A stretch of 64,000 nucleotides of DNA from Arthrobacter sp. HY1533 (GTDB lineage Bacteria > Actinomycetota > Actinomycetes > Actinomycetales > Micrococcaceae). The notes beneath the pieces were generated by a model that did not search any database, was not told the DNA's origin, and saw only the letters and a program-made list of their open reading frames with translations. Shown here piece after piece: positions 1 through 64,000 of this stretch (the stretch's first letter is position 1; every line of letters starts with the position of its first letter). The stretch is from assembly GCF_027568515.1 (NCBI RefSeq), contig NZ_JANKZF010000007.1, forward strand, positions 1-64,000, read 5' to 3'. Both the position numbers and the translations under genes were made by a program.

Positions 1-127
1 ACCGCCTCAAGGACCACCAAATCGACTCACTACCCTCGACAAGAACCGAGAGTACGGCAGAATAGTTCCATCAACGTGGCTCACAATTCACCCCACAAAA
101 CGGCTCACTATTCGACCAGCGCTGACA
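1..127 (-). mobile_element. Terminal end of an IS21-type insertion sequence (partial)
   Basis: Read on the minus strand this stretch begins TGTCAGCGCTGGTCGAATAG, the kind of TGTCA-starting terminus used by IS21-family elements. Two related 17-bp direct repeats, GGCTCAC-A-ATTC at 77-93 and GGCTCAC-T-ATTC at 101-117, match the multiple terminal repeats that IS21 transposases bind. The body of the element would lie left of the window, so no transposase gene is visible. Assignment is by terminus style only; it could be a decayed solo end. Confidence 0.5.
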
Positions 128-432
128 CCCCAACGGCGCCAAGGCTACTGCTTGAATAGGCAAACCAAATTCCGTCCCCAGTGGCAGTTTTGAGCTGCGC
201 CTGAAGAGACGGGCCACAGGCGCATTCTGCCAGGGAGGAATCGCTCATGGTGCCGCAAGCGGTTTGGCCAGATGCTCGGTCGTACCCCACCTATCGCGGC
301 CCAGGAGATTGCCCATCAGCGTCGTCACGTTCGCAACCCCATTCTCGCGAAAAATAATATTTCCTATACTATTGACGCAAGATGCCTCGGGAGAGTTCCC
401 GAAGTGGCCTCATTCCATGATCGGAGACACCC
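128..432. other. Intergenic region with promoter for the 433 gene
   Basis: No convincing gene is seen between the IS-type end and the first CDS. A leftward 60-codon frame at 108-290 runs into the IS-type terminus, resembles no family I know and has no good ribosome site. The right half turns AT-rich at 350-373 and holds a probable promoter/operator for the downstream gene. Confidence 0.5.
351..373 (+). promoter_or_regulatory. Probable -10 box and operator-like motif before the 433 gene
   Basis: TATACT at 365-370 fits a -10 box in an otherwise GC-rich region and lies about 60 bases before the start codon. The surrounding TTCCTATACTATT shares the TTCCTATA core with the minus strand of 2451-2458, upstream of the ABC binding-protein gene, and ATACTAT with 7473-7487, upstream of a GntR gene. 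This suggests a shared GntR-type operator (inference). Confidence 0.4.
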
Positions 433-2376
433 ATGGCGGTCCGCCCGCAGTTCAGTCAGTTGCACATCGATTGCCCGGTTGAGGCACCCCGCTGGGCTGT
501 GCTGGAACGCGACATCATGGCCCGGCTGGATGCAGCGTCGGAAGAATTCGTTGCCCGCTACACCCGTGACGACGGCACCCTCATCTGGCGTGACGAGTGG
601 CCCGGCATGGACGGCTCCGACGATCCCTACGAGGCCTTCATGTACCTCGCACTGCTCTACAGCCTCGGCGGCAGCGAGCAGGTGTACGAGACCGCCCGCA
701 AGATGTGGGACATGATCACCTGGCAGTGGACCCAGTACGGTCAGATCGATCGCGAGTTCGACGGCTACTACGACTGGATGCACCACGGCGAGGCCAACCT
801 CTTCCACTACTTCTTTGGCCTGGCCAAGCCGTCATCACTTGTTGATCGCCAGCGTGCCGAGAACTTCGCCAAGATGTACAACGGCGAAGACCCGCTGGCG
901 CCCAACTACAACAAGGAACTCGGCATCATCACCGCCCCGCAGAGCGGCAGCCGCGGGCCGCGCCACGTGGTGACCGAAGAAGACCTGGACAGCCACCGCG
1001 GCGTGCTGGTGGACTACCTGCCGCCCTTTGAAGACATGGCGTCAGCCCCCTTCGACGAGGGTCGCGGCCGCGCCAACTGGCTGGACGACGACATCTTCGC
1101 CGAGGTCATCGAACTCATGAACAAGCGCACCACGCGCGGCGACGTTCCCCTCAACCTCAACGCCACCGGCCAGTTCGCCCACACCTTCATGTATTCCGGC
1201 GAGGAAAAGCACCGCACCTGGGTGCTTGAGTACCTGGGCCGCTGGGCGGCGCGCGCCGAGGCGAACCCCGAGGGCGTCATCCCCGACAACGTGGGGCTTT
1301 CCGGCGCGGTGGGGGAGTACCAGGACGGCAAGTGGTGGGGCGGCCACTACGGCTGGCGCTGGCCGCACGGCTTCCTCACCATCATTGAGCCCATCGTCAA
1401 CGCCGGCATGAACGCCTACCTCCTGACCGGCGACGACGCCCATCTGGATCTGGCCCGCAAGCAGCTCGACATCAACTTTGGCCTGGGCCGCGAGGAGAAC
1501 GGCAGCTGGGTTGTCCCGCACAAGCGCTTCGACAGCGGCTGGGGCGACTACCGCCCGGCCACGCCGTTCTACCCCGTGCACATGTGGGCGCGCACACTTT
1601 CTGCCGAGGACCAGAAACGCGTCGAACGCGTCCCGCGCTCAACTGACTGGGCCGAGGTTCTCGTCCCGCGCATTCCCTTCTCCGTCAAGCACTACAACGT
1701 CAACACCCTGGCCTGGTACGAGTACGCCCAGGGCCGCAACGCCGGCTACCCCGAGCGTGTGCTCGACGCCAACATCGAGCTGATCGAGCAGCAGCTCCAC
1801 CGCATGCGCTCCACCGACGGTGACCCGCGCGGCTGGGACACCATGACCCACATCCAGGGCTACCCCGACACCGTTTCCTTCCAGGTGGACGGCTACGCCA
1901 TCCACGCGTGGATGGAATTCAACCCCGTCTACTTCGAATCCCTCATCCAGCTCATGTGGGGAGCCCCGATGCACATCTCGCACGGCGGCTTCCAGCATGC
2001 GACGGTGCGCTATTACGACGGCGTGCTGAAGCGGCCGGGCCTGCCCGCCGACGTTGCCGCGCTGGTAGGCAAGATCGAACCTGAGGCCGTGACTCTCGAG
2101 CTGGTCAACATTGGCACCGAGACGCGCAGTGTTGTCATCCAGGCCGGCGGCTTTGGCGAGCACCAGTTCACCACTGCTGCCATCGTCAACGCGGACGGCT
2201 CGCTCGGTGAGGAAACCGCCGTCGACTCCCAGTGGCTGGAAGTGGTCGTTGAGCCGGGAAGCGGGGCCACACTTCGGCTCGGCACCGCGCGCTACGCCAA
2301 CGAACCCAGCTACCAGACCCCGTGGTCGCGCCGCGAGGATTGGGCGCCGCTCATCAAGGGCCGCAAGCGCTCGTAG
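433..2376 (+). CDS. Unrecognised 647-aa protein, probable alpha/alpha-toroid carbohydrate-active enzyme
   Basis: I do not recognise a named family. The protein has no signal peptide or membrane segment, so it is probably cytoplasmic. It is rich in Trp, Tyr, His and Asp, with motifs such as WWGGHYGWRWPHGF (near residue 295) and long helical stretches, as expected of a six-hairpin (alpha/alpha)6 glycosidase or polysaccharide-lyase fold followed by a short beta-rich C-terminal domain from about residue 535. It starts at ATG 433, preceded by GGAG at 423-426. A sugar ABC importer follows on the same strand and GntR regulators and sugar-acid enzymes lie beyond it, so cleavage of an imported oligosaccharide is plausible. 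Catalytic residues cannot be named. Confidence 0.6.
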   Translation: MAVRPQFSQLHIDCPVEAPRWAVLERDIMARLDAASEEFVARYTRDDGTLIWRDEWPGMDGSDDPYEAFMYLALLYSLGGSEQVYETARKMWDMITWQWTQYGQIDREFDGYYDWMHHGEANLFHYFFGLAKPSSLVDRQRAENFAKMYNGEDPLAPNYNKELGIITAPQSGSRGPRHVVTEEDLDSHRGVLVDYLPPFEDMASAPFDEGRGRANWLDDDIFAEVIELMNKRTTRGDVPLNLNATGQFAHTFMYSGEEKHRTWVLEYLGRWAARAEANPEGVIPDNVGLSGAVGEYQDGKWWGGHYGWRWPHGFLTIIEPIVNAGMNAYLLTGDDAHLDLARKQLDINFGLGREENGSWVVPHKRFDSGWGDYRPATPFYPVHMWARTLSAEDQKRVERVPRSTDWAEVLVPRIPFSVKHYNVNTLAWYEYAQGRNAGYPERVLDANIELIEQQLHRMRSTDGDPRGWDTMTHIQGYPDTVSFQVDGYAIHAWMEFNPVYFESLIQLMWGAPMHISHGGFQHATVRYYDGVLKRPGLPADVAALVGKIEPEAVTLELVNIGTETRSVVIQAGGFGEHQFTTAAIVNADGSLGEETAVDSQWLEVVVEPGSGATLRLGTARYANEPSYQTPWSRREDWAPLIKGRKRS

Positions 2377-2430
2377 CCCCGTGCGCACGGAGCCACTGGA
2401 GTGCCCGCGGAGCTTGCGAAAATCGAAGCA

Positions 2431-2460
2431 ATTAATATTGGCGCATAGGATATAGGAATC
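2431..2460. promoter_or_regulatory. AT-rich operator-like region before the binding-protein gene
   Basis: The 166-bp gap before the lipoprotein gene contains an AT-rich stretch, whose minus strand reads GATTCCTATATCCTATGCGC. The TTCCTATA core is shared with the region before the 433 gene. A possible -10 box TATGGT lies at 2474-2479. It is probably a regulator site of the neighbouring GntR proteins; untested. Confidence 0.35.
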
Positions 2461-2542
2461 GCCGAGATTCGTGTATGGTCAAGAACACACTAGGAGCGAA
2501 GGAGCCTTTCTTTCGTTCACTCACGGAACGAAAGGAAGCACC

Positions 2543-3847
2543 ATGAAGAAACGTTTTGCACTTGCTCTTCCGGTCGCGGCAGCGCTCATCCTCGGACTGG
2601 GTGCTTGCAGCCCGGGCAACGGTGGCGGCTCCGCCGGCGGCGACGCAGCCGGCAAGCCCGAGATCCTGGTTTGGGTGGATGCCACCCGCGAGCCTGCGGC
2701 GAAGACCTACAAGGCCGCCGTCGAGGGCAAGGTTGACGTCAAGATCGAGGTCATTGACCCGACAACGCTCATCTCGAAGATTCAGCTCTTCAACACCACC
2801 AAGAAGGGCTGGCCGGACGTGGTGTTCTCCGGCGCCCCTAACGACTTCGCCACCTGGGCGGACCCGGCCAACGGCTACGCAGCCCCGCTGAACGAGACCG
2901 TCTCCAAGGAAGTCCAAGACGGCTACGGCACGGCAAACGACTGGTGCAAGATCGACGGCAAGATCTACTGCCTGAAGAACGACCTCGCCCAGAACGTCCT
3001 CTGGTACGACACCAAGACCTTCAAGGAACTGGGACTCACCGTTCCCAAGACCATGGAGGAGTTTGCCTCCACGGCCATGAAGCTCAAGGGCACCGGCTAC
3101 ATCGCCGGCACAGTGGCCAACAACGCCCTCTTCAACGGCTTCCTGTGGCCCGCCGGCTGCTCCATGGCCGACGTCGTCGATTCCGGAACCATCCGCATCG
3201 CCCCCGGCTCCAAGGAATGCACGGAAGTCACAGACCTCCTGCAGCCCCTCGTTGACGCCGGCGTCATGGAAACCCAGGATCCCTTCGATGCAGGCTTCCT
3301 GAAGAAGTACCCGCAGGCCGGCAAGGTCGCCATGACCGTTGGCCCGTCATGGTTCGGCGAGTTCGTCTTCAAGCCCGCAGATTCCTGGGGCATCCCCGAA
3401 GGCCGCATGACAGCAGCCGAAATGCCCAAGTGGGCCGGCCAGGACAAGGCCTACTCCGGCGAATGGGGCGGCGGCGTGTGGGTCGCCTCCTCGCATGCGA
3501 AGTTCCCCCAGGCCGCGGCTGACGCCGTGAGCTTCCTCGCCACCGATGACTCGATCCAGAAGGATGCAGTCACCTACCCCGCCTACGGCCCCGCGCTGAA
3601 GGTGTGGAAAGAAAAGATCAGCGCCGACAAGTACTACGCTGCCGATCCCATCCCCGCGATGGCCGCCCAGGCCGAGCGCATCAGCCCGGCCGTGAAGCCG
3701 GTTCGCTTCAACGCAGACGGTGCGGTCACCTCCGTTCTGTCCACCCAGGTTATTGGTGGCGCAAAGCTCGCCACCGCCGTTACCGACTTCCAGAAGAACA
3801 TGGCACAGCTTGCCGAGGCTTCCGGATACAAGGTAGTAGCCAAGTAA
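2543..3847 (+). CDS. CUT1-type sugar ABC transporter substrate-binding lipoprotein
   Basis: This 434-aa extracellular solute-binding protein would deliver a sugar or oligosaccharide to the permease pair that follows. It starts at ATG 2543, 5 bases after the purine-rich site AAAGGAAG (2531-2538). Residues 1-23 form a lipoprotein signal ending in the lipobox LGAC, so the mature protein is anchored at the lipidated Cys. The rest looks like an SBP family 1 (MalE/UgpB-like) two-lobed protein, with YSGEWGGGVWVASSHAK typical of the C-terminal half. The gene order SBP-permease-permease lacks an ATPase; as in many actinobacteria, a shared MsiK-type ATPase elsewhere would energise it (known of the family, inferred here). 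Confidence 0.9.
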   Translation: MKKRFALALPVAAALILGLGACSPGNGGGSAGGDAAGKPEILVWVDATREPAAKTYKAAVEGKVDVKIEVIDPTTLISKIQLFNTTKKGWPDVVFSGAPNDFATWADPANGYAAPLNETVSKEVQDGYGTANDWCKIDGKIYCLKNDLAQNVLWYDTKTFKELGLTVPKTMEEFASTAMKLKGTGYIAGTVANNALFNGFLWPAGCSMADVVDSGTIRIAPGSKECTEVTDLLQPLVDAGVMETQDPFDAGFLKKYPQAGKVAMTVGPSWFGEFVFKPADSWGIPEGRMTAAEMPKWAGQDKAYSGEWGGGVWVASSHAKFPQAAADAVSFLATDDSIQKDAVTYPAYGPALKVWKEKISADKYYAADPIPAMAAQAERISPAVKPVRFNADGAVTSVLSTQVIGGAKLATAVTDFQKNMAQLAEASGYKVVAK

Positions 3848-3865
3848 CCACCCCCGGGCACGTTT

Positions 3866-3912
3866 CTGGAGGGCATGGACCAGCTCCATGCCCTCCAGGC
3901 CCGGGATTTTTC
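3866..3912 (+). terminator. Perfect 14-bp stem-loop between binding-protein and permease genes
   Basis: CTGGAGGGCATGGA (3866-3879) and TCCATGCCCTCCAG (3885-3898) pair perfectly around a 5-base loop, followed by a T-run at 3907-3911. The position between the SBP and first permease gene suggests a partial terminator or 3'-protecting hairpin that lets the binding protein be made in excess over membrane parts. Confidence 0.75.
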
Positions 3913-3932
3913 TTCTGGAAGGCACGTATTTG

Positions 3933-4829
3933 ATGGCACGCTCACGAGTCAAATGGCAAGGGACCCTTGCCGGTTCAATCATGTTCGCCCCGTATCTGAT
4001 CCTCCTGGTGGCATTCGGCATCGTCCCGGTGGTGATGGCGTTTGCGACGTCGTTGGGATCATCCCGGGCCAACCCCGCAGGTGGCCTGGCGAACTACCTG
4101 ACAGTGGTCACGGATTTCCGGTTCATGCCGGCGCTCATCAACGTAACCGTGTTTGTGCTGATCTACGTGCCGCTCATGGTGGTGGTTGTTGCCATCATGT
4201 CCCTGCTCCTTGACGCCATCCGCACCAAGTGGACCGTCAGCCTGCGCGCCGCCTACATTGTGCCGGCATCAATCTCCGGCGCCGTTTCCATCATGGTCTG
4301 GTACTTCATGCTGGAACCCACCTACAGCCCCTACCGCGACCTGCTGCACGCAGTGGGCATCACGCAGGGCTCCCAGATCTGGGCCAAGCCCAACCTCATG
4401 GTCATCTTTGTGCTCATGGCCTTCGCCACCGGCGCAGGAAACTGGATCATCGTCCAGTACGGATCTCTCCAGTCCATCCCGGACGACATCCTTGAGGCCG
4501 CCAGGATCGACGGCGCGAACGGCCTGCAGATCGCACTGCGCATCAAGTTGCCCCTCATCCAGAAATACCTGGTCTACATGGGCATCCTCACCTTTGCCGC
4601 CGGCCTCCAGGTGTTCGTTGAGCCGTACCTCATCTCCAGCAGCGTCTACACAGGCCTTGCCAAGGACTGGTCGCTGAATCAGTTGAGCTACGCCTTCGCC
4701 TTTGAATCCGGTGACCTTGCGGCAGCCAGTGCCCTCTCACTCATGCTGCTCCTTGTATGCGTGGTCTTTGCGCTCGTGGTCATCTTCAAGACCGACTTCT
4801 TCGAGGAATCAGGAGTGACCAAGAAATGA
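3933..4829 (+). CDS. Sugar ABC transporter permease (MalF/UgpA-like)
   Basis: A 298-aa inner-membrane permease, one half of the CUT1 translocation channel. About six hydrophobic helices are visible, and the cytoplasmic EAA loop is seen as EAARIDGANGLQIALRIKLP (about residues 190-209), the ATPase contact site. I chose ATG 3933 because GGAAGG lies at 3917-3922; an earlier in-frame ATG at 3888 falls inside the stem-loop and has no ribosome site. It overlaps the next permease by ATGA (4826-4829), indicating translational coupling. Confidence 0.9.
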   Translation: MARSRVKWQGTLAGSIMFAPYLILLVAFGIVPVVMAFATSLGSSRANPAGGLANYLTVVTDFRFMPALINVTVFVLIYVPLMVVVVAIMSLLLDAIRTKWTVSLRAAYIVPASISGAVSIMVWYFMLEPTYSPYRDLLHAVGITQGSQIWAKPNLMVIFVLMAFATGAGNWIIVQYGSLQSIPDDILEAARIDGANGLQIALRIKLPLIQKYLVYMGILTFAAGLQVFVEPYLISSSVYTGLAKDWSLNQLSYAFAFESGDLAAASALSLMLLLVCVVFALVVIFKTDFFEESGVTKK

Positions 4830-5782
4830 CGACGTCGACCCCCACCACGGAGCTGTCGGATGTACGCGCGGGGCTGGCCCCGGTGACGGCACGCGCCCCC
4901 AAGAAGATCCGGTTGGGCGCCCTCTCGGGCCGCACCGTTGTGTGGATCTTCCTGATCGGCTTTGCCCTGCTCAGCGTGATCCCCATGATTTGGCTCATCC
5001 TGGCGCCCTCCAAGACGTCGGTTGAGATCACCACCCTGCATCCCTTCGCCTTCGGATCGTTCCAGGGCTACGCGAACGCCTGGAACAACCTCATGGCGTT
5101 CCAGGATGGGCAGGTGCTCCAGTGGCTGTGGAACTCGGTCTGGTACACGGCGTTGATCGTTCTGATCTCCTGCGTGACGGCAATCCTGGCCGGCTACGCG
5201 CTCGCCACGGCACCCCTGCCGTTCCGCCGCGGGCTGTTGATCATCACGCTGATCGCCATGATTGTTCCGCCCGTTGCCCTGGTCCTCCCGCTCTTTCTGG
5301 AGATCACCGCCATTGGCCTGTATGACTCTCCATGGGCCATCATTCTCACGAGCTCGTTCTACCCCTTCGGCGTCTTTCTTGCTTACATCTACTTCACGTC
5401 CTCGATTCCCAAGGACCTGTATGAAGCAGCACGCATCGACGGTTGCGGAGAATTTGGCACCTTCATCCGGATCGCCCTCCCGCTGTCCAAGGGCCTGATG
5501 GGGATGCTGGCCTTCTTCAGCTTCACGGCGGCATGGGTCAACTTCTTCCTGCCCTACGTTTTTGTGAGCTCGGGCGAAGTCATGCCGCTGCCCGTTGGCC
5601 TGGGCGTGCTGTTCAGCTCCACACCGGCGCTGAACCCGGCCGTGGGCGCCACGATCCTGCCGATCCGCCAGCCCGAGATCGCCCTGGTGGGCCTGCTGGT
5701 CGCCATCCCGATTCTCCTGGTGTTCATCGCATCGGCGAAGTTCCTCACGCGCGGCGTTCTGGCCGGCGCCGTCAAGAGCTAG
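4826..5782 (+). CDS. Sugar ABC transporter permease (MalG/UgpE-like)
   Basis: A 318-aa second permease of the CUT1 importer. Six transmembrane helices and the EAA loop EAARIDGCGEFGTFIRIALP (near residue 208) are visible. The first 40 residues form a longer polar cytoplasmic tail than usual. The start ATG at 4826 overlaps the stop of the upstream permease, so no separate ribosome site is needed. The operon ends here at a bidirectional hairpin. Confidence 0.9.
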   Translation: MTTSTPTTELSDVRAGLAPVTARAPKKIRLGALSGRTVVWIFLIGFALLSVIPMIWLILAPSKTSVEITTLHPFAFGSFQGYANAWNNLMAFQDGQVLQWLWNSVWYTALIVLISCVTAILAGYALATAPLPFRRGLLIITLIAMIVPPVALVLPLFLEITAIGLYDSPWAIILTSSFYPFGVFLAYIYFTSSIPKDLYEAARIDGCGEFGTFIRIALPLSKGLMGMLAFFSFTAAWVNFFLPYVFVSSGEVMPLPVGLGVLFSSTPALNPAVGATILPIRQPEIALVGLLVAIPILLVFIASAKFLTRGVLAGAVKS

Positions 5783-5798
5783 TCTGCACTTGCACGCC

Positions 5799-5836
5799 AA
5801 TGGCCCCCTCTCTCCGCAAGGAGGGAGGCGGCCATT
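5799..5836. terminator. Bidirectional terminator hairpin with GCAA tetraloop
   Basis: A 17-bp stem (5799-5815 with 5820-5836; 15 Watson-Crick pairs and one wobble) closes a GCAA loop between two convergent genes, the permease and the GntR regulator. It has no long T-run, common in GC-rich actinobacteria. Confidence 0.65.
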
Positions 5837-5846
5837 CGCTTTGTGT

Positions 5847-6632
5847 CTAGGAACCGTTGCGCGCCCAGGAGCCGTTGAGCAGGCGGGCGCCCTGGAGGTT
5901 GCGCTCACGGGAGCCCTCAATGTGGGCCAGCATGAGGGCCTGTGCCCTGTCCGCGTCGCCGGCCAGGATGGCCTCGGCAATGTTGCTGTGTTCGCGGAAT
6001 GCGTGGAAGCCCGTGGCCGGCTCGTAGTAGAGCCCGAACAGCTCCTGATCCCCGTTTTCCGGGGCGGCATCTGAGGCGGTCTTGCGGTTTTGGTACAGGC
6101 GGAACAGGTGCAGGTGGCAGTGCATGCGCTCAAAGGCATCGCGGGCATAGTCGCTGCCGGAAACCTGCGCCACCAGTTCATGGAAGCGCTTGTCGTGCTC
6201 TGACATCTTGGCGTAGGCCTGTTCGACGTCGAGCTTCATGTACTCTTCCCCGCGCGCCAGCTCGGCCCTGATGGCCTCGGCGTCCTCAGGGGTGTGGCGT
6301 TGCGCGGCGTGCGCGGCCGACCACGGCTCGATGAGTGCACGGAACTGAAACAAGTCATCGACCTGCTCTGCCGTCAACAGCGCCGTCGCGGTGTAGCCGC
6401 GCAGCGGCTTCTTGGCCACGAGATCCTCGGACTCGAGCCGTGCCAGCGCCTCACGGACGGGTGTGCGGGAGACGTTGAGTTGCTTGGCGAGGGCATCGAT
6501 GTTGATGTTCTCGCCGGGGGCGATCTCATGGGTGAGCAGCAGTTCCATGATCTCGGCATGGATTTCATCCGAGAGCACCGACCGGGCCGGCAGTTTCACG
6601 GGTGTTGCGCCTGATTTGTAGCTGTTGATCAT
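5847..6632 (-). CDS. GntR-family regulator, FCD (FadR) subgroup, copy 1
   Basis: A 261-aa DNA-binding regulator. An N-terminal winged helix-turn-helix spans about residues 20-85 (LAKQLNVSRTPVREALARLE is the GntR signature). An FCD ligand-binding domain follows, with metal-ligand-type His residues in HDKRFHELV and in the C-terminal HIEGSRERN. Such proteins sense sugar acids or other carboxylates. It is closely related along its whole length to the next gene upstream, with shared MHCH-H--RLYQ-RK and HIEGSR motifs, so the two arose by tandem duplication. It probably controls the flanking sugar importer (inference from position). Confidence 0.9.
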   Translation of the reverse strand: MINSYKSGATPVKLPARSVLSDEIHAEIMELLLTHEIAPGENINIDALAKQLNVSRTPVREALARLESEDLVAKKPLRGYTATALLTAEQVDDLFQFRALIEPWSAAHAAQRHTPEDAEAIRAELARGEEYMKLDVEQAYAKMSEHDKRFHELVAQVSGSDYARDAFERMHCHLHLFRLYQNRKTASDAAPENGDQELFGLYYEPATGFHAFREHSNIAEAILAGDADRAQALMLAHIEGSRERNLQGARLLNGSWARNGS

Positions 6633-6667
6633 GATTGTCTCTTCCCCTGTTCGCCGCGCTGCACGGC

Positions 6668-7426
6668 TTAGGCGGTGCCCATCAGCTCTACTGCCGGAGC
6701 ATTGCGGATCCGGGATCCTTCGATGTGCTCGTACATCAATGCGTGTGCCATCTTGGCGTCGCGGGCGAAGATGGCCTGGGCGATCTTCGTGTGGCCCACG
6801 ACGGTAAGGAACCCCGTCTCCGGGCTGTAGAAATCCTTGAAAACAGTGGCCACGAACTCGGGGTTGGTCTGCTGCTCGATGGAGAAGCTCTTGCGCGCCT
6901 GGTAGAGGCGGGCCATGTGCATGTGGCAGTGCATGCGGGAGAGGGTGTCCTGCAGGTATCTGCTGCTGGATGCCTTGGCCACCAGCTCGTGGAACCGGGC
7001 GTCGTGGGCGCCCATGAGGTCATAGGCCGAGTCAAAGTCGGCCGCATCAATTTGCCTGGCCACGTCCAGTTCGGCCTGGATTGCCGCCGCGTCGGAGTCG
7101 GTGTGGAGCGTCGCTGCCCGCGATGCGCCCCACGGCTCGATGAGGGCCCGGAACTGGAACATGTCGTCCGTCTGCGCCGGGGTGAGCAATGGTGTTGCCG
7201 TGTAGCCGCGGAGGGGTTGCTTGACGACGAGGTTTTCCGACTCCAGGCTGGCCAGGGCCTCACGCACGGGAGTCTGGGAAACGTTCAAGTCGCGGGCCAG
7301 TGCATCAATGTTGATGTGCTCGCCCGGGGCGATCTGGTGGTTGACGATCAGGGCCAGGATGGCGTTGTGCGTCTCATCGGTGAGCACCGTCCGGCTCGCA
7401 CGACGCGGCGGTTTCTCGCTTGCCAT
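6668..7426 (-). CDS. GntR-family regulator, FCD (FadR) subgroup, copy 2
   Basis: A 252-aa paralogue of the regulator immediately downstream, in the same orientation with a 35-bp gap. The winged helix-turn-helix reads LARDLNVSQTPVREALASLE, and the FCD domain retains HDARFHELV and HIEGSRIRN. Both copies share the wing sequence KPLRGYTAT, so their DNA targets are likely similar while the effector pockets differ more. An AT-rich motif at 7473-7487 lies over its own putative promoter, consistent with autoregulation. Confidence 0.9.
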   Translation of the reverse strand: MASEKPPRRASRTVLTDETHNAILALIVNHQIAPGEHINIDALARDLNVSQTPVREALASLESENLVVKQPLRGYTATPLLTPAQTDDMFQFRALIEPWGASRAATLHTDSDAAAIQAELDVARQIDAADFDSAYDLMGAHDARFHELVAKASSSRYLQDTLSRMHCHMHMARLYQARKSFSIEQQTNPEFVATVFKDFYSPETGFLTVVGHTKIAQAIFARDAKMAHALMYEHIEGSRIRNAPAVELMGTA

Positions 7427-7472
7427 TGAGCCTTTCCCCTGCCTCGGGGCAACGTCAGCCCGTAACGATCCA

Positions 7473-7487
7473 AATACTATATTTTAG
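7473..7487. promoter_or_regulatory. Operator/-10-like AT-rich motif before GntR copy 2
   Basis: AATACTATATTTTAG stands out in GC-rich sequence. On the minus strand it contains TATAGT, a fair -10 box 50 bases before the GntR start. ATACTAT is shared with the promoter region at 351-373. Confidence 0.35.
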
Positions 7488-7531
7488 CATCCGGGGTGCG
7501 GAGAACTCAGTTGGGAAGGGCCGGACACGGT

Positions 7532-7672
7532 GATTGAGCCTGTCGAAATCCGGGTCTCGATAGGCTCGACCACCGTGGGTCTCGACGGGCTCGACCACCT
7601 GGGTCTCGACAGGCTCGACCACCTGGGTCTCGACAGGCTCGACCACCTGGGTCTCGACAGGCTCGACTACCG
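7532..7672. repeat. REP-like array: five 24-25-bp units plus one inverted partial unit
   Basis: Units of the type GGGTCTCGACAGGCTCGACC begin at 7552, 7577, 7601, 7625 and 7649. An inverted partial unit occupies 7532-7551. Each unit holds the quasi-palindrome TCGACAGGCTCGA. A single further copy lies at 36538-36560 and a degenerate one near 32500. These are extragenic palindromic repeats, not a CRISPR array, because there are no unique spacers. The array abuts the stop codon of the SDR gene. Confidence 0.8.
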
Positions 7673-8428
7673 CTACGCCGAGTACAGCGACTGGATTCCT
7701 GAATCGACCGACAACGAAACGCCGTTGGTTGAGCCGGCCAGGGGGTTGGCCAGGTAGACAATCGCGTCGGCTACTTCCTCCGCGGCCACGAGACGACCGT
7801 GGGGCTGGCGCGCCTCCAACCTGCGCCGCTCCTCCGCCGGATCCGCGGCCGCAGCCAGCAAGCGCCCGATCCAGGGAGTCTCGGTGGTGCCCGGGCACAC
7901 GGAGTTGAAGCGCACGCCGTCCTTGAGGTGGTCGGCGGCCATGGCGCGCGTCAGCGAGGTGATGGCACCCTTGCTGGCGCTGTACAAAGCACGGTTGGGG
8001 AAGCCCGTCACCGCCACGGCGGAGCCCATATTCACCACAACGGCCGGCTGGGACTCGATGAGGTGGGGCAGCACCGCGCGGGTGACGCGGACCGTGCCCA
8101 TGACGTTGATGTCCAGGACGCGCTGCCACTCGGAATCGTCGTTTTCGAGCACGGTGCCTGCGGCGCCGATGCCGGCGCCGTTCACCAGGATGTCGATCCG
8201 TCCCCAGCGTTCCAGCGTTGCCGCCACTGCCGCATCGATCGCGGCCTGGTCCGTGACGTCCACGCTGTGGCTGGCAACGGCGTCGGGCGCGTGAGGAATG
8301 GGCGTGAACTCGTCGCGGTCAAAAACCGCAACAAATGCGCCGTCGTCCACCAAACGTTCAACCGTGGCGCGGCCAATGCCCGATGCACCGCCGGTGACAA
8401 CTGCAACCTTGCCTGAAAACTTGCCCAT
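7673..8428 (-). CDS. SDR-family NAD(P)-dependent oxidoreductase
   Basis: A 251-aa classical short-chain dehydrogenase. The Rossmann motif TGGASGIG is at residues 12-19, NGAGIG near 85, catalytic Ser in NMGS and YxxxK as YSASK. The neighbours are a diketo-deoxy-sugar-acid type FAH hydrolase and a lactonase, so it most likely oxidises a sugar or a 2-keto-3-deoxy aldonate (inference). The next gene upstream (FAH hydrolase) is only 13 bp away, so they are co-transcribed. Its stop codon directly borders the REP array. Confidence 0.88.
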   Translation of the reverse strand: MGKFSGKVAVVTGGASGIGRATVERLVDDGAFVAVFDRDEFTPIPHAPDAVASHSVDVTDQAAIDAAVAATLERWGRIDILVNGAGIGAAGTVLENDDSEWQRVLDINVMGTVRVTRAVLPHLIESQPAVVVNMGSAVAVTGFPNRALYSASKGAITSLTRAMAADHLKDGVRFNSVCPGTTETPWIGRLLAAAADPAEERRRLEARQPHGRLVAAEEVADAIVYLANPLAGSTNGVSLSVDSGIQSLYSA

Positions 8429-8441
8429 GGGTCAGTCCTTC

Positions 8442-9287
8442 CTAGTTCGCTGCAACAACGCGCTGGCTCTGGCGACCGAGCTGCTCGATCTCCAGTTCCA
8501 TGACGTCGCCGGGCTGAAGGTACGGGAAGCGGCCGGACAGGGCAACGCCCTCGGGGGTGCCGGTCAGGACAACGTCGCCCGGCTCCAGGACCGTGAACTG
8601 GCTGAGGTCGCGGATGATCGTGGCCACGTCAAAGATCAGGTCCGAGGTGCGGGAGTCCTGGCGGTGCTCGCCGTTGATGCGGCACTGCAGGCGCAGGTCG
8701 GCAGGATCCACATGCTCCGCCGGCACCAGCGCCGGGCCCAGGGGCAGGAAGCCCGGGCCGCTCTTGCCCTTGGACCACTGGCCGCCGGAAATCTCCAGCT
8801 GCCACAGGCGCTCGGACAGGTCGTTGGCCACCGTGTACCCGGCAACGTAGTCCAGCGGGTCAACATCGGCGCCGAGCTGCCAGGCGTGCTTGCCGACGAT
8901 GACAGCCAGCTCCACCTCCCAGTCCAGCTTGGGCATGCCCGACGGCGCCACGAAGTCGTCGTCCGGGCCGGCCACGGTGTGGGAGGGCTTCATGAACATG
9001 ACAATGCGCTCCGGCGGCAGCGAACCACCCTCAAGTGCGTGGGCTGCGTAGTTCATGCCGATGCAGTAGATGGCGCCAGGCCGGGCAATGGGGGAGCCCA
9101 CGCGCAGCGAGGCCGCGTCCTCAATGACTGGCAGGGAGGCCAAGGCGTCGGTGACCGCCTGGACGGGGTTTCCGCCCAGGAAGGCGCCGTCAATGTCGGC
9201 CGTCAGCGGGCGGAGGTCGTAGGCGGTGCCGTCAACAACGGCCACGGGGATCTCGGAGCCAACGGGGCCGAGTCGTTTGAACTGCAT
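8442..9287 (-). CDS. Fumarylacetoacetate hydrolase-family protein, probable 2,4-diketo-3-deoxy-sugar-acid hydrolase
   Basis: A 281-aa protein with the C-terminal FAH catalytic domain from about residue 80. The metal ligands are seen as DWEVELAVIVG (near 120) and the FAH-type segment GTPEGVA near 245. The sequence LSERLWQLEISGGQWSKGKS resembles the enzymes hydrolysing 2,4-diketo-3-deoxy-L-fuconate or -rhamnonate (often labelled ureidoglycolate lyase). Start ATG 9287 is preceded by AAGGAG; the longer open frame upstream has no such site. With the SDR and lactonase it fits the non-phosphorylative deoxysugar route. Exact substrate not determinable. Confidence 0.85.
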   Translation of the reverse strand: MQFKRLGPVGSEIPVAVVDGTAYDLRPLTADIDGAFLGGNPVQAVTDALASLPVIEDAASLRVGSPIARPGAIYCIGMNYAAHALEGGSLPPERIVMFMKPSHTVAGPDDDFVAPSGMPKLDWEVELAVIVGKHAWQLGADVDPLDYVAGYTVANDLSERLWQLEISGGQWSKGKSGPGFLPLGPALVPAEHVDPADLRLQCRINGEHRQDSRTSDLIFDVATIIRDLSQFTVLEPGDVVLTGTPEGVALSGRFPYLQPGDVMELEIEQLGRQSQRVVAAN

Positions 9288-9379
9288 GGGGATTCTCCTT
9301 GGAATTACACAATGGTGGTGTAGCTGGGGGTCAAAAAGGGTGCACGTGTGGCAGGAAAGGGTGCTTTGGGGGCCTGTTT

Positions 9380-10330
9380 CTAGGGCAGCGGAACCCGGCT
9401 GAGGGTGACGGTGGAGACCAGGCTTTCGCCGCCGGCGATGGACACGCCGGTGCCGCCGCGGGTGTGCCCGCTGGCGCTTTCTCCCTCTCCAGGGATGACG
9501 TTCACGGGTTCCACGGCCATTGAGAATAGCCGCTTGAACCAGGGCCAGCCGGCACCCGCGTTCGCCTCCATCCACAGCCAGGCGTTCGGGTAGATTTCCC
9601 GGTCCCAGCCAAGGCGCATGCCAAATCCGTGGGTGGGGCTGGCAAAGGTCGCCGCCGCCTGGGCGTCCGGGAAATCGGTCAGTGCCCCGAACAGGCCCTG
9701 GCCGGAACCGGGTGCCGGAATCGCAAGACTGTTGGGAACAGGGCCTGCCGGCAATACCTCACCTGGGTGGCCACAGGAATCGGCGGCTGCCAGCGTTCCG
9801 GGGGCAACGGCGTCGGCCATGAACGTCCCGGCATCGACAGTGACGTAACTGTGCTCGTCCAGGAACGGCGTGCCGAAGGCTGGGTGCTGGCCCAGCCGGA
9901 AGCTGCACGCATCGGGGGACTGGCTCACCACCAAGTCCCGGACGGTGAGCTCGGCGCCGTCGAGGGTCACCGTGCGTTCAAGCAGCAGGGGAGCTGTGAA
10001 TAACTGGGTGGTCAGCACGGCCCGCGAAGAGGTTTGTTCCAGGACCTGCCACTGCGCCAGTGATGCCTCGCCGTGGTAGCCCTGCATGATTCCGTCGTGC
10101 AGCCGCGCGGGGCCGGCGTTGGGGACCATGAGCTGCCAGCCGCCGGGGTAGCCGTTGGTCCAGTTCACCATGGAGTCGCTGAACTGGCCGGGGCCGCTCG
10201 TGACCTGGCCGGTGGCGGACACTGCCAGTGTCTGGATGCCGGTGGCGAGGTCGGTGACGGCGACAATGTCTGCGCCGCGCTCGGGCGTAATGACAACTTC
10301 CAGCGCGCTGGAGCGAAGGGTGATGGGCAT
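9380..10330 (-). CDS. Aldose 1-epimerase-like (galactose mutarotase superfamily) protein
   Basis: A 316-aa beta-sandwich mutarotase-type protein, without signal peptide. Two His motifs, YHGEASLAQW (near residue 84) and GQHPAFG (near 150), match the two active-site histidines of aldose epimerases, and EANAGAGWPWFKR near 265 could supply the acid residue. It would interconvert anomers of the imported sugar so that the dehydrogenase receives the right form. It lies 3 bp after the SMP-30 gene in the same leftward operon. Confidence 0.8.
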   Translation of the reverse strand: MPITLRSSALEVVITPERGADIVAVTDLATGIQTLAVSATGQVTSGPGQFSDSMVNWTNGYPGGWQLMVPNAGPARLHDGIMQGYHGEASLAQWQVLEQTSSRAVLTTQLFTAPLLLERTVTLDGAELTVRDLVVSQSPDACSFRLGQHPAFGTPFLDEHSYVTVDAGTFMADAVAPGTLAAADSCGHPGEVLPAGPVPNSLAIPAPGSGQGLFGALTDFPDAQAAATFASPTHGFGMRLGWDREIYPNAWLWMEANAGAGWPWFKRLFSMAVEPVNVIPGEGESASGHTRGGTGVSIAGGESLVSTVTLSRVPLP

Positions 10331-10333
10331 GGT

Positions 10334-11197
10334 CTATCCCTCGAAATTCGGGACGGGCTGGCCGGAGGTGCCGTGGCCGTCCACCAGGAAAATGGAGCCG
10401 GCCAGCGGGTCGGTTTCAATGGATAGTCCGGCGGCTGCGGATGTCACCCAGAGCTGGTCCAGCTCCGGTCCCACAAAGGCGCAGGATGTTGGCTGGGCGG
10501 TGGGGATGGCAATGCTCTGCAGCAAGGCGCCGTCGGGCGAGATCTCGTGCAGTGCGGAGCCGGCGAATTCTGCCACCCACAGGTGGCCCCGGGCGTCGAC
10601 GGCCAGGCCATCCGGGTACCCGGAAAAGGTGCCGGGCGCCGTCAGGACCACGGGTTCCGGCGACAAGGTGGACGTGAGGGGGTCAAAGTCGAAGCGCAGG
10701 ATGGTGCGGTCCTGGGTCTCCACGAGGTAGAAAAACGTTCCGTCGGGGCTCCAGCCCAGGCCGTTGGGCTGGGTCAGCCCGGGCAAGACCAGGGTGGGCT
10801 CCCAGGAGGCGTCCAGCATCCACAGCCCGCCCGCCCCGGCGGCGAAGTCCATGGCGCAGCTGCCTGCCCAATAGTGGCCAGCGGGGTCCACCTTCGCATC
10901 GTTCATGCGGATGCCCTCCGGCAGGCAGTCGACGCGCTTGGTGATGTTGCCATCGCAATCCATCCCCACAAAGCCCGAGGTGACAGCGGCAACCACGCCG
11001 CCGCCTACACGTGGTGCGGCTGCGCCCACCATTTCCGGGTAGTCAATGCTGGTGGTTTCCCCGGTTTCCAGGTGCGTGTGGAAGACCTGCCCGCGGACAA
11101 TGTCCACCCAGAGAACGGATTCACTCGGGGCATGCCACACCGGGCCTTCGCCGCATTCGGGGCGGGCTGAAACGGCAACGCTGACGTTTTCTTGCAA
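10334..11197 (-). CDS. SMP-30/gluconolactonase-family lactonase
   Basis: A 287-aa six-bladed beta-propeller lactonase, which hydrolyses aldonolactones to aldonic acids with a divalent metal. Visible family motifs are ECGEGPVWH at the N-terminus (the metal-ligand Glu), EGIRMNDAKVDPAGHYWAGS, LTQPNGLGWSPDG and SGYPDGLAVDARGHLWVA. I chose TTG 11197 because GGAAGG lies just upstream and the family motif begins 12 residues later; a longer frame would run into the GntR gene. Product lactone from a sugar dehydrogenase is the likely substrate. Confidence 0.88.
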   Translation of the reverse strand: MQENVSVAVSARPECGEGPVWHAPSESVLWVDIVRGQVFHTHLETGETTSIDYPEMVGAAAPRVGGGVVAAVTSGFVGMDCDGNITKRVDCLPEGIRMNDAKVDPAGHYWAGSCAMDFAAGAGGLWMLDASWEPTLVLPGLTQPNGLGWSPDGTFFYLVETQDRTILRFDFDPLTSTLSPEPVVLTAPGTFSGYPDGLAVDARGHLWVAEFAGSALHEISPDGALLQSIAIPTAQPTSCAFVGPELDQLWVTSAAAGLSIETDPLAGSIFLVDGHGTSGQPVPNFEG

Positions 11198-11222
11198 GGC
11201 TTTCCTTCCGATGGCGCCCGGA

Positions 11223-11969
11223 TTAGGGGGCGAAGTAGCTGGGGTTCTCCGCGCGGTGCTTCTCCACCGTGACAAGAATGCGTGAGGCGTGCCGGTTGAT
11301 GACCTCCAGGCCGGCCTGTTCATCGCGGTTGCGCAGGGCGTCCACAATGTCCTGGTGCTCGTCCAGAAGTTCCGGGGCGGCGAGGGCGGAGGCAAGGTTG
11401 AGTCTGCGGAGCCGGTCCAGCTGCACCTTGGTGCCCCGGACCAGGTCCCACAGACGGGGCATGCCGGCCAGGATGAAGACGTTGGCGTGCAGCTGCTCGT
11501 CCGTGTCGAAGAAGGCGTCGGCGTCCTTTGCCTCGGCGGCCGCGCGGTTGGCGGTGGCCAGCCGCTGGATTTCTGTGGTGTCCGGCTGCCCGGTGGCGAT
11601 GGCCCGCTGGAACGCGCGGGTTTCCAGGGCGCTGCGGATGAACACCGCTTCCTCCACCTCATGCAGGGAAATGGGCGCAATGTGGCTGCCCACCTGCGGC
11701 ACCACCGTGATGAGCCCCAGATCCACCAGACGCGTGAACGCCTCCCGGACAGGGGAGCGGCTCACCTGCAGCCACGTGGCAATGCCCGGCTCGGAAATGG
11801 GCATCCCCGGCGGCAGCTGCAGGTTCCTGATCGACTCGCTCAGCTGCTCAAAGACGGCGTCGGAGATTCGGTAGCGCTTGCCGGGCTTGACCAGCGAGGG
11901 GAGGAGGGCAGGCGCGGGCAGGCCGGCGGACGGTGCTGCAGTGTCGGTGCTTTGCATGCTTGTCATCAT
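11223..11969 (-). CDS. GntR-family regulator, FCD subgroup (cluster A/B junction)
   Basis: A 248-aa regulator with an extended 30-residue N-terminal tail, a winged helix-turn-helix (ATWLQVSRSPVREAFTRLVD) and an FCD domain with DTDEQLHANVFILAG and C-terminal NRHASRIL. It is first in the leftward operon carrying lactonase, epimerase, FAH hydrolase and SDR, and divergent from the ribose-type ABC importer. An inverted repeat centred at 12009/12010 lies between the two, so it probably controls both directions. A second ATG five codons in could also be the start. It is more distant from the two tandem GntR copies than they are from each other. Confidence 0.88.
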   Translation of the reverse strand: MMTSMQSTDTAAPSAGLPAPALLPSLVKPGKRYRISDAVFEQLSESIRNLQLPPGMPISEPGIATWLQVSRSPVREAFTRLVDLGLITVVPQVGSHIAPISLHEVEEAVFIRSALETRAFQRAIATGQPDTTEIQRLATANRAAAEAKDADAFFDTDEQLHANVFILAGMPRLWDLVRGTKVQLDRLRRLNLASALAAPELLDEHQDIVDALRNRDEQAGLEVINRHASRILVTVEKHRAENPSYFAP

Positions 11970-11998
11970 TCCATCCTTTCACCCTGTTCAACTTGAAT

Positions 11999-12020
11999 AC
12001 TTGTGCACTAGTATACAAGT
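11999..12020. promoter_or_regulatory. GntR-type operator, 22-bp inverted repeat
   Basis: ACTTGTGCACT and AGTATACAAGT form an imperfect palindrome (9 of 11 positions pair) in the divergent gap between the GntR gene and the binding-protein gene. Size, symmetry and place fit a FadR/GntR operator acting on both promoters. Confidence 0.65.
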
Positions 12021-12072
12021 CGTTAGAGTGATTCGCAACGGTACAAAAGTGAATGTCAAAGGAGATATGACC

Positions 12073-13062
12073 ATGAAGCTGTCCAAGAACATCGCAGCGC
12101 TTGCCTGCGCGGCGGTGCTTGCCCTGACCCTTTCCTCGTGCAGCGGGGGCGCCGGCGCCGCAGGTGAAAGCGGCGGAAGCGGAGCCGGGGCGGGCAAGAA
12201 GATTGGCCTGATCATGCTGCAGGGCGACACCTACTTCCAGGGCATCCAGACCGGCCTGGAGGAAGCCGTCAAGGCCGACGGCGGCTCCGTCACCACGGGC
12301 CTGTCCAACAACGACCCCGCCACGGAAAACCAGGTGGCGCTGAACATGATCCAGGCCAAGATGGACGCCGTGCTGATCCAGCCCACAGCCGATGAGGCAT
12401 CGCTGGCCACCATGAAGGCCATCAAGGACGCCGGCATCACGCTCATTTGCTACGGCAACTGCGTGGGCGCCACGGCCGACCCCGCCAACGTTGACGGCGT
12501 GATCCAGTCCGACAACACCGCCCTGGGCACCGGAACGGGCGAGGCCGCCGCGAAGTACCTGAAGGAGAAGGTGGGCGACACCGTCAAGCTCGCCATCCTG
12601 AACTGCGACGTGGCCTCCGCCTGCAAGCTGCGCAAGACAGGCTTCCTGGACGCACTCAAGGCCGCCGGCATCAAGGTGGACGTGGTCACCGACCAGGAGG
12701 CCTACCTGACCGACAAGGCCACCCCCGTGGCCGAGAACATCCTCACCGCCAACCCCGACGTTGACGTGTTCTGGGCCTCGAACGACGGCGGCACCGCCGG
12801 CGCCGTGATCGGCACCAAGGGCTCCAAGAAGCCCGTCTTCGGCACCGACATCTCCACGCAGATCGCCGGCTTCATCCTCGAGGCCGACGGCAACCTGCAG
12901 GCCACCACGGGCCAGGACCCGGTGGGCACCGCCAAGGGAGCCTACGAAATGGCCAAGAAGGTCATGGCCGGCGAAAAGCTGGACAAGCACAGCGTTGAAC
13001 TGCCCGGCATTGTGTACGACCGCGCCAACCCGGAAACCACCAACAAGTTCCTGGGCAAGTAG
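12073..13062 (+). CDS. Ribose-type (CUT2) sugar ABC transporter substrate-binding lipoprotein
   Basis: A 329-aa periplasmic-binding-protein-like (RbsB/peripla_BP_4) protein. The signal peptide ends in the lipobox LSSC at about residue 22, so the protein is membrane-anchored. The mature part begins KIGLIMLQGDTYFQG, typical of the sugar-binding fold, and contains DVFWASNDGGTAGAV. AAAGGAG (12058-12064) is 8 bases before ATG 12073; an ATG six bases earlier is too close to it. The ATPase and permease follow on the same strand. The ligand is probably a sugar, sugar alcohol or sugar acid related to the enzymes downstream. Confidence 0.9.
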   Translation: MKLSKNIAALACAAVLALTLSSCSGGAGAAGESGGSGAGAGKKIGLIMLQGDTYFQGIQTGLEEAVKADGGSVTTGLSNNDPATENQVALNMIQAKMDAVLIQPTADEASLATMKAIKDAGITLICYGNCVGATADPANVDGVIQSDNTALGTGTGEAAAKYLKEKVGDTVKLAILNCDVASACKLRKTGFLDALKAAGIKVDVVTDQEAYLTDKATPVAENILTANPDVDVFWASNDGGTAGAVIGTKGSKKPVFGTDISTQIAGFILEADGNLQATTGQDPVGTAKGAYEMAKKVMAGEKLDKHSVELPGIVYDRANPETTNKFLGK

Positions 13063-13076
13063 CCACTTGAACCCGT

Positions 13077-13112
13077 GGTGCATGGCGGGCCCGCACGGGC
13101 CCGCCATGCACC
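13077..13112 (+). terminator. Perfect 16-bp stem-loop after the RbsB-like gene
   Basis: GGTGCATGGCGGGCCC (13077-13092) pairs perfectly with GGGCCCGCCATGCACC (13097-13112) around a GCAC loop. No T-run follows. As with the hairpin at 3866, it lies between an SBP gene and the rest of its transporter, so it may stabilise the SBP mRNA or cause partial termination. Confidence 0.7.
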
Positions 13113-13134
13113 GGAACCAAGGATGTGACGGGCA

Positions 13135-14634
13135 ATGAACCATGTAATTCTCAAGTGCCGGGGGCTGACCAAGCGTTTCGGCACTGTCACGGCACTGAAC
13201 GCCGTGGACTTTGAACTGCACCGCGGCGAGGTCCGCGCCCTGCTGGGCAAGAACGGTGCCGGCAAGTCCACCATCGTGAACCTCATCTCCGGATCGCTCA
13301 CGCCGGATGAAGGAACCATTGAACTGGACGGCCAGAAGGTCAGCTGGTCCGGCCCCCGGGCAGCGCAAGCCGGCGGGATCGCCGTCGTGCACCAGGAATT
13401 CTCCCTGGTGCCCGGGCTCAGCGTGGCAGAGAACATCACCCTTGGCCGCTGGCCCAAAAAGGGCGGCTTCGTGGACCAGTCCGAACTGAAGGCCATGGCG
13501 CGCAAGGCGCTGGCCCGGCTCGACGTGCCCATCCCGCTCACCGCCGAGGTGGGCCTGCTGCCGCTGGCAGACCAGCAGCTCGTGGAAATTGCCAAGGCGC
13601 TCGTGGACGAACCCCAGGTTCTCATCCTGGACGAGCCCACCAGCGCGCTCAACACCCACGAGGTCAACGCCCTGCTGGCGCTGATCCGCCGCCTGGCCGC
13701 AACCGGGATGTCCATCATTTACGTCTCGCACCGCATGAAGGAGATCCCGCTCGTGGCCGACAGCCTCACGGTGCTGCGCGATGGGCAGGAGATTGGTACG
13801 CACGACGTGGCCAACATCAGCTCCGACCAGGTGGCCGAGCTCATCAGCGGCGAGGACAAGAGCGCCAGCGACGTCACCAAGCGCGACCGCACTGCAGCCC
13901 CCGCGGTCCTGGAGGTCCGGGACATCAAGGTGCCGCACCGGCTGGGTGGCGTCTCCTTCTCCCTCCACGAGGGCGAGGTGCTGGGCATCGCCGGCCTGCT
14001 GGGCTCGGGACGCACGGAAATGCTCGAGACCATCTTCGGCCTGCGCGACGACGCCACGGGCGAGGTCCTCATCAAGGGGCAGGCCCAGCGCCGGCGCAGC
14101 CCGCGCAAGATGCTCAACCTGGGCGTCGCCTACACCTCCGAGGACCGCAAGGGCTCGGGCATCGTGCCGCTGCTGGGGATTGCGGAGAACCTGCTGCTCT
14201 CGGCCCGCGGCCGCGTGCTGCCCAAGTTCTGGCTGCGCTCGCGGGAGGAAGCCAAGATTGTGGACACCGTCATGAACTCCATGTCCGTCCGCGCCTCCTC
14301 GCCGCAGCAGGAGATCGGCACACTGTCCGGCGGAAACCAGCAAAAGGGCGTGATCGGACGGGCGCTCGCCGCCGGCATGCAGGTACTGCTGCTGGATGAA
14401 CCCACCCGGGGCGTTGATCTCCACGCGAAGGCCCAGATTTACGGGCTCATCCGCGAGCTCGCCGACTCCGGGGTGTCCTCGATCTTCGTCTCATCCGAAC
14501 TTGAAGAAATCGCAGAAGTCTGCGACCGCGTGCTCATCCTCCGCGACGGGCTCGTCCACGAAGAACTTATTGGTTCGCAGGGAACCGCCGAACGCATTCT
14601 GGCACTGGCCATGCGACAGGAGAACAACAAATGA
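13135..14634 (+). CDS. Sugar ABC transporter ATP-binding protein (RbsA/MglA-like, two NBDs)
   Basis: A 499-aa protein with two fused nucleotide-binding domains, as usual for CUT2 importers. The first domain has Walker A GKNGAGKST (about 40-48) and Walker B LILDEPTSAL. The second has a degenerate Walker A region GLLGSGRTE, signature SGGNQQKG and LLLDEPTRGVD. It energises the permease that follows by ATPase activity on the cytoplasmic face. Start ATG 13135 follows AAGG. The stop overlaps the permease start as ATGA. Confidence 0.93.
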   Translation: MNHVILKCRGLTKRFGTVTALNAVDFELHRGEVRALLGKNGAGKSTIVNLISGSLTPDEGTIELDGQKVSWSGPRAAQAGGIAVVHQEFSLVPGLSVAENITLGRWPKKGGFVDQSELKAMARKALARLDVPIPLTAEVGLLPLADQQLVEIAKALVDEPQVLILDEPTSALNTHEVNALLALIRRLAATGMSIIYVSHRMKEIPLVADSLTVLRDGQEIGTHDVANISSDQVAELISGEDKSASDVTKRDRTAAPAVLEVRDIKVPHRLGGVSFSLHEGEVLGIAGLLGSGRTEMLETIFGLRDDATGEVLIKGQAQRRRSPRKMLNLGVAYTSEDRKGSGIVPLLGIAENLLLSARGRVLPKFWLRSREEAKIVDTVMNSMSVRASSPQQEIGTLSGGNQQKGVIGRALAAGMQVLLLDEPTRGVDLHAKAQIYGLIRELADSGVSSIFVSSELEEIAEVCDRVLILRDGLVHEELIGSQGTAERILALAMRQENNK

Positions 14635-15641
14635 CCAACGCACTGAAAGACAGAAGCCTCGCCGCATCGCCGCGGGCCAGCTTCACCGAAACCCTGGGGC
14701 GGATCAAGAACTGGCAGAGCCTGGGCCTGCTCATTGTCCTGGTCCTGTTCTATGTGGCCCTCTCCCTGGCCTCGCCGCTGTTCCTGACGGTGGGCAACCA
14801 GCTGGCCATCCTGCAGAACGCCGCCTTCTTCGGCATCGTGGCCTTCGCCATGACCCTGGTGATTGTCTCGGGCGAGATCGACATTTCCGTGGGCTCCATG
14901 GCCGCGCTCTCCTCCTCCATGCTGGGCGTCCTGGTGGTCAAGCAGGGGGTGCCGTTCTTCGTAGCCGTCATCCTGGTCATGGTGGTCGCCGTGGCCTTCG
15001 GCGGACTCACAGGCGTGCTGCGCTCCTACTTCGGCGTGCCCACCTTCATCTCCACCCTGGCCCTGTTCCTGGCACTTCGCGGCCTGGCCCAGCTGCTGAC
15101 CAACAACTTCCCCATGCCGATCCCCAGTGAGGCGTTCTTCTACTGGGGCACCGGCAAGCTGTTCGGCACCATCCCCGTGGCCGCGGTCTACTTTGTCATC
15201 GCCGCGATCATCATTGGCGTCGTGGCCCAGAAGACCGTATTTGGCCGCTCCGTCTACGCCGTCGGCGGCAACGCCAAGGCCTCCACACTCTCCGGCATCC
15301 CCGTGCGCCGCGTCAAGATCGTTGTCATGATGATCTCCGCGCTCGCCGCCTCCGTGGCGGGCCTGCTGCAAAGCGCCCAACTTTCCTCCGGCAACAGCAC
15401 CATCGCCATGGGCCTTGAGTTCGACGCCATCGCCGCCAGCATCATCGGCGGCACAGTCCTCTCCGGCGGCAAGGGCACCATTGTTGGCACGCTCATCGGC
15501 GTGGTCTTCATTGCCGCCCTGCTCAACGGCATGGTCCTGCTCGGCGTGAACCCCTACGCGCAGCAGGTGGTCCGCGGCGCCGTGGTCCTCATCGCAGTCC
15601 TCGTCAACGTGTGGCGCACGCGCCGCGCACCCATCAGCTAA
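14631..15641 (+). CDS. Sugar ABC transporter permease (RbsC-like)
   Basis: A 336-aa inner-membrane permease of the BPD_transp_2 family with about ten hydrophobic segments. Family motifs are VIVSGEIDISVGSMAALSS (near residue 80), YAVGGNAKASTLSGIPV (near 205) and GGTVLSGGKGTIVGTLIG (near 278). It is translationally coupled to the ATPase gene by an ATGA overlap at 14631. It probably works as a homodimer or with the single copy present here. Confidence 0.92.
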   Translation: MTNALKDRSLAASPRASFTETLGRIKNWQSLGLLIVLVLFYVALSLASPLFLTVGNQLAILQNAAFFGIVAFAMTLVIVSGEIDISVGSMAALSSSMLGVLVVKQGVPFFVAVILVMVVAVAFGGLTGVLRSYFGVPTFISTLALFLALRGLAQLLTNNFPMPIPSEAFFYWGTGKLFGTIPVAAVYFVIAAIIIGVVAQKTVFGRSVYAVGGNAKASTLSGIPVRRVKIVVMMISALAASVAGLLQSAQLSSGNSTIAMGLEFDAIAASIIGGTVLSGGKGTIVGTLIGVVFIAALLNGMVLLGVNPYAQQVVRGAVVLIAVLVNVWRTRRAPIS

Positions 15642-15686
15642 ACCGTCCGCATTCCCATGGAAACAACAGCCACGAAAGGCCATCCC

Positions 15687-16349
15687 ATGACCTCCCGTAC
15701 CGATCCCGAACTCTTCGAGCTCATCAACACCAGGCTCAACACCTCCGTCATCGGCGACATCCTCGATGCCATGGGCCGCACCATCCAGTTCCTGCCGCCG
15801 GAGATCCGCCCCATGCGCCCGGGCATGCGCCTGGCCGGACGCGCCATGCCTTCCGTGGTCTCGGATGTGCACGGCCCCCAGAAGAAGCCCTTCGGCTACC
15901 TGACCGAGGCCCTGGACCAACTGCAGCCGGGCGAGGTCTACATTTCCCCGCGCATCGTCCAGCCCGTGGCAACGTGGGGCGAAATCCTCACCGCCACCTC
16001 CCAGCAGCGCGGTGCCGTCGGTGCCGTGGTTGACGGCTACTACCGAGACACCAAGCAGGTGCTCGACCGTAACTTCCCCGTGTTCGGTTGGGGTTGCTAC
16101 GGCCAGGACTCCTCGGTCCGCACAGTGGTGCGGGACTACCGGGTTCCCGTGCGGATTGGCGGGGTCCTGGTGACCCCGGGCGATCTCCTCATCGGCGACA
16201 TTGACGGTGTCCTGGTCCTGCCCAGGGAAGTTGAGGCCGAAGTCATCGAGGCGGCAGTTGCCAAGCTCTCCACGGAGAATGTGGTGTGCAAGGCAATTGA
16301 TGCGGGCATGAGCGCCACGGAGGCGTTTGCCCGCTTCGGCGTGCTGTAA
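15687..16349 (+). CDS. RraA-family protein, probable aldolase-like enzyme of sugar-acid catabolism
   Basis: A 220-aa protein of the RraA / HMG-aldolase-like superfamily (RNase regulator A fold). Members include 4-hydroxy-4-methyl-2-oxoglutarate aldolases and lyases acting on keto acids, besides the RNase E inhibitor. The conserved segment GAVVDGYYRDTKQVLDRNFPVF is split here as GAVVDGYYRDT and NFPVFGWG; the usual active-site Arg-Asp (RDT) is present. GDLLIGDIDGVLVLPRE is typical of the family. ATG 15687 follows GAAAGG; an ATG ten codons earlier lacks a ribosome site. In this operon an enzyme role, not RNase control, is the better reading. Confidence 0.82.
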   Translation: MTSRTDPELFELINTRLNTSVIGDILDAMGRTIQFLPPEIRPMRPGMRLAGRAMPSVVSDVHGPQKKPFGYLTEALDQLQPGEVYISPRIVQPVATWGEILTATSQQRGAVGAVVDGYYRDTKQVLDRNFPVFGWGCYGQDSSVRTVVRDYRVPVRIGGVLVTPGDLLIGDIDGVLVLPREVEAEVIEAAVAKLSTENVVCKAIDAGMSATEAFARFGVL

Positions 16350-16395
16350 ATACCACCCCCGCAAGATTCTGGACAGAGAAGGTAGTAGAACAAAG

Positions 16396-17202
16396 ATGAG
16401 CCGCAAGCATGAAGGCCGCGTAGTAATTGTGACCGGGGGATCGGCCGGGATTGGCAGGGGCGCCGTTGAGGCGTTTGCCGAGGACGGCGCCTCCGTGGTG
16501 GTCCACGGGCTCACCGCGGACGACGTCGAAACCACAGTGGGCGCGATCCTCGCCTCGGGCGGCAAGGCAGTGGGCGTGCACGGCGACGTTGCCCTGGAGG
16601 AGACCCACCGCCGCATGGTGGAGGTGGCACTGGCCGAGTTCGGCCGGATCGACCACCTGGTCACCTCCGCCGGCATACAGACCTACGGCGACGCCGAAAC
16701 CACCACGCCGGCGGACCTGGACCGGGTCTACTCGGTCAACGTCAAGGGCGTCTTCATGGCCGTCCACGCCGCCATTTCCGAGATCCGCAAGAACCGCGGG
16801 ACCGTGACACTGGTGTCCTCCGTGCAGGGCGTGGCCACACAGAACAACGTGGTGGGCTACACCATGACCAAGGGCGCGCTGAATGCAATGGCCCGCGCCA
16901 TGGCCGTTGACGAGGCCGCCCATGGGGTCCGCGTCAACGCCCTGCTGCCCGGCTCCGTGGACACCCCCATGCTGCGCACCTCCGCGCGGGCATGGTCGGA
17001 CGGAACCGATGCGGGGGAGGATGCGCTCATCGCCCAATGGGGCACCATGCACCCGCTGGGCCGGGTGGGGCAGCCGCGGGAGATCGGCAACGTCTGCTCC
17101 TTCCTGGCGTCGGAGGCGGCCAGCTTCGTCACCGGCTCGGAAATCCGCGTGGACGGCGGCCTGCTGGCCCGCATCGCCGCGGCCCTGCCCGCCAAGGACT
17201 GA
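16396..17202 (+). CDS. SDR-family oxidoreductase (glucose/fructuronate-type dehydrogenase)
   Basis: A 268-aa classical SDR. The cofactor motif TGGSAGIGRG is at residues 12-21, SAGIQ near 93, the catalytic Ser in LVSS and YTMTK as YxxxK. The C-terminus carries the usual GSEIRVDGG strand. ATG 16396 lies after AGAAGG; upstream codons belong to the preceding gene. Its place between an RraA-like protein and a mannonate-dehydratase-like protein suggests reduction or oxidation of a sugar acid such as a uronate, or of a semialdehyde released by an aldolase (inference). Confidence 0.87.
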   Translation: MSRKHEGRVVIVTGGSAGIGRGAVEAFAEDGASVVVHGLTADDVETTVGAILASGGKAVGVHGDVALEETHRRMVEVALAEFGRIDHLVTSAGIQTYGDAETTTPADLDRVYSVNVKGVFMAVHAAISEIRKNRGTVTLVSSVQGVATQNNVVGYTMTKGALNAMARAMAVDEAAHGVRVNALLPGSVDTPMLRTSARAWSDGTDAGEDALIAQWGTMHPLGRVGQPREIGNVCSFLASEAASFVTGSEIRVDGGLLARIAAALPAKD

Positions 17203-17273
17203 CCCCGCCGCCCCTGCACCGCATGCACGGGCACATTTACTTTTGAAAACACCAAAACAGGAGTTATGCAGCA

Positions 17274-18323
17274 ATGATCCAACTCAGTGAATTCCTTCCG
17301 CCGCGGCCCGAGAACTCGTGGAAGCTCATCCGCCAGGCTGGCGTCAGCAACGTGGTGGGCGTCCTCAATGGCGCCGAGCAGGACCAGCGCATGTTCGCCT
17401 CGGTGGGCAGCGCCGGTTGGAAGGCCGACGACCGCAACGAGGTGCCGTGGAGCGTTGCCGCGATCAAGCGCAACATTGAGATCTACGAGCAGTGGGGCTT
17501 CAAGCTCATCGCCACCGAGGACACCGCGCCGATGGACAAGGTGCGCCTGGGCCTGGACGGGCGCGACGAGCAGATCGAGAACTTCATCGAGCAGATCCGC
17601 TCGCTGGGCCAGCTGGGCATCCCCACCATGGCCTACAACTGGATGGCGCTGAGCAGCTGGGGCCGCACCGACAACGCCATCGTGGACCGCGGCGGCGCCC
17701 TGGTCACGGGCTACAACCGGGCCGTGGCGCAGGGCGGCGAGCAGTTGGCCGAGGCCGGCCTCCACACCCCCGAACAAATGTGGAGCGCGCTGGACTACTT
17801 CCTGCAGGCCGTTGTCCCCGAGGCTGAAAAGGCCGGCGTCCGCCTGGCGATGCACCCGGATGACCCGCCGCAGCTCATGGACCGTGGCGTGCCGCGCATC
17901 ATGAGCTCGGTGGGGAACTTCCGCCGCTTCCTGGAGCTGTACCCCTCCGACTACAACGGCACCACGTTCTGCCAGGGCAACTTTGCCCTCATGAACGAGG
18001 TCATCAGCGGCGAGACCTCCATCCCGGCACTGATCCGCGAATTCGGCACGGCAAAGATCCCGTTCGTGCACTTCCGCGACGTGCGCGGCACCGTTGAGCA
18101 GTTCCAGGAAACATTCCACGACGACGGCCAGACGGACATGGCCGAGTGCATGCGCGCCTACGCCGAAATCGGCTTCGAAGGTGCCATGCGCCCTGACCAC
18201 GTTCCCACCATGGAGGGCGAAAGCAACGGCCGCCCGGGCTACGAAACCCTGGGCCGGCTCTTCGCGATCGGTTACATCCGGGGCCTGGAGCATTCCGCCT
18301 ACGGCCACCCGTCCACGCGCTAA
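17274..18323 (+). CDS. Mannonate dehydratase (UxuA)-like protein
   Basis: A 349-aa TIM-barrel protein of the UxuA / xylose-isomerase-like superfamily. UxuA enzymes dehydrate D-mannonate to 2-keto-3-deoxygluconate using a metal. Recognisable parts are MHPDDPP (near residue 187), TTFCQGNFALM (near 225), VHFRDVRGT (near 265) and MRPDHVPTMEGE (near 305), carrying the Cys, His and Asp ligands expected. It is shorter than E. coli UxuA (about 394 aa), as for many actinobacterial homologues. The kinase gene starts on the last base of its stop codon (TAATG). Confidence 0.82.
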   Translation: MIQLSEFLPPRPENSWKLIRQAGVSNVVGVLNGAEQDQRMFASVGSAGWKADDRNEVPWSVAAIKRNIEIYEQWGFKLIATEDTAPMDKVRLGLDGRDEQIENFIEQIRSLGQLGIPTMAYNWMALSSWGRTDNAIVDRGGALVTGYNRAVAQGGEQLAEAGLHTPEQMWSALDYFLQAVVPEAEKAGVRLAMHPDDPPQLMDRGVPRIMSSVGNFRRFLELYPSDYNGTTFCQGNFALMNEVISGETSIPALIREFGTAKIPFVHFRDVRGTVEQFQETFHDDGQTDMAECMRAYAEIGFEGAMRPDHVPTMEGESNGRPGYETLGRLFAIGYIRGLEHSAYGHPSTR

Positions 18324-19351
18324 TGCCTGCACCCAACACTGTGCTTGACGCTGAGCTGGCCGAGGCCAGGACCATTCTGGAACGAATGGGCCTGGCCCGG
18401 CCGGGCGAGGCGCTGGACATTGAGCCGCTGACCGGCGGGGTGTCCAGCGACATCTGGCGGATCCGCAAGGCCGTCGGCACCTTTGTGCTGAAGAAGGCCC
18501 GCGAGCAACTGAAGGTCGACGCCGAATGGCACGCACCCATTGACCGCGGCGCGGCCGAGGCAGCCTGGCTGGCCTTTGTGGCCGACGTTGCTCCCGGCCA
18601 CGCGCCTGCCGTTCTGGCGGTGGACGAGCCGAGCTTCGCCATGGCGTTGGAGTACCTTGACGCTGACACCTTCGCGAACTGGAAGAACCAGCTCCTGGCC
18701 GGACACGTCGATCCGCGCGCAGCCGCAGCCGTGGGCCGGACGCTGGGGCGCATCCACGCCGCCAGCACCCGCACGGCCGGCCTCGCGGAGCAGTTCGCGA
18801 ACCAGGAACTGTTCGAGTCGCTGCGCATTGAGCCGTACCTGCGGCGCACGGCCCAGGCCGTCCCCGAGGTGCGGGAGGAGCTTGGGCGCATCATTGAGGG
18901 GCTGGAATCCACCCAACTGGCGCTGGTGCACGGCGACCTCAGTCCGAAGAACATCCTGGTGGGGGAGGGCGACGGTGTTCCTCACCCCGTGATTCTCGAC
19001 GCTGAATGCGCCACCTGGGGTGATCCGGCCTTTGACGCGGCGTTCTGCCTCACCCACCTGGCCATCAAGGAACTCCACCTGCCGGCCCACGCTGCGGATC
19101 TGCGCACGGCGGCCCTCGCCTTCGAGGCGGCGTACCTCGCCGAAGTCACCTGGGAAGAGGTGGAATCCACCGGCTCACGCATCGGCCGGATCCTTCCCGC
19201 ACTGGTGCTGGCCCGGATGGCTGGGGCCTCGCCCGTTGAATACCTCGAGCCTGAAGAACGCGCGGCACTTGCGGCATTGGCCATCGCCGCCCTCCGTTCC
19301 GGGGACAGCCTCTGGGACACCATGGACAACACGACAGGAAACAAGCAATGA
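18323..19351 (+). CDS. APH-fold phosphotransferase (small-molecule kinase)
   Basis: A 342-aa kinase of the aminoglycoside phosphotransferase / choline kinase-like fold. VLKKA near residue 56 supplies the ATP-binding Lys; the catalytic loop is HGDLSPKN at 203-210 with base Asp205; DAE at 226-228 is the metal-binding position. It overlaps the upstream gene by one base and the enolase paralogue downstream by ATGA, so all three are made together. The setting argues for phosphorylation of a sugar, sugar acid or glycerate rather than antibiotic resistance. Methylthioribose-kinase-like activity is another possibility. Confidence 0.85.
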   Translation: MPAPNTVLDAELAEARTILERMGLARPGEALDIEPLTGGVSSDIWRIRKAVGTFVLKKAREQLKVDAEWHAPIDRGAAEAAWLAFVADVAPGHAPAVLAVDEPSFAMALEYLDADTFANWKNQLLAGHVDPRAAAAVGRTLGRIHAASTRTAGLAEQFANQELFESLRIEPYLRRTAQAVPEVREELGRIIEGLESTQLALVHGDLSPKNILVGEGDGVPHPVILDAECATWGDPAFDAAFCLTHLAIKELHLPAHAADLRTAALAFEAAYLAEVTWEEVESTGSRIGRILPALVLARMAGASPVEYLEPEERAALAALAIAALRSGDSLWDTMDNTTGNKQ

Positions 19352-20613
19352 GCAGCAACATCACGGCCGTGCGCGGCCGCGAAGTGTGGGACTCCCGGGG
19401 CCTGCCCACGGTTGAGGTCGAGATTGAAACGAAAAACGGCACCTTCGGCCGCGGCATCGCACCGGCCGGGGCCTCAACGGGCAGCCGGGAGGCCGTTGAA
19501 CTGCGCGACGGCGGAACCCGGCTGGGCGGCAGGGGAGTCTCCCGCGCCGTCGAACTCGTCAACACGCTCGTGGCACCGGCCCTGTTGGGGCACGACACCG
19601 CCGACCAGGCCGGTATCGACGCGATCCTGGACGGCCTGGACGCGGACCCGGCCCGCAGCAACATTGGCGGCAACACGGTGACGGCGGCCTCGCTCGCGGC
19701 CCTCCATGCCGCGGCGGCCGTGCGCGGCATCCCCAGCTGGCAGGTGCTCAACGAGGCGCCGACGCAGATCCCGCGGCCGCAGATCCAGATCATGGGCGGC
19801 GGCGCGCACGCCGCGCACCGCACGGCCGTGCAGGACTTCATGGTCTATCCGCTCAGTGCCACCAGGATTGCCGATGCGCTGGCCCAGGTGGCCGAGGTGT
19901 ACCTCTCGGTGGGTGAGATCATGGCCGCCCGCGGGCCCCGGCACGGCGTGGCCGACGAGGGCGGGCACTGGCCAGATGTGTCCGGGACCGAGGACGCCCT
20001 GGACGTGCTGGTGGCCGGCATCGAGCGGGCGGGGCTGCGGCCCGGGGTGGACATGGGCATCTCGCTGGACATTGCCGCAAGCCAGTTCCAGTCCAACGGC
20101 CTGTACCGGGTGGGCGGGGTTGACCACGGCACGGCCGAATGGATCGAAAAGCTGCTGGCCATCTGCCGCGCCTACCCTGTCATCACCATGGAGGACCCGG
20201 CCGACGAGGACGACTCCCACGGCATGCGCCTGGCAGTGGCGGGGGCCGCCACGGTGATTGTGGGCGATGACTACCTGGTGACCAATGCCCAGCGGGTGCG
20301 CGATGCCGCGGCCGCCCGTGAGGTGGATTCGGTGCTGGTCAAGGTCAACCAAGTGGGCACCGTGACGGGCGGGGCGGCGGCCGTGGTGGCCGCCCGCGAG
20401 AACGGGCTGAGCGTCATAGTCTCGGCCCGCTCCGGCGAAACGGAGGACACCTCCGTGGCGCACCTGGCCACCGGCTGGGGTGCGGACATTGTGAAGGTTG
20501 GCTCCATCACCCGCAGCGAGCGGACAGCCAAGTGGAACGAGTTGATCCGCATTGACGAGGCATTGGGTGGGCTGCCGCTGGCACCTGTGGTGACGCGGCG
20601 GGCGCAGCCCTAG
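19348..20613 (+). CDS. Enolase-family paralogue with altered active site
   Basis: A 421-aa protein clearly related to enolase over its full length. Metal ligands Asp241, Glu282 and Asp307, the acid/base Glu204 (ADEGG), base Lys332 (LVKVNQ), His154, Arg361, Ser362 and Lys383 are kept. Two catalytic-site residues differ: the invariant His of the SHRSGE motif is Ala360 (SARSGE), and the Glu of QEFM is Asp163. These face the C3 side of 2-phosphoglycerate, so a bulkier phospho-aldonate may be the substrate (inference). It is coupled to the kinase gene by ATGA and sits in a sugar-acid operon, unlike housekeeping eno. Its true reaction is unknown. Confidence 0.85.
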   Translation: MSSNITAVRGREVWDSRGLPTVEVEIETKNGTFGRGIAPAGASTGSREAVELRDGGTRLGGRGVSRAVELVNTLVAPALLGHDTADQAGIDAILDGLDADPARSNIGGNTVTAASLAALHAAAAVRGIPSWQVLNEAPTQIPRPQIQIMGGGAHAAHRTAVQDFMVYPLSATRIADALAQVAEVYLSVGEIMAARGPRHGVADEGGHWPDVSGTEDALDVLVAGIERAGLRPGVDMGISLDIAASQFQSNGLYRVGGVDHGTAEWIEKLLAICRAYPVITMEDPADEDDSHGMRLAVAGAATVIVGDDYLVTNAQRVRDAAAAREVDSVLVKVNQVGTVTGGAAAVVAARENGLSVIVSARSGETEDTSVAHLATGWGADIVKVGSITRSERTAKWNELIRIDEALGGLPLAPVVTRRAQP

Positions 20614-20622
20614 GCGGCCGGC

Positions 20623-21639
20623 TCAGGTCCAGAGCACCGGAACGGGAAGGCGCTCACGCTTTTCGCTGCTGACGCCCAGGATTCCCTGGCGGCCCTGCTC
20701 GTGGGCAGCGGCCTGGGCCGCACCGATCTGGGCCACCAGCCTGTCCATCGCCATGCTGCCCAGCAGCTCGCCGTCCACGTTGATCGACGGCGCCCGGCTC
20801 ATGCCCAGGGAGGCGATCAGCACCTCGTCGGCACTCACCACGATGTCCTCGGGCACCCGGACGCCGCGGGCCTGCAGGCCGTGCATCAGGCCCAGGGAGA
20901 TGGCCGAGGAGTAGGAGATGACGGCGGTCGCCCCCGAGCGGACAACGGCGTCGACCACGCCGAAGCCGGCCGCAAAGGTTGGATCGAAGGTCCCGAACTC
21001 GCTCAGCTCGGCACGGTCGGCCAGGGCGCCGCGCACGGCACGCGTGCGCTGCTCGTTTTGCCACGAGTTGTCCGGCCCGCCGATGAAGGCGATGTTCCTG
21101 TGTCCCTGCGCGGCAAAGCTCTCGGCCAGGGCCCGGAAGGCGCCCTCGGTGTCGGCGACCACGGAAGGGACGGTGTCAATCTCCCTGTCGATGAGAACGC
21201 TGGGCTTCAGGGAGCAGATGTCCAGGATGGTTGCGTCATTGCCCTTGGGGGCCGCGATCAGGAACCCGTCAACCTGCCTCGAGAGCAGCCGCAGTGCCTC
21301 CGCGTCGGCCTCGGTGGCGACGCCGTTGACCACAATGGTCAGGTGCAGTTCGGATTCGTTCGCCCGGATTTGGGCACCCCGCACGATGGGGGTGAAAAAG
21401 CTGTTTTCCAGCGTGGGAACCACCATGGCCACCAGCCCGGAACGGCCCGAGGCCAGTGCCGTCGCTGCCCGGTTGGGGAAGAAGGCGAGCGTTTCGGCAG
21501 CCGAACGGACACGGTCGGCTGTTGACCTGGCCACGAGTTCCGGCTTGCCCAGGGCGCGCGACGCCGTGGACTTTGAGACGCCGGCCAATTTCGCGACATC
21601 TTCCAAGGTTGCCAATGCTTTCCCCAATCCGTTCCGCAT
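20623..21639 (-). CDS. LacI-family transcriptional regulator
   Basis: A 338-aa regulator: N-terminal LacI helix-turn-helix LEDVAKLAGVSKSTASRALG, hinge, then a periplasmic-binding-protein-like sensor domain (LVAMVVPTLENSFF, SEFGTFDPTFAAGFGVVDAV). It is convergent with the enolase paralogue (10-bp gap) and divergent from a Pot-type ABC operon, with a triple direct repeat in the shared promoter region. The start is uncertain: ATG 21639 was chosen, ATG 21687 is possible, and TTG 21615 would give the family-typical MATLEDV N-terminus after GGGGAAAG. Confidence 0.88.
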   Translation of the reverse strand: MRNGLGKALATLEDVAKLAGVSKSTASRALGKPELVARSTADRVRSAAETLAFFPNRAATALASGRSGLVAMVVPTLENSFFTPIVRGAQIRANESELHLTIVVNGVATEADAEALRLLSRQVDGFLIAAPKGNDATILDICSLKPSVLIDREIDTVPSVVADTEGAFRALAESFAAQGHRNIAFIGGPDNSWQNEQRTRAVRGALADRAELSEFGTFDPTFAAGFGVVDAVVRSGATAVISYSSAISLGLMHGLQARGVRVPEDIVVSADEVLIASLGMSRAPSINVDGELLGSMAMDRLVAQIGAAQAAAHEQGRQGILGVSSEKRERLPVPVLWT

Positions 21640-21705
21640 GCCCGCTGTACGGTCACATGCTGTTCCGCCTTTGCGATTCTGACACAACCTACTCTATGCT
21701 TCTTG

Positions 21706-21741
21706 CAACCGGTACCACAACCGGTTCCACAACCGATTGCA
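21706..21741. promoter_or_regulatory. Three tandem 12-bp repeats, probable LacI-family operators
   Basis: CAACCGGTACCA (21706-21717), CAACCGGTTCCA (21718-21729) and CAACCGATTGCA (21730-21741) are adjacent 12-mers with a CAACCGRT core; the middle copy contains the palindrome AACCGGTT. TTGCAA flanks both ends (21704-21709, 21737-21742). They lie 20-60 bases before the permease start in the divergent gap next to a LacI gene. Confidence 0.65.
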
Positions 21742-21763
21742 ATCATCCATCAACGAGGATCTC

Positions 21764-22594
21764 ATGTCAGCCATGTCGCGAAAACCCTTGTTCCTGCTGT
21801 TGCCAGGACTGATCTTCATCCTGTTGGGGTTCGCGATTCCCTCCGGAATCATGCTCTTCGCCCCGCCGGGGGTGGGCACGGGTGAGATCTTTGTCCGCCT
21901 CGGCGAGATGCTCACCGACCCCTTCGAACAGGCCATCATTCTGCGCACCTTGGGCCTGGGCTTGATCGTCATGGCCATTTGCCTCATCCTCGGCTTTCCG
22001 ATCGCCTACCTCCTGGCGCGGTCCACCTCGCGGTACGCCGGCGTGTGGCTTGCCCTGGCCATCTTTCCGCTGCTGCTGAGCAACGTGGTGCGCACCTTCG
22101 GCTGGATCGTGATCCTGGGCAGCAAGGGTGCCCTGGGGCAGCTCATCGTCTTCCTCGGGTTCGCCGACGAAGCACCCCAGCTGCTGTACACCGAACTTGC
22201 CATTGTGCTTGGCCTGACCCAGCTGTTCCTGCCGCTGGCCATCATTTCCTGCTACTCCGCCGTGGCCCAGGTTGACGCCGGCCTCGACGACGCCGCCCGC
22301 GGCCTCGGCGCCAGCAAGACCCGGACATTGTGGACCGTGGTGATTCCGCTCTCCGCCCCCGGCCTGGTGGTGTCAGCCACGCTCGTGTTCGCCGGCTCCG
22401 CCACCGCCTACACAACCCCGTACCTGCTTGGCGGCTCCGCCAACCGGATGCTCTCCACCGAGCTGTTCTCCTACTCGGCCGTCACGGTCGACTGGGCCTC
22501 CGCATCGGCCACCGCCTTGATCATGACGATCCTCGTGTTCCTCGTTTCCGGCGTTTCCTCCCTGGCCACTCGCAGAAAGGGGATGGTTTCGTGA
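21764..22594 (+). CDS. Spermidine/putrescine-type ABC transporter permease (PotB-like)
   Basis: A 276-aa inner-membrane permease with six predicted helices. The EAA-type loop is seen as LDDAARGLGASKTRTLWTVV (near residue 181), matching the PotB/PotC class. ATG 21764 follows GAGG; a second ATG at 21773 is less well spaced. It is first in an operon of two permeases, ATPase, binding protein and an adenosine-deaminase-family enzyme. The PotC-like gene starts inside its stop codon. Substrate is unknown; Pot-type systems import polyamines and many other small organic molecules. Confidence 0.9.
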   Translation: MSAMSRKPLFLLLPGLIFILLGFAIPSGIMLFAPPGVGTGEIFVRLGEMLTDPFEQAIILRTLGLGLIVMAICLILGFPIAYLLARSTSRYAGVWLALAIFPLLLSNVVRTFGWIVILGSKGALGQLIVFLGFADEAPQLLYTELAIVLGLTQLFLPLAIISCYSAVAQVDAGLDDAARGLGASKTRTLWTVVIPLSAPGLVVSATLVFAGSATAYTTPYLLGGSANRMLSTELFSYSAVTVDWASASATALIMTILVFLVSGVSSLATRRKGMVS

Positions 22595-23385
22595 AAGGCC
22601 GCCCACTGATCGGCACCTTAGCGGTGCTGGGCTACATCATCATGATCGTGCCCATCCTCTTCGTTGTGGCAATCTCGTTCACCGACAGCCAGACGCTGAG
22701 CTTCCCGCCCAAGGGCTTCACCCTGCGCTGGTTCGGCGAGGCAGCCTCCTACGCGCCGTTCACCTCGGCGCTGCTGAACAGCCTGGGCCTGGCCATTGTC
22801 TCCACGGCGTTGGCACTGGCAATCGGCATCCCCGTCACGCTCGCCATCCAGCGCGGCAAGATCCCCGGCAAGTCACTTGTCGAGGGACTGTTCCTCTCAC
22901 CCCTGGTGGTCCCGGAGCTGGTGGTTGGCCTGGCCCTGTACCAGCAGATCATGGTGGGGCTGCAGCAAACCTCGCTCGTGGCGCTCGTCATTGGCCACAC
23001 CATCATCCTCATGCCCTACGCGGTCAGGGTGACCGGGGCGTCCCTTGCCCTGGCCGACCCCTTCGTGGAGGAGGCCGCACGCGGCCTTGGCGCATCCCCG
23101 TTCAAGACCTTCATGACCGTGACACTGCCTCTGCTGCGTCCGGGCATCTTCTCGGCGGCACTGCTGAGCTTCATCACCTCGTTCAACAACGTGCCCATGT
23201 CGCTGCTTCTGCAGAGCCGGAAGTTCCACACGCTCCCCATCAGCATGCTCGATTACATCCAACAGTCCTATGACCCGATGATCGCTGCCATGTCGACACT
23301 TCTTCTCGCCGGAACCATTGTGATCGCCATTGTGGCTGAACGCACGGTCGGCTTCGCCAAGATCTTTGGAGGCATCAACAAATGA
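22591..23385 (+). CDS. Spermidine/putrescine-type ABC transporter permease (PotC-like)
   Basis: A 264-aa second permease. Six hydrophobic segments and the EAA loop VEEAARGLGASPFKTFMTVT (near residue 158) are visible. The start is GTG 22591, overlapping the PotB-like stop as GTGA and preceded by AAAGGGG; the longer open frame upstream overlaps the first permease and is not used. Its stop overlaps the ATPase start by ATGA. Confidence 0.9.
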   Translation: MKGRPLIGTLAVLGYIIMIVPILFVVAISFTDSQTLSFPPKGFTLRWFGEAASYAPFTSALLNSLGLAIVSTALALAIGIPVTLAIQRGKIPGKSLVEGLFLSPLVVPELVVGLALYQQIMVGLQQTSLVALVIGHTIILMPYAVRVTGASLALADPFVEEAARGLGASPFKTFMTVTLPLLRPGIFSAALLSFITSFNNVPMSLLLQSRKFHTLPISMLDYIQQSYDPMIAAMSTLLLAGTIVIAIVAERTVGFAKIFGGINK

Positions 23386-24404
23386 CCATTGCAGCGGAAT
23401 TCATCGGCGTCAGCCAGTCATTCGGCGACTTCCTCGCCGTCGACAACCTCGATTTGAAGATCGAGGAAGGCAAGCTGACAACCCTCCTGGGCCCCAGCGG
23501 CTGCGGCAAGACCACCACCTTGCGCATGCTGGCCGGCTACGGAACCCCCACCAAGGGCCGCATCACGATCGGCGGCAAGGACGCAACCACGCTGCCGCCG
23601 GAAAAGCGCAACCTGGGCATGGTGTTCCAGTCCTACGCCCTGTTCCCGCACATGACAGTGGCCGAAAACGTGGCGTACGGCCTGAAGATCCGCAAGGTGG
23701 CCCAGCCGGAGCGCACCAAGCGCGTCATGGAAAGCCTCGAGCTGGTGGGCCTGGCACACCTTGCCGGGCGCCGCCCCAAGGCACTCTCGGGCGGGCAACA
23801 GCAGCGCGTTGCACTGGCCCGCGCCATCGCCATCCGCCCCGCCCTCCTGCTGCTCGACGAGCCGCTCTCCAACCTCGATGCACGCCTGCGCGTTCAGATG
23901 CGCAGCGAGATCCGCCGCATCCAGGCCGAGACCAGCCTCTCGGTGGTGCTCGTGACGCACGACCAGGATGAGGCACTGGAAATGTCAGACACCATGGTGC
24001 TGATGCGCGAGGGCAAAATCATGCAGCAGGGCGCCCCCGAGCAGGTGTTCCCGGCCCCGGCCAACCGATTTGTGGCCGAGTTCCTCGGCTACGAGAACTT
24101 CATCGTCGACCCCACGCGCGGCCTGCTCACGGTCCGGCCCGAGCACCTGCGCGTGGCCTCCGGCGAGACCGAGCCTGCGCTCGCGTCCGCCGGGCTGGCG
24201 CTGCCCGCCACCGTCACCAGCTCTGCCTACCGCGGCGTCGACCTGGTCATCACCACGGCGGTTGTCAATGCCGCCGGTGAAGAAGTTCCGCTCGTTTCCA
24301 CGGTGCGCCGCGACTCCCTGGCCGCCGGCTTCGCGGGCCACAACCGCGGTGACAAGGTCACCGTCTACACGCGCGAGGTAGACCTCGTCTCGCTGCCCGG
24401 CTGA
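23382..24404 (+). CDS. ABC transporter ATP-binding protein (PotA-like)
   Basis: A 340-aa ATPase with Walker A GPSGCGKTT (about residues 37-45), Q-loop VFQSYALFPHMTV, signature LSGGQQQR, Walker B LLLLDEPLSNLD and switch VTHDQDEA, followed by a C-terminal TOBE domain (LTVRPEHLRVASG onward). The TOBE domain is shorter than in E. coli PotA (378 aa). It couples to the two permeases encoded just upstream. Confidence 0.93.
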   Translation: MTIAAEFIGVSQSFGDFLAVDNLDLKIEEGKLTTLLGPSGCGKTTTLRMLAGYGTPTKGRITIGGKDATTLPPEKRNLGMVFQSYALFPHMTVAENVAYGLKIRKVAQPERTKRVMESLELVGLAHLAGRRPKALSGGQQQRVALARAIAIRPALLLLDEPLSNLDARLRVQMRSEIRRIQAETSLSVVLVTHDQDEALEMSDTMVLMREGKIMQQGAPEQVFPAPANRFVAEFLGYENFIVDPTRGLLTVRPEHLRVASGETEPALASAGLALPATVTSSAYRGVDLVITTAVVNAAGEEVPLVSTVRRDSLAAGFAGHNRGDKVTVYTREVDLVSLPG

Positions 24405-24479
24405 CACACGGCCCCGCCGCTGCGCACACCCTGCAACACCCCCCCCGGCACGACCCACCTGCAAGTTAGGAAAAGCACA

Positions 24480-25568
24480 ATGTTCAAATCTCGACTCACC
24501 CGCACGGGTGCGATCCTTGCGGCCTCCGCCATCGTCGCAACCGTCGCCGGCTGCTCGGCAACCGCCCCCGACGCCGGCGCAGGCGCCGACGATGCGGCCG
24601 GCACCACGATCGTCGTGAGCACCTTCCCCTTCGGCGTTGAAGAGATGAAGAAGGCCATCGTCGAGCCGTTCGAGAAGTCCACCGGAATCAAGGTTGAGAT
24701 CGACACGGGCAGCAACAGCGAGCGTCTGTCCAAGCTGGAACTCAATGGCAAGAACTCGGACATTGACGTCATGCTGATCTCCGACTTCTACGCCGCACTG
24801 GGCCAGGAAAAGGGTGTGTTCCAGCAGCTGGACGCCAATGCCGTCCCGAACCTCGCCACGATCCCCGACTTCGCCAAGGACCCGCAGTTCATGGGCCCGG
24901 CCTACAGCTTCCAGCTCAACGGAACCTTGTTCAACACCGAAAAGCTCACCGCCGCCAAGGCTGCCGACTGGGCACTCTACGGCGACAAGGCCAATGCCGG
25001 CCGCACGGCCCTGCCGGACATTTCCGTGACCGCCGGACAGCTCACCGTCTCGGCTGTTGGCGAGAGCTACGGCTCCGGGCCCTACGATGTTGACGCAGCC
25101 TTCAAGACCATGGCCGGCTGGGCCCCCAACACGCTGCAGTTCTACAAGTCCTCCACCGAGGTGACGAACCTGCTGCTGCAGGGAGAGATCGTGGCAGCAC
25201 CGACCCTCAGCGGCTTCGCCACCAGTCTGGTCGCCGCCGGTGAGCCGATCGCCTGGACCGCACCCAGCAAGGGCCGCTACATGGCCACCAACCGGGCCAT
25301 GGTTCCCGCCGGCGCACCCAACCTGCCCGGCGCGCAGAAGTTCATCGACTACCTGCTCTCGGTTGAGGCCCAGACCGCTTCCGCTGACGTGGTGGGTGAC
25401 CTTCCGGTGAACCCGGGCGCAACCGTTCCCAAGCAGCTCACCGACATCGTGGGTCCGGCAGCAAAGGATCCCGTGGCGGCCGGCTACAAGACGCTGGACA
25501 TGAAGACCATCGTTGCGAACCGCGATGACTGGACCAAGCGCTTTGCCCGCGAGGTCACGGCCCGCTAG
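24480..25568 (+). CDS. ABC transporter substrate-binding lipoprotein (PotD/SBP family)
   Basis: A 362-aa extracellular binding protein. Residues 1-24 form a lipoprotein signal with lipobox VAGC. The mature part begins TTIVVSTFPFGVEEMKKAI, the first beta-alpha unit of a type 2 periplasmic binding protein, and carries a typical C-terminal SADVVGDLPVNPG segment. Unlike the other two importers in this window, the SBP gene comes after the membrane parts and directly precedes an enzyme gene (11-bp gap), so transport and deamination of the same compound are likely linked. Confidence 0.9.
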   Translation: MFKSRLTRTGAILAASAIVATVAGCSATAPDAGAGADDAAGTTIVVSTFPFGVEEMKKAIVEPFEKSTGIKVEIDTGSNSERLSKLELNGKNSDIDVMLISDFYAALGQEKGVFQQLDANAVPNLATIPDFAKDPQFMGPAYSFQLNGTLFNTEKLTAAKAADWALYGDKANAGRTALPDISVTAGQLTVSAVGESYGSGPYDVDAAFKTMAGWAPNTLQFYKSSTEVTNLLLQGEIVAAPTLSGFATSLVAAGEPIAWTAPSKGRYMATNRAMVPAGAPNLPGAQKFIDYLLSVEAQTASADVVGDLPVNPGATVPKQLTDIVGPAAKDPVAAGYKTLDMKTIVANRDDWTKRFAREVTAR

Positions 25569-25579
25569 GGCTGCCTGCC

Positions 25580-26698
25580 ATGACGATAAACACCAATAGT
25601 CAGTTGAATTCTTACCTGGCACGCATCCCGAAGACAGATCTCCACTGCCACCTCATCGGCACGGTCCGGGCATCGACATTTGCCGAACTTGCCGTGCGGG
25701 AAAACCTGCCGCTGCCGGATGACGCCAAGCGCATCTTTGCCGACATCAACTCCCTGCCGCCGGACCCGGCGCTCTACCTGAACACCCGGGTCCCCGTCCC
25801 TCAGGGCCGCAGTGCGGACGAGCCCGAGGTGTCGTACTCGCTGTTCCAGGCCTCCAAATGGGTTGTCGAGTGCCTGCGCAGTGCCGATGACCTCACCCGC
25901 ATCACCTATGAGGCCTTCGAAAGCGCACATTTGACCAGCTCCACGCGCCACCTCGAGCTGTTCTTCGATGCGGTTTCCCCGCAGACAGCCCACCTAGGCT
26001 ACCGGGGCGTGACCGAGGCATATGCCGACGGAATTCGCATGGCCGAGCGGGACTTCGGAATGACCGGCCGGATGATTGCGGGCATCGACCGCAGCCAGAG
26101 CGGTGAGCATGCACTCTCCCTGGTGCGCCAGATGGTGGACAACCCCAACGACTACGTTGTGGGAATCGGCCTGGACAACCTGGAAACTGCGGGCCCGCCC
26201 GAGCGTTTCGAGGCGGCCTACAAGCTGGCCGGTGCGGCCGGGTTGAAGCGGACGGCGCATTCCTCCGAACACGCGCCCGTCGCCGTCAACACGACCACTT
26301 GCCTGGACGTGCTGGGCTGCGACCGGATCGACCACGGCTACTTTGTGCTTGAAGACGACGCCGTGGTGGAACGGTGCCGCGAGGAGCAGGTGGCATTCAC
26401 GGGTGTCTTCACCACGTCCCGGCGCTCGTGGCGGCCGTGGCGCCGTGACTCGATCAAGGCCATGCTCGATGCTGGCCTGAACGTCATCCTCGCCTCCGAC
26501 GATCCCGGGATGTTCCCGACGACGCTCGCCAACGAGTACCAGATCGCTTCGGACCAGCTCGGCCTTGGCCGGGAGAAGCTGCGTGCCATGTCAATGGCCG
26601 GCATTGAAGCCTCATGGGTTTCCGAGGAAGAGAAGGCCGCGATGCGGGCCCGTTTCACGGCCGAATTCGACGCCCTTGAGCGGGAGTTCTTCGCATAA
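25580..26698 (+). CDS. Adenosine deaminase-superfamily hydrolase
   Basis: A 372-aa TIM-barrel amidohydrolase. Zinc ligands HCH (DLHCHLIGTV), the acid Glu and His in KRTAHSSEHAP (canonical HAGE changed to HSSE), RIDHGYF and ASDDPGMF (canonical TDDP changed to SDDP) are all present, so it should be catalytic. ADA-family members deaminate adenosine, adenine, aminodeoxyfutalosine or cytokinin-like adenines. The LIGTV in place of the usual DGSL after HCH suggests a substrate other than adenosine. It is the last gene of the Pot-type ABC operon and is followed by a strong hairpin. Confidence 0.85.
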   Translation: MTINTNSQLNSYLARIPKTDLHCHLIGTVRASTFAELAVRENLPLPDDAKRIFADINSLPPDPALYLNTRVPVPQGRSADEPEVSYSLFQASKWVVECLRSADDLTRITYEAFESAHLTSSTRHLELFFDAVSPQTAHLGYRGVTEAYADGIRMAERDFGMTGRMIAGIDRSQSGEHALSLVRQMVDNPNDYVVGIGLDNLETAGPPERFEAAYKLAGAAGLKRTAHSSEHAPVAVNTTTCLDVLGCDRIDHGYFVLEDDAVVERCREEQVAFTGVFTTSRRSWRPWRRDSIKAMLDAGLNVILASDDPGMFPTTLANEYQIASDQLGLGREKLRAMSMAGIEASWVSEEEKAAMRARFTAEFDALEREFFA

Positions 26699-26741
26699 CC
26701 GGCACGGCTGCCACCCAGGCGGCATTGCGGATTGAACAGAA

Positions 26742-26782
26742 GAAGGCGGGTTGCCGGCCAATGTGGCCGGGAACCCGCCTTC
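26742..26782. terminator. Bidirectional terminator hairpin
   Basis: An 18-bp stem with one mismatch (26742-26759 with 26765-26782) and loop AATGT separates the convergent deaminase and small-protein genes. GC content of the stem is high; there is no long T-run. Confidence 0.75.
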
Positions 26783-26797
26783 CTGTGCTTGCCGGGG

Positions 26798-26986
26798 CTA
26801 CTTGCCTTCGTTGCCGATGGCGCCGTCGATGGTGTCGCGGACCCCGTCGATCTGGCCTTCAAACTTGCCGCCGGTGACATCGTTGGCCAGGCCCGAGGCC
26901 TTGTCCAGGACGGTGTCGCTGATCTGCTCGCCCTGCTCGGAACCCAAGAGGTCCTTGGCCTTGTTGATGATGTCGTCAATTCCCAT
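26798..26986 (-). CDS. MT0933/Rv0909-like small acidic protein
   Basis: A 62-aa acidic protein with the family core DKASGLANDVTGGKFEGQID (residues 26-45), known from Rv0909/MT0933-like proteins labelled antitoxins. GGAGG lies 8 bases before ATG 26986; the longer frame upstream is not used. No toxin-like partner gene is adjacent, so a toxin-antitoxin role is not supported here. CsbD-like stress proteins have a similar look. Function unknown. Confidence 0.75.
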   Translation of the reverse strand: MGIDDIINKAKDLLGSEQGEQISDTVLDKASGLANDVTGGKFEGQIDGVRDTIDGAIGNEGK

Positions 26987-27155
26987 AGCAATATCCTCCG
27001 CAAACGTTGAATGTCTCCCCCCAATGAAGGTGACATTTTGATTCTGCACCAGCGGGCCCAATGGCGTCCAGAACGTTGCTCGTGTTTCGGCCTCCATTTT
27101 GCGCAATGCCCAAGTTCTAGCCAAGTGGCCAGTGGGTACTTGCCCCGCCGGAACG

Positions 27156-27782
27156 TCAGCGCATGCCCTCGCGGCGGATTGCCGTGGCAATGGCTGCAGC
27201 CCTGGTTTCCACTCCGAGCTTGGCGTAAATGTGGGCCAAATGGGTCTTGACGGTTGCCTCGGAAATGAACAGGCGCTGGCTCAGCTCCTTGTTGCTCAGG
27301 CCCTCGATCAGCAGGCTCAGCAGCTCGGCCTCCCGCGGCGTCAGCACCTCCCCGGGGTTGCGCAGCTGCTGGAACAGCCGCGATGCCACGGGCGGGCTCA
27401 TGACGCTTTTCCCCTGGACGGCACCCCGGACAGCCGAGAAGATCTCCTCCGGCGCCGCATCCTTGAGCAGGTACCCCATGGCCCCGGCGTCCACCGAGCG
27501 CACAATGTCGGCATCGGAGTCGTAGGTGGTGAACACCAGCACAGCCTGCCGGCCGTTGATCCGCCGCACGGCCTTGATGGCCTCAATGCCGTCCATCCCG
27601 TCACCCATGGCCAGGTCCATCATGACCACCGCCGGACGGTGCACCTGAAAAGCCTCCAGTGCAGCCTCTCCGGAGGCCGCCTCCGCGACAACCTCGATGT
27701 CCGGCTGGGTGCCCAGGAGTGCCTTGAGCCCGCTGCGCACCACCAGGTGGTCGTCCACCAAAAGCACTGAAATCTTAGTCAT
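27156..27782 (-). CDS. NarL/LuxR-family response regulator (SenR-like)
   Basis: A 208-aa two-component response regulator. The receiver domain has acidic pocket DD at 10-11, phosphoacceptor Asp56 (VMMDLAMGDG) and Lys in LLKDAAPEE. The LuxR helix-turn-helix covers about residues 140-205 (LTPREAELLSLLIEGLSNKE). ATG 27782 lies inside the end of the kinase gene (8-bp overlap), so the pair is co-translated. Together with the kinase and the divergent secreted HbpS-like gene it resembles the Streptomyces SenS/SenR/HbpS redox-haem sensing system. Confidence 0.9.
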   Translation of the reverse strand: MTKISVLLVDDHLVVRSGLKALLGTQPDIEVVAEAASGEAALEAFQVHRPAVVMMDLAMGDGMDGIEAIKAVRRINGRQAVLVFTTYDSDADIVRSVDAGAMGYLLKDAAPEEIFSAVRGAVQGKSVMSPPVASRLFQQLRNPGEVLTPREAELLSLLIEGLSNKELSQRLFISEATVKTHLAHIYAKLGVETRAAAIATAIRREGMR

Positions 27783-28953
27783 TTTCGAATTCCCCCGTCG
27801 GAAGTTGGGCCGCAACAATGGTCCCCTCGCCGGGTGTGCTCTCCACCGAGAAGACCCCGCCCAGCTGTTCCACCCGCGCCCTCATGGCACGCAGACCGTA
27901 GCCCCCGGATTCCGACGGCGGGGCCGTGCGCCCCAGCTCGAAGCCGGCGCCGTCGTCGTAAATGTCCAGGGTGACGGCGCCGGGCAGGAAGCCAAGGGTG
28001 ATGGTTGCCTGTGCGGGCCCGGCATGGAGCTTGATGTTTGCGCAGGCGCTCTGGACCATGCGGACCAGGGCATGCCGCACATCGGCGGCAACGGGCTGCT
28101 CGTCGCCTGTTTCCTGCACATGGACTTCGGGCACGTAGATCGAGGCGGCCTGCCGCAGCGCCTCGGCGAGCGGCACGCCGTCGGGCACGGGGGTGGCCAG
28201 GTCATGCACCAGGCTCCGGGTGTCGGCAAGGTTCTGCCGCAGCATGCTGCCGGCCCTGGCCACGTCTTCCTTGGCCTGGGGGCCGGGCCAGGACCGGCTC
28301 GCCGCCTCCAGCAGGAGCACGCTGCTGGCCAGCCCCTGGGTCACGGTGTCGTGGATTTCCCGGGACACCCGCTCACGCTCGGCCACGGTGCCGGCGCGGC
28401 GCTCGCTGGCGGCCAGCTGCGCCTGGGCCGCGGAAACCTCTGCATGCAGCCGGCGTTGTTCCCGGGCACCGTGTTCAATGCTGTCGAAGATCAAGGCCAG
28501 CATGGCGCCCAGCGCCAGGGGGCCCAGCAGCATGGCGACGTCGGTGCCTCCGCTGAGCCGGAACAGCCCGATGGAGGTGGCAACGGCCATGGCCCCTGTG
28601 GCAACATGCGCCACGGGACCCGACAGCGCCGTCCGGCACAGAAAGAACAGGGCGAAGGAGCCCCACGCAAAACTCGGTGCCAGCAGCACCAGCGCCGACC
28701 ACAGCCCCACCAGGGCGAACACCCACAGGGTGCGCGGCCGGCGTCGCCGGGCCAACACCGCAATGACGGCGTAAATGGCGCACACGGCCACACCAAGGGC
28801 CAGGACCCAGAGGTTTTCCGCCGGCCTGTGCCGCATGGTGTACCTGACGGCCGACGCCACCATGAGCAGGGCAAAACCAATATGCACGACGGCGTCGATC
28901 CTCCCGGCAAGGCTTGCGGGTGCCGGCGCCTGGGCCTGGTGTGTTGCGCTCAT
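27775..28953 (-). CDS. NarL-type sensor histidine kinase (SenS-like)
   Basis: A 392-aa membrane sensor kinase. About six transmembrane helices occupy residues 20-155. Then comes a coiled linker, the HisKA_3 dimerisation motif with phospho-His201 (REIHDTVTQGL) and a HATPase_c domain (GYGLRAMRARVEQLGG as G-box region). ATG 28953 was chosen because the membrane domain begins soon after and GGAAAGGG precedes it. Short extracellular loops suggest sensing in or near the membrane, possibly with the divergent secreted haem-binding protein as partner (known for SenS/HbpS, inferred here). Confidence 0.9.
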   Translation of the reverse strand: MSATHQAQAPAPASLAGRIDAVVHIGFALLMVASAVRYTMRHRPAENLWVLALGVAVCAIYAVIAVLARRRRPRTLWVFALVGLWSALVLLAPSFAWGSFALFFLCRTALSGPVAHVATGAMAVATSIGLFRLSGGTDVAMLLGPLALGAMLALIFDSIEHGAREQRRLHAEVSAAQAQLAASERRAGTVAERERVSREIHDTVTQGLASSVLLLEAASRSWPGPQAKEDVARAGSMLRQNLADTRSLVHDLATPVPDGVPLAEALRQAASIYVPEVHVQETGDEQPVAADVRHALVRMVQSACANIKLHAGPAQATITLGFLPGAVTLDIYDDGAGFELGRTAPPSESGGYGLRAMRARVEQLGGVFSVESTPGEGTIVAAQLPTGEFEND

Positions 28954-29162
28954 GGTCCCTTTCCGGGGCAGTTTGGTGCGTTCCCTCCATGCTAGGGCCT
29001 GCGCCATTGCCGGGGCCTCAGCCATTTGGCTGACACCGCCAGCCCCAGGGATGAGCACGCCCTCGACAAAGGCCCGATGCCCCCGGCCGCGGACCCCGGC
29101 ACGATGGATTCATGGCCGCAGCACAGGCTGCCGGCCGCCTGCCAACCCACCAAGGAGCCACC

Positions 29163-29720
29163 GTGAAGAAGTCCAAGACCGTCCTGTCCATTGCCGCCGC
29201 TGCGGCGTTGCTGCTCACGGCCGGCGGCACGCTGGCAGCCAACGCCGTGGTGCCTTCCGCGGCACCGGCCGCGCAGCCCGCGGCAGAGGTCCAGGTGTCA
29301 GCCGCCAACGCTGTGGCCCAGAACCGCGTTTCGGTGGGGGCTTCGGCCAAGGCGGTCGGGGCCGCGCTGGCCAAGTGCCAGGCGGACAAGCTGCCGTTCG
29401 TGACGGTGGCGCTCGTGGACCGCTTCGGCACCGTCCAGGCCATCCTGCGCGGCGACAACGCCGCCGAGCACACCATCGAGGCCGCCAAGCAGAAGGCGTA
29501 CACGGCCGCCGCGTTCGGCGCCCCCACCAGCGAGCTGGCCAAGCGCATCAAGGGCAACGGCCCCAGCATCGCCGACCTGCCCGGCACCCTCTTCCTCCCC
29601 GGCGGCGTGCCGCTGAAGGTCAACGGCGTCTCCGTGGCCGGCATCGGTGTGGGCGGCGCCCCCGACGGCATGCTGGATGAGGCCTGCGCCGCTGCCGGCG
29701 CCGCGGCCCTGGCCAACTAG
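29163..29720 (+). CDS. Secreted GlcG/HbpS-family haem-binding protein
   Basis: A 185-aa exported protein. Start GTG 29163 follows AAGGAG; residues 1-29 form a Sec signal (KKSK, hydrophobic core, cleavage near TLAANA). The GlcG/HbpS domain covers about residues 50-180: VTVALVDRFGTVQAILRGDNA, AKQKAYTAAAFGAPTSELAK and the C-terminal GVGGAPDGMLDEACA strand. HbpS of Streptomyces binds haem and controls the SenS/SenR pair; here an equivalent two-component pair is divergently encoded 209 bp away. A GlcG-like role in glycolate metabolism is less likely because the protein is secreted. Confidence 0.87.
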   Translation: MKKSKTVLSIAAAAALLLTAGGTLAANAVVPSAAPAAQPAAEVQVSAANAVAQNRVSVGASAKAVGAALAKCQADKLPFVTVALVDRFGTVQAILRGDNAAEHTIEAAKQKAYTAAAFGAPTSELAKRIKGNGPSIADLPGTLFLPGGVPLKVNGVSVAGIGVGGAPDGMLDEACAAAGAAALAN

Positions 29721-29729
29721 GCTAGCCCC

Positions 29730-30434
29730 ATGGTGACCACCAAACCCAGGGGCGGCCGCGCGGCACTACTGGCCGCGGCCGCCCTGCTGGCCCTGTCCGG
29801 TTGCTCAGCGGTTGGCGGGACGACGGCGGGACCTTCCGTGCCGCCGTCGTCCGCGGCCACGAGCCAGGCGCCGGCAACCAGTCCCAGTGCAACACCCACC
29901 CCGCCGCCAACCACGCGGCCGGCACTCTCCCAGGAGGAACAAATGGACCTGGACCAGCAACTGGTTCTCGCCGCAAAGGCCAACGATTTGGCCCGCGTCA
30001 CGGACCTCATCGAGGCAGGCGGAAACGTCAACGCGAAGGACTCCATCCAGGACTCGGCCTTCCTGTACGCGGGTGCCGAGGGCTTCAACGAGATCCTGGA
30101 ACTCACGATCGCCAAGGGGGCCGACGTTTCGAGCACCAACCGCTACGGCGGGACGGCGCTCATTCCCGCCAGCGAGCACGGGCACGTTGACACGGTGCGG
30201 ATCCTGATCGCCGCGGGTGTCCCGGTCAACCACGTCAACAACCTGGGCTGGACGGCCATGCAGGAGGCCGTGCTGCTCAACAACGGCGGGCCCAGGCAGC
30301 AGGACGTGGTCCGGCAGCTGCTGGATGCCGGCGCCGACCCGGACATCCGGGACCCGCAGGGGCGCACGGTCCTGGAGAACGCCCGCATGCTCGGCTTCGG
30401 CGAAATCGCGGCAATCATCGAGCAGCACGGCTAA
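29730..30434 (+). CDS. Ankyrin-repeat lipoprotein
   Basis: A 234-aa lipoprotein with lipobox ALSGC near residue 25, a Ser/Thr/Pro-rich linker (about 28-70) and four to five ankyrin repeats from about residue 80 (LVLAAKANDLARVTDLIEAG, GGTALIPASEHGHVDTVRIL, NLGWTAMQEAVLLNNGG). Ankyrin repeats mediate protein contacts, here on the outer face of the membrane. It follows the HbpS-like gene after 9 bp on the same strand. In pseudomonads a periplasmic ankyrin protein is needed for full catalase activity, so a link to oxidative stress is possible (inference). Confidence 0.85.
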   Translation: MVTTKPRGGRAALLAAAALLALSGCSAVGGTTAGPSVPPSSAATSQAPATSPSATPTPPPTTRPALSQEEQMDLDQQLVLAAKANDLARVTDLIEAGGNVNAKDSIQDSAFLYAGAEGFNEILELTIAKGADVSSTNRYGGTALIPASEHGHVDTVRILIAAGVPVNHVNNLGWTAMQEAVLLNNGGPRQQDVVRQLLDAGADPDIRDPQGRTVLENARMLGFGEIAAIIEQHG

Positions 30435-30465
30435 TACGGCCCGGCGGCCCGGTGCCGGTGGCAGC

Positions 30466-30831
30466 CTAGGCGGGATCGTCCTGGAAGGCGCGGAGCTCGA
30501 CCTGTCCGGCGCAGGCCCTGGAGGCGGCCTTGGCCCACTCCAGGGCGGCGTCGGGGCCTGCCGCCTCGATGACCCAGAAACCGCCCAGGTACTCCTCAGG
30601 CAGGGTGGCCGGACCATCCGTGACGACGGCGGACTCGCCTGTGTTGTCCACGGTGGTGGCCGTCTGGATGGGCTGCAGGCCGCCGGCAAAAACCCAGGCG
30701 CCTTCGGCGCGGAGCTTGTTGTTGAAGGCCTCCACGGCGTCGATGATGGGCTGGATGACCGCCGGGTCCATGTTTTCCATGGTCGGCGCCTCGGCCGTGT
30801 TGTGGCTTACCGAGATCAGGTACTGCGTCAT
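30466..30831 (-). CDS. YCII-related (DGPF-domain) protein
   Basis: A 121-aa protein of the YciI-like alpha+beta fold: MTQYLISV at the N-terminus, an Asp/Glu-rich middle, DGPATLPEEYLGGFWVIEA and ALEWAKAASRA. In actinobacteria these often accompany an ECF sigma factor; none is adjacent here. Function is unknown, possibly a small dimeric binding or hydrolase-like protein. Confidence 0.82.
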   Translation of the reverse strand: MTQYLISVSHNTAEAPTMENMDPAVIQPIIDAVEAFNNKLRAEGAWVFAGGLQPIQTATTVDNTGESAVVTDGPATLPEEYLGGFWVIEAAGPDAALEWAKAASRACAGQVELRAFQDDPA

Positions 30832-30915
30832 GCTGCGCTCCTGTTTTGCCTGGGTTTGGGTGGCTTGCTGCCACTCTACCGAGGGGCCGGCGGCCGCGGA
30901 TAGGGTGTTGGCGCC

Positions 30916-31413
30916 TCAGCTTCGGGGCTGTGCAAGGTAGGCCCGCAGGCCCTCCTCGCCGCGGCGCATGAGGCCGTCATGGGCGTGCTTGAACACGGGG
31001 CCCGCCACCGGATCGAGAAGCCGCATCCACCGGGGCGTGGGCCGCACCCGCCACTCGATGTCCAGCCGGGTGCTGCCGTCGGCGAGGCTCGACAGGGTGA
31101 CGCGGCCCCGGCCCGCCAGGTCGCCGGTGGCGTCGAAGGCAATCCTGTCCGGGCGCTCGACCAACGTGGGGTGGCAGGCGACTTTCAATGTGTAGCCCAG
31201 CGCCGCCTTGAAGTTCAGGGTGGCCGTGGTGGCCAGCAGCCGTTCCCGTGGATCGGTGCTGGGCGGGGCGGTTTGCGTGTTGGGCTTGCCCCGGGAGCAG
31301 CCGGGCCACCAGAGCTGCCACGACATGGCAGGATCGGCAATGACTTCCCAGACCTCCTCCCTGCTGTTCGGAATGGTCCAGGTGGAGCTGAGGTCATAGA
31401 GCCGGGCTGCCAT
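30916..31413 (-). CDS. SRPBCC (START/polyketide-cyclase-like) family protein
   Basis: A 165-aa helix-grip protein. The N-terminal strand-helix YDLSSTWTIPNSREEVWEVI and the strands VTLSSLADGSTRLDIEWRV with C-terminal helix FKHAHDGLMRRGEEGLRAYL are typical of polyketide cyclase/dehydrase-like SRPBCC proteins, which bind hydrophobic ligands. ATG 31413 was chosen because the fold begins at once; the longer frame upstream runs through another gene's region. Ligand unknown. Confidence 0.82.
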   Translation of the reverse strand: MAARLYDLSSTWTIPNSREEVWEVIADPAMSWQLWWPGCSRGKPNTQTAPPSTDPRERLLATTATLNFKAALGYTLKVACHPTLVERPDRIAFDATGDLAGRGRVTLSSLADGSTRLDIEWRVRPTPRWMRLLDPVAGPVFKHAHDGLMRRGEEGLRAYLAQPRS

Positions 31414-31519
31414 GGGGAAATTCTTGCACAGCGCAGCCGAGCAGGATCCAAGAAGCCCGGACGGCGGCCGGTGCCTAGAGTGGACCTTGTAACCGACCCA
31501 AGGATGTAAGGATCTCGCC

Positions 31520-31933
31520 ATGACCAACACGACGTTCAGCAAAGAGGAAAAGGCCGCCATGCGGGCGGCCGCAGCCGAAGCCAAGGCCGCCAAGGCCGGT
31601 GCCGACATGGAGGCTGCCTGCGCCGCCGCCATTGCCGAGATGACAGGCACCGACAAGGAACTTGCCGAGACCCTTGACCGGCTCGTCCGCGAAAACACCA
31701 CCCTCACGGGCAAGACCTGGTACGGCATGCCTGCCTACGTCAACGCCGCAGGCAAGGTGGTGGTGTTTCTTCAGCCCGCCGGAAAATTCAAGGCCCGCTA
31801 CGCCACGATTGGCTTCCAGGAGGATGCACAGCTGGACGAGGGCAACCTTTGGCCCACCTCCTTTGCCGTCACCAAGCTGGACGCCGCCGAACAGAAGCAG
31901 CTGGCCGCCCTGCTGAAGAAAGCGGTCGGGTAG
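31520..31933 (+). CDS. DUF1801/YdhG-like family protein
   Basis: A 137-aa cytoplasmic protein with an Ala/Lys/Glu-rich helical N-terminus (residues 1-50) and a DUF1801-type domain (TWYGMPAYVNAAGKVVVFLQ, LWPTSFAVTKLDAAEQKQ). Relatives include the Bacillus frataxin-like YdhG and many uncharacterised proteins. The start has the upstream purine run AAGGAT. It stands alone between genes of opposite strand. Confidence 0.8.
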   Translation: MTNTTFSKEEKAAMRAAAAEAKAAKAGADMEAACAAAIAEMTGTDKELAETLDRLVRENTTLTGKTWYGMPAYVNAAGKVVVFLQPAGKFKARYATIGFQEDAQLDEGNLWPTSFAVTKLDAAEQKQLAALLKKAVG

Positions 31934-31990
31934 CGTCTTGATCAGCGTCATGGTGGGCAGCCGCAATGAGCGGCTGGCACCCGCCCTGGT

Positions 31991-32482
31991 CTACACCTCG
32001 GTGGCGTAGCCCGGAGCTGCCGGCATCACTTCCAGCCGCATGTAGACACTGTGCGGGTCCAGCGCGTAGTCCCCAAACGGTGGGCATTCGGTGAAGCCGT
32101 GCCGCAGGTACAGCCGGCGTGCCGGAGCAAAGAAACTGTCGCTGCCGGTCTCCAGCAGCAGCTGCCCGTAGCCGCGTTGGCGGGCCTCTTCGACCACCCG
32201 CGACAGGAGCAGGCCCGCAACACCGCGGCCGCGGGCGGCCGGTGCCGTCCGCATTGACTTGATCTCGCCCTGGCCGGCATTGAGTTCCTTCAAGGCCGCG
32301 CTGCCCAACAGCTCACCGGACTCGCGCGCCGTCCAGAACGTGATGCCCGGCCGCGCCAGCGCCGAATGGTCCAGGGCATGCACGCTCTCGACCGGCGAGG
32401 TGGCGGCCATGTCCAGCAGGTGCTCATCCAGCAGGCGCCGCACATCGTCCCGCAACGGGCTGTCTATTTCTATCGAAACCAT
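31991..32482 (-). CDS. GNAT-family N-acetyltransferase
   Basis: A 163-aa acetyltransferase with the acetyl-CoA pyrophosphate loop RTAPAARGRGVAGLLL (about residues 77-92) and the C-terminal LYLRHGFTECPPFGDY. The substrate amine is not predictable. The N-terminus MVSIEIDSPLRDDVRRLLDEHL resembles the putative acetyltransferases related to YsnE/PaiA. Confidence 0.88.
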   Translation of the reverse strand: MVSIEIDSPLRDDVRRLLDEHLLDMAATSPVESVHALDHSALARPGITFWTARESGELLGSAALKELNAGQGEIKSMRTAPAARGRGVAGLLLSRVVEEARQRGYGQLLLETGSDSFFAPARRLYLRHGFTECPPFGDYALDPHSVYMRLEVMPAAPGYATEV

Positions 32483-32570
32483 GCAATCAATTTAGTTGCT
32501 CAACCACCGGGGGTTTCGACGGGCCCAGCCACCGGGGCCGGGCGCACGAATCCCATCGGGTGTATATTTC

Positions 32571-32597
32571 AAAAAACCGCCCGCCACCCGCGGGCGG
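32571..32597 (-). terminator. Possible leftward terminator hairpin
   Basis: An 8-bp GC stem (32577-32584 with 32590-32597) is followed on the minus strand by six T. It lies between divergent genes, so it may block antisense transcription from the right-hand operon. Just left, near 32497-32540, is a degenerate REP-like stretch. Confidence 0.4.
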
Positions 32598-32618
32598 AAT
32601 TCCGCGAGGGAGCATCCG

Positions 32619-34460
32619 ATGGCTCACGATGGGCTCGGAATTCAGTCATGGCCGCCCGCGGCCGCCGCCCAGCTGCTCAACCAAAGCGCCGACCTGGCCT
32701 GCGTCCTGGCGCCAGACGGCACCTTCCGGGAGGCCACCGGGGACTGGGTGGCCCTGCTCGGCTGGGGCGTGGATGAACTGCGCACCCGCAGCCTCGGTGA
32801 CCTCATGCACGACGGCGGAGCTGCCGCGGCACTGGCGGAACTCGGCGGCGCAACGGGAGGGCCCGGCGTCGTCCGTTTCCAGGGCAGGGCCCTGGCAAAG
32901 GACGGCTCCAGCCGGTGGCTGCTGTGGACCGCGGCGGCCGTGCCGGGGGAGGCCGCCATCCGGGCCGTGGCGCGGGACGCAACGCCGGGGCACGAGGCCG
33001 AGGCGCTGGCCCGCGAGAGCGAGCGGCGCTACCAGGACCTCATTGAATCGGCCCACGACATTGTGCAGAGCATCCTGCCCGACGGGCACTTTGAGTTCGT
33101 CAACCGGGCCTGGCACAACGCGCTGGGCTACACCCCGGAGGAACTGCCGGGGCTCACGCTGTTCGACATCGTGGACCAGGTGGACCACGACCACTGCACG
33201 CTCATGATTGGGCAAATCATGAGCGGAAAGTCGTTCGACCGTGTCGAAATCACCTTCGTGACCAAGGGCGGGGAAACCTTCCCGGTGGAGGGAAACGCGA
33301 CGGGCCGCTTCCGCGAGGGCGAGTTCGTGGCGACCCACACCTTCTTCCGGGACGTCAGCGACCGTAAGCAGGCCGAAGCCCTGCAGGCCGCCTACCAGCG
33401 GCAGCTCGAGGACGAGGTTGCCGAGCGCTCCGCGGCCCTGGTGCAGAGCGAAAAACTGGCCACGCTGGGCCGGCTCAGCGCCGGCATGGCCCACGAGCTG
33501 AACAACCCCGCCGCCGCGGCACGGCGCGGCGCCGCGCTCCTCGAGGGCGCGTTCGCCAAGACGTGCGAAGCCCTGCTCAGCCTGGCCCGCGCCGCGCAAA
33601 GCCCGGCCGAGGCCGAGCTGCTGGCCCGGCTCCTGGACCATGCCGGCGAGGCCGAAGGGGAAGCCGAGACCGGGGGCGGGCGCCCGGAAACGGCGCCACT
33701 TGATCCCTTGCGCCGCGGCGACCTTGAGGCCGACGTTGAGGACTGGCTGGAATCGCACGGACTCAGCACGCTGTGGGATGCGGCGGGCCCCTTGGTGGAC
33801 CTCGGGATGGATGGTTCGGGCCTGGACGAGCTCGCCGCAACCACCGAACCCGGCCACCTCGGCACAGCCATCGCCGCCCTGGCTCAGGCGCACACCGCCT
33901 ACGGGCTCATCGCGCAGATTGGGCACGGCTCGGAACGGATCTCGCAGATCGTCGCCGCCCTCAAGGACTACAGCTACATGGACCGGGCACCCGTGCAGGA
34001 CGTTGACATCCACGACGGGATCGAGGGAACCCTTGTCATGCTCGCCTCCAAGCTGCGGCTGGGCATCGAGGTGGTCCGCGACTACGGCCCCGGCGTGCCC
34101 CGCATAGAAACCCTGGGCAGTGAACTGAACCAGGTCTGGACCAACCTCATCGACAACGCCGCCGACGCCATGGGCGGGCTCGGCCGGCTCACGATCCGCA
34201 CCCGGGCGGAGGAGGGAGGAGTGGCCGTTGAAATGGAGGACGACGGCGGCGGCATCGCACCCGACGCCGTGGGCAAGGTCTTCGAGCCGTTCTTCACCAC
34301 CAAGCCGCCAGGGCAGGGGACAGGGCTGGGCCTGAACATCGTGTTCAACATGATCCGCGGCATGGGCGGCACCATCGAGGTTCAGTCGGCCCCCGGCCTC
34401 ACCGTGTTCCGCGTGTGGCTGCCGCTGCGCCGCCCGGACGGCAAGGAGTCCACGCCATGA
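32619..34460 (+). CDS. PAS-domain sensor histidine kinase
   Basis: A 613-aa soluble kinase without membrane helices. Two PAS domains occupy about residues 15-120 and 135-250 (RYQDLIESAHDIVQSILPDG). A coiled coil leads to the phospho-His292 motif MAHELNNPAAAARRG, with an unusual acidic insertion up to about 440. The HATPase_c domain at about 470-610 has LIDNAADAM, DDGGGI and GTGLGLNI. ATG 32619 follows GAGGGAG at 8 bases; the frame upstream is not used. It overlaps the next gene by ATGA, so its partner is the receiver-containing fusion protein. Confidence 0.9.
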   Translation: MAHDGLGIQSWPPAAAAQLLNQSADLACVLAPDGTFREATGDWVALLGWGVDELRTRSLGDLMHDGGAAAALAELGGATGGPGVVRFQGRALAKDGSSRWLLWTAAAVPGEAAIRAVARDATPGHEAEALARESERRYQDLIESAHDIVQSILPDGHFEFVNRAWHNALGYTPEELPGLTLFDIVDQVDHDHCTLMIGQIMSGKSFDRVEITFVTKGGETFPVEGNATGRFREGEFVATHTFFRDVSDRKQAEALQAAYQRQLEDEVAERSAALVQSEKLATLGRLSAGMAHELNNPAAAARRGAALLEGAFAKTCEALLSLARAAQSPAEAELLARLLDHAGEAEGEAETGGGRPETAPLDPLRRGDLEADVEDWLESHGLSTLWDAAGPLVDLGMDGSGLDELAATTEPGHLGTAIAALAQAHTAYGLIAQIGHGSERISQIVAALKDYSYMDRAPVQDVDIHDGIEGTLVMLASKLRLGIEVVRDYGPGVPRIETLGSELNQVWTNLIDNAADAMGGLGRLTIRTRAEEGGVAVEMEDDGGGIAPDAVGKVFEPFFTTKPPGQGTGLGLNIVFNMIRGMGGTIEVQSAPGLTVFRVWLPLRRPDGKESTP

Positions 34461-36121
34461 GCGAAGCGGCAGCCACCCCGCAACGCCCCGTCATACTCGC
34501 CGTCGACGACGATCCCGCAGTGCTCAGCGCGGTCCGCGGCGACCTGCGCGGCCGCTACGGCCGGCACTACCGGGTGCTGACCGCGTCCGGCGGGGCCGAG
34601 GCCATTGAGTCGCTGGAGCGGCTGAAAGTCAGGGGTGACCCGGTCGCGATCGTGGTTTCTGACCAGCGCATGCCGGAGGTGACAGGCACACGAGTGCTCA
34701 GCGCGGCCCTGGCCCTGTTCCCGGAGGTGCGCACCGTGCTGCTGACCGCGTACGCCGACACCGAGGTGGCCATCGGCGCCATCAACCAGCTGCACCTGGA
34801 CTACTACATCCTCAAGCCGTGGGACCCGCCGGAGGAGCGGCTGTTCCCGGTGATCGACGACCTCCTGACGGACTGGCACGCGCACAACCAGCCCAGCTAC
34901 GCCGTGACGCGCGTGGTGGGCAGCCGCTGGTCCGAGCCCACGCACCGGATCCGCGACTTCCTCCAGCGCAACCAAATCCCCATGAAGTGGTTCGACGTGG
35001 ACGCCAGCGAGGAGGGGCGGGCCCTGCTGGAGGCGGCAGGCGACGACGGGCTGCCGCTGGTCATCACCCCCGACGGCACGGCGCTGCACATGCCCGACGT
35101 CGCCACGCTCGCCGCGGCGCTGGGCCACCGCACCCAGGCGGATGCCGAATCGTTCGACCTGGCCATTGTGGGCGCGGGGCCGGCGGGCCTGGCCGCCGCC
35201 GTCTACGGTGCCAGCGAGGGCCTGCGGACCGTCTGCGTTGAGCAACTGGTGGCGGGCGGACAGGCGGGGCAGTCGTCCCGGATCGAGAACTACCTGGGCT
35301 TTCCCGCGGGCATCTCGGGCTCGGACCTGGCCCGGCGGGCCGTGACCCAGGCGCGGCGCTTTCACGTTGACGTCCTGGCCCCGGCCTCCGTGGCAGGCCT
35401 GGACCTGGGCGGCCCGTACCCGCGGCTGGAACTGGCCGACGGTTCCACCATCAACTGCGGTGCCGTGATCCTGGCCTGCGGTGTGGCCTACAGCAGCCTG
35501 AATGTCCCCGGCAGCTCGGGGCTGGAAGGACGGGGCGTCTTCTATGGCGCCTCCCTGGGCGAGCGCGACACCGTGGCAGGGGAGGACATTGTTGTGGTGG
35601 GCGGGGCGAATTCGGCCGGGCAGGCCGCCGTCTACTTCTCCGACTACGCCCGCACGGTGACCATCCTGTGCCGCGCCGCGGAACTTGGCGCCAAGATGTC
35701 CGCGTACCTCGTTGACCAGATTGCCGCACGCCCCAACATTGTGGTCCGCTGCGGCGTGGCCATTGACTCGCTGGGCGGAGACGGCCGGCTCGAGTCCGTG
35801 GCCATCCGTGACGGCGCGGGCCCTGTGGAGGAACTTCCGGCGTCGGCCATGTTTGTGTTCATTGGGGCCTCGCCCCGGACCAATTGGCTGCCGCCGCAGA
35901 TCGCCCGCGACGAACGCGGCTTCATCCTGACCGGGCCCGCCCTGGGCGGCCAGCGGCACAGCACGGCCGACGGCGACCGCGACCCGTATCTGTACGAAAC
36001 GAGTGCGCCGGGCGTCTTTGCCGTGGGCGACGTGCGGGCGGGCTCGCTCAAGCGCGTGGCCTCGGCCGTGGGCGAGGGATCGGTTGCCGTGCAGTTCGTG
36101 CACCAGGTGCTGCGGAGCTGA
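34457..36121 (+). CDS. Response-regulator receiver / Grx-like / thioredoxin-reductase-like fusion
   Basis: A 554-aa three-part protein. Residues 10-140 form a receiver domain (DDD 17-19, phosphoacceptor Asp69 in SDQRMP, LTAYADTE, KPW). Residues 148-225 look like a glutaredoxin-fold domain (VVGSRWSEPTHRIRDFLQRN) without CxxC. Residues 232-554 are a pyridine-nucleotide disulphide oxidoreductase: FAD motif AIVGAGPAGLAA, NADPH motif VVVGGANSAGQAA and C-terminal FAVGDVRAG. The redox CxxC of thioredoxin reductase is replaced by GASL (VFYGASLGERD), so it cannot be an ordinary TrxR. It is translationally coupled to the PAS kinase, suggesting phosphorylation-controlled FAD oxidoreductase activity. Confidence 0.88.
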   Translation: MSEAAATPQRPVILAVDDDPAVLSAVRGDLRGRYGRHYRVLTASGGAEAIESLERLKVRGDPVAIVVSDQRMPEVTGTRVLSAALALFPEVRTVLLTAYADTEVAIGAINQLHLDYYILKPWDPPEERLFPVIDDLLTDWHAHNQPSYAVTRVVGSRWSEPTHRIRDFLQRNQIPMKWFDVDASEEGRALLEAAGDDGLPLVITPDGTALHMPDVATLAAALGHRTQADAESFDLAIVGAGPAGLAAAVYGASEGLRTVCVEQLVAGGQAGQSSRIENYLGFPAGISGSDLARRAVTQARRFHVDVLAPASVAGLDLGGPYPRLELADGSTINCGAVILACGVAYSSLNVPGSSGLEGRGVFYGASLGERDTVAGEDIVVVGGANSAGQAAVYFSDYARTVTILCRAAELGAKMSAYLVDQIAARPNIVVRCGVAIDSLGGDGRLESVAIRDGAGPVEELPASAMFVFIGASPRTNWLPPQIARDERGFILTGPALGGQRHSTADGDRDPYLYETSAPGVFAVGDVRAGSLKRVASAVGEGSVAVQFVHQVLRS

Positions 36122-36161
36122 CCCTTGCGTTTTGCACAACCACAACGGAATGGAGCGAGTC

Positions 36162-36518
36162 ATGGCGGTAACGCCACAGAAGGAACTGGTCCAGGAGTAC
36201 TTTGAGGGATTCTCCGCCAGCGACCACCCGCGCATCCTGGCCACTCTGGCAGACGGCGTGGAATGGGTCATCCATGGCCACCGGACCACGCGCGGCAAGG
36301 CCGAATTTGACTCCGAGATTCAGGCGCCGGGGTTCTCCGGCAGCCCGGAACTGGCCATCGAGCAGCTGTTTGAGGACGGTCAGGTGGTCGTGGCAACAGG
36401 CATTGGCCGGGGCAACAGCGACGGGCACGGGCCGTTCCGCTTCGCCTTCAACGACGTCTTCACCTTCGACGGCGGGCTCATTGCCCGCGTCGAATCGTAT
36501 GTGGTGCCGCTGGGCTGA
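36162..36518 (+). CDS. SnoaL-like / nuclear transport factor 2-fold protein
   Basis: A 118-aa NTF2-like protein: KELVQEYFEGFSASDHPRIL, DGVEWVIHGHRTTRGKAEF, FRFAFNDVFTFDGGLIARVE. Such folds serve as small hydrolases, isomerases or ligand carriers. ATG 36162 was chosen, with GGAGCG just before; ATG 36150 is four codons earlier. It lies 40 bp after the fusion protein on the same strand and is probably the third gene of that operon. Confidence 0.82.
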   Translation: MAVTPQKELVQEYFEGFSASDHPRILATLADGVEWVIHGHRTTRGKAEFDSEIQAPGFSGSPELAIEQLFEDGQVVVATGIGRGNSDGHGPFRFAFNDVFTFDGGLIARVESYVVPLG

Positions 36519-36525
36519 CGCCCGA

Positions 36526-36571
36526 CGGCGGCAGAGGGGGTCTCGACAGGCTCGACCACCGACTGCCGCCG
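36526..36571. repeat. Single REP-like unit inside an inverted repeat
   Basis: The unit GGGTCTCGACAGGCTCGACC at 36538-36557 is the same as in the array at 7532-7672. Here it is flanked by CGGCGGCAG (36526-36534) and CTGCCGCCG (36563-36571), giving a larger stem that could end transcription between convergent genes. Confidence 0.7.
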
Positions 36572-36597
36572 CCGACTGCCGCCGTGGGGGCCGTGGA

Positions 36598-36903
36598 CTA
36601 CGCCGTGACGGAGTACCCGGCGCCGGAGACGGCCGCGCGCACGGACTCGGCGCTGGCCGGACCGGCAACGGTCAGCGTGGAGGTGCCGCCGGCGACCAGC
36701 GCCACCGTGGCGGAGTCAACGCCGTCGAGCGCGGCCACGGCCTTCTGGACGGTTTGGACGCAGCTGCCGCAGGTCAGGCCCTCCACGCCGTAGGCGGTGC
36801 CTTCGGCGGGCGCGGATGCGGCCGGCGCGGGGGTGCAGCAGCCACAGGAGCTTTCGGCGGCCGGGGTCAGGGGGAGGTCGTTACGGATGTCTGTTCCGCA
36901 CAT
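36598..36903 (-). CDS. HMA-domain metal-binding protein (CopZ-like) with Cys-rich N-terminus
   Basis: A 101-aa protein. Residues 37-101 form a heavy-metal-associated ferredoxin-like domain with the metal motif GLTCGSCVQTV (CxxC). The N-terminal part holds further Cys (MCGTD, SSCGCC), a possible second metal site, joined by a Pro/Ala linker. It probably carries copper in the cytosol. A CsoR/CstR-type palindrome at 37012-37028 sits in its upstream region, which supports metal-controlled expression. No copA ATPase gene lies in the window. Confidence 0.87.
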   Translation of the reverse strand: MCGTDIRNDLPLTPAAESSCGCCTPAPAASAPAEGTAYGVEGLTCGSCVQTVQKAVAALDGVDSATVALVAGGTSTLTVAGPASAESVRAAVSGAGYSVTA

Positions 36904-37011
36904 ATCGGTTTTCCTTTGAACGAAGGTGATGGTGTGCGTTGGGGCTGAACGGCCGTGGCGGCGGGATGGATCCGGCCGGGACTAACTTATTCACTGGCAA
37001 CGTCCTTCAAT

Positions 37012-37028
37012 ATACCCCAAGGGGGTAT
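37012..37028. promoter_or_regulatory. CsoR-type operator before the HMA-protein gene
   Basis: ATACCCC-AAG-GGGGTAT is a perfect 7-bp inverted repeat with a 3-base spacer, the shape of CsoR/CstR operators. It lies about 110 bp before the HMA-protein start, in an AT-rich promoter zone, and right at the end of the MFS gene. Confidence 0.75.
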
Positions 37029-38312
37029 TTATGCGCGCATTGGTGGCCCGGAGTGGCTGCGTGGCGGGAAGGCGGTGCGTCTGGAAACAGCCACGATGGC
37101 AAGGGCGATGGCGCCCAGGCCCACCATGGGCAGCGGCAGGCTGCTTCCCTCGAATGGACCCAGCAACACCGCCCCCAACACCCCTGCGGCAAAGATGGCC
37201 AGATTGAAGGCAACGCCAAGCAGCGAATTGGCCATGTCGGCATTCTCCCCACCGGCCACACTGATGGCCGTTTGCAGCTGCGGGGCCGCGCCGCCAAAGG
37301 AAACACCCCACAAAGCCAGTGCCAGCAGCACCGCCGCGGGCGAATGGGACCCCGTGAAGAAGATTCCGCCGGCCGCCAGAAACAGGAGCAGGCTGGCCAG
37401 CACCAAAAGCCTGGGTGCGCGGTCGATCAAAGCCCCGGTGATCCCCAACCCCAGCAGTGCACAGGCGCCAAAGACAGCCAGCGCCACGTCGACGGTGACG
37501 GGCACGCGGGCCGAGCCCAGGTAGGCCGCAAAATACGTGTAGACCGTGTTGTGGGCCAGCATCCAGGCGAAAATGACAGCCAGAATCGCGGCCACGCCGG
37601 GGATTGCCAGCACGCGGGCCAGGGAGATCTGGGATTCGGCGCGCTGCCCGGGGGCGTCGGGCACCAGGACTGCCGCCAACACCAAGGCCAGGAGCGTGAG
37701 GGCGGTCAACGCACCGAACGACCAGCGCCAGCCGAAGCCGGCCCCCAGCCACGAACCAATCGGGGTCCCCAGTGCGAGCCCCAGCGGCGTGCCAAGGGAG
37801 GCAATGGCCAGGGCGCGGCCGGCGAGCCCCGGGTCCGTGATGCGCCGGGCGTATCCGGCCAGCATGCCCCACAGCAGGCCGGAAAATGCCCCGGCAACAA
37901 AGCGGGCCGCCAAGGTCAGCGCAATGTCAGCTGAAAGTGCGGCCACCGTGTTGACCAGCAGAAACCCCACGATCCCCACCAGGAAAACGGGCTTGCGCCG
38001 CATGCCGCGGGTCAAGGCCATGGCGGGGATGCTCAGCAGCACCGTGCCCAGGGCGTAGGCACTGACCAGCTGCCCGGCCGTGCCAAGGGAGACATCCAGC
38101 CCTGCTGCGATCTGGGGCAGCAAACCGGCCGGCATGGTCTCGGTCGCAATGAGGATGAACCCCATTAGGGCCATGACCAACAGGGCGGGCAGGGGCAGGC
38201 GTTGCCGAACTTTCCTCGGCGCGGACGGTGCGATGCTCGCCCGGCCGGACGGTCCGGCGTCGTGCGGGGCCGGCAGCGCGGGCGCTCCACCGGGGCTGGA
38301 TTGTGGGGACAA
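37029..38312 (-). CDS. MFS transporter (drug/arabinose efflux type)
   Basis: A 427-aa major facilitator with twelve predicted helices. The family loops GMLAGYARRITDPGLAGRAL and LGTPLGLALGTPIGSWLGAGFGWRW place it among AraJ/Cmx-type exporters. TTG 38312 was chosen: AGAAGGA precedes it and it leaves a normal-length tail; ATG codons further upstream would overlap the divergent regulator. The regulator 131 bp away, on the other strand, probably controls it. Substrate unknown. Confidence 0.87.
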   Translation of the reverse strand: MSPQSSPGGAPALPAPHDAGPSGRASIAPSAPRKVRQRLPLPALLVMALMGFILIATETMPAGLLPQIAAGLDVSLGTAGQLVSAYALGTVLLSIPAMALTRGMRRKPVFLVGIVGFLLVNTVAALSADIALTLAARFVAGAFSGLLWGMLAGYARRITDPGLAGRALAIASLGTPLGLALGTPIGSWLGAGFGWRWSFGALTALTLLALVLAAVLVPDAPGQRAESQISLARVLAIPGVAAILAVIFAWMLAHNTVYTYFAAYLGSARVPVTVDVALAVFGACALLGLGITGALIDRAPRLLVLASLLLFLAAGGIFFTGSHSPAAVLLALALWGVSFGGAAPQLQTAISVAGGENADMANSLLGVAFNLAIFAAGVLGAVLLGPFEGSSLPLPMVGLGAIALAIVAVSRRTAFPPRSHSGPPMRA

Positions 38313-38442
38313 GGGGCTTTTCCTTCTGTTGCGGGGTGTCTCCAACCAGCCAACAGGGAATCCGGGGCATGGGGGAGTCCCGCTTGAGAGGGGCACCGGC
38401 AGGGACTCCCCGCGGCGTTCGCCGTCAGCTAGCGTAAGTGGC

Positions 38443-39336
38443 ATGGACAATCGAGCGGATGTGCGTGAATTCCTCACCACGCGCCGGGCCCGCATCGCCC
38501 CGGAAAAAGTGGGGCTCCCGGCCGGCGGAAACCGGCGCGTGGCCGGGCTGCGGCGCAGCGAGGTGGCCGCCCTGGCAGGGGTGAGCATTGAGTACTACAT
38601 CCGGCTGGAGCGCGGCGCCATCAGTGGTGCGTCCCCGGAGGTCCTGGACAGCATCGCCCGGGCGCTGCAGCTTGACGACGCCGAACGGGCGCACCTTTTC
38701 GACCTGGCCCACGCCGCCAACCCCGTGGCGCGCCCGCCCCGCCGCCGCACCAAGGGATGGGTGGCGCACGAAAGCCTGCAATGGGTGCTTGATGCGGTCA
38801 CCGCCGGCCCGGCATTTGTCCGCAACGGGCGCATGGACCTGCTGGCGGCCAACAACCTGGCCCGGGCGTTCTACAAGGACGTCTACGAGATGCCCGGCCA
38901 ACCGCCAAATCTGGCCCGGCACACTTTTCTTGATGAGCGGGCGCATGATTTCTACCCGGATTGGGAGCTGTTTGCCGAGGTGAATGTGGCGATCCTGCGC
39001 ACCGAGGCGGCGCGCGATCCGCACAACAAGGGCCTGCACGATCTCATCGGTGAGCTTTCCACACGCTCGGAGGAGTTCCGCAGCCGCTGGGCCGCGCACA
39101 ACGTCCGCCACCACGGAACCGGTTCAAAAACGTTCCGCCACCCGATCGTGGGCGAGCTGACGCTGGCCTATGAGGGCCTGGAGCTGGCTGCCGAACCTGG
39201 CCTGACCCTGACCATCTATGCCGCCGAACCCGGATCCGCCTCGGAGCAGGCGCTGCGGCTGCTGGCGTCCTGGGCCGCAACGGAATACGGCGACCCGGCG
39301 CGGGGCCTCACCAGGTGGACGCCACAGTCCGGGTGA
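38443..39336 (+). CDS. Helix-turn-helix (XRE/MmyB-like) transcriptional regulator
   Basis: A 297-aa regulator. The N-terminal helix-turn-helix (about residues 8-72) contains RRVAGLRRSEVAALAGVSIE and YYIRLERG; residues 100-285 match the MmyB-like ligand-binding domain (LAANNLARAFYKDVY, HNVRHHGTGSKTFRHP, LAYEGLELA). MmyB-like regulators often respond to fatty acids or drugs and control adjacent exporters or reductases. The ATG lacks a clear ribosome site, so leaderless translation is possible. It is divergent from the MFS gene. Confidence 0.88.
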   Translation: MDNRADVREFLTTRRARIAPEKVGLPAGGNRRVAGLRRSEVAALAGVSIEYYIRLERGAISGASPEVLDSIARALQLDDAERAHLFDLAHAANPVARPPRRRTKGWVAHESLQWVLDAVTAGPAFVRNGRMDLLAANNLARAFYKDVYEMPGQPPNLARHTFLDERAHDFYPDWELFAEVNVAILRTEAARDPHNKGLHDLIGELSTRSEEFRSRWAAHNVRHHGTGSKTFRHPIVGELTLAYEGLELAAEPGLTLTIYAAEPGSASEQALRLLASWAATEYGDPARGLTRWTPQSG

Positions 39337-39433
39337 TGAGCTGCGGGGGAGGGGCCGGCTTAACAGGTAACAGCAGGCACTCCCTGGCTTCTCCAGCCGC
39401 GCGTAGCGTAGCCAACATACGCAAGGAGAAACC

Positions 39434-40408
39434 ATGGAATACACACGATTGGGCCAGTCAGGCCTGAAAGTCAGCCGCATCGCCCTGGGCTGCATGAGCT
39501 TTGGCGACACGAGCCGCGGCTTCAACGAATGGGCCCTGGACGACGCCGGCGGCGAACCGATCTTCCGGCAGGCAGTGGAGCTTGGCATCACCTTTTGGGA
39601 CACCGCGAACGTATACGGCTTCGGGACCTCCGAGGAGATCGTGGGCCGCGCCATCACCAAGTACTCCCGGCGCGAGGACATTGTGCTGGCCACCAAGGTG
39701 CACTTCAAGATGCACGACGGACCCGGCGGCTCCGGCCAGTCCCGCAAGGCCATCATGGAACAGGTGGACGCATCCCTGAAGCGTCTCGGCACCGACTACA
39801 TAGACCTGTACCAGATCCACCGCTTCGACCCCGAGACGCCAGTGGAGGAAACCATGGAGGCGCTGCACGACGTGGTCAAGGCCGGCAAGGTGCGCTACCT
39901 CGGCGCCTCCGCCATGCACGCCTGGCAATTCAGCAAGCTGCAGTACACGGCATCGGCCCACGGCTGGACACGTTTTGTCTCCATGCAGGACCAGTACAGC
40001 CTGCTGTACTGGGAGGAGGAACGCGAAATGTTCGGACTGCTCGCCGACCAGGGCGTGGGCAGCATCCCCTACAGCCCGCTCGCCAAGGGCCGCGTGGCCC
40101 GGCCGCTGGGCGAACACACCAAGCGTTCCGACAATGACCCCGTGGGCAGCGCCCACTTCGCCAACGAGGAAGCCGAGCGCCCTGTCATTGAGGCCGTGGC
40201 CAAGATTGCGGGGGAGCGCGGCGTGCCCATGGCGCAGGTGGCCCTGGCCTGGGTGTTGAACAACCCCGTGGTCAGCGCCCCCATTGTCGGCGCCACCAAG
40301 CCGCACCACCTGCCCGATGCCGCCGCCGCCCTGGACATCAAGCTCAGCGACGAGGAGGTGGCCCTGCTTGAAAACGCCTACACACCCCGCCAGCCCGTGG
40401 GCTACTGA
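39434..40408 (+). CDS. Aldo/keto reductase (YajO/Tas-like)
   Basis: A 324-aa TIM-barrel NADPH-dependent reductase. The catalytic tetrad is visible as Asp and Tyr in FWDTANVYGFG, Lys in VLATKVHF and His in YQIHRFD. C-terminal VGATKPHHL contacts NADPH. GCMSFGD at the N-terminus is typical of the AKR11/YajO-like group. AAGGAG precedes ATG 39434. It leads a three-gene unit with a carboxymuconolactone-decarboxylase-like protein and a second reductase. Confidence 0.9.
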   Translation: MEYTRLGQSGLKVSRIALGCMSFGDTSRGFNEWALDDAGGEPIFRQAVELGITFWDTANVYGFGTSEEIVGRAITKYSRREDIVLATKVHFKMHDGPGGSGQSRKAIMEQVDASLKRLGTDYIDLYQIHRFDPETPVEETMEALHDVVKAGKVRYLGASAMHAWQFSKLQYTASAHGWTRFVSMQDQYSLLYWEEEREMFGLLADQGVGSIPYSPLAKGRVARPLGEHTKRSDNDPVGSAHFANEEAERPVIEAVAKIAGERGVPMAQVALAWVLNNPVVSAPIVGATKPHHLPDAAAALDIKLSDEEVALLENAYTPRQPVGY

Positions 40409-40412
40409 CCCC

Positions 40413-41108
40413 CTGGCCACAACCGACCCGGAACTCGCTGAATATTTCGAGAACTTCGCCTTCGAGGAGGTGCCCCGCCACTCCGCCATGGCCCCGGAAA
40501 CCCGGCTCATGGTCCAGCTTGCTGCGGCCATCGCCGCCCAGGGCCTCAGCCAGTTCAGGGCCCTGGCCGGTGCCGCGCTCGCCGCCGGCGTCACGCCAGT
40601 GGAAATCAAGGAGATCGTGTACCAGTCCGTGCCCTATGTGGGCATGGCCAAGGCGCTGGACTTCATCCATGCCAGCAACGAGGTGCTTTCCTCCCACGGC
40701 ATTGAGCTTCCCCTGCCGGGCCAGTCCACCACCACGCCGGAAACCCGGGCGGAAGCTGGGGTGGCCGTACAAACGCTCATCGTGGGCACCGACCGCAAGG
40801 CCGCCATGCAGGCCGCCGCGCCCGCGGACCAGCAGCACATCCAACGCCTCCTGGAGGCCAACTGCTTCGGCGACCACTACACCCGCACGGGGCTCGATGT
40901 CCCCACCCGGGAACTGCTGACCTTCGCCACGCTCGTGGCCCTGGGCGGCTGCGAGCCGCAAGTCGCAGGGCACGTGGCGGCAAACGTCACCGTGGGCAAC
41001 ACCCGCGCCATGCTGGTGGACGCCCTCACCCAACTCCTGCCGTTCATCGGCTACCCCCGCACCCTCAACGGGCTGCGGATCGTCAACGAAGGAACACAAC
41101 TTTCATGA
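40413..41108 (+). CDS. Carboxymuconolactone decarboxylase-family protein, start uncertain
   Basis: A roughly 231-aa protein with two CMD-type helical domains: PVEIKEIVYQSVPYVGMAKALDF (split as EIKEIVYQSVPYVG, about residue 67) and TRELLTFATLVALGGCEPQV near 170. The conserved part begins at DPELAEYFENFAFEEV, four bases past the preceding stop codon, yet no ATG or GTG precedes it there. CTG 40413 is taken provisionally; ATG 40488 would lose the first conserved helix. It overlaps the next reductase by ATGA. Related proteins act as peroxidases or decarboxylases; a role is not known here. Confidence 0.78.
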   Translation: MATTDPELAEYFENFAFEEVPRHSAMAPETRLMVQLAAAIAAQGLSQFRALAGAALAAGVTPVEIKEIVYQSVPYVGMAKALDFIHASNEVLSSHGIELPLPGQSTTTPETRAEAGVAVQTLIVGTDRKAAMQAAAPADQQHIQRLLEANCFGDHYTRTGLDVPTRELLTFATLVALGGCEPQVAGHVAANVTVGNTRAMLVDALTQLLPFIGYPRTLNGLRIVNEGTQLS

Positions 41109-41980
41109 ACCTGACCCTGAACAACGGCGTCACCATGCCGGCCATCGGGCTTGGCGTCTTCCAGACCCCGCCCGAGGCCACCACGGAGGCCGTGGCCGCG
41201 GCCCTGAAAACCGGCTACCGCCACATCGACACAGCCGCCGCCTACGGCAACGAGCGCGAGGTGGGCGAGGGCATCCGCCGCTCCGGCGTGGACCGCTCCG
41301 AGATCTTCATTGAAACCAAGGTGTGGATCAGCGACTACGGCTACGAGGAGACGCTGCACGCGTTTGAGAAGAGCGCAGCCAAGCTTGGCGTGGAGCAGCT
41401 GGACCTGTTCATCCTGCACCAGCCGCTCTCCACCGCCTTCGAGAAGACCATTGCCGCCTACACGGCCCTGGAGAAGCTGCTGGCCGACGGCAGCGTGCGT
41501 GCCATTGGCGTCAGCAACTTCATGCCCAAGCACCTGCTCAAGCTGCGCGAGCAGACAACAGTTGTCCCGGCCGTCAACCAGGTGGAATTGCACCCCTACT
41601 TCACCCAGCCGGAGGTGCAGCAGGCAAACGCCCAAATGGGCATCCTCACCCAGGCGTGGTCGCCCATCGGCGGCATCACCTCCTACCGCGGCGACAACGC
41701 CAGGACCACCTTCAATGACCCCGCCATCCTGGCCATTGCCGGTGAGCATGGAAAGAGCGCTGCCCAAGTCATGCTGCGCTGGCAGCTGCAACTGGGCCAC
41801 TCCGTGATCCCCAAGTCGGTGCGGCCCGAGCGCATTGCCGAGAACTTCGACGTCTTCGACTTTGAGCTGACCCAAGCCCAGATGGAGGCGCTCGCAGCCC
41901 TCGACACTGGCGTGCGCGGTGGCCCCGACCCCGACGCCATCACGCTCGAGGCCTTCGGCCGCCCCATCCCGGAAGCGTAG
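41105..41980 (+). CDS. Aldo/keto reductase (2,5-diketo-gluconate reductase-like)
   Basis: A 291-aa AKR5-type reductase. The tetrad is Asp and Tyr in HIDTAAAYGNE, Lys in IETKVWI and His in FILHQPL; AVNQVELHPYF and SVIPKSVRPERIAENFDVF are typical for this branch. It starts at ATG 41105 overlapping the preceding stop as ATGA. Likely substrates are small aldehydes, ketones or keto acids, with NADPH. Confidence 0.9.
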   Translation: MNLTLNNGVTMPAIGLGVFQTPPEATTEAVAAALKTGYRHIDTAAAYGNEREVGEGIRRSGVDRSEIFIETKVWISDYGYEETLHAFEKSAAKLGVEQLDLFILHQPLSTAFEKTIAAYTALEKLLADGSVRAIGVSNFMPKHLLKLREQTTVVPAVNQVELHPYFTQPEVQQANAQMGILTQAWSPIGGITSYRGDNARTTFNDPAILAIAGEHGKSAAQVMLRWQLQLGHSVIPKSVRPERIAENFDVFDFELTQAQMEALAALDTGVRGGPDPDAITLEAFGRPIPEA

Positions 41981-42092
41981 GGGACCAACACCATGGCAGG
42001 ATTCAACGGTTCACCCGGCACGGTGCTGCGGCAGCGGTAGGCGAGGAACGACGTCGAGCATGGCACCCCCGCAGAATCCGCGGGTTCTGGGG

Positions 42093-42506
42093 CTACTTCT
42101 GCAGCTTCCGGGCGATTGCGCCCGCCTCACGGGCGGCCAGCCGCTTCTTCAGGAACAGGATGGGCAGCAGCCAGGTGCCCAGCGTGGTGGCAACCCACAC
42201 CACCAGCGTGCCCAAGATCCAGGTTGTCACGCCGTCGATGCTCAGCCCGCCCGGGAACAGCTGCGCCACGAACAGGGCGATGAGGGTTGAAATGAGCCCG
42301 AAGCCGCCAATCGCCGCCGGGGCGTAGCGGTTGGTCATCCGGAAAACGAAGGGGCCTAGCACTGACTGCGCCACGGCGAAGACCACCACGGCCACGAGGA
42401 ATCCGCTCCAGGCAAGGTTGAAGTCGGCCAGGACCCACGAGGCAACCAGCAGGCCCAGGGCTGAGGTGGCGATGTAAATGGCGGCACGAATGAGGAAGAT
42501 GATCAT
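42093..42506 (-). CDS. Phage-holin-superfamily-4 (YvlD-like) membrane protein
   Basis: A 137-aa membrane protein with four hydrophobic helices (about residues 4-22, 32-52, 62-82, 92-112) and a basic cytoplasmic tail. It matches the PF04020-type family (phage holin family 4 / YvlD) by layout and by RFxxN-like spacing around FRMTNRYAPAAIG. Despite the name these are ordinary chromosomal proteins, and no phage genes are nearby. Confidence 0.82.
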   Translation of the reverse strand: MIIFLIRAAIYIATSALGLLVASWVLADFNLAWSGFLVAVVVFAVAQSVLGPFVFRMTNRYAPAAIGGFGLISTLIALFVAQLFPGGLSIDGVTTWILGTLVVWVATTLGTWLLPILFLKKRLAAREAGAIARKLQK

Positions 42507-42596
42507 GGCCTGAGCCTATGCGGGACACCCTGCAATCCGGCAGGGGCGCGGCGCAAACGTTGGCACATCGTTGCGCCGGGGCCCGCCAGGCGCCGC

Positions 42597-43439
42597 TCAG
42601 GCCCGGTTTTCGTCCATCAACCTGGCCACGTGCAACGTCAGGTACGTGGCCTCGTCCTCGGTCATGGCGTCGCCCAGGCGCAGCTCCAGGACGCTTTGCA
42701 GGCGCAGTGCCGTGGCGTACGCCTCGGGGTAGGAATCCCGGATGGCCGTGCTGAGCTTGCTGGCTCCCTCGTCGAGCTGCTTGCCGGAGGTGGCCCGGAC
42801 AAAGAAGTAGCGCAGGTGCGTGATGAAGCGGGCTGAATTGACCGAGTCCCGGCCAATGGGCCGCCCCGACGCCTGTTCCAGGACATCGAACAGCTGCGCA
42901 AAAACACCTGTCATTTGATAGGTGAATGACAAATCCCCGGCGGCGAACCCGGCGTTGACCAGGTGCATGGCAATCGAGACGGCCTCGCCCTCGGCCAGCG
43001 TGACGTCCTGGGCTGCATTGACGTGGGCCAGGATCCGCCGGGCCGCGCGCAGCTCGGACGGGTAGAGGTGGGAGACCTCGGCCTCGAGCGGGTACTCAAA
43101 GTCGATGCCGTTCAACTGGCGCTTGATGGCAAAGTTGAGGTGGTCGGCCAGGGCCACTGTGAGGACAGTGCTGCGGCGGATGTCCAGTTCGGCGCGCCCG
43201 GCCTCGAGGGCCGCATCGGCCAGGGCCAGGACTTCCGGCGGGATGGAGGCCACCATGGAACCCAGCGAATCCGGGCTGCGCCCGTCCTCCGGCACGAAGG
43301 TGCGCACAATCTTGGCGGGGTCCACGGGCTGGCCGGGCTTCACCTGGAAACCCAGGCCGCGGCCGGTCAGGATGACCTCGCTGCCGCCGTCTCCGCGGGC
43401 AAGGACAACGTTGTTGTTGAACACTCGCAGGATTTCCAT
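42597..43439 (-). CDS. bglG: BglG/LicT-family transcriptional antiterminator with two PRDs
   Basis: A 280-aa RNA-binding antiterminator. Residues 1-55 form the CAT domain (MEILRVFNNNVVLA), followed by PRD1 (about 65-170) and PRD2 (about 172-280). All four regulatory histidines are present: His100, His159, His208 and His270, almost the same positions as in LicT. BglF-type EII phosphorylates PRD1 and HPr phosphorylates PRD2 in known systems. Its target is the RAT/terminator leader before the PTS gene at 46901-46966. Third gene of the bgl operon. ATG 43439 chosen; ATG 43457 is also possible. Confidence 0.92.
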   Translation of the reverse strand: MEILRVFNNNVVLARGDGGSEVILTGRGLGFQVKPGQPVDPAKIVRTFVPEDGRSPDSLGSMVASIPPEVLALADAALEAGRAELDIRRSTVLTVALADHLNFAIKRQLNGIDFEYPLEAEVSHLYPSELRAARRILAHVNAAQDVTLAEGEAVSIAMHLVNAGFAAGDLSFTYQMTGVFAQLFDVLEQASGRPIGRDSVNSARFITHLRYFFVRATSGKQLDEGASKLSTAIRDSYPEAYATALRLQSVLELRLGDAMTEDEATYLTLHVARLMDENRA

Positions 43440-43515
43440 GCCGCTGCCTTCCCTCATTGGATGAATTGCGTGTCGGTGTGGGGGGCGGGGCCTGCACGGC
43501 CCCGCCCCGATGGAG

Positions 43516-46865
<3,350 letters not shown>

Positions 46866-46900
46866 GGCAGTCCTTTCTGTCCAGTCCGTCTTTCGGGCAC

Positions 46901-46942
46901 AAAAAAAGACCCGAGAGCCACGTCGCCGTGGGCCTCAGGTCT
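46901..46942 (-). terminator. Leader terminator of the bgl operon
   Basis: On the minus strand a 16-position stem (46942-46927 with 46922-46907, 13 pairs) with a 4-base loop is followed by seven T at 46907-46901. Five bases (46938-46942) are shared with the RAT element, so the two structures exclude each other. Confidence 0.9.
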
Positions 46943-46966
46943 TGCCTCGTTTCCGAGTAACAATCC
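46938..46966 (-). promoter_or_regulatory. Ribonucleic antiterminator (RAT) element, LicT/BglG target
   Basis: On the minus strand 29 bases start GGATTGTTACTCGGAAACGA and end GGCAAGACC, essentially the LicT/SacY RAT consensus (GGATTGTTACT, GGCAAAACC). When the antiterminator binds this hairpin, the overlapping terminator cannot form and bglF is transcribed. Confidence 0.92.
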
Positions 46967-46999
46967 TTACAGGCAGCATTGCCTGCAAGGGAGAGCCTA

Positions 47000-47019
47000 C
47001 CCGTGATTGACGTCACGGG
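47000..47019. promoter_or_regulatory. CRP/GlxR-like palindrome upstream of the bgl leader
   Basis: CCCGTGA-N6-TCACGGG has the GTGA-N6-TCAC arrangement of CRP-family sites. On the minus strand it is framed by TTGCCC and TAGGCT with 17 bases between, a plausible -35/-10 pair for the bgl operon, so the site would overlap the promoter. Confidence 0.5.
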
Positions 47020-47067
47020 CAAGTTTCTTTTTGTTGCGGGACTGTTTTGCGAGGGCGGCCCTCGGGA

Positions 47068-47922
47068 TCAGATGAGGCCGAGTTCGGCGAACGCCACCGC
47101 GATCCCATCCCGGTGCGGGGGCAGGGCGGTGCGCTGGGCCACGGCCAGAAGCTCGGGCGAGGAGCCCTCAATGGCCACGCCAATGCCGGCGTAGGCCAGC
47201 ATTTCCAGGTCGTTCTGCCCGTCCCCGAAGGCGATGGAGTCCTCCCGCGCGATGCCCAGGCGTTCGATGGTGGCGGCAACGCCGTCGGCCTTGCTGATGC
47301 CGCGGCGGAACAGCTCCCCGGCGTGCGGGCCCTCGGCGGCAATGGAGTTTCCCACGACGTCGATGTCCCCTCCGATCTCGGCCACGAGCTGCTCCATGGG
47401 CACGGGCGACTCAAAAACGGAGATCTTCGCGAAGGGCACATCCGCGCCGGGCTGCAGTGTTCTGAGCCCGCCCAAAATGGCCGAGGAACCTGTGGGGCGG
47501 CCCTCGGGGGCACTGGCATAGTGCGCCTCGACGTGGGCGCGGAACCTGGCCTCGGCGGCGGGCGGGACATGGATGGCGTCCTGCGCTTCGAGGATGTAGA
47601 CGGCGTCGTGGGCGTCAAGGGAGGCCAGGGCCCGGGCCGCCAGATCGGCAGGGAAATGGCGGTTGACCAGCACCTCCCCGTCCACTTCCACGTAGGAGCC
47701 GGCGCTGGCCACCACGCCGTCGAAGCCCGCGCCGAGGATGCTCTCGGGCAGCATGGGCATGGGGCGGCCCGTGCAAATGAAGACCTTGTTTCCGGCCTTG
47801 CGGGCTGCCCGCACGGCCTCTGCATGGGTGGCGGGAACAACCCCGTAGTCCGCGTAGGTGCCGTCAACATCGAGGAAGACGGCCCGGGTGGTTGGGGTGG
47901 TGGTGGGGGATTCGGCGCTCAT
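47068..47922 (-). CDS. HAD-superfamily Cof-type sugar phosphatase
   Basis: A 284-aa HAD hydrolase, Cof/YbiV-like (type IIB cap). Motif I is VFLDVDGTYADYG (near residue 16), motif II CTGRP, and motif III-IV AFGDGQNDLEML near 232. It probably dephosphorylates sugar phosphates. ATG 47922 was chosen as the family motif starts soon after; the longer frame would overlap the ptsI leader. It lies upstream of the bgl operon in the same direction, possibly contributing read-through transcripts. Confidence 0.87.
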   Translation of the reverse strand: MSAESPTTTPTTRAVFLDVDGTYADYGVVPATHAEAVRAARKAGNKVFICTGRPMPMLPESILGAGFDGVVASAGSYVEVDGEVLVNRHFPADLAARALASLDAHDAVYILEAQDAIHVPPAAEARFRAHVEAHYASAPEGRPTGSSAILGGLRTLQPGADVPFAKISVFESPVPMEQLVAEIGGDIDVVGNSIAAEGPHAGELFRRGISKADGVAATIERLGIAREDSIAFGDGQNDLEMLAYAGIGVAIEGSSPELLAVAQRTALPPHRDGIAVAFAELGLI

Positions 47923-48008
47923 GATCTGGGAGTCTACATGCGCCCGCCCGCCGCCCCGGCCGCCGGCGGATTTGACGCCAGTCACAGTCATTGCGCACAC
48001 TGGGGGAA

Positions 48009-48038
48009 GGATATGTAACTGGTCAGCCAGGCAGGATT
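48009..48038 (+). promoter_or_regulatory. RAT-like hairpin in the ptsI leader
   Basis: The 30-base stretch starts GGATATGTAACTGGTCAGCC and ends AGGCAGGATT. It resembles a RAT (GGAT-TGTTACTG...CAGGCA) with ACTGG pairing with CCAG-type bases. It lies 20 bases before an intrinsic terminator and about 100 before ptsI. It resembles the GlcT target before ptsGHI of Bacillus in order of elements. Confidence 0.5.
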
Positions 48039-48057
48039 CGATCGTTGAGCTCATTTT

Positions 48058-48082
48058 GGGCCCAGGGTTCGGGTCCTTTTTT
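48058..48082 (+). terminator. Leader terminator before ptsI
   Basis: GGGCCC (48058-48063) and GGGTCC (48071-48076) form a 6-bp stem with one wobble and a 7-base loop, followed by six T (48077-48082). It is 54 bases before the ptsI start, with no gene ending on this strand just before it, so it acts on the ptsI transcript itself. Confidence 0.65.
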
Positions 48083-48135
48083 ATTTGCCGCAAAGCCCTG
48101 GAAACGGGCCGATTGGCACCTGCGAAGGAGAAGAA

Positions 48136-49893
48136 ATGAACAACGGCGTCTCAACGGCAGCAACCCTGCCGGTGCAATTCTCAGGTGTCGGCGTTGCCTC
48201 CGGCCGCGTGGTGGGTCCGGTGCGGCAGATGCCCAAGCCCGTGCAGGAGCCGGCCGCGCCCGGCCATGGCGTTGCGCCGCTGCCTGCCGGTGCCACGGCG
48301 GAGTCGGAGGGCCTGCGCATCAAGGACGCCGCCAAGTCGGTCAAGGCCGAACTGCGCGCCCGTGCAGAGACCGCCAGCGGCGAAGGGCGCGAAGTCCTGG
48401 AGGCCACGGCCCTGATGGCTGCGGACCCCATGCTCATCAAGTCAGCCATCAAGCTGCTCTCGGCCGAGGCCGACGGCGGTGCCCGCACCGCCGAGCGCGC
48501 CGTGTGGGAAGCCGGCGCCGCGGTGGCTGCGAAGCTGACCGCGCTGGGCGGCTACATGGCTGAACGCGCCACCGACGTCCTGGACGTCCGGGCCCGGATC
48601 GTCTGCGAACTGCGTGGCCTGCCCGCCCCCGGCATCCCCTCCGCAGACGCCCCGTTCATCCTGGCCGCCGAGGACCTGGCCCCCGCCGACACCGCCACTC
48701 TGGACCCCGCCAAGGTGCTGGCACTGGTCACCTCCAGCGGCGGCCCGCAGTCGCACACCGCCATCCTGGCCCGCGCCCTGGGCCTGCCCGCCGTGGTCGC
48801 CGCCCCCGGCGTGGATGAAATCGCCGACGGCACCGAAATCTACGTGGACGGTGCCGCCGGAACCATCACCGTGGAGCCCGGCGACGAGCTGCGCGCGGCT
48901 GCCGAGGCGTGGTCGGTGCAGGCCTCCGCACTGGCTGCCTTCAACGGCAGCAACACGCTGGCCGATGGTTTTGTCCTGCCGCTGCTGGCCAACGTTGGCA
49001 CGGGTGCCGACGCCGTCAAGGCCGCCGCCGCCGGGGCCGAGGGCGTGGGCCTGCTGCGCACCGAATTCTGCTTCCTGGACCGCTCCGAGGAGCCCACGGT
49101 TGCCGAGCAGATCGAAGCCTACGGGGCAGTGTTTGCCGCATTCCCGGGCAAGAAGGTTGTGGTCCGCACGCTCGACGCCGGCGCCGACAAACCCCTGCCC
49201 TTCCTCACCAACGCCGACGAGCCCAACCCTGCCCTGGGCGTCCGCGGCTACCGCACCGACCTGACCAGCCCCGGCGTCCTGGCCCGCCAGCTCGAGGCCA
49301 TCGCCGCCGCCGAGGCTGCGCACAGCGCCGAGGTGTGGGTCATGGCCCCCATGATCTCCACCGCCGAGGAAGCCGCAACGTTCGCGTCCATGTGCACCGC
49401 TGCCGGGCTCAAGACCCCCGGCGTCATGGTGGAGGTCCCCTCCGCAGCGTTGACCAGCGCCCACATCCTGCGCGAGGCCTCCTTCGCCTCACTGGGCACC
49501 AACGACCTCACCCAATACGCCATGGCCGCCGACCGCCAGCTCGGCCCACTGGCAACCCTGAACGATCCCTGGCAGCCGGCCGTCCTGGCGCTTGTGAAGC
49601 TCACGGCCGACGGCGCCTCCCTCGCCAGCGCGGCCACGGGACTGCCCAAGCCCGTGGGGGTGTGTGGTGAGGCCGCCGCCGATCCGGCCCTCGCCGTCGT
49701 GCTTGCCGGACTGGGCGTGGCGAGCCTGTCCATGAGCGCCCGCGCCCTGGCGGCAGTGGCCGCCGTTCTGGCCACCGTGACGCTGGCCCAGGCGCAGGAG
49801 CTTGCCGCCGTGGCCCTGGCCGCACCGTCGGCCGCCGTCGCCCGTGCCGCCGTCCGCGACGGGCTGCCCATTCTGGCCGAGCTCGGCCTCTAA
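48136..49893 (+). CDS. ptsI: PTS enzyme I (phosphoenolpyruvate-protein phosphotransferase)
   Basis: A 585-aa cytosolic enzyme I, which takes phosphate from PEP and gives it to HPr. The phospho-His207 is in SSGGPQSHTAILARALGLPA. The PEP-binding barrel has GVGLLRTEFCFLD, DAGADKPLPFL, SLGTNDLTQYAMAADR and the Cys motif VCGEAAADP. ATG 48136 follows AAGGAG. It lies 33 bp before the HPr gene. Supplies the BglF-type EII encoded nearby. Confidence 0.95.
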   Translation: MNNGVSTAATLPVQFSGVGVASGRVVGPVRQMPKPVQEPAAPGHGVAPLPAGATAESEGLRIKDAAKSVKAELRARAETASGEGREVLEATALMAADPMLIKSAIKLLSAEADGGARTAERAVWEAGAAVAAKLTALGGYMAERATDVLDVRARIVCELRGLPAPGIPSADAPFILAAEDLAPADTATLDPAKVLALVTSSGGPQSHTAILARALGLPAVVAAPGVDEIADGTEIYVDGAAGTITVEPGDELRAAAEAWSVQASALAAFNGSNTLADGFVLPLLANVGTGADAVKAAAAGAEGVGLLRTEFCFLDRSEEPTVAEQIEAYGAVFAAFPGKKVVVRTLDAGADKPLPFLTNADEPNPALGVRGYRTDLTSPGVLARQLEAIAAAEAAHSAEVWVMAPMISTAEEAATFASMCTAAGLKTPGVMVEVPSAALTSAHILREASFASLGTNDLTQYAMAADRQLGPLATLNDPWQPAVLALVKLTADGASLASAATGLPKPVGVCGEAAADPALAVVLAGLGVASLSMSARALAAVAAVLATVTLAQAQELAAVALAAPSAAVARAAVRDGLPILAELGL

Positions 49894-49926
49894 CTTTCCA
49901 CAACCGCAACACCGCAAGGAGCACCA

Positions 49927-50205
49927 ATGTCAGAACGCACAGCAACCATCGCCAGCAGCGTGGGCCTGCACGCCCGCCCGGCCGCCATCTTCGCCGAGGC
50001 TGCAGGCGAGCTGGACCTTGAGGTCACGATCGCCATGGAAGGCGAGCCCGCCGACGAGGCCATGGACGCCGCCAGCATCCTGACGCTCATGAGCCTGGGA
50101 GCAGCGCACGGCGACCGCGTGGTGCTCCGTGCCGAAGGCGCCGGCGCCGACGAGGCCCTGGACCGCCTGGTGCAGATCCTCGAAACAGACCACGACGCCG
50201 CATAG
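49927..50205 (+). CDS. ptsH: PTS phosphocarrier protein HPr
   Basis: A 92-aa HPr with active His15 in VGLHARPA and a Ser50 in DAASILTLMSLGA at the position of regulatory Ser46 of Gram-positive HPr. It accepts phosphate from enzyme I and passes it to EIIA domains. The order ptsI-ptsH is reversed compared with Bacillus. A strong terminator follows directly. Confidence 0.95.
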   Translation: MSERTATIASSVGLHARPAAIFAEAAGELDLEVTIAMEGEPADEAMDAASILTLMSLGAAHGDRVVLRAEGAGADEALDRLVQILETDHDAA

Positions 50206-50217
50206 CCTGATCATGAT

Positions 50218-50251
50218 CAAGGGGCCACTCACTAAGAGGGGCCCCTTGTTT
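50218..50251 (+). terminator. Terminator of ptsI-ptsH
   Basis: CAAGGGGCC (50218-50226) pairs perfectly with GGCCCCTTG (50240-50248) around a 13-base loop, followed by TTT. It lies 12 bases after the HPr stop. Confidence 0.8.
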
Positions 50252-50267
50252 CGTGCCGCAGCGTTTC

Positions 50268-50283
50268 AAACCCCCGGGGGTAT
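50268..50283. promoter_or_regulatory. CsoR/CstR-type operator before the repressor gene
   Basis: AAACCCCCGGGGGTAT contains the perfect 12-bp palindrome ACCCCCGGGGGT (50270-50281). It lies 37 bp before the CsoR-family gene and shares the CCCC/GGGG-TAT design of the box at 37012-37028, consistent with autoregulation. Confidence 0.65.
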
Positions 50284-50319
50284 AGACTGGGGGCAATTTT
50301 CCGCGGACAAAGGGGCGCC

Positions 50320-50577
50320 ATGCAGCTGGATGCAGACGATGTGAAGCCGGCCATCAACCGGCTCAAGCGGGCGCAGGGCCAGCTGAATGCCGTGATCCGC
50401 ATGCTGGAGGAGGGGGCGGACTGCAAGGCCGTTGTCACCCAGCTGGCCGCCGCCTCCAAGGCCGTTGACCGCGCCGGCTTCTCCCTCATTGCCACCGGGC
50501 TCGAGCAGTGCCTCGCCCAGGAGGACTCCGCCGCCGACCGCGCCGAGCTCGAGAAGCTCTTCATGTCCCTGGCCTAG
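50320..50577 (+). CDS. CsoR/CstR-family (DUF156) repressor lacking the copper-site His
   Basis: An 85-aa four-helix DUF156 repressor. The first conserved Cys is Cys35 (EEGADCKAVV) and the second Cys64 (GLEQCL). In copper-sensing CsoR a His four residues before the second Cys completes the Cys-His-Cys site; here that position is Gly60. Two Cys without the His is the pattern of persulfide sensors such as CstR. It may therefore respond to reactive sulfur rather than Cu(I) (inference). ATG 50320 lies just after its palindromic operator. Confidence 0.87.
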   Translation: MQLDADDVKPAINRLKRAQGQLNAVIRMLEEGADCKAVVTQLAAASKAVDRAGFSLIATGLEQCLAQEDSAADRAELEKLFMSLA

Positions 50578-51065
50578 GGTTTTCCCGCCGCGCTTTCCGG
50601 GCCAAATCCGGGCCCGCGCCCTTGCGTGACAGGTCCGCCAGCATCCAAACCGCAGATCACGCGGTTTCCGGGCGGTGCGAAATTCCAGACTGCAGATCAC
50701 GCGGCAAAAACGTCCCAATCATCGCGTGATCTGCGGGTTGGAATCAGGGAATCACCTCAGGCCAGCGCTATCTGCGGTTTGGAATCCTGCCGGTCCCATC
50801 GGCGCCGGGTGCCCGCAGCCAACGGCCGCGAAATTGTCGTCGCCATGTCCAGTGGGCCGACGGAAAATTCGCCGTAACATCCGCAGCTCACGTCGGCGCC
50901 TGCATGCCCGCCGCCGCGCGGCAATGGCCACCACGAGCCGTATGACACATTTGTCAAAAACTTCGTTAAATTTACATTCTTTGTTTGCAAAATTAACAAA
51001 GCCCCATGGTCTGTTCGCGACCCGAGCCCATTTTTTGGTGCTCCAGCTCACAGCAATGAGGCTGT
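50578..51065. other. Intergenic region with dispersed repeats and AT-rich promoter zone
   Basis: No gene is supported in this 488-bp gap. The left part holds four copies of a CCGCAGATCACGCGG-type repeat (separate entry). The right part, 50940-51010, is AT-rich (TTAAATTTACATTCTTTG) and probably carries the promoter of the secreted protein gene. Confidence 0.6.
50643..50785. repeat. Four copies of a 20-23-bp intergenic repeat, two in each orientation
   Basis: Plus-strand copies with core GCAGATCACGCGG lie at 50643-50664 and 50682-50704; minus-oriented copies (CGCGTGATCTGCGG, TATCTGCGG) at 50723-50744 and 50765-50785. Each carries a TTCCAAAC- or TTCCAGAC-type flank on the same side. The head-to-head arrangement makes long stems possible. 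It has no relation to the 24-bp REP array at 7532. Confidence 0.7.
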
Positions 51066-51716
51066 GTGAGCCACCCCCGCGCGATTCCCATCGCCACCAC
51101 CATTCTTCTGACTGCCGGATTGCTGGGCGGTGCACTTGCGTCGGCCACCGCCACCCCGGCAACGGCGATGGCCCGGACGGGGCTCGTGGGTGCCGAGCTG
51201 GATGCCGCCACTGCCGCCGCGGACAGCACCTTCGGCAACGGCGGCATCGCAGGAAACTCGCCCCACTCCGGCAGCAAGCTGGCCTACCTGGACGGCGGCA
51301 GTGCCAACTCCCTGGCGCAGCGCTTCACCGTCACCACGGCCGGCACCTTCCTGGCCACGGCCTGGATCACCAGCGAACGAGCCGGCGGAAAATTTGGCAT
51401 CCGTGCCATGGGCGGCGAGGTTCTCAGCTCGGTTGGCGTCCCGGCCAACGGCTCCTGCAAGCTTTACTCCCTGCCGTCCTTCGCAGTGGATGTGAACGCC
51501 GTGCTCGAGGTGTACTTCACGGGCGGCGCAGGCTGGACCAACATTGACGACGTCGCCATTTCGCGCGACGCGCGGACCCTGCACGGTTTCACGGTTGCAG
51601 GCCAGCAGGGCGATGCCCAGGTGGACCAGGTGAAGCGCACGGTCACCTTCCAGATGCCGTACGAGAGCCGGCTGTCAGCACTCACGGCCACGGCAACGCT
51701 TCCGCAGGCCCTGTAA
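51066..51716 (+). CDS. Secreted protein, apparently a truncated multidomain carbohydrate-binding protein
   Basis: A 216-aa exported protein starting at GTG 51066. Residues 1-34 form a Sec signal (AMA cleavage site). Residues 45-170 look like a carbohydrate-binding-type beta-sandwich (SLAQRFTVTTAGTFLATAWI, WTNIDDVAISRDA). The last 40 residues (VDQVKRTVTFQMPYESRLSALTATATL) look like the beginning of an Ig-like domain of surface glycosidases, cut off after its first strands. This suggests a shortened remnant of a larger enzyme. I do not recognise a specific family. Confidence 0.7.
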   Translation: MSHPRAIPIATTILLTAGLLGGALASATATPATAMARTGLVGAELDAATAAADSTFGNGGIAGNSPHSGSKLAYLDGGSANSLAQRFTVTTAGTFLATAWITSERAGGKFGIRAMGGEVLSSVGVPANGSCKLYSLPSFAVDVNAVLEVYFTGGAGWTNIDDVAISRDARTLHGFTVAGQQGDAQVDQVKRTVTFQMPYESRLSALTATATLPQAL

Positions 51717-51778
51717 CGAATCCCGGTCCGCAGAGAGTATGTGCCCCGGTTGCCCCACAAGATCGGTATGCTCGTGCC

Positions 51779-52060
51779 ATGGAGGACTACCCCATGGATC
51801 CGGCACAGGACCAGCTCGTTACGGCGGCGGTCGTTGCCCTGGCGGGCACCCTCGGCGTCGACACGTCGATGGTCGAGGTGGTCTCACAGGAGGCCGTCAC
51901 GTGGCGCGATGGAAGCCTCGGTTGCGCACAGCCCGGCATGCTCTATACGCAGGCCTTGGTTGAAGGCTCACGCGTGGTGTTGCGCGTCGACGGAGCCGAC
52001 TACGAGTATCACTCGGGCGGCCACGCAGAACCCTTCCACTGCCCTGCGCCCACCGAATAG
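51779..52060 (+). CDS. Small hypothetical protein
   Basis: A 93-aa acidic protein without signal peptide. The core VTWRDGSLGCAQPGMLYTQA, then VVLRVDGADYEYHSGG, is a small domain seen at the end of many actinobacterial lipoproteins, with a possible calcium- or peptide-binding look; here it stands alone. No clear ribosome site apart from GGAGG overlapping the start. Function unknown. Confidence 0.72.
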   Translation: MEDYPMDPAQDQLVTAAVVALAGTLGVDTSMVEVVSQEAVTWRDGSLGCAQPGMLYTQALVEGSRVVLRVDGADYEYHSGGHAEPFHCPAPTE

Positions 52061-52082
52061 CTGGGGCCCGGAGCGCTGGAAC

Positions 52083-53132
52083 TCAGATGTCGGACCGTTC
52101 GCGCAAGATATCGCGGACGGCTCGTTCCGGCCAGCCGCGGCGCCCGAGTTCGAGCCCTGCCTGGAAGCGGCCACTCACCTCAAGCGTGGACAGCAGGGCT
52201 GCGATGCGACGGCGGACAGTGGGCACCGACAGGCCAAGGTTACGGGCGATCGCCTCGTCCTTGAGCCCTGCCGTGAGCAGGCTGACGAGCGCATCGGCAC
52301 CAGCGCCATCCTCCAGCGCAGACGCACCCAAGGCAAACGGCGCCCCGCGCTGCCAGTACAGGTCGAAAAGCGCGATGAGCGCATCGAGTAGACCGCTGCG
52401 GTGGACCACGAGGGCAGCCTCGTCGGCGGGTCCGGACTTGGACTCGGTGGGCACGAGGGCCATCGAGCGGTCCACGATGATGAGCTTCATGGGCAGGTCA
52501 GGGACCAGCCGAGCCTCCTCCCCGAACGACCGGGTCATGAGTCGGACGTGCTCGAAGAGCCCGCGCATTTCAAGGATGGACTCGTCATAGATCGCACGGA
52601 CCTGAACCCCCGGTGCATAGGGAGGCTTGGCCAGTGAAGCCGCCTCGCCGGGATCCAGCTCGGCGAAGGGGGGCCGGACGAAAACATCGAGGCTGACGCG
52701 GGCTGCCCTCTGAAACTGGACCGAACGCTCTACGACGGCAGCGCGGCTCGTGAGTACCTCGACGATCTCGGTGACCTCGAGCTGGTCAGTGGCGTGACGG
52801 ACGAGCGCCTCGAGCTGGGGGATCTCCAAGCGGGCCCGGGTAACACGCTCCTGCGCGGTCGCGGCGAGGGCCTCGACAACGGCAGCCGGGGGCGCCGCCT
52901 GGAATCGCAGGGCGCGGCCACCGCGGCGGCTGATCATTCCCTTGTGTTCCAACGACGCCAGGACGCTACGCAGACGCGTGGGTGCCAGGCTCGACTGTTC
53001 GCTCAACACGGTGGTGGAGCCCCCGGGGTGGCTAAGGATGAGTCGATAGACCGCTTCCTCGTCGGCGGTGACACCAAGGCCGGACAACACCTGTCCTTCT
53101 GCCACAGACACCACCTGATCACTTCTGCTCAA
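52083..53132 (-). CDS. TrmB-like/LuxR-type helix-turn-helix regulator
   Basis: A 349-aa regulator. The N-terminal winged helix (about residues 15-80: DEEAVYRLILSHPGGSTTVL, LRSVLASLEHKGMISRRGG) is TrmB-like, followed by a helical linker and a sensor domain (about 110-270). A C-terminal LuxR-type helix-turn-helix reads LKDEAIARNLGLSVPTVRRR. Proteins with both ends DNA-binding are common regulators of secreted hydrolases in actinobacteria. It is divergent from the large S8 protease gene, 141 bp away, and probably controls it. Confidence 0.85.
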   Translation of the reverse strand: MSRSDQVVSVAEGQVLSGLGVTADEEAVYRLILSHPGGSTTVLSEQSSLAPTRLRSVLASLEHKGMISRRGGRALRFQAAPPAAVVEALAATAQERVTRARLEIPQLEALVRHATDQLEVTEIVEVLTSRAAVVERSVQFQRAARVSLDVFVRPPFAELDPGEAASLAKPPYAPGVQVRAIYDESILEMRGLFEHVRLMTRSFGEEARLVPDLPMKLIIVDRSMALVPTESKSGPADEAALVVHRSGLLDALIALFDLYWQRGAPFALGASALEDGAGADALVSLLTAGLKDEAIARNLGLSVPTVRRRIAALLSTLEVSGRFQAGLELGRRGWPERAVRDILRERSDI

Positions 53133-53273
53133 TGATACCCATCCACCAGCTCAATTCATTGTTTCTGCTCGAACCCAATGCGAGAGTACTACTGGCCACG
53201 ATTGGTGGTCACGCCGCTGAGAATGCGATTGCGGCACAAAGAACACGCGGCTCAATGAAGAGGAACCCACCCC

Positions 53274-56200
53274 ATGCACATACCCACAGCTTCCGCGAGG
53301 AGCATGGTTCGCGGATCGCGATGGTCGCGAACCGGCCTGATCGCCGGCGCCACGCTCCTGCTGGCCTCGGTGGCGGCGGCGCCAGCACTGGCAGTACCAG
53401 GCAACGCAGGCGCCAGCGTTGCACCGTTCACCTCCGTGAGCGAGAACCCTTCCGCAGGAGGCCCCGTCATCGTCGACGGGACCGGCCTCAAGGAACAGAC
53501 GTTCAAGGACGGACCCCACCTGGTCGTCCTCCGGGATGCCCCGTCGGCGGCATACAAGGGTGGCAAGAGCGGGCTCCCCGCCACCGCAGCCACGCCGGGC
53601 AAGCACCTCAACCCGCAGGCCGCCGAGGTGGCCAAATACGAGAAGCACGTCAAGGACGAGCAGGTCAAGGTGGCCAAGGGCAAGGGCGTCAAGGCCACCC
53701 GCCAGCACGGTCGCGTCATCAACTCTTTCGAGGCAGACCTCACCGCCGCGCAGGCCAAGGCTCTGGCCAGCGACCCGGCCGTGTTCGCCGTAGTGGAGGA
53801 CACCCTGCTCAAGCCCGACTACGCCTCAGTCGACTTCCTGGGCCTGCCGGGCAAAAAGGGCACCTGGGCATCGACATACAAGGGCGAGGGTAATGCCGGC
53901 AAGGGCGTCGTCGTCGGCGTCATCGACAGCGGAATCAACCTTGCCACCCCGTTCTTGGCAGGCAAGCCGGTTCAACCGCTCGCGCCGGGCAAGAAGCCGT
54001 CCGTGGGTGAGCCCTACCGGATGCAGAACGGCCGCATCGCCATGCTTAAGGCAAACGGTGAGACCTTCATCGGCGACTGCGAATCGGGCCCCGATTTCCC
54101 CGCCAGCTCGTGCAACACCAAGGTCATCACGGCCCGCGCCTTCACCGACGGTTACGTCCAGTACGTTCCCGCGGACCAGCGCGATCCGGCCGAGCGCCTG
54201 AGCCCGCTCGGCGTCTTTTCGCACGGAACGCACACCGCCACGACGGCGGCCGGCAACGCGAACGTGGACCAGAAGATTGGTGACCGCTCGTTCGGGATCG
54301 GATCTGGCGTCGCACCGCAGGCGGCCCTCGCGACGTACAAGATCTGCTGGGCAAACAAGGTCCCAGGGTCGGGTGGCTGCTACACCTCGGACGCTGTGTC
54401 CGCGATCGAACAGGCCGTGACCGACAACGTCGACGTCATCAACTACTCGATCTCCGGCAACAGCGACTCAATCGTCGACCCGGTCGCCGTAGCCTTCAAG
54501 GGCGCCGCAGAGGCAGGTGTGTTCATCACGAACTCGGGCGGCAACTCCGGGCCTCGCGCCGGGACGGTCAACCACTCTTCCCCATGGGTGACCACGGTGG
54601 CGGCATCGACGTTCTCAAACGAGCTCACGGGCACTGTCGAATTCGCAGACGGCACGAAGTTCCGTGGCGCCTCCTACACGAGCACAGGGGTCGGCCCCGT
54701 CGACATCGTCGCCTCCAAGGAGGTCGGGGCTGTGGGGTGGCCCGCGCCCCTCACCGCTCTCTGCTACCCCAACGCGCTCGACCCGGCCAAGGTGGCCGGC
54801 AAAATCGTGCTCTGTGAGCGGGGCCAGAACACCCGCACCGACAAGTCCGCGGCCGTCAAGGCTGCCGGTGGCGTGGGCATGATCCTGTTCAACAAGGGTG
54901 TGGAGTCCGAGGACGCCGACAACCACAGCGTTCCCACCGTGCACCTCTCGGACGCGGCCGTGCTCGCGAAGATTACGACCACCGACCAGAAGGCCAGCAT
55001 TGTTCCCGGTGACACCACGGGCCTGCCTGCGGTCGCGCTTCCGCAGATCGCTCCGTTCTCATCGCGCGGCGCGTCCACCGCAGTTGGTGGGGAGCTGCTC
55101 AAGCCCGACATCACCGCGCCGGGCGTCAACGTCCTCGCTGGCGTCTCTCCGCTTGACCCTTCATACGGTGGCGGCAACATGGGCCTCATGTCGGGCACGT
55201 CGATGTCCTCACCGCAGGTCGCTGGTCTGGGCGCACTGCTCTCCGCAGCCCACCCGGACTGGAGCCCGATGCAGATCAAGTCGGCGATGATGACGACCGC
55301 CGGTGCCGTCAAGAACGCCGACGGCTCCACGAACGTAGACAACTTCGCGGTAGGTGCGGGCGAGGTCGACGCCGTCGACATGTCCAACCCTGGCCTGACG
55401 TATGAGTCCGACTCCGAGCAGTGGGACGCAGTCATGAAGGGGACCATCCCCGGCCGCGACGTCAACCTCCCCTCGGTGGCCATCCGCGATGTGCTGCAGA
55501 GCCCGACCGTCACTCGTCGCGTCACGGCGCTGACGGCAGGCAAGTGGACCTTCTCGGCGAACGTCCCCGGCTACACAGTCCAGGCCAACCCGGCCCAGCT
55601 CACCCTCAAGAGCGGCCAGTCCGCGGACTTCACCTTGACGTTCACCCGGACCACCGCTCCGGTTCAGAAGTGGGGCCACGGATCCTTCACGTGGACTCAT
55701 GCCAAGGGTGCGACGGTCACGTCCCCGGTGACGCTTTCCTCCGAGAACATGCTGGCTCCGCAGATGGCCACGGGCACGGGCGCCAGTGGCTCGATTGACC
55801 TCGAGATCCTCGGCGGCATGGACTTCACCATCAAGCCGACGGTGGCGGGCCTGGTGCAGAGCACCAGGTGGCCCTCACCCGACGAGTGGGGTGTTCCCGG
55901 TGTGGCGACCTTCGAGAAGACGCCCGGGGCTTACCAGATGTTCACCAACGACGAGCACAACTTCGCGTCGTTTGTGAACCTGATCCCGCCGAACAACCCC
56001 GATTTCACAGCCCCGGAGATGGTCAGCTTCATCACCGACTCCACCGACCCGACAGCCGACTATGACCTTCGGGTCGTCACGTCAGCCATCACCATGGCGA
56101 GCTCCCGTACCAAGGGAACCAGCCACGAAGAGGTTGTGCTTCTCGGCTTCCCGTGCTGCTCCTTCTCCCCGGGAGTCACCCTGGACTCCAACGGCACCGG

Positions 56201-56405
56201 CGGCAAGTCCCCCGGGTCGCTGCAGGCGTACGTCGCCACGGCGGACGAGCACAACCTCACCGCACCGACCTCTGTCGAGCTGAACGAGGGACAGAAGACC
56301 AAGGTCACGCTGAGCTGGGAAGGGCTGGCGCCGGGTGAGTGGCGCGGCTCCATCAAGTGGGCAGACGGCAAGCGGACCTTCGTGTCCGTGAACGTCCCGG
56401 AGTAA
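53274..56405 (+). CDS. Secreted S8 (subtilisin-like) serine protease with PA domain
   Basis: A 1043-aa exported protease. Residues 1-40 form the signal peptide, about 75-182 an I9-type inhibitor propeptide. The peptidase has catalytic Asp218 (GVIDSGIN), His317 (SHGTHTAT) and Ser643 (MSGTSMSSPQ), with a PA domain inserted at about 455-575. A fibronectin-like C-terminal part (about 700-1043) follows, without a sortase signal or membrane anchor, so it is likely released. Architecture matches plant-cucumisin-like bacterial S8 proteases. GAAGAGG precedes ATG 53274. Expression is probably under the divergent TrmB-like regulator. Confidence 0.92.
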   Translation: MHIPTASARSMVRGSRWSRTGLIAGATLLLASVAAAPALAVPGNAGASVAPFTSVSENPSAGGPVIVDGTGLKEQTFKDGPHLVVLRDAPSAAYKGGKSGLPATAATPGKHLNPQAAEVAKYEKHVKDEQVKVAKGKGVKATRQHGRVINSFEADLTAAQAKALASDPAVFAVVEDTLLKPDYASVDFLGLPGKKGTWASTYKGEGNAGKGVVVGVIDSGINLATPFLAGKPVQPLAPGKKPSVGEPYRMQNGRIAMLKANGETFIGDCESGPDFPASSCNTKVITARAFTDGYVQYVPADQRDPAERLSPLGVFSHGTHTATTAAGNANVDQKIGDRSFGIGSGVAPQAALATYKICWANKVPGSGGCYTSDAVSAIEQAVTDNVDVINYSISGNSDSIVDPVAVAFKGAAEAGVFITNSGGNSGPRAGTVNHSSPWVTTVAASTFSNELTGTVEFADGTKFRGASYTSTGVGPVDIVASKEVGAVGWPAPLTALCYPNALDPAKVAGKIVLCERGQNTRTDKSAAVKAAGGVGMILFNKGVESEDADNHSVPTVHLSDAAVLAKITTTDQKASIVPGDTTGLPAVALPQIAPFSSRGASTAVGGELLKPDITAPGVNVLAGVSPLDPSYGGGNMGLMSGTSMSSPQVAGLGALLSAAHPDWSPMQIKSAMMTTAGAVKNADGSTNVDNFAVGAGEVDAVDMSNPGLTYESDSEQWDAVMKGTIPGRDVNLPSVAIRDVLQSPTVTRRVTALTAGKWTFSANVPGYTVQANPAQLTLKSGQSADFTLTFTRTTAPVQKWGHGSFTWTHAKGATVTSPVTLSSENMLAPQMATGTGASGSIDLEILGGMDFTIKPTVAGLVQSTRWPSPDEWGVPGVATFEKTPGAYQMFTNDEHNFASFVNLIPPNNPDFTAPEMVSFITDSTDPTADYDLRVVTSAITMASSRTKGTSHEEVVLLGFPCCSFSPGVTLDSNGTGGKSPGSLQAYVATADEHNLTAPTSVELNEGQKTKVTLSWEGLAPGEWRGSIKWADGKRTFVSVNVPE

Positions 56406-56440
56406 CCCACTGAAGCATCACCCTTCCCTGTGAGAGGGAA

Positions 56441-56479
56441 CGACTGCACCGGACCGCACCCAACGGTCCGGTGCAGTCG
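56441..56479. terminator. Strong terminator hairpin after the protease gene
   Basis: A perfect 16-bp stem (56441-56456 with 56464-56479) with a 7-base loop lies 36 bp after the stop codon and before a convergent gene. Confidence 0.8.
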
Positions 56480-56587
56480 TCTGCGGGCTGGCGGCGCGGC
56501 CACTATACGTTCGCGGGTGCGTACCGACAGCGCAGGGCCTGACGAAAATTCCTGCACTACCTGGATTCCCAGCAGCAGATGAGGCGG

Positions 56588-56851
56588 TCAAACGGGGTTT
56601 GTTGCACCCGGCGCCTCGGCGGGCGCTGCACCGGGCGCCTCGGATTCCTCCGGCGCCCAGCGCAGCAGATCGCCGGGCTGGCAGGCCAGTGCCTGGCACA
56701 GGGCGTCCAGAGTGCTGAAGCGCACCGCCTTTGCCCTGCCGTTTTTCAGGATGGACAGGTTGGCTGGTGTAATGCCGACCAGTTCGGCGAGCGTGCCCAC
56801 CGCCATCTTGCGCCGGGCCAGCATGACATCGATGTCCACAATGATGGGCAT
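56588..56851 (-). CDS. Small XRE-family helix-turn-helix protein (YozG-like)
   Basis: An 87-aa regulator: IVDIDVMLARRKMAVGTLAE, LVGITPANLSILKNGRAKAV, LDALCQALACQPGDLLRW, the Cro/C1-type fold of YozG-like proteins. ATG 56851 overlaps the upstream membrane-protein stop (TGATG). Such XRE proteins are regularly paired with DUF2975 proteins, as here. A Glu/Pro/Ala-rich tail follows the DNA-binding domain. Confidence 0.88.
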   Translation of the reverse strand: MPIIVDIDVMLARRKMAVGTLAELVGITPANLSILKNGRAKAVRFSTLDALCQALACQPGDLLRWAPEESEAPGAAPAEAPGATNPV

Positions 56852-57348
56852 CAAACCACCTCGTCGAGTTCGGCCTGCAGCTTGGCGGCCTGAGCGTCGC
56901 GGTCCACGGCTTGCGCCAGCAGCATCCGCAACACCAGCACGATCAAGGCCACGCAGGCAATGAGCAGCCCTGCCCCGCCAATGAGCAGAACAACTCCGGG
57001 GGCCACGGCCTCGCCCGGCGCCAGCACCACGCCCATCGTGAACATGAGCAGTGCCGCTGCAGCGACGGCAGCAACGATGATGTCGACCCATCGGAACGCC
57101 GCCTGTGAGAATACAGTTCCGCGGCGCACCATGGACAGTAGTCGCCAGACGCAGACCAGCGTGAGCTGCACCGTGGCGATCCCGAGCACCACGATCACCA
57201 GCAACGGGACGCGGACGGCGGAAACTTCAGGTCCGGCCTCGCCGAGGTCGGTGGATAGCAGGGGCACCATGACCAGCTGCACGAACAATGAACCGGCCAG
57301 CACGAGCGCCAGGACGATGCGCAGTGCAAGGACTGTCAGTTTTCCCAC
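56851..57348 (-). CDS. DUF2975-family membrane protein
   Basis: A 165-aa protein with four transmembrane helices (about residues 7-28, 48-70, 86-108, 118-142) and the family loop RGTVFSQAAFRWVDIIV. Its function is unknown; members always travel with a small XRE regulator, and the pair is co-translated here. Confidence 0.87.
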   Translation of the reverse strand: MGKLTVLALRIVLALVLAGSLFVQLVMVPLLSTDLGEAGPEVSAVRVPLLVIVVLGIATVQLTLVCVWRLLSMVRRGTVFSQAAFRWVDIIVAAVAAAALLMFTMGVVLAPGEAVAPGVVLLIGGAGLLIACVALIVLVLRMLLAQAVDRDAQAAKLQAELDEVV

Positions 57349-57457
57349 TGCAACTCCTTCGATTGATTAACAATCATAATATATCGTTAAACGATGCATT
57401 CCGGAAAGACCTAACATCCCTCTGGACAAATTTATTTGTCGGTGGGACACTGGATCC

Positions 57458-58105
57458 ATGTTGGATGTTGCAGTCATTGAGGATGCCGGGGCAGCCGAGG
57501 CCACGCTTGACCCGATCCGGGCCCAGCTGTTGGCGCAGCTGCGTGATCCGGCATCGGCGGCCACGGTCGCGGCGCGAATGGGCCTGCCCCGGCAGAAGGT
57601 GAACTACCACCTGCGGATGCTCGAACACCACGGACTCGTGGTGCTCGTCGACGAGCGGCGCAGGGGAAATGTCACGGAGCGGGTCATGGGCGCCACGGCG
57701 CGTTCCTATGTGATCTCCCCGGCGGCCCTGCCCCAGGTGGCACCCGACCCCGCGCTGGAACCCAACCGGCTCTCGGCCCGCTGGATGCTGGCCCTCGCGG
57801 CCCGGCTGGTCCGGGACGTCGGAACGCTCATCACGGGTGCCGACAGGGCCAGGCAGCGGCTGGCCACCTTCGCCATGGACGGCGAGGTGACGTTCGCCAG
57901 CGCGGCGGACCGGGCCGCCTTCGTCGCCGAGCTTGCGGCAGGAACGGCGAAGCTCGTCGAAAAGTACCACGGCGATGCGGCGCCGGGCGGGCGCAAGCAC
58001 AGGCTCGTCGTCGCACTTCACCCCAGCGTCAAGGAAGCCCCTTTCCAGGGCCCCGCGCAAATCACAGAAACCGCCGGGTCGCCCGGCCCAAGCAGGGAGT
58101 CATGA
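57458..58105 (+). CDS. Winged helix-turn-helix (ArsR-like) regulator
   Basis: A 215-aa regulator. Residues 18-75 form an ArsR-like winged helix (ARMGLPRQKVNYHLRMLEHHGL, VVLVDERRRGNVTERV). The rest is a longer helical ligand or dimerisation domain than in metal-sensing ArsR proteins. Its stop overlaps the SRPBCC gene start (ATGA), a common arrangement where the regulator controls its AHSA1-like partner. Confidence 0.85.
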   Translation: MLDVAVIEDAGAAEATLDPIRAQLLAQLRDPASAATVAARMGLPRQKVNYHLRMLEHHGLVVLVDERRRGNVTERVMGATARSYVISPAALPQVAPDPALEPNRLSARWMLALAARLVRDVGTLITGADRARQRLATFAMDGEVTFASAADRAAFVAELAAGTAKLVEKYHGDAAPGGRKHRLVVALHPSVKEAPFQGPAQITETAGSPGPSRES

Positions 58106-58818
58106 TGGCCAAGGAATTCAAGATTGTCCACGAATCGGAAATTGAGGGCACGCCGCAGCAGGTCTTCGACGCCGCCACCCTGGGCATGTCGGGGTGGATG
58201 TGGCCCGTGGAGATCGAGCCGAAGCTCGGCGGGGCGGGCCCCTTCGGCAGCAGTGTCACGGTGTGGGAGCCGCCGCACCGCTACTCCAACCGCGTGGACG
58301 GTGAGGGCGGCTTCTTCAACGAGCTCGAGTTCGATATTTCCGAGCTCCCGGACGGCAAGTCGTGGCTGCGGTACGTCCACAGCGGCGTCTTGTTCGAGGA
58401 CTGGGACAACCAGTACGACGGCGCTGCCAAGCACACCGCCTTCTACCAGCACACCCTGGGCCAGTACGTGAAGCACTTCGCGGGCAGGCAGGCAGCCTTC
58501 GCAGACATCCAGGGACCAGCGGCCTCGTCGGCCCCGGACGCCTTTACGGCCGTCAAGTCCGCTCTGGGGATTCACGACGCCGGTGCCGGGGGACATGTAA
58601 GCGTCGCCATTGCGGGGCTCGGCACGGTGGAGGCAGAGGTGGACTACGTCGATGAGAACTTCGTGGGCCTGCGCACCGAGGATGCCATGTACCGCTTCTT
58701 CGGGCGCAACGCCTTCGGCGCCGTGGTGGGCATGACCGTCCACTTGTTTGCCGAGGGCGCCGACGCGGATGCCGCCGGGGCGGCCTGGGGCGCGTGGCTG
58801 AACGGGCTGTACAGCTAG
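58102..58818 (+). CDS. SRPBCC (AHSA1-like) domain protein
   Basis: A 238-aa protein with an N-terminal AHSA1/SRPBCC domain (residues 1-140: IVHESEIEGTPQQVFDAATL, HRYSNRVDGEGGFFNELEF) and a second, smaller C-terminal domain from about residue 150 (LGIHDAGAGGHVSVAIAGLG). It is coupled to the ArsR-like regulator. Either of two adjacent ATG codons, 58102 or 58105, may start it. Likely binds a hydrophobic ligand. Confidence 0.84.
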   Translation: MMAKEFKIVHESEIEGTPQQVFDAATLGMSGWMWPVEIEPKLGGAGPFGSSVTVWEPPHRYSNRVDGEGGFFNELEFDISELPDGKSWLRYVHSGVLFEDWDNQYDGAAKHTAFYQHTLGQYVKHFAGRQAAFADIQGPAASSAPDAFTAVKSALGIHDAGAGGHVSVAIAGLGTVEAEVDYVDENFVGLRTEDAMYRFFGRNAFGAVVGMTVHLFAEGADADAAGAAWGAWLNGLYS

Positions 58819-58840
58819 GGCTGACGGCGCCGCAGACGCA

Positions 58841-58904
58841 TGACCGCACCTTTCCCGCTCATACGTGGGCAGCTGACCGCGTATGAGGGCGAAAGGTGCG
58901 GTCA
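58841..58904. repeat. Long inverted repeat, 25-bp arms
   Basis: Left arm 58841-58865 and right arm 58880-58904 pair at 23 of 25 positions around a 14-base loop. The arms begin TGACCGCACCTTTC. It lies 23 bp after the SRPBCC stop, so it may end that transcript, but arm length and palindromic form suggest a repeat element. Confidence 0.7.
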
Positions 58905-59028
58905 AGCGCAGATGGTGCGGGCGTGCAGCCCCGCGGCGTGCTTGCATGCAGGCCCCTTGGGTGTGACAGTGGTCTTGGACGGCCCCCACAGGGGCCGTGT
59001 TGGTTGATAAAGCAAAGGGGCTTTGATC

Positions 59029-60549
59029 ATGACAGCACAGACACCCGCCACCACAGTGCCGGCGTGGACCGTGGAAGACCATCCCATGTGGATCGGCGGA
59101 CAGCAGGTTCCTTCACTGGGCGGGCAGTGGCACGACGTCCACAATCCGGCAAGGCGCGAATCCGTAATCGGCCGCGTGCCGGCCGGCACCGTGGAGGATG
59201 TGGAGAAGGCCGTGGCCGCCGCACGGGCCGCCTTCCCGGCCTGGCGGTCGCAACATTTCACGGCCCGGACGCAAGCCCTGCTGGCCATCGCCGACGAACT
59301 TGAACAGCGCATCGAGGAGTTTGCCCACCTCACCGCCCTGGACACCGGCAACGCCATCCGCACCCAGGCCCGGCCCGAGGCCACAACACTTGTGGCCATG
59401 TTCCGCTACTTCGCCGGGATCGCCGGGGAGGTCAAGGGGACCACGCTCCCTGCCGGCGACGGGCAGCTGCAATACACCCGGCTGGAGCCGCTGGGCGTGG
59501 TGGCCGCCATCCTCCCGTGGAACTCCCCGCTCATGATTGCCGCCTTCAAGGTTCCAGCCGCGCTCGCCGCCGGGAACACCGTGATCCTCAAGGCCGCCGA
59601 GGACGCCCCGCTGACAGTGCTCCGCCTGGCCGAGGTGTGCAACAACCACCTGCCCGCCGGGGTGGTCAACGCGCTGACCGGCAGCGGCTCCGTCATCGGC
59701 GAGGCTCTCGCACTCCACCCGGGCGTGGACAAGGTCTCCTTCACCGGTTCCACGGCGGTTGGCCGCCGGGTCGGCGGTCAGGCGGGGGAGCGGCTGGCCC
59801 ACCAGTCCCTGGAGCTGGGCGGCAAGAACCCCTCCATCGTGTTCCCCGACGCGCTCTCCGGCGGAGGGGACGACGACGAGCTGTACACGGGCCTGTTCCT
59901 CGCCTCCCGCTTCACCCGGCAGGGGCAGAGCTGCACGGCCGGTTCAAGGCTGTACGTGCACGCCGACATTTTCGACGAGGTGGTGGGCACGCTGTCCGCC
60001 AAGCTCGGAGCATTGACGGTGGGTGACCCCCTCGAGGAAGCCAGCGACATGGGTGCCATCATCAACGCCAAGCAGCACACAGCCATCAGCGGCTTCCTTG
60101 CTGAGGGCCGCTCAACGCCCGGCATGAAGGCCGTCATTGGCGGCAGCGATCCGCAGGAGGGCCCGCTCACCGAGGGCTACTACCACCTGCCCACGCTGTT
60201 CACCGGAGCCCGCAACGACTTCCGCATAGCCCGGGAAGAAATCTTCGGCCCCGTCCTGGTGGCCATTCCGTGGCGCAGCACCGACGAGGTGGTGGCCATG
60301 GCCAACGACACCAACTACGGCCTGGCCGCCTACGTCTGGAGCCACAACCTCGACGACGCCCTCACCACGGCCCACCGCCTCGAGGCCGGCTGGGTGCAGG
60401 TCAACCAGGGTGGCGGGCAGGTGCCGGGACAGTCCTACGGCGGCTACAAGCAAAGCGGGATTGGCCGGGAGGTCTCCCTGGAGGGCATGCTGGCCGGGTT
60501 CACCCAGACCAAGCAGGTCAACGTGAAGCTGCGGGGGTACGGTGCCTGA
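59029..60549 (+). CDS. Aldehyde dehydrogenase
   Basis: A 506-aa NAD(P)-dependent aldehyde dehydrogenase. Catalytic Cys is in RQGQSCTAGSRLY (near residue 302) and Glu in LELGGKNPS (near 265); the cofactor loop is FTGSTAVGRR. ATG 59029 lies 8 bases after AAAGGGG. The CoA-transferase gene starts within its last codons, so the acid it forms is probably passed to CoA activation. No leader or tag for a microcompartment is seen. Confidence 0.92.
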   Translation: MTAQTPATTVPAWTVEDHPMWIGGQQVPSLGGQWHDVHNPARRESVIGRVPAGTVEDVEKAVAAARAAFPAWRSQHFTARTQALLAIADELEQRIEEFAHLTALDTGNAIRTQARPEATTLVAMFRYFAGIAGEVKGTTLPAGDGQLQYTRLEPLGVVAAILPWNSPLMIAAFKVPAALAAGNTVILKAAEDAPLTVLRLAEVCNNHLPAGVVNALTGSGSVIGEALALHPGVDKVSFTGSTAVGRRVGGQAGERLAHQSLELGGKNPSIVFPDALSGGGDDDELYTGLFLASRFTRQGQSCTAGSRLYVHADIFDEVVGTLSAKLGALTVGDPLEEASDMGAIINAKQHTAISGFLAEGRSTPGMKAVIGGSDPQEGPLTEGYYHLPTLFTGARNDFRIAREEIFGPVLVAIPWRSTDEVVAMANDTNYGLAAYVWSHNLDDALTTAHRLEAGWVQVNQGGGQVPGQSYGGYKQSGIGREVSLEGMLAGFTQTKQVNVKLRGYGA

Positions 60550-61807
60550 GCGCGCCGCCACGGCGCCTGGGCCGGCGGGCCTGCCGCTGGCCGGCATCAA
60601 GGTCATGGACCTCTCCCGCGCGCTCGCAGGCCCCTATGCGGCCGCGCTGCTCTCCGACATGGGCGCCACCGTGACCAAGGTGGAGAGCATCAAGGGCGGG
60701 GATTCCTCCCGCAGTTGGGCCCCGTTCGACGGCGAACACTCCCTGTACTTCGACTCCGCCAACCGCGGCAAGAGTTCGGTGGCCGTGGACTTCTACTCCC
60801 CGGCAGGAAAGCAGATCCTGTGGGACCTGGTCCTGGCCAGCGACGTGCTCATTGAAAACTTCCGCCCCGGCGTGCTGGCCTCCACGGGCCTTGACCCGGA
60901 GCTGCTGAAGAAGGCCAACCCGGGGCTCATCATCGCGTCCGTGACTGGCTTCGGCCCCACCGGCCCGCTGAGCCAGGCCGCCGGCCTGGACCAGGTGGCG
61001 CAGGGCATGAGCGGGCTCATGTCCGTGACCGGGGCCGACGTGGACCACATGTACCGGGTGGGCGTGCCCATCGTGGACCTGGTCACGGGCATCTGCACAG
61101 CCTTCGGCATCGCGGCTTCCCTGGTCGGGCGCAGGGCGGGCGGGGCCGGAAGTCCCGTGGCGGCGTCGTTGCTGGAAACAGGGCTCTCGCTCTCCGCCTT
61201 TCAGGGACAGCAGTTCCTCAGCACGGGGGAGGTGCCCATCCCGCGTGGCAACAACCACCCTGTACTGTCCCCCTACGGGGTGTTCAAGAGCGCCGACATC
61301 CCGCTCATCATCGCCGTGGGCAGCGAGAAACAGTGGGCCCAGTTGTGCGGTCTGCTCGGCGCCCCCGAGCTTGCGGGGCACCCCGACTATGCCACGAGCC
61401 GGCTCCGGACGGTGCACCGCGAGGAACTCCGCGAGCTCATTGACGGCTTGCTGGCTCGCCAGACCGCTGCGGAATGGCTGGCCGAGCTGCGCGGCGCCGG
61501 CATACCCGCCGGGCCCATCTACAACTACGAGCAGGCCTTCGCCGACCCCCAGGTCCAGCACCTGGGCATGGTGCAGGAGGTGCTGCGCAGCGACGGGTCC
61601 AGGCTTCCCCTGCTCCGCGGCCCCGTCTCCATCAACGGCCAGGCCCCAGCGGTGGCGAAGCCGCCGCCGGCCCTGGGCCAGGACACGCTGGCCGTCCTGG
61701 AGGGGCTGGGGCTGTCTGCGGAGCAGATTGCCGGACTCGTGGCCGCGGGTGTGGTGTACGACGGCGCCGCCACCGGCGCGCCCAGCGATGGGACCGAAAG
61801 TGGCTGA
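60542..61807 (+). CDS. CaiB/BaiF (class III) CoA-transferase
   Basis: A 421-aa class III CoA-transferase that moves CoA between carboxylic acids. Family parts are LAGIKVMDLSRALAGPYAAA (N-terminus), DSANRGKSSVAVDFYSPAG, GVPIVDLVTGICTAF with the likely catalytic Asp, and GNNHPVLSPYGVFK. GTG 60542 overlaps the aldehyde dehydrogenase stop by 8 bases. It is followed by an enoyl-CoA hydratase-like gene, giving an aldehyde to acid to acyl-CoA route. Confidence 0.9.
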   Translation: MPERAATAPGPAGLPLAGIKVMDLSRALAGPYAAALLSDMGATVTKVESIKGGDSSRSWAPFDGEHSLYFDSANRGKSSVAVDFYSPAGKQILWDLVLASDVLIENFRPGVLASTGLDPELLKKANPGLIIASVTGFGPTGPLSQAAGLDQVAQGMSGLMSVTGADVDHMYRVGVPIVDLVTGICTAFGIAASLVGRRAGGAGSPVAASLLETGLSLSAFQGQQFLSTGEVPIPRGNNHPVLSPYGVFKSADIPLIIAVGSEKQWAQLCGLLGAPELAGHPDYATSRLRTVHREELRELIDGLLARQTAAEWLAELRGAGIPAGPIYNYEQAFADPQVQHLGMVQEVLRSDGSRLPLLRGPVSINGQAPAVAKPPPALGQDTLAVLEGLGLSAEQIAGLVAAGVVYDGAATGAPSDGTESG

Positions 61808-62606
61808 GCCGGGGACGCTGCGCGTGGAACAGTCCGGGCCCGTGGCCGTGCTCATCATGGACAACCCGGGCATGCGCAACGCCATCACGGCGCACATGTG
61901 GGCCCAGTTCGAGGAGCTGCTGGCCCGGCTGGACGCCGACGATACCGTGAAACTTGTGGTGGTCCGCGGGGCGGGGGAGCACTTCTCCGCCGGGGCCGAC
62001 ATTGCCTCCGTGCAGAGCATCCTGCACGACCCCGCCACGGGGCAGCGCAGCGGCGGCGGGATCACCGTGGCGGAAAATGCGCTGGCCCGCTTCCGCAAGC
62101 CCACCATCGCCGCCATTGACGGCTACTGCGTGGGCGGCGGCTGGCAGATTGCCGGGGCCTGCGACATCCGGCTGGCCTCCGACCGGGCCATGTACGGGAT
62201 CACCCCAGCCAAGATCGGGATCGTCTACCCGCTCTCCGGCATCAAGCGGCTCGTGGAACTGGCCGGCCCGGCCACGGCCAAGTACCTGCTGCTCAGCGGA
62301 GATTTCATCGGGGCACACGAGGCGCTGCGGCTGGGCCTGGCCACCAAGGTGCTGTCCCTGGATGGATTCTGGGATGAGGTCCACGCGTTCGCGCTGAGGC
62401 TGGCAGCCCGTTCGCAGTTTTCGGCCCAGGGGCACAAGGCGCTGGTCAATGCCCTGGGTTCCGGCGCCGGAGATGCCGCAGTGGCGGAGCTCAGCGCCTA
62501 CTGGCAGGCCCAGATGGCACTGAGCGGGGACGCCGCCATTGGTGTTGCCGCGTTCCTGGCCAAGGAGACGCCGCAGTTCACCTGGCTGCGCCCGCTAGAG
62601 GACTGA
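61788..62606 (+). CDS. Enoyl-CoA hydratase/isomerase-family protein lacking both canonical Glu
   Basis: A 272-aa crotonase-fold protein. The oxyanion-hole segments HFSAGADIA and GYCVGGGWQIAGACDIRLAS are present. The two catalytic Glu of enoyl-CoA hydratase are replaced: Gln120 (GGGWQIA instead of GGGCELA) and Ala141 (TPAKIGI instead of PEIxLG). It may be a decarboxylase, hydrolase or isomerase of the superfamily. ATG 61788 overlaps the CoA-transferase end by 20 bases; GTG 61800 is an alternative start. Confidence 0.85.
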   Translation: MGPKVAEPGTLRVEQSGPVAVLIMDNPGMRNAITAHMWAQFEELLARLDADDTVKLVVVRGAGEHFSAGADIASVQSILHDPATGQRSGGGITVAENALARFRKPTIAAIDGYCVGGGWQIAGACDIRLASDRAMYGITPAKIGIVYPLSGIKRLVELAGPATAKYLLLSGDFIGAHEALRLGLATKVLSLDGFWDEVHAFALRLAARSQFSAQGHKALVNALGSGAGDAAVAELSAYWQAQMALSGDAAIGVAAFLAKETPQFTWLRPLED

Positions 62607-62720
62607 CCCGCGCCGCTTGCCATGGCGCAGGCCCCCTGCCACACTCCACACTGGCGGTCACGCGGCAGGCGGGCCGGACGCGCCGGGTGGGGTCCCGGCG
62701 TCGTCCATGGACGTGGCGCC

Positions 62721-63452
62721 CTAGAGGACCTTGTTCAGGAAGTCCCGGACGCGCGGGTTGGCGTTGTCCTCGGAGAAGAATTCCTCCGGCGGCATGTCCG
62801 CGGCAATGACTCCGCCGTCCACGAAGACCACCCGGTCGGCCACCTTGCGGGCAAAGCCCATCTCGTGCGTCACCACGATCATGGTCATGCCCTGCTTGGC
62901 CAGGTCCGTCATGACGTCCAGGACGTCATTGACCACCTCGGGGTCCAAGGCGCTGGTGGGCTCGTCGAAGAGCATCAGCTTGGGGTTCATGGCCACCGCG
63001 CGGGCAATGGCGATGCGCTGCTTCTGGCCACCGGAAAGCTGGCTGGGGTAGGCGTTGGCGCGGTGGGTCATGCCTACCTTTTCCAGCAGTTCCATGGCGT
63101 GCGCCTCGGCGTCGGCCTTGGACTTGCCCAGCACGTTCATCTGCGGGAGCATCACGTTGCGCAGGGCGGTCAGGTTGTGGAACAGGTTGAACTGCTGGAA
63201 CACCATGCCCATGCGGGAACGGAGCCGGTCCAGGTCAACATTGGGAGCCAGCAGGTCCTCGCCGTCAAAGAGGACATGCCCGGAGGTGGGTGTCTCCAGC
63301 AGGTTCAGGCAGCGCAGGAAGGTGGACTTGCCGCCGCCGCTGGGGCCGATGACAGCCACCACCTCGCCGGGTTCGATGGTGAAGTCAATGCCCTTCAGGA
63401 CATGGACAGTGCCGAAGGTCTTCGTGATGGCCTGGGTAGTCAAGAGTGCCAT
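62721..63452 (-). CDS. Polar amino-acid ABC transporter ATP-binding protein (GlnQ-like)
   Basis: A 243-aa ATPase of the PAAT family. Walker A is GPSGGGKST (about residues 36-44), Q-loop [12 protein letters not shown], signature LSGGQKQR, Walker [15 protein letters not shown] and VVTHEMGFA as the H-loop region. It ends the leftward operon; its start overlaps the permease stop by TAATG at 63450-63454. The binding-protein gene would lie to the right of the window. Confidence 0.94.
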
Positions 63453-64000
63453 TAGATGTAAACCGCCATTTTCTTTTCCAGGGTGTTGGCAATGAAGCCA
63501 ATGACGTTGGTGAGGACGTAGTAGACCAGGCCGATGAAGATGTACACGGTCAGGGCGTCGAAGGTGCGCGAGATGATGGTCTGGCCCACCAGGAACAGTT
63601 CACTGATGGTCACAAAGGACACCAGTGCGGAGTTCTTGGTCAGGGAGACAAATTCGTTGCCGAGCGGCGGGAGCATCCGCAGGAATGCCTGCGGGATGAT
63701 GATGTGCCGCAGGGCGGCGCCGGAGCTCATGCCGCAGGAACGGGCGGCCTCCATCTGGCCCTTGTCCACGGACTGGATGGCGCCGCGGACAATCTCTGTG
63801 ACGTAGGAGCCGCTGTACAGGCCCAGTGCGAACACTCCTGCCACCATGGGTGAGAGCTGCAGGCCCAGCTGCGGCAGGCCAAAATAGATCAGGAACAACT
63901 GGACGATGAACGGCGTGCCGCGGATGACCGAGACGTAAGCGGTGCCCAGCCAGCGAATCGGGGTGACCTTGGAGAGCTTGGCGAACCCGCCCAGCATGCC
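63452..64000 (-). CDS. Polar amino-acid ABC transporter permease (partial, cut by window edge)
   Basis: The visible 182 residues are the C-terminal part of a HisM/GlnP-like permease. [37 protein letters not shown] and [20 protein letters not shown] (EAA-type loop) are characteristic. The open frame continues to the window edge, and the N-terminal helix is missing. The Met at 63997 is probably internal. It partners the GlnQ-like ATPase. Confidence 0.9.

Follow-up and report, generated by a model that had tools for sequence, protein, structure and literature searches.

A kinase-coupled branch of the enolase family with two fixed active-site substitutions

Results

A kinase gene and an enolase-like gene overlap within a sugar-acid operon

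The window, by which we mean the whole 64,000-nucleotide stretch of Arthrobacter sp. HY1533 DNA analysed here, carries two adjoining groups of genes of sugar-acid type (Table 1). On the forward strand an ABC transporter is followed by genes for an RraA-like protein, an SDR, UxuA, an APH-fold kinase and an enolase paralogue; the UxuA stop and the kinase start overlap by one base (TAATG). The opposite strand carries a lactonase-family gene, a DUF4432 gene, a diketo-hydrolase-like FAH gene and an SDR. With UxuA, SDR, RraA-like protein and transporter on one side and the lactonase-family and FAH genes on the other, the sugar-acid setting proposed in an earlier sequence-only reading holds, as does the ATGA overlap of kinase and paralogue that it described. 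A pseudogene or a sequencing error is ruled out by the intact reading frames of both genes, their overlapping starts and the fact that the substitutions described below are fixed in more than 80 relatives. The true start of the FAH gene probably lies later than tabulated, the ORF overlapping its neighbour; the second-best solved relative of its product is 8gsr, an L-2,4-diketo-3-deoxyrhamnonate hydrolase. Among all loci examined, the order UxuA-kinase-paralogue was found in the window only, and the window paralogue is a long-branch member of its family, so that the exact substrate of this copy may differ from that of the family.

Table 1. Features of the window around the kinase-paralogue pair
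Feature	Position	Strand	Evidence
SDR oxidoreductase adjoining the FAH gene	7676..8428	-	
FAH-family hydrolase	8445..9575	-	Top NCBIfam model 2,4-didehydro-3-deoxy-L-rhamnonate hydrolase, 221.9 of 500 bits (below cut-off)
DUF4432 protein	9380..10330	-	Family-library match
SMP-30/gluconolactonase family protein	10334..11200 (start approximate)	-	SGL 1.2e-67, residues 176-415 of ORF 10334-11680
FCD-GntR regulator, divergent	11223..11969	-	Family-library match
Sugar-type ABC transporter	12075..15641	+	By-eye reading of ORF translations only
ABC transporter parts	Binding protein ~12075-13062; ATPase 13135-14634; permease 14631-15641	+	
RraA-like aldolase/lyase family protein	15657..16349	+	Pfam 1.1e-27
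SDR oxidoreductase	16396..17202	+	Family-library match; start set at 16396 (ORF list 16327)
UxuA (mannonate-dehydratase family)	17274..18323	+	Pfam UxuA 8.1e-76; NF003027 200.1 of 191 bits
APH-fold small-molecule kinase	18323..19351	+	342 aa; Pfam APH (PF01636) 8.8e-23
ATGA overlap, kinase stop/paralogue start	19348..19351	+	Sequence
Enolase paralogue with Asp163 and Ala360	19348..20613	+	421 aa; Pfam Enolase_N 2.1e-41, Enolase_C 1.3e-64
LacI-family regulator, convergent with paralogue	20623..21687	-	Family-library match

The kinase lies outside the known glycerate kinase classes

In Pfam the window kinase matches the APH, EcKL and fructosamine-kinase models only. It reaches no NCBIfam equivalog cut-off (the best model, MTRK, gives 41.9 of 275 bits), is not close to any solved structure (best E 0.0043) and, by Pfam, matches neither PF02595 nor MOFRL nor a P-loop kinase family, i.e. 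it falls outside glycerate kinase classes I-III. The motifs HGD-x-SPKN and L-D-x-E (H203, D205, N210 and D226) are invariant in 30 aligned members of the kinase family. Models for conventional class I or II glycerate kinases found a match in all 15 genomes tested.

The paralogue keeps the enolase machinery and is altered at two active-site positions

The paralogue is 42% identical to the ordinary enolase of its own genome; since the genome has this other enolase, a housekeeping role was rejected. An identity as an MR-type dehydratase was likewise rejected, as MR_MLE_C scores below its cut-off (24.6 of 29.4 bits; Enolase_C, 218.8). TIGR01060 scores the protein as a phosphopyruvate hydratase (393 bits against a cut-off of 300).

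Alignment to solved enolases bears out the residue assignments of the sequence-only reading: the paralogue has QDFM where they have QEFM and SARSGE where they have SHRSGE, so that Asp163 occupies the position of Glu168 and Ala360 that of His373 (yeast numbering). The Mg ligands Asp241, Glu282 and Asp307, the base Lys332 (Lys345) and the general acid Glu204 (Glu211) are kept, as are Lys383 (Lys396), His154 (His159) and Ser43. Across the paralogue family (90 rows in all), Asp is found in 88/88 and Ala in 85/86 readable rows, the one exception being a Gly, while the ordinary enolases compared have Glu and His in 53/53; the remaining catalytic positions are kept save for one Lys in place of Glu211. 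Three further members, including one from Bacteroidota, all carry both changes. Asp163 and Ala360 do not reflect chance: a large family has them fixed, and none of the 53 ordinary enolases has either. Paralogues and ordinary enolases also differ at window positions 150, 188, 202, 208, 336 and 384, among others. In a quick, unrooted tree a single branch (SH-aLRT 99.9) parts 37 paralogues from 18 ordinary enolases; locus L018 was excluded from the trees and from the paralogue counts of the residue comparison. An ordinary enolase is present in all 23 genomes searched whole, in 22 of them as a second copy besides the paralogue.

According to the accessible text of PMC4450660, a solved enolase has its Glu165 in contact with 2-PGA, and the role of general acid falls to Glu211; we take this Glu165 as the equivalent of Glu168. 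Replacing His by Ala and Glu by Asp should free space next to C3.

Kinase and paralogue occur together across distant lineages

When only the kinase was searched for, the paralogue was found in the same stretch at 73 of 80 loci, and at 76 of 80 when the rest of the genome was included by score; these 80 rank highest of at least 566 in similarity to one Paraburkholderia kinase and are not independent, with many from Rhizobium and many from MAGs. The four of these best 80 loci at which no paralogue was found comprise two short contigs, one MAG without an enolase match and one apparent true absence. Approached from the other side, the top 18 plasmid records for the paralogue (at least 48.6% identity) all contain the kinase. 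The two genes lie on one strand with a gap of at most 150 bases in 64 of 89 pairs, a count from which L088 was excluded by the coverage filter. A Mantel test of kinase against paralogue, which took in a very divergent Enterobacter pair, gave r 0.62, a value reached in 0 of 999 permutations. Pairs with both changes were seen in haloarchaea as well as in bacteria of four phyla.

Close to the window the picture is different. A kinase search at E 1e-20 matched 1 of 295 sampled genomes of the family and 1 of 23 of the genus, and a paralogue search at E 1e-105 matched 1 of 396 in the order and 1 of 396 in the phylum, the window being the sole match each time; a first scan of genome contigs with the single kinase as query had given no match. 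The E 1e-105 cut was too strict, since an ordinary-enolase query of 30 other Actinomycetota genomes found two second enolases, both with both changes and both beside the kinase. From the family and genus searches, the pair is rare near the window genome and probably laterally acquired. The expectation that the pair is conserved in related genomes is thus upheld for the gene family at large (73/80 kinase loci) but not for the genus or family of the window. The functional reading offered with it, a kinase acting on an aldonate or glycerate and a paralogue dehydrating the resulting larger 2-phospho-acid, stands in part: the pair is conserved, and the paralogue, with its fixed pocket change, stands apart from ordinary enolases.

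A D-2-hydroxyacid dehydrogenase is the commonest third gene

Neighbours were named by tblastn against the proteins of a few annotated loci; where annotation was lacking, genes were called from GC3 and the calls are noisy, and plasmid gene tables are incomplete. On this basis the commonest third gene encodes a D-2-hydroxyacid dehydrogenase, which 45 of the 97 loci have within 1.5 kb; its matches are concentrated near the pair (44 within 2 kb versus 3 beyond, or 9.9 versus 0.29 per 100 kb). In the same test SDR, MR-type, TRAP and ALDH genes show no enrichment, with ratios from 0 to 0.7. A ketopantoate-reductase-like protein lies within 1.5 kb in 3 of 97 loci. No reductase is found at 36 of the 76 loci with enough flank, the window among them.

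Eight of the 97 loci, seven from Rhizobium and one from Pararhizobium, have a PEP carboxylase gene no more than 4 kb from the kinase. In the density test the gene has a count of 0 inside 2 kb and 9 beyond that distance, its midpoint being more than 2 kb away. The one PEP carboxylase protein checked passes the equivalog cut-off with its motifs kept; the gene near the kinase may be a local duplicate of a central gene. Some pairs stand among unrelated genes. Sulfur-related neighbours, namely a TauE-type gene near L092, a putative sulfate exporter ~14 kb from the Paracoccus pair and a sulfatase-like gene in Roseibium, follow no pattern. Local duplicates of central genes occur.

Discussion

A candidate phosphorylative dehydration module

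On the whole we lean towards reading the pair as a two-step, ATP-paid dehydration module. The APH-fold kinase would first place a phosphate on the 2-hydroxyl of a small, glycerate-like 2,3-dihydroxy acid. That acid would come either from sugar-acid breakdown or from a 3-hydroxy-2-oxo acid reduced by an adjacent D-2-hydroxyacid dehydrogenase. The kept residues suggest that the paralogue would then follow ordinary enolase chemistry: with two Mg ions bound, Lys332 would take the C2 proton and Glu204 would help the 3-hydroxyl to leave, the product being an enol phosphate, i.e. PEP or PEP with a C3 substituent. The Glu to Asp and His to Ala changes lie on the side of the leaving hydroxyl and, along with covariation at several other positions, would fit the site to a substrate poorly taken by ordinary enolase; on that reasoning the main substrate of the paralogue is probably something other than D-2-phosphoglycerate. 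Plain D-glycerate looks unlikely as the substrate of the kinase because a conventional glycerate kinase is encoded in 15/15 genomes tested, an argument weakened by the D-2-hydroxyacid dehydrogenases, which would give D-glycerate from hydroxypyruvate. PEP carboxylase beside the kinase in 8 loci points to a C3 product, PEP. The fuller proposal, to which we give a little under an even chance, is that this deep kinase-coupled branch carries out phosphorylative dehydration not of D-glycerate but of other 2,3-dihydroxy acids, a new class of kinase acting first and a re-tooled enolase then forming PEP or a homologue.

A longer acid is conceivable, though we would not bet on it: the kinase would phosphorylate a tetronate, pentonate or hexonate at C2, from which the paralogue would form the enol phosphate of a 2-keto-3-deoxy acid. 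In Roseibium and Paracoccus the kinase and paralogue share an operon with an FAH hydrolase, SDRs and a sugar ABC transporter and with no other dehydratase listed (in Paracoccus none within ~20 kb, the gene table being incomplete). An IlvC homologue lies within 1.5 kb at the haloarchaeal loci, the IlvC family being known to make C3-substituted 2,3-dihydroxy acids, and two Actinomycetota pairs are directly followed by an SDR; the space freed at C3 would also suit this reaction. Conventional dehydratase-family genes, however, lie near the pair in the window (UxuA), at L050 and Embleya L173 (MR-type) and at both haloarchaeal loci (several MR-type), and Roseibium has an MR-type gene ~12.5 kb away. 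The PEP carboxylase loci speak for C3 rather than a longer chain, and the pair also occurs in ring-cleavage-like clusters with an HpaD-like dioxygenase, where a long aldonate would be unexpected.

That the two genes are simply dedicated, co-regulated copies for converting D-glycerate to PEP, with the altered enolase still a 2-phosphoglycerate enolase, appears unlikely. In two Rhizobium stretches D-2-hydroxyacid dehydrogenase, kinase and PEP carboxylase stand in a single run, a few kb from the paralogue, matching the part of the serine cycle that leads from hydroxypyruvate to oxaloacetate, and the window paralogue does pass the phosphopyruvate hydratase cut-off. Yet both changed residues are invariant in the 53 ordinary enolases, changes at His373 and Glu168 of yeast enolase reportedly cost much activity, and genes for an ordinary enolase and a glycerate kinase are already there.

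Direct use of L-glycerate, by way of 2-phospho-L-glycerate and a paralogue of altered stereochemistry that forms PEP, would explain both a dedicated enolase that still gives PEP and the redundancy with conventional glycerate kinases; judging by route 3 in the accessible text of PMC11199699, FAH-type routes would release glycerate of the sugar's own series. We nevertheless regard it as improbable: Lys332 is kept, although with C2 inverted the base would have to sit on the opposite face, and the commonest neighbour is a D-2-hydroxyacid dehydrogenase, with the PanE-like neighbour also from an R-specific family. Least probable by far is phosphorylation at C2 of a 3-substituted rather than 3-hydroxy lactate followed by expulsion of a group other than water to give PEP (a weak idea in its sulfolactate-type form): the changed residues are on the leaving-group side, and reductase, kinase and PEP carboxylase would suit a 3-X-pyruvate entering as 3-X-lactate, but the general acid Glu204 is kept and the neighbour maps and clusters hold no recurrent gene for handling the released group, e.g. 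sulfite.

Enolase is treated as among the most invariant single-function enzymes. In the annotated plasmid records examined the paralogues are mostly named phosphopyruvate hydratase, a label that is probably wrong for many genes because the branch is widespread, is fixed for two active-site changes and comes with a kinase. As judged from these sequences, the pair points to a textbook enzyme family having a reaction not yet described. If the proposed phosphorylative dehydration is true, there would be a glycerate-type kinase outside the known classes, a new way to PEP or its homologues and an ATP-paid alternative to Fe-S and MR-type acid dehydratases, and enolase would not be single-function. 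The pair lets one ask, with two proteins, whether the enolase family proper can change substrate as the wider superfamily did.

Comparison with known systems

The sequence-only reading had known of no pathway joining a kinase to an enolase paralogue, and no description of a kinase-coupled enolase was found in the literature searched, subscription journals being mostly outside that search. The closest parallels are partial. The serine cycle contains a segment of hydroxypyruvate reductase, glycerate 2-kinase, enolase and PEP carboxylase, and homologous roles come together at the Rhizobium loci; these differ in that the kinase is of another family, the enolase site is rebuilt and no C1 genes are listed in the two stretches.

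The window cluster holds homologues of lactonase, dehydratase, SDR and FAH-type diketo hydrolase (the last under its equivalog cut-off) in two divergent groups, and its UxuA, with the FAH homologue and SDR opposite, would fit a route ending in glycerate. FAH and SDR genes near the pair, which recur at several loci (in the window, opposite the operon), recall the nonphosphorylating route 3 for L-fucose and L-rhamnose, with its SDR 4-dehydrogenase and FAH-type diketo hydrolase. As far as the accessible text of PMC11199699 goes, that route uses an aldonate dehydratase, ends in pyruvate and lactate and, unlike the loci described here, involves no mention of a kinase-enolase pair.

With enolase (EC 4.2.1.11, TIGR01060) the paralogue shares the fold, both domains, the metal ligands, the Lys base, the Glu general acid, the phosphate-binding Arg-Ser and the loop His; it differs in Asp for Glu168, Ala for His373, its separate branch and its coupling to a kinase. 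The window kinase has the APH domain and the catalytic motifs common to APH superfamily kinases such as methylthioribose kinase, but misses every NCBIfam cut-off and has no close solved relative. Finally, the three glycerate kinase classes treated in the accessible text of PMC2063504 are other, mutually unrelated families, none of them APH-type, and the class II enzyme of T. tenax makes 2-phosphoglycerate. The kinase of the pair would share with these glycerate 2-kinases the proposed type of reaction, phosphorylation of a glycerate-type acid, and, being APH-type, would if confirmed make a fourth class.

The kinase and the enolase paralogue in their operon

The plus-strand operon in the window encodes a sugar-type ABC transporter (assigned by reading ORF translations), an RraA-like protein, an SDR, UxuA, the APH-fold kinase and the enolase paralogue. 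The UxuA and kinase genes overlap by TAATG, and those of the kinase and the paralogue by ATGA. The opposite (minus) strand encodes a regulator of the FCD-GntR type, a member of the SMP-30 lactonase family, a DUF4432 protein, an SDR and an FAH-family hydrolase, the top NCBIfam model of which is 2,4-didehydro-3-deoxy-L-rhamnonate hydrolase (221.9 bits, under the cut-off of 500). The other enolase of this genome is of the ordinary type and is 42% identical to the paralogue. The interval 20623-26698 encodes a LacI regulator followed by spermidine/putrescine-type ABC transporter-like genes (recognised by eye); it also encodes a member of the adenosine-deaminase family (PF00962, 6.1e-53). At 433-3844, two genes encoding proteins of 647 and 458 aa match no Pfam family at E 0.001; they precede two ABC-permease-like genes (3888-5779) and adjoin two FCD-GntR regulators (5850-7426, minus strand).

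Coordinates of the two coupled genes in the window
Feature	Positions	Strand	Remark
APH-fold kinase	18323-19351	+	operon member
Enolase paralogue	19348-20613	+	operon member, 3' of kinase

An Asp/Ala signature separates the paralogue from ordinary enolases

The sequence-only reading had correctly called Lys332, Asp163 and Ala360 in the window paralogue, the metal ligands of which are kept, and the wider residue comparison that it proposed bears out the distinction. In 90 paralogue rows, one of them the window's, the position of yeast enolase Glu168 is Asp in 88/88 readable rows and that of His373 is Ala in 85/86, the remaining Gly belonging to a very divergent Enterobacter protein, whereas ordinary enolases (30 from Actinomycetota genomes, including the window's own, and 23 from pair-bearing genomes) have Glu and His in 53/53 each. 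Three additional members, one from Bacteroidota, also carry Asp and Ala. The remaining catalytic positions are kept across the paralogue rows, except for one Lys replacing Glu211. Further positions separate the groups (ordinary to paralogue, window numbering: N150 to G/S, L188 to A, G202 to A, A208 to W/S, I336 to A/N and T384 to V/I), and in a quick tree a single branch splits 37 paralogues from 18 ordinary enolases (SH-aLRT 99.9). As the window paralogue forms a long branch in trees and deviates at nine positions common to >93% of other paralogue rows, it may be specialised beyond the rest of the family.

Kinase and paralogue travel together

A tblastn search with the kinase found 32 relatives among plasmid records (Rhizobium, Rhodococcus, Azospirillum, Burkholderiaceae, Roseibium, Paracoccus, Sphingobium, haloarchaea, Persicobacter, Enterobacter and others); 20 of the 32 regions were examined, including two for which the flanks were extended. 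A kinase alignment used to scan a species-genome collection matched at least 566 relatives. With the kinase as sole query, an enolase homologue was encoded in 73 of the best 80 of these stretches. For the other seven, judged by score alone, three genomes hold a paralogue-like match elsewhere, in three the only enolase scores as ordinary, and one MAG shows no enolase match. In the reverse direction, the 18 plasmid records that best match the paralogue (≥48.6% identity) were all among the kinase relatives. An ordinary-enolase query against 31 Actinomycetota genomes found three second enolases: that of the window and two others (G661 and G675), both with Asp and Ala, directly beside a family kinase (35-43% identity) and in a kinase-paralogue-SDR run (loci L175 and L176).

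The two genes lie on one strand within 150 bases of each other in 64/89 loci, with the kinase first in 52. Kinase and paralogue distances are correlated (Mantel r 0.62 over 84 loci, a value reached in 0/999 permutations, and 0.59 with the 51 non-redundant loci).

Several loci deserve separate mention. The Pyrinomonadaceae MAG of L052, with the kinase and only an ordinary-scoring enolase, is a possible kinase-only case. The Streptomyces himalayensis genome G1050 has a third enolase match (L177:2980-4023), 72% like the Paraburkholderia paralogue and 3' of a LacI gene; it stops before the SARSGE stretch and is apparently a shortened extra copy. A very divergent pair, 31-32% identical to the window's, occurs on an Enterobacter chuandaensis plasmid (L018:8310-20933) and in L174, where the kinase is shortened and overlapped by an IS1 gene. 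Its enolase-like protein has CEKGG for DEGG and AGRS for SARS, and the run after the pair (U32 peptidase, aminotransferase, two iron-containing redox enzymes, M14 peptidase, nucleotidyltransferase, MFS transporter) looks like small-molecule biosynthesis.

Neighbouring genes

Of the third genes tested, just one is strongly tied to the pair; it encodes a D-2-hydroxyacid dehydrogenase of the phosphoglycerate-dehydrogenase/glyoxylate-reductase type. It lies within 1.5 kb in 45/97 loci, and a ketopantoate-reductase-like protein takes the same role in three more; either reductase occurs in 40 of the 76 loci with enough flank, and the window has neither. Within the same stretches, 44 dehydrogenase genes fall within 2 kb and 3 farther out, a 34-fold higher density, and FAH hydrolases are about 5-fold denser within 2 kb, ratios that are inflated by near relatives among the loci. 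SDR, MR-type, TRAP and aldehyde-dehydrogenase queries gave no enrichment within 2 kb over the remainder of these stretches.

Eight loci (seven Rhizobium, one Pararhizobium) encode a PEP carboxylase no more than 4 kb from the kinase, and there the paralogue is on the opposite strand at a distance of roughly 4-8 kb. The R. indicum PEP carboxylase scores over its equivalog cut-off, and its motifs are intact when it is aligned to the solved structure 1fiy. Some pairs lie within sugar-transport operons with SDRs and FAH, others in runs such as FAH, dehydrogenase, kinase, paralogue (Rhodococcus opacus) or kinase, paralogue, SDR, FAH (Embleya); haloarchaeal pairs lie in sugar-acid regions with an IlvC homologue, and some pairs adjoin unrelated genes. 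Ring-cleavage-like clusters around the pair encode an HpaD-like dioxygenase, a CMD protein, a cupin, an FMN reductase and an ADH that comes closest to scyllo-inosose 3-dehydrogenase without reaching the cut-off. This extradiol dioxygenase set, with FAH and LacI and with members varying by locus, recurs in L005, L008, L009, L017, L023, L034 and L086 (Rhizobium, Burkholderiales, Streptomyces, Rhodococcus, Arthrobacter, Sphingobium), and possibly represents an undescribed cyclitol or polyhydroxy-aromatic pathway. On two haloarchaeal plasmids, TCP-1/cpn60-type chaperonin genes lie near the pair (L015:7237-8931 and L016:6426-9773).

Redundancy with ordinary enzymes

An ordinary enolase is present in 23/23 pair-bearing genomes searched whole, and a second copy in 22, the exception being that of L052, where no paralogue was found. 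Conventional glycerate kinases matched in all 15 genomes tested (class I in nine, class II in the other six), so that, by enzyme family, all 15 should already be able to phosphorylate D-glycerate.

Discussion

His373 flanks the leaving hydroxyl in enolase, and we take Chloroflexus Glu165 to be the equivalent of Glu168. In the ordinary reaction Lys345 abstracts the C2 proton and Glu211 aids departure of the C3 hydroxyl from a substrate whose carboxylate and phosphate are bound by two Mg ions; Chloroflexus Glu165 contacts 2-PGA (PMC4450660). The paralogue retains this catalytic set apart from Glu168 and His373. Since only these two residues of the set, which flank the leaving hydroxyl, are replaced, the chemistry is most likely still water loss from a 2-phospho-3-hydroxy acid, with an altered fit at C3. 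The kinase would be the obvious source of the 2-phosphate. Going by its family, the neighbouring reductase would convert a 3-hydroxy-2-oxo acid into the 2R-hydroxy acid; FAH or aldolase routes could alternatively deliver a glycerate-type acid. The known fucose/rhamnose route 3 ends in pyruvate and lactate (PMC11199699). Acting on a hexonate, this route would yield pyruvate and glycerate, an outcome that would account for UxuA, SDR, FAH, kinase and paralogue occurring together in the window.

The neighbours (PEP carboxylase, the hydroxypyruvate-reductase-like gene and the hexonate route) speak for a C3 acid, with PEP as the product. The foremost rival is the proposal of the sequence-only reading that the kinase phosphorylates an aldonate (or glycerate) and the paralogue dehydrates a larger 2-phospho acid; it gains from two operons (Roseibium, Paracoccus) that list no other dehydratase and from the IlvC neighbours, but is opposed by the dehydratase-family genes that the window, L050, haloarchaea and Embleya carry close to the pair. 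Plain D-glycerate is argued against by the active site, and is made less likely by the ordinary enolase and conventional glycerate kinases already present. Because the neighbours point one way and the active site and redundancy another, we adopt dehydration of a 2-phospho-3-hydroxy acid as the probable reaction type without naming the acid.

The literature searched, which omits most subscription journals, yielded no account of an enolase coupled to a kinase. The glycerate kinases described in PMC2063504 belong to three unrelated classes, none of which is of the APH type. Judged from its residues, the paralogue appears to retain the enolase fold and chemistry, the active site and the kinase partner being the new elements.
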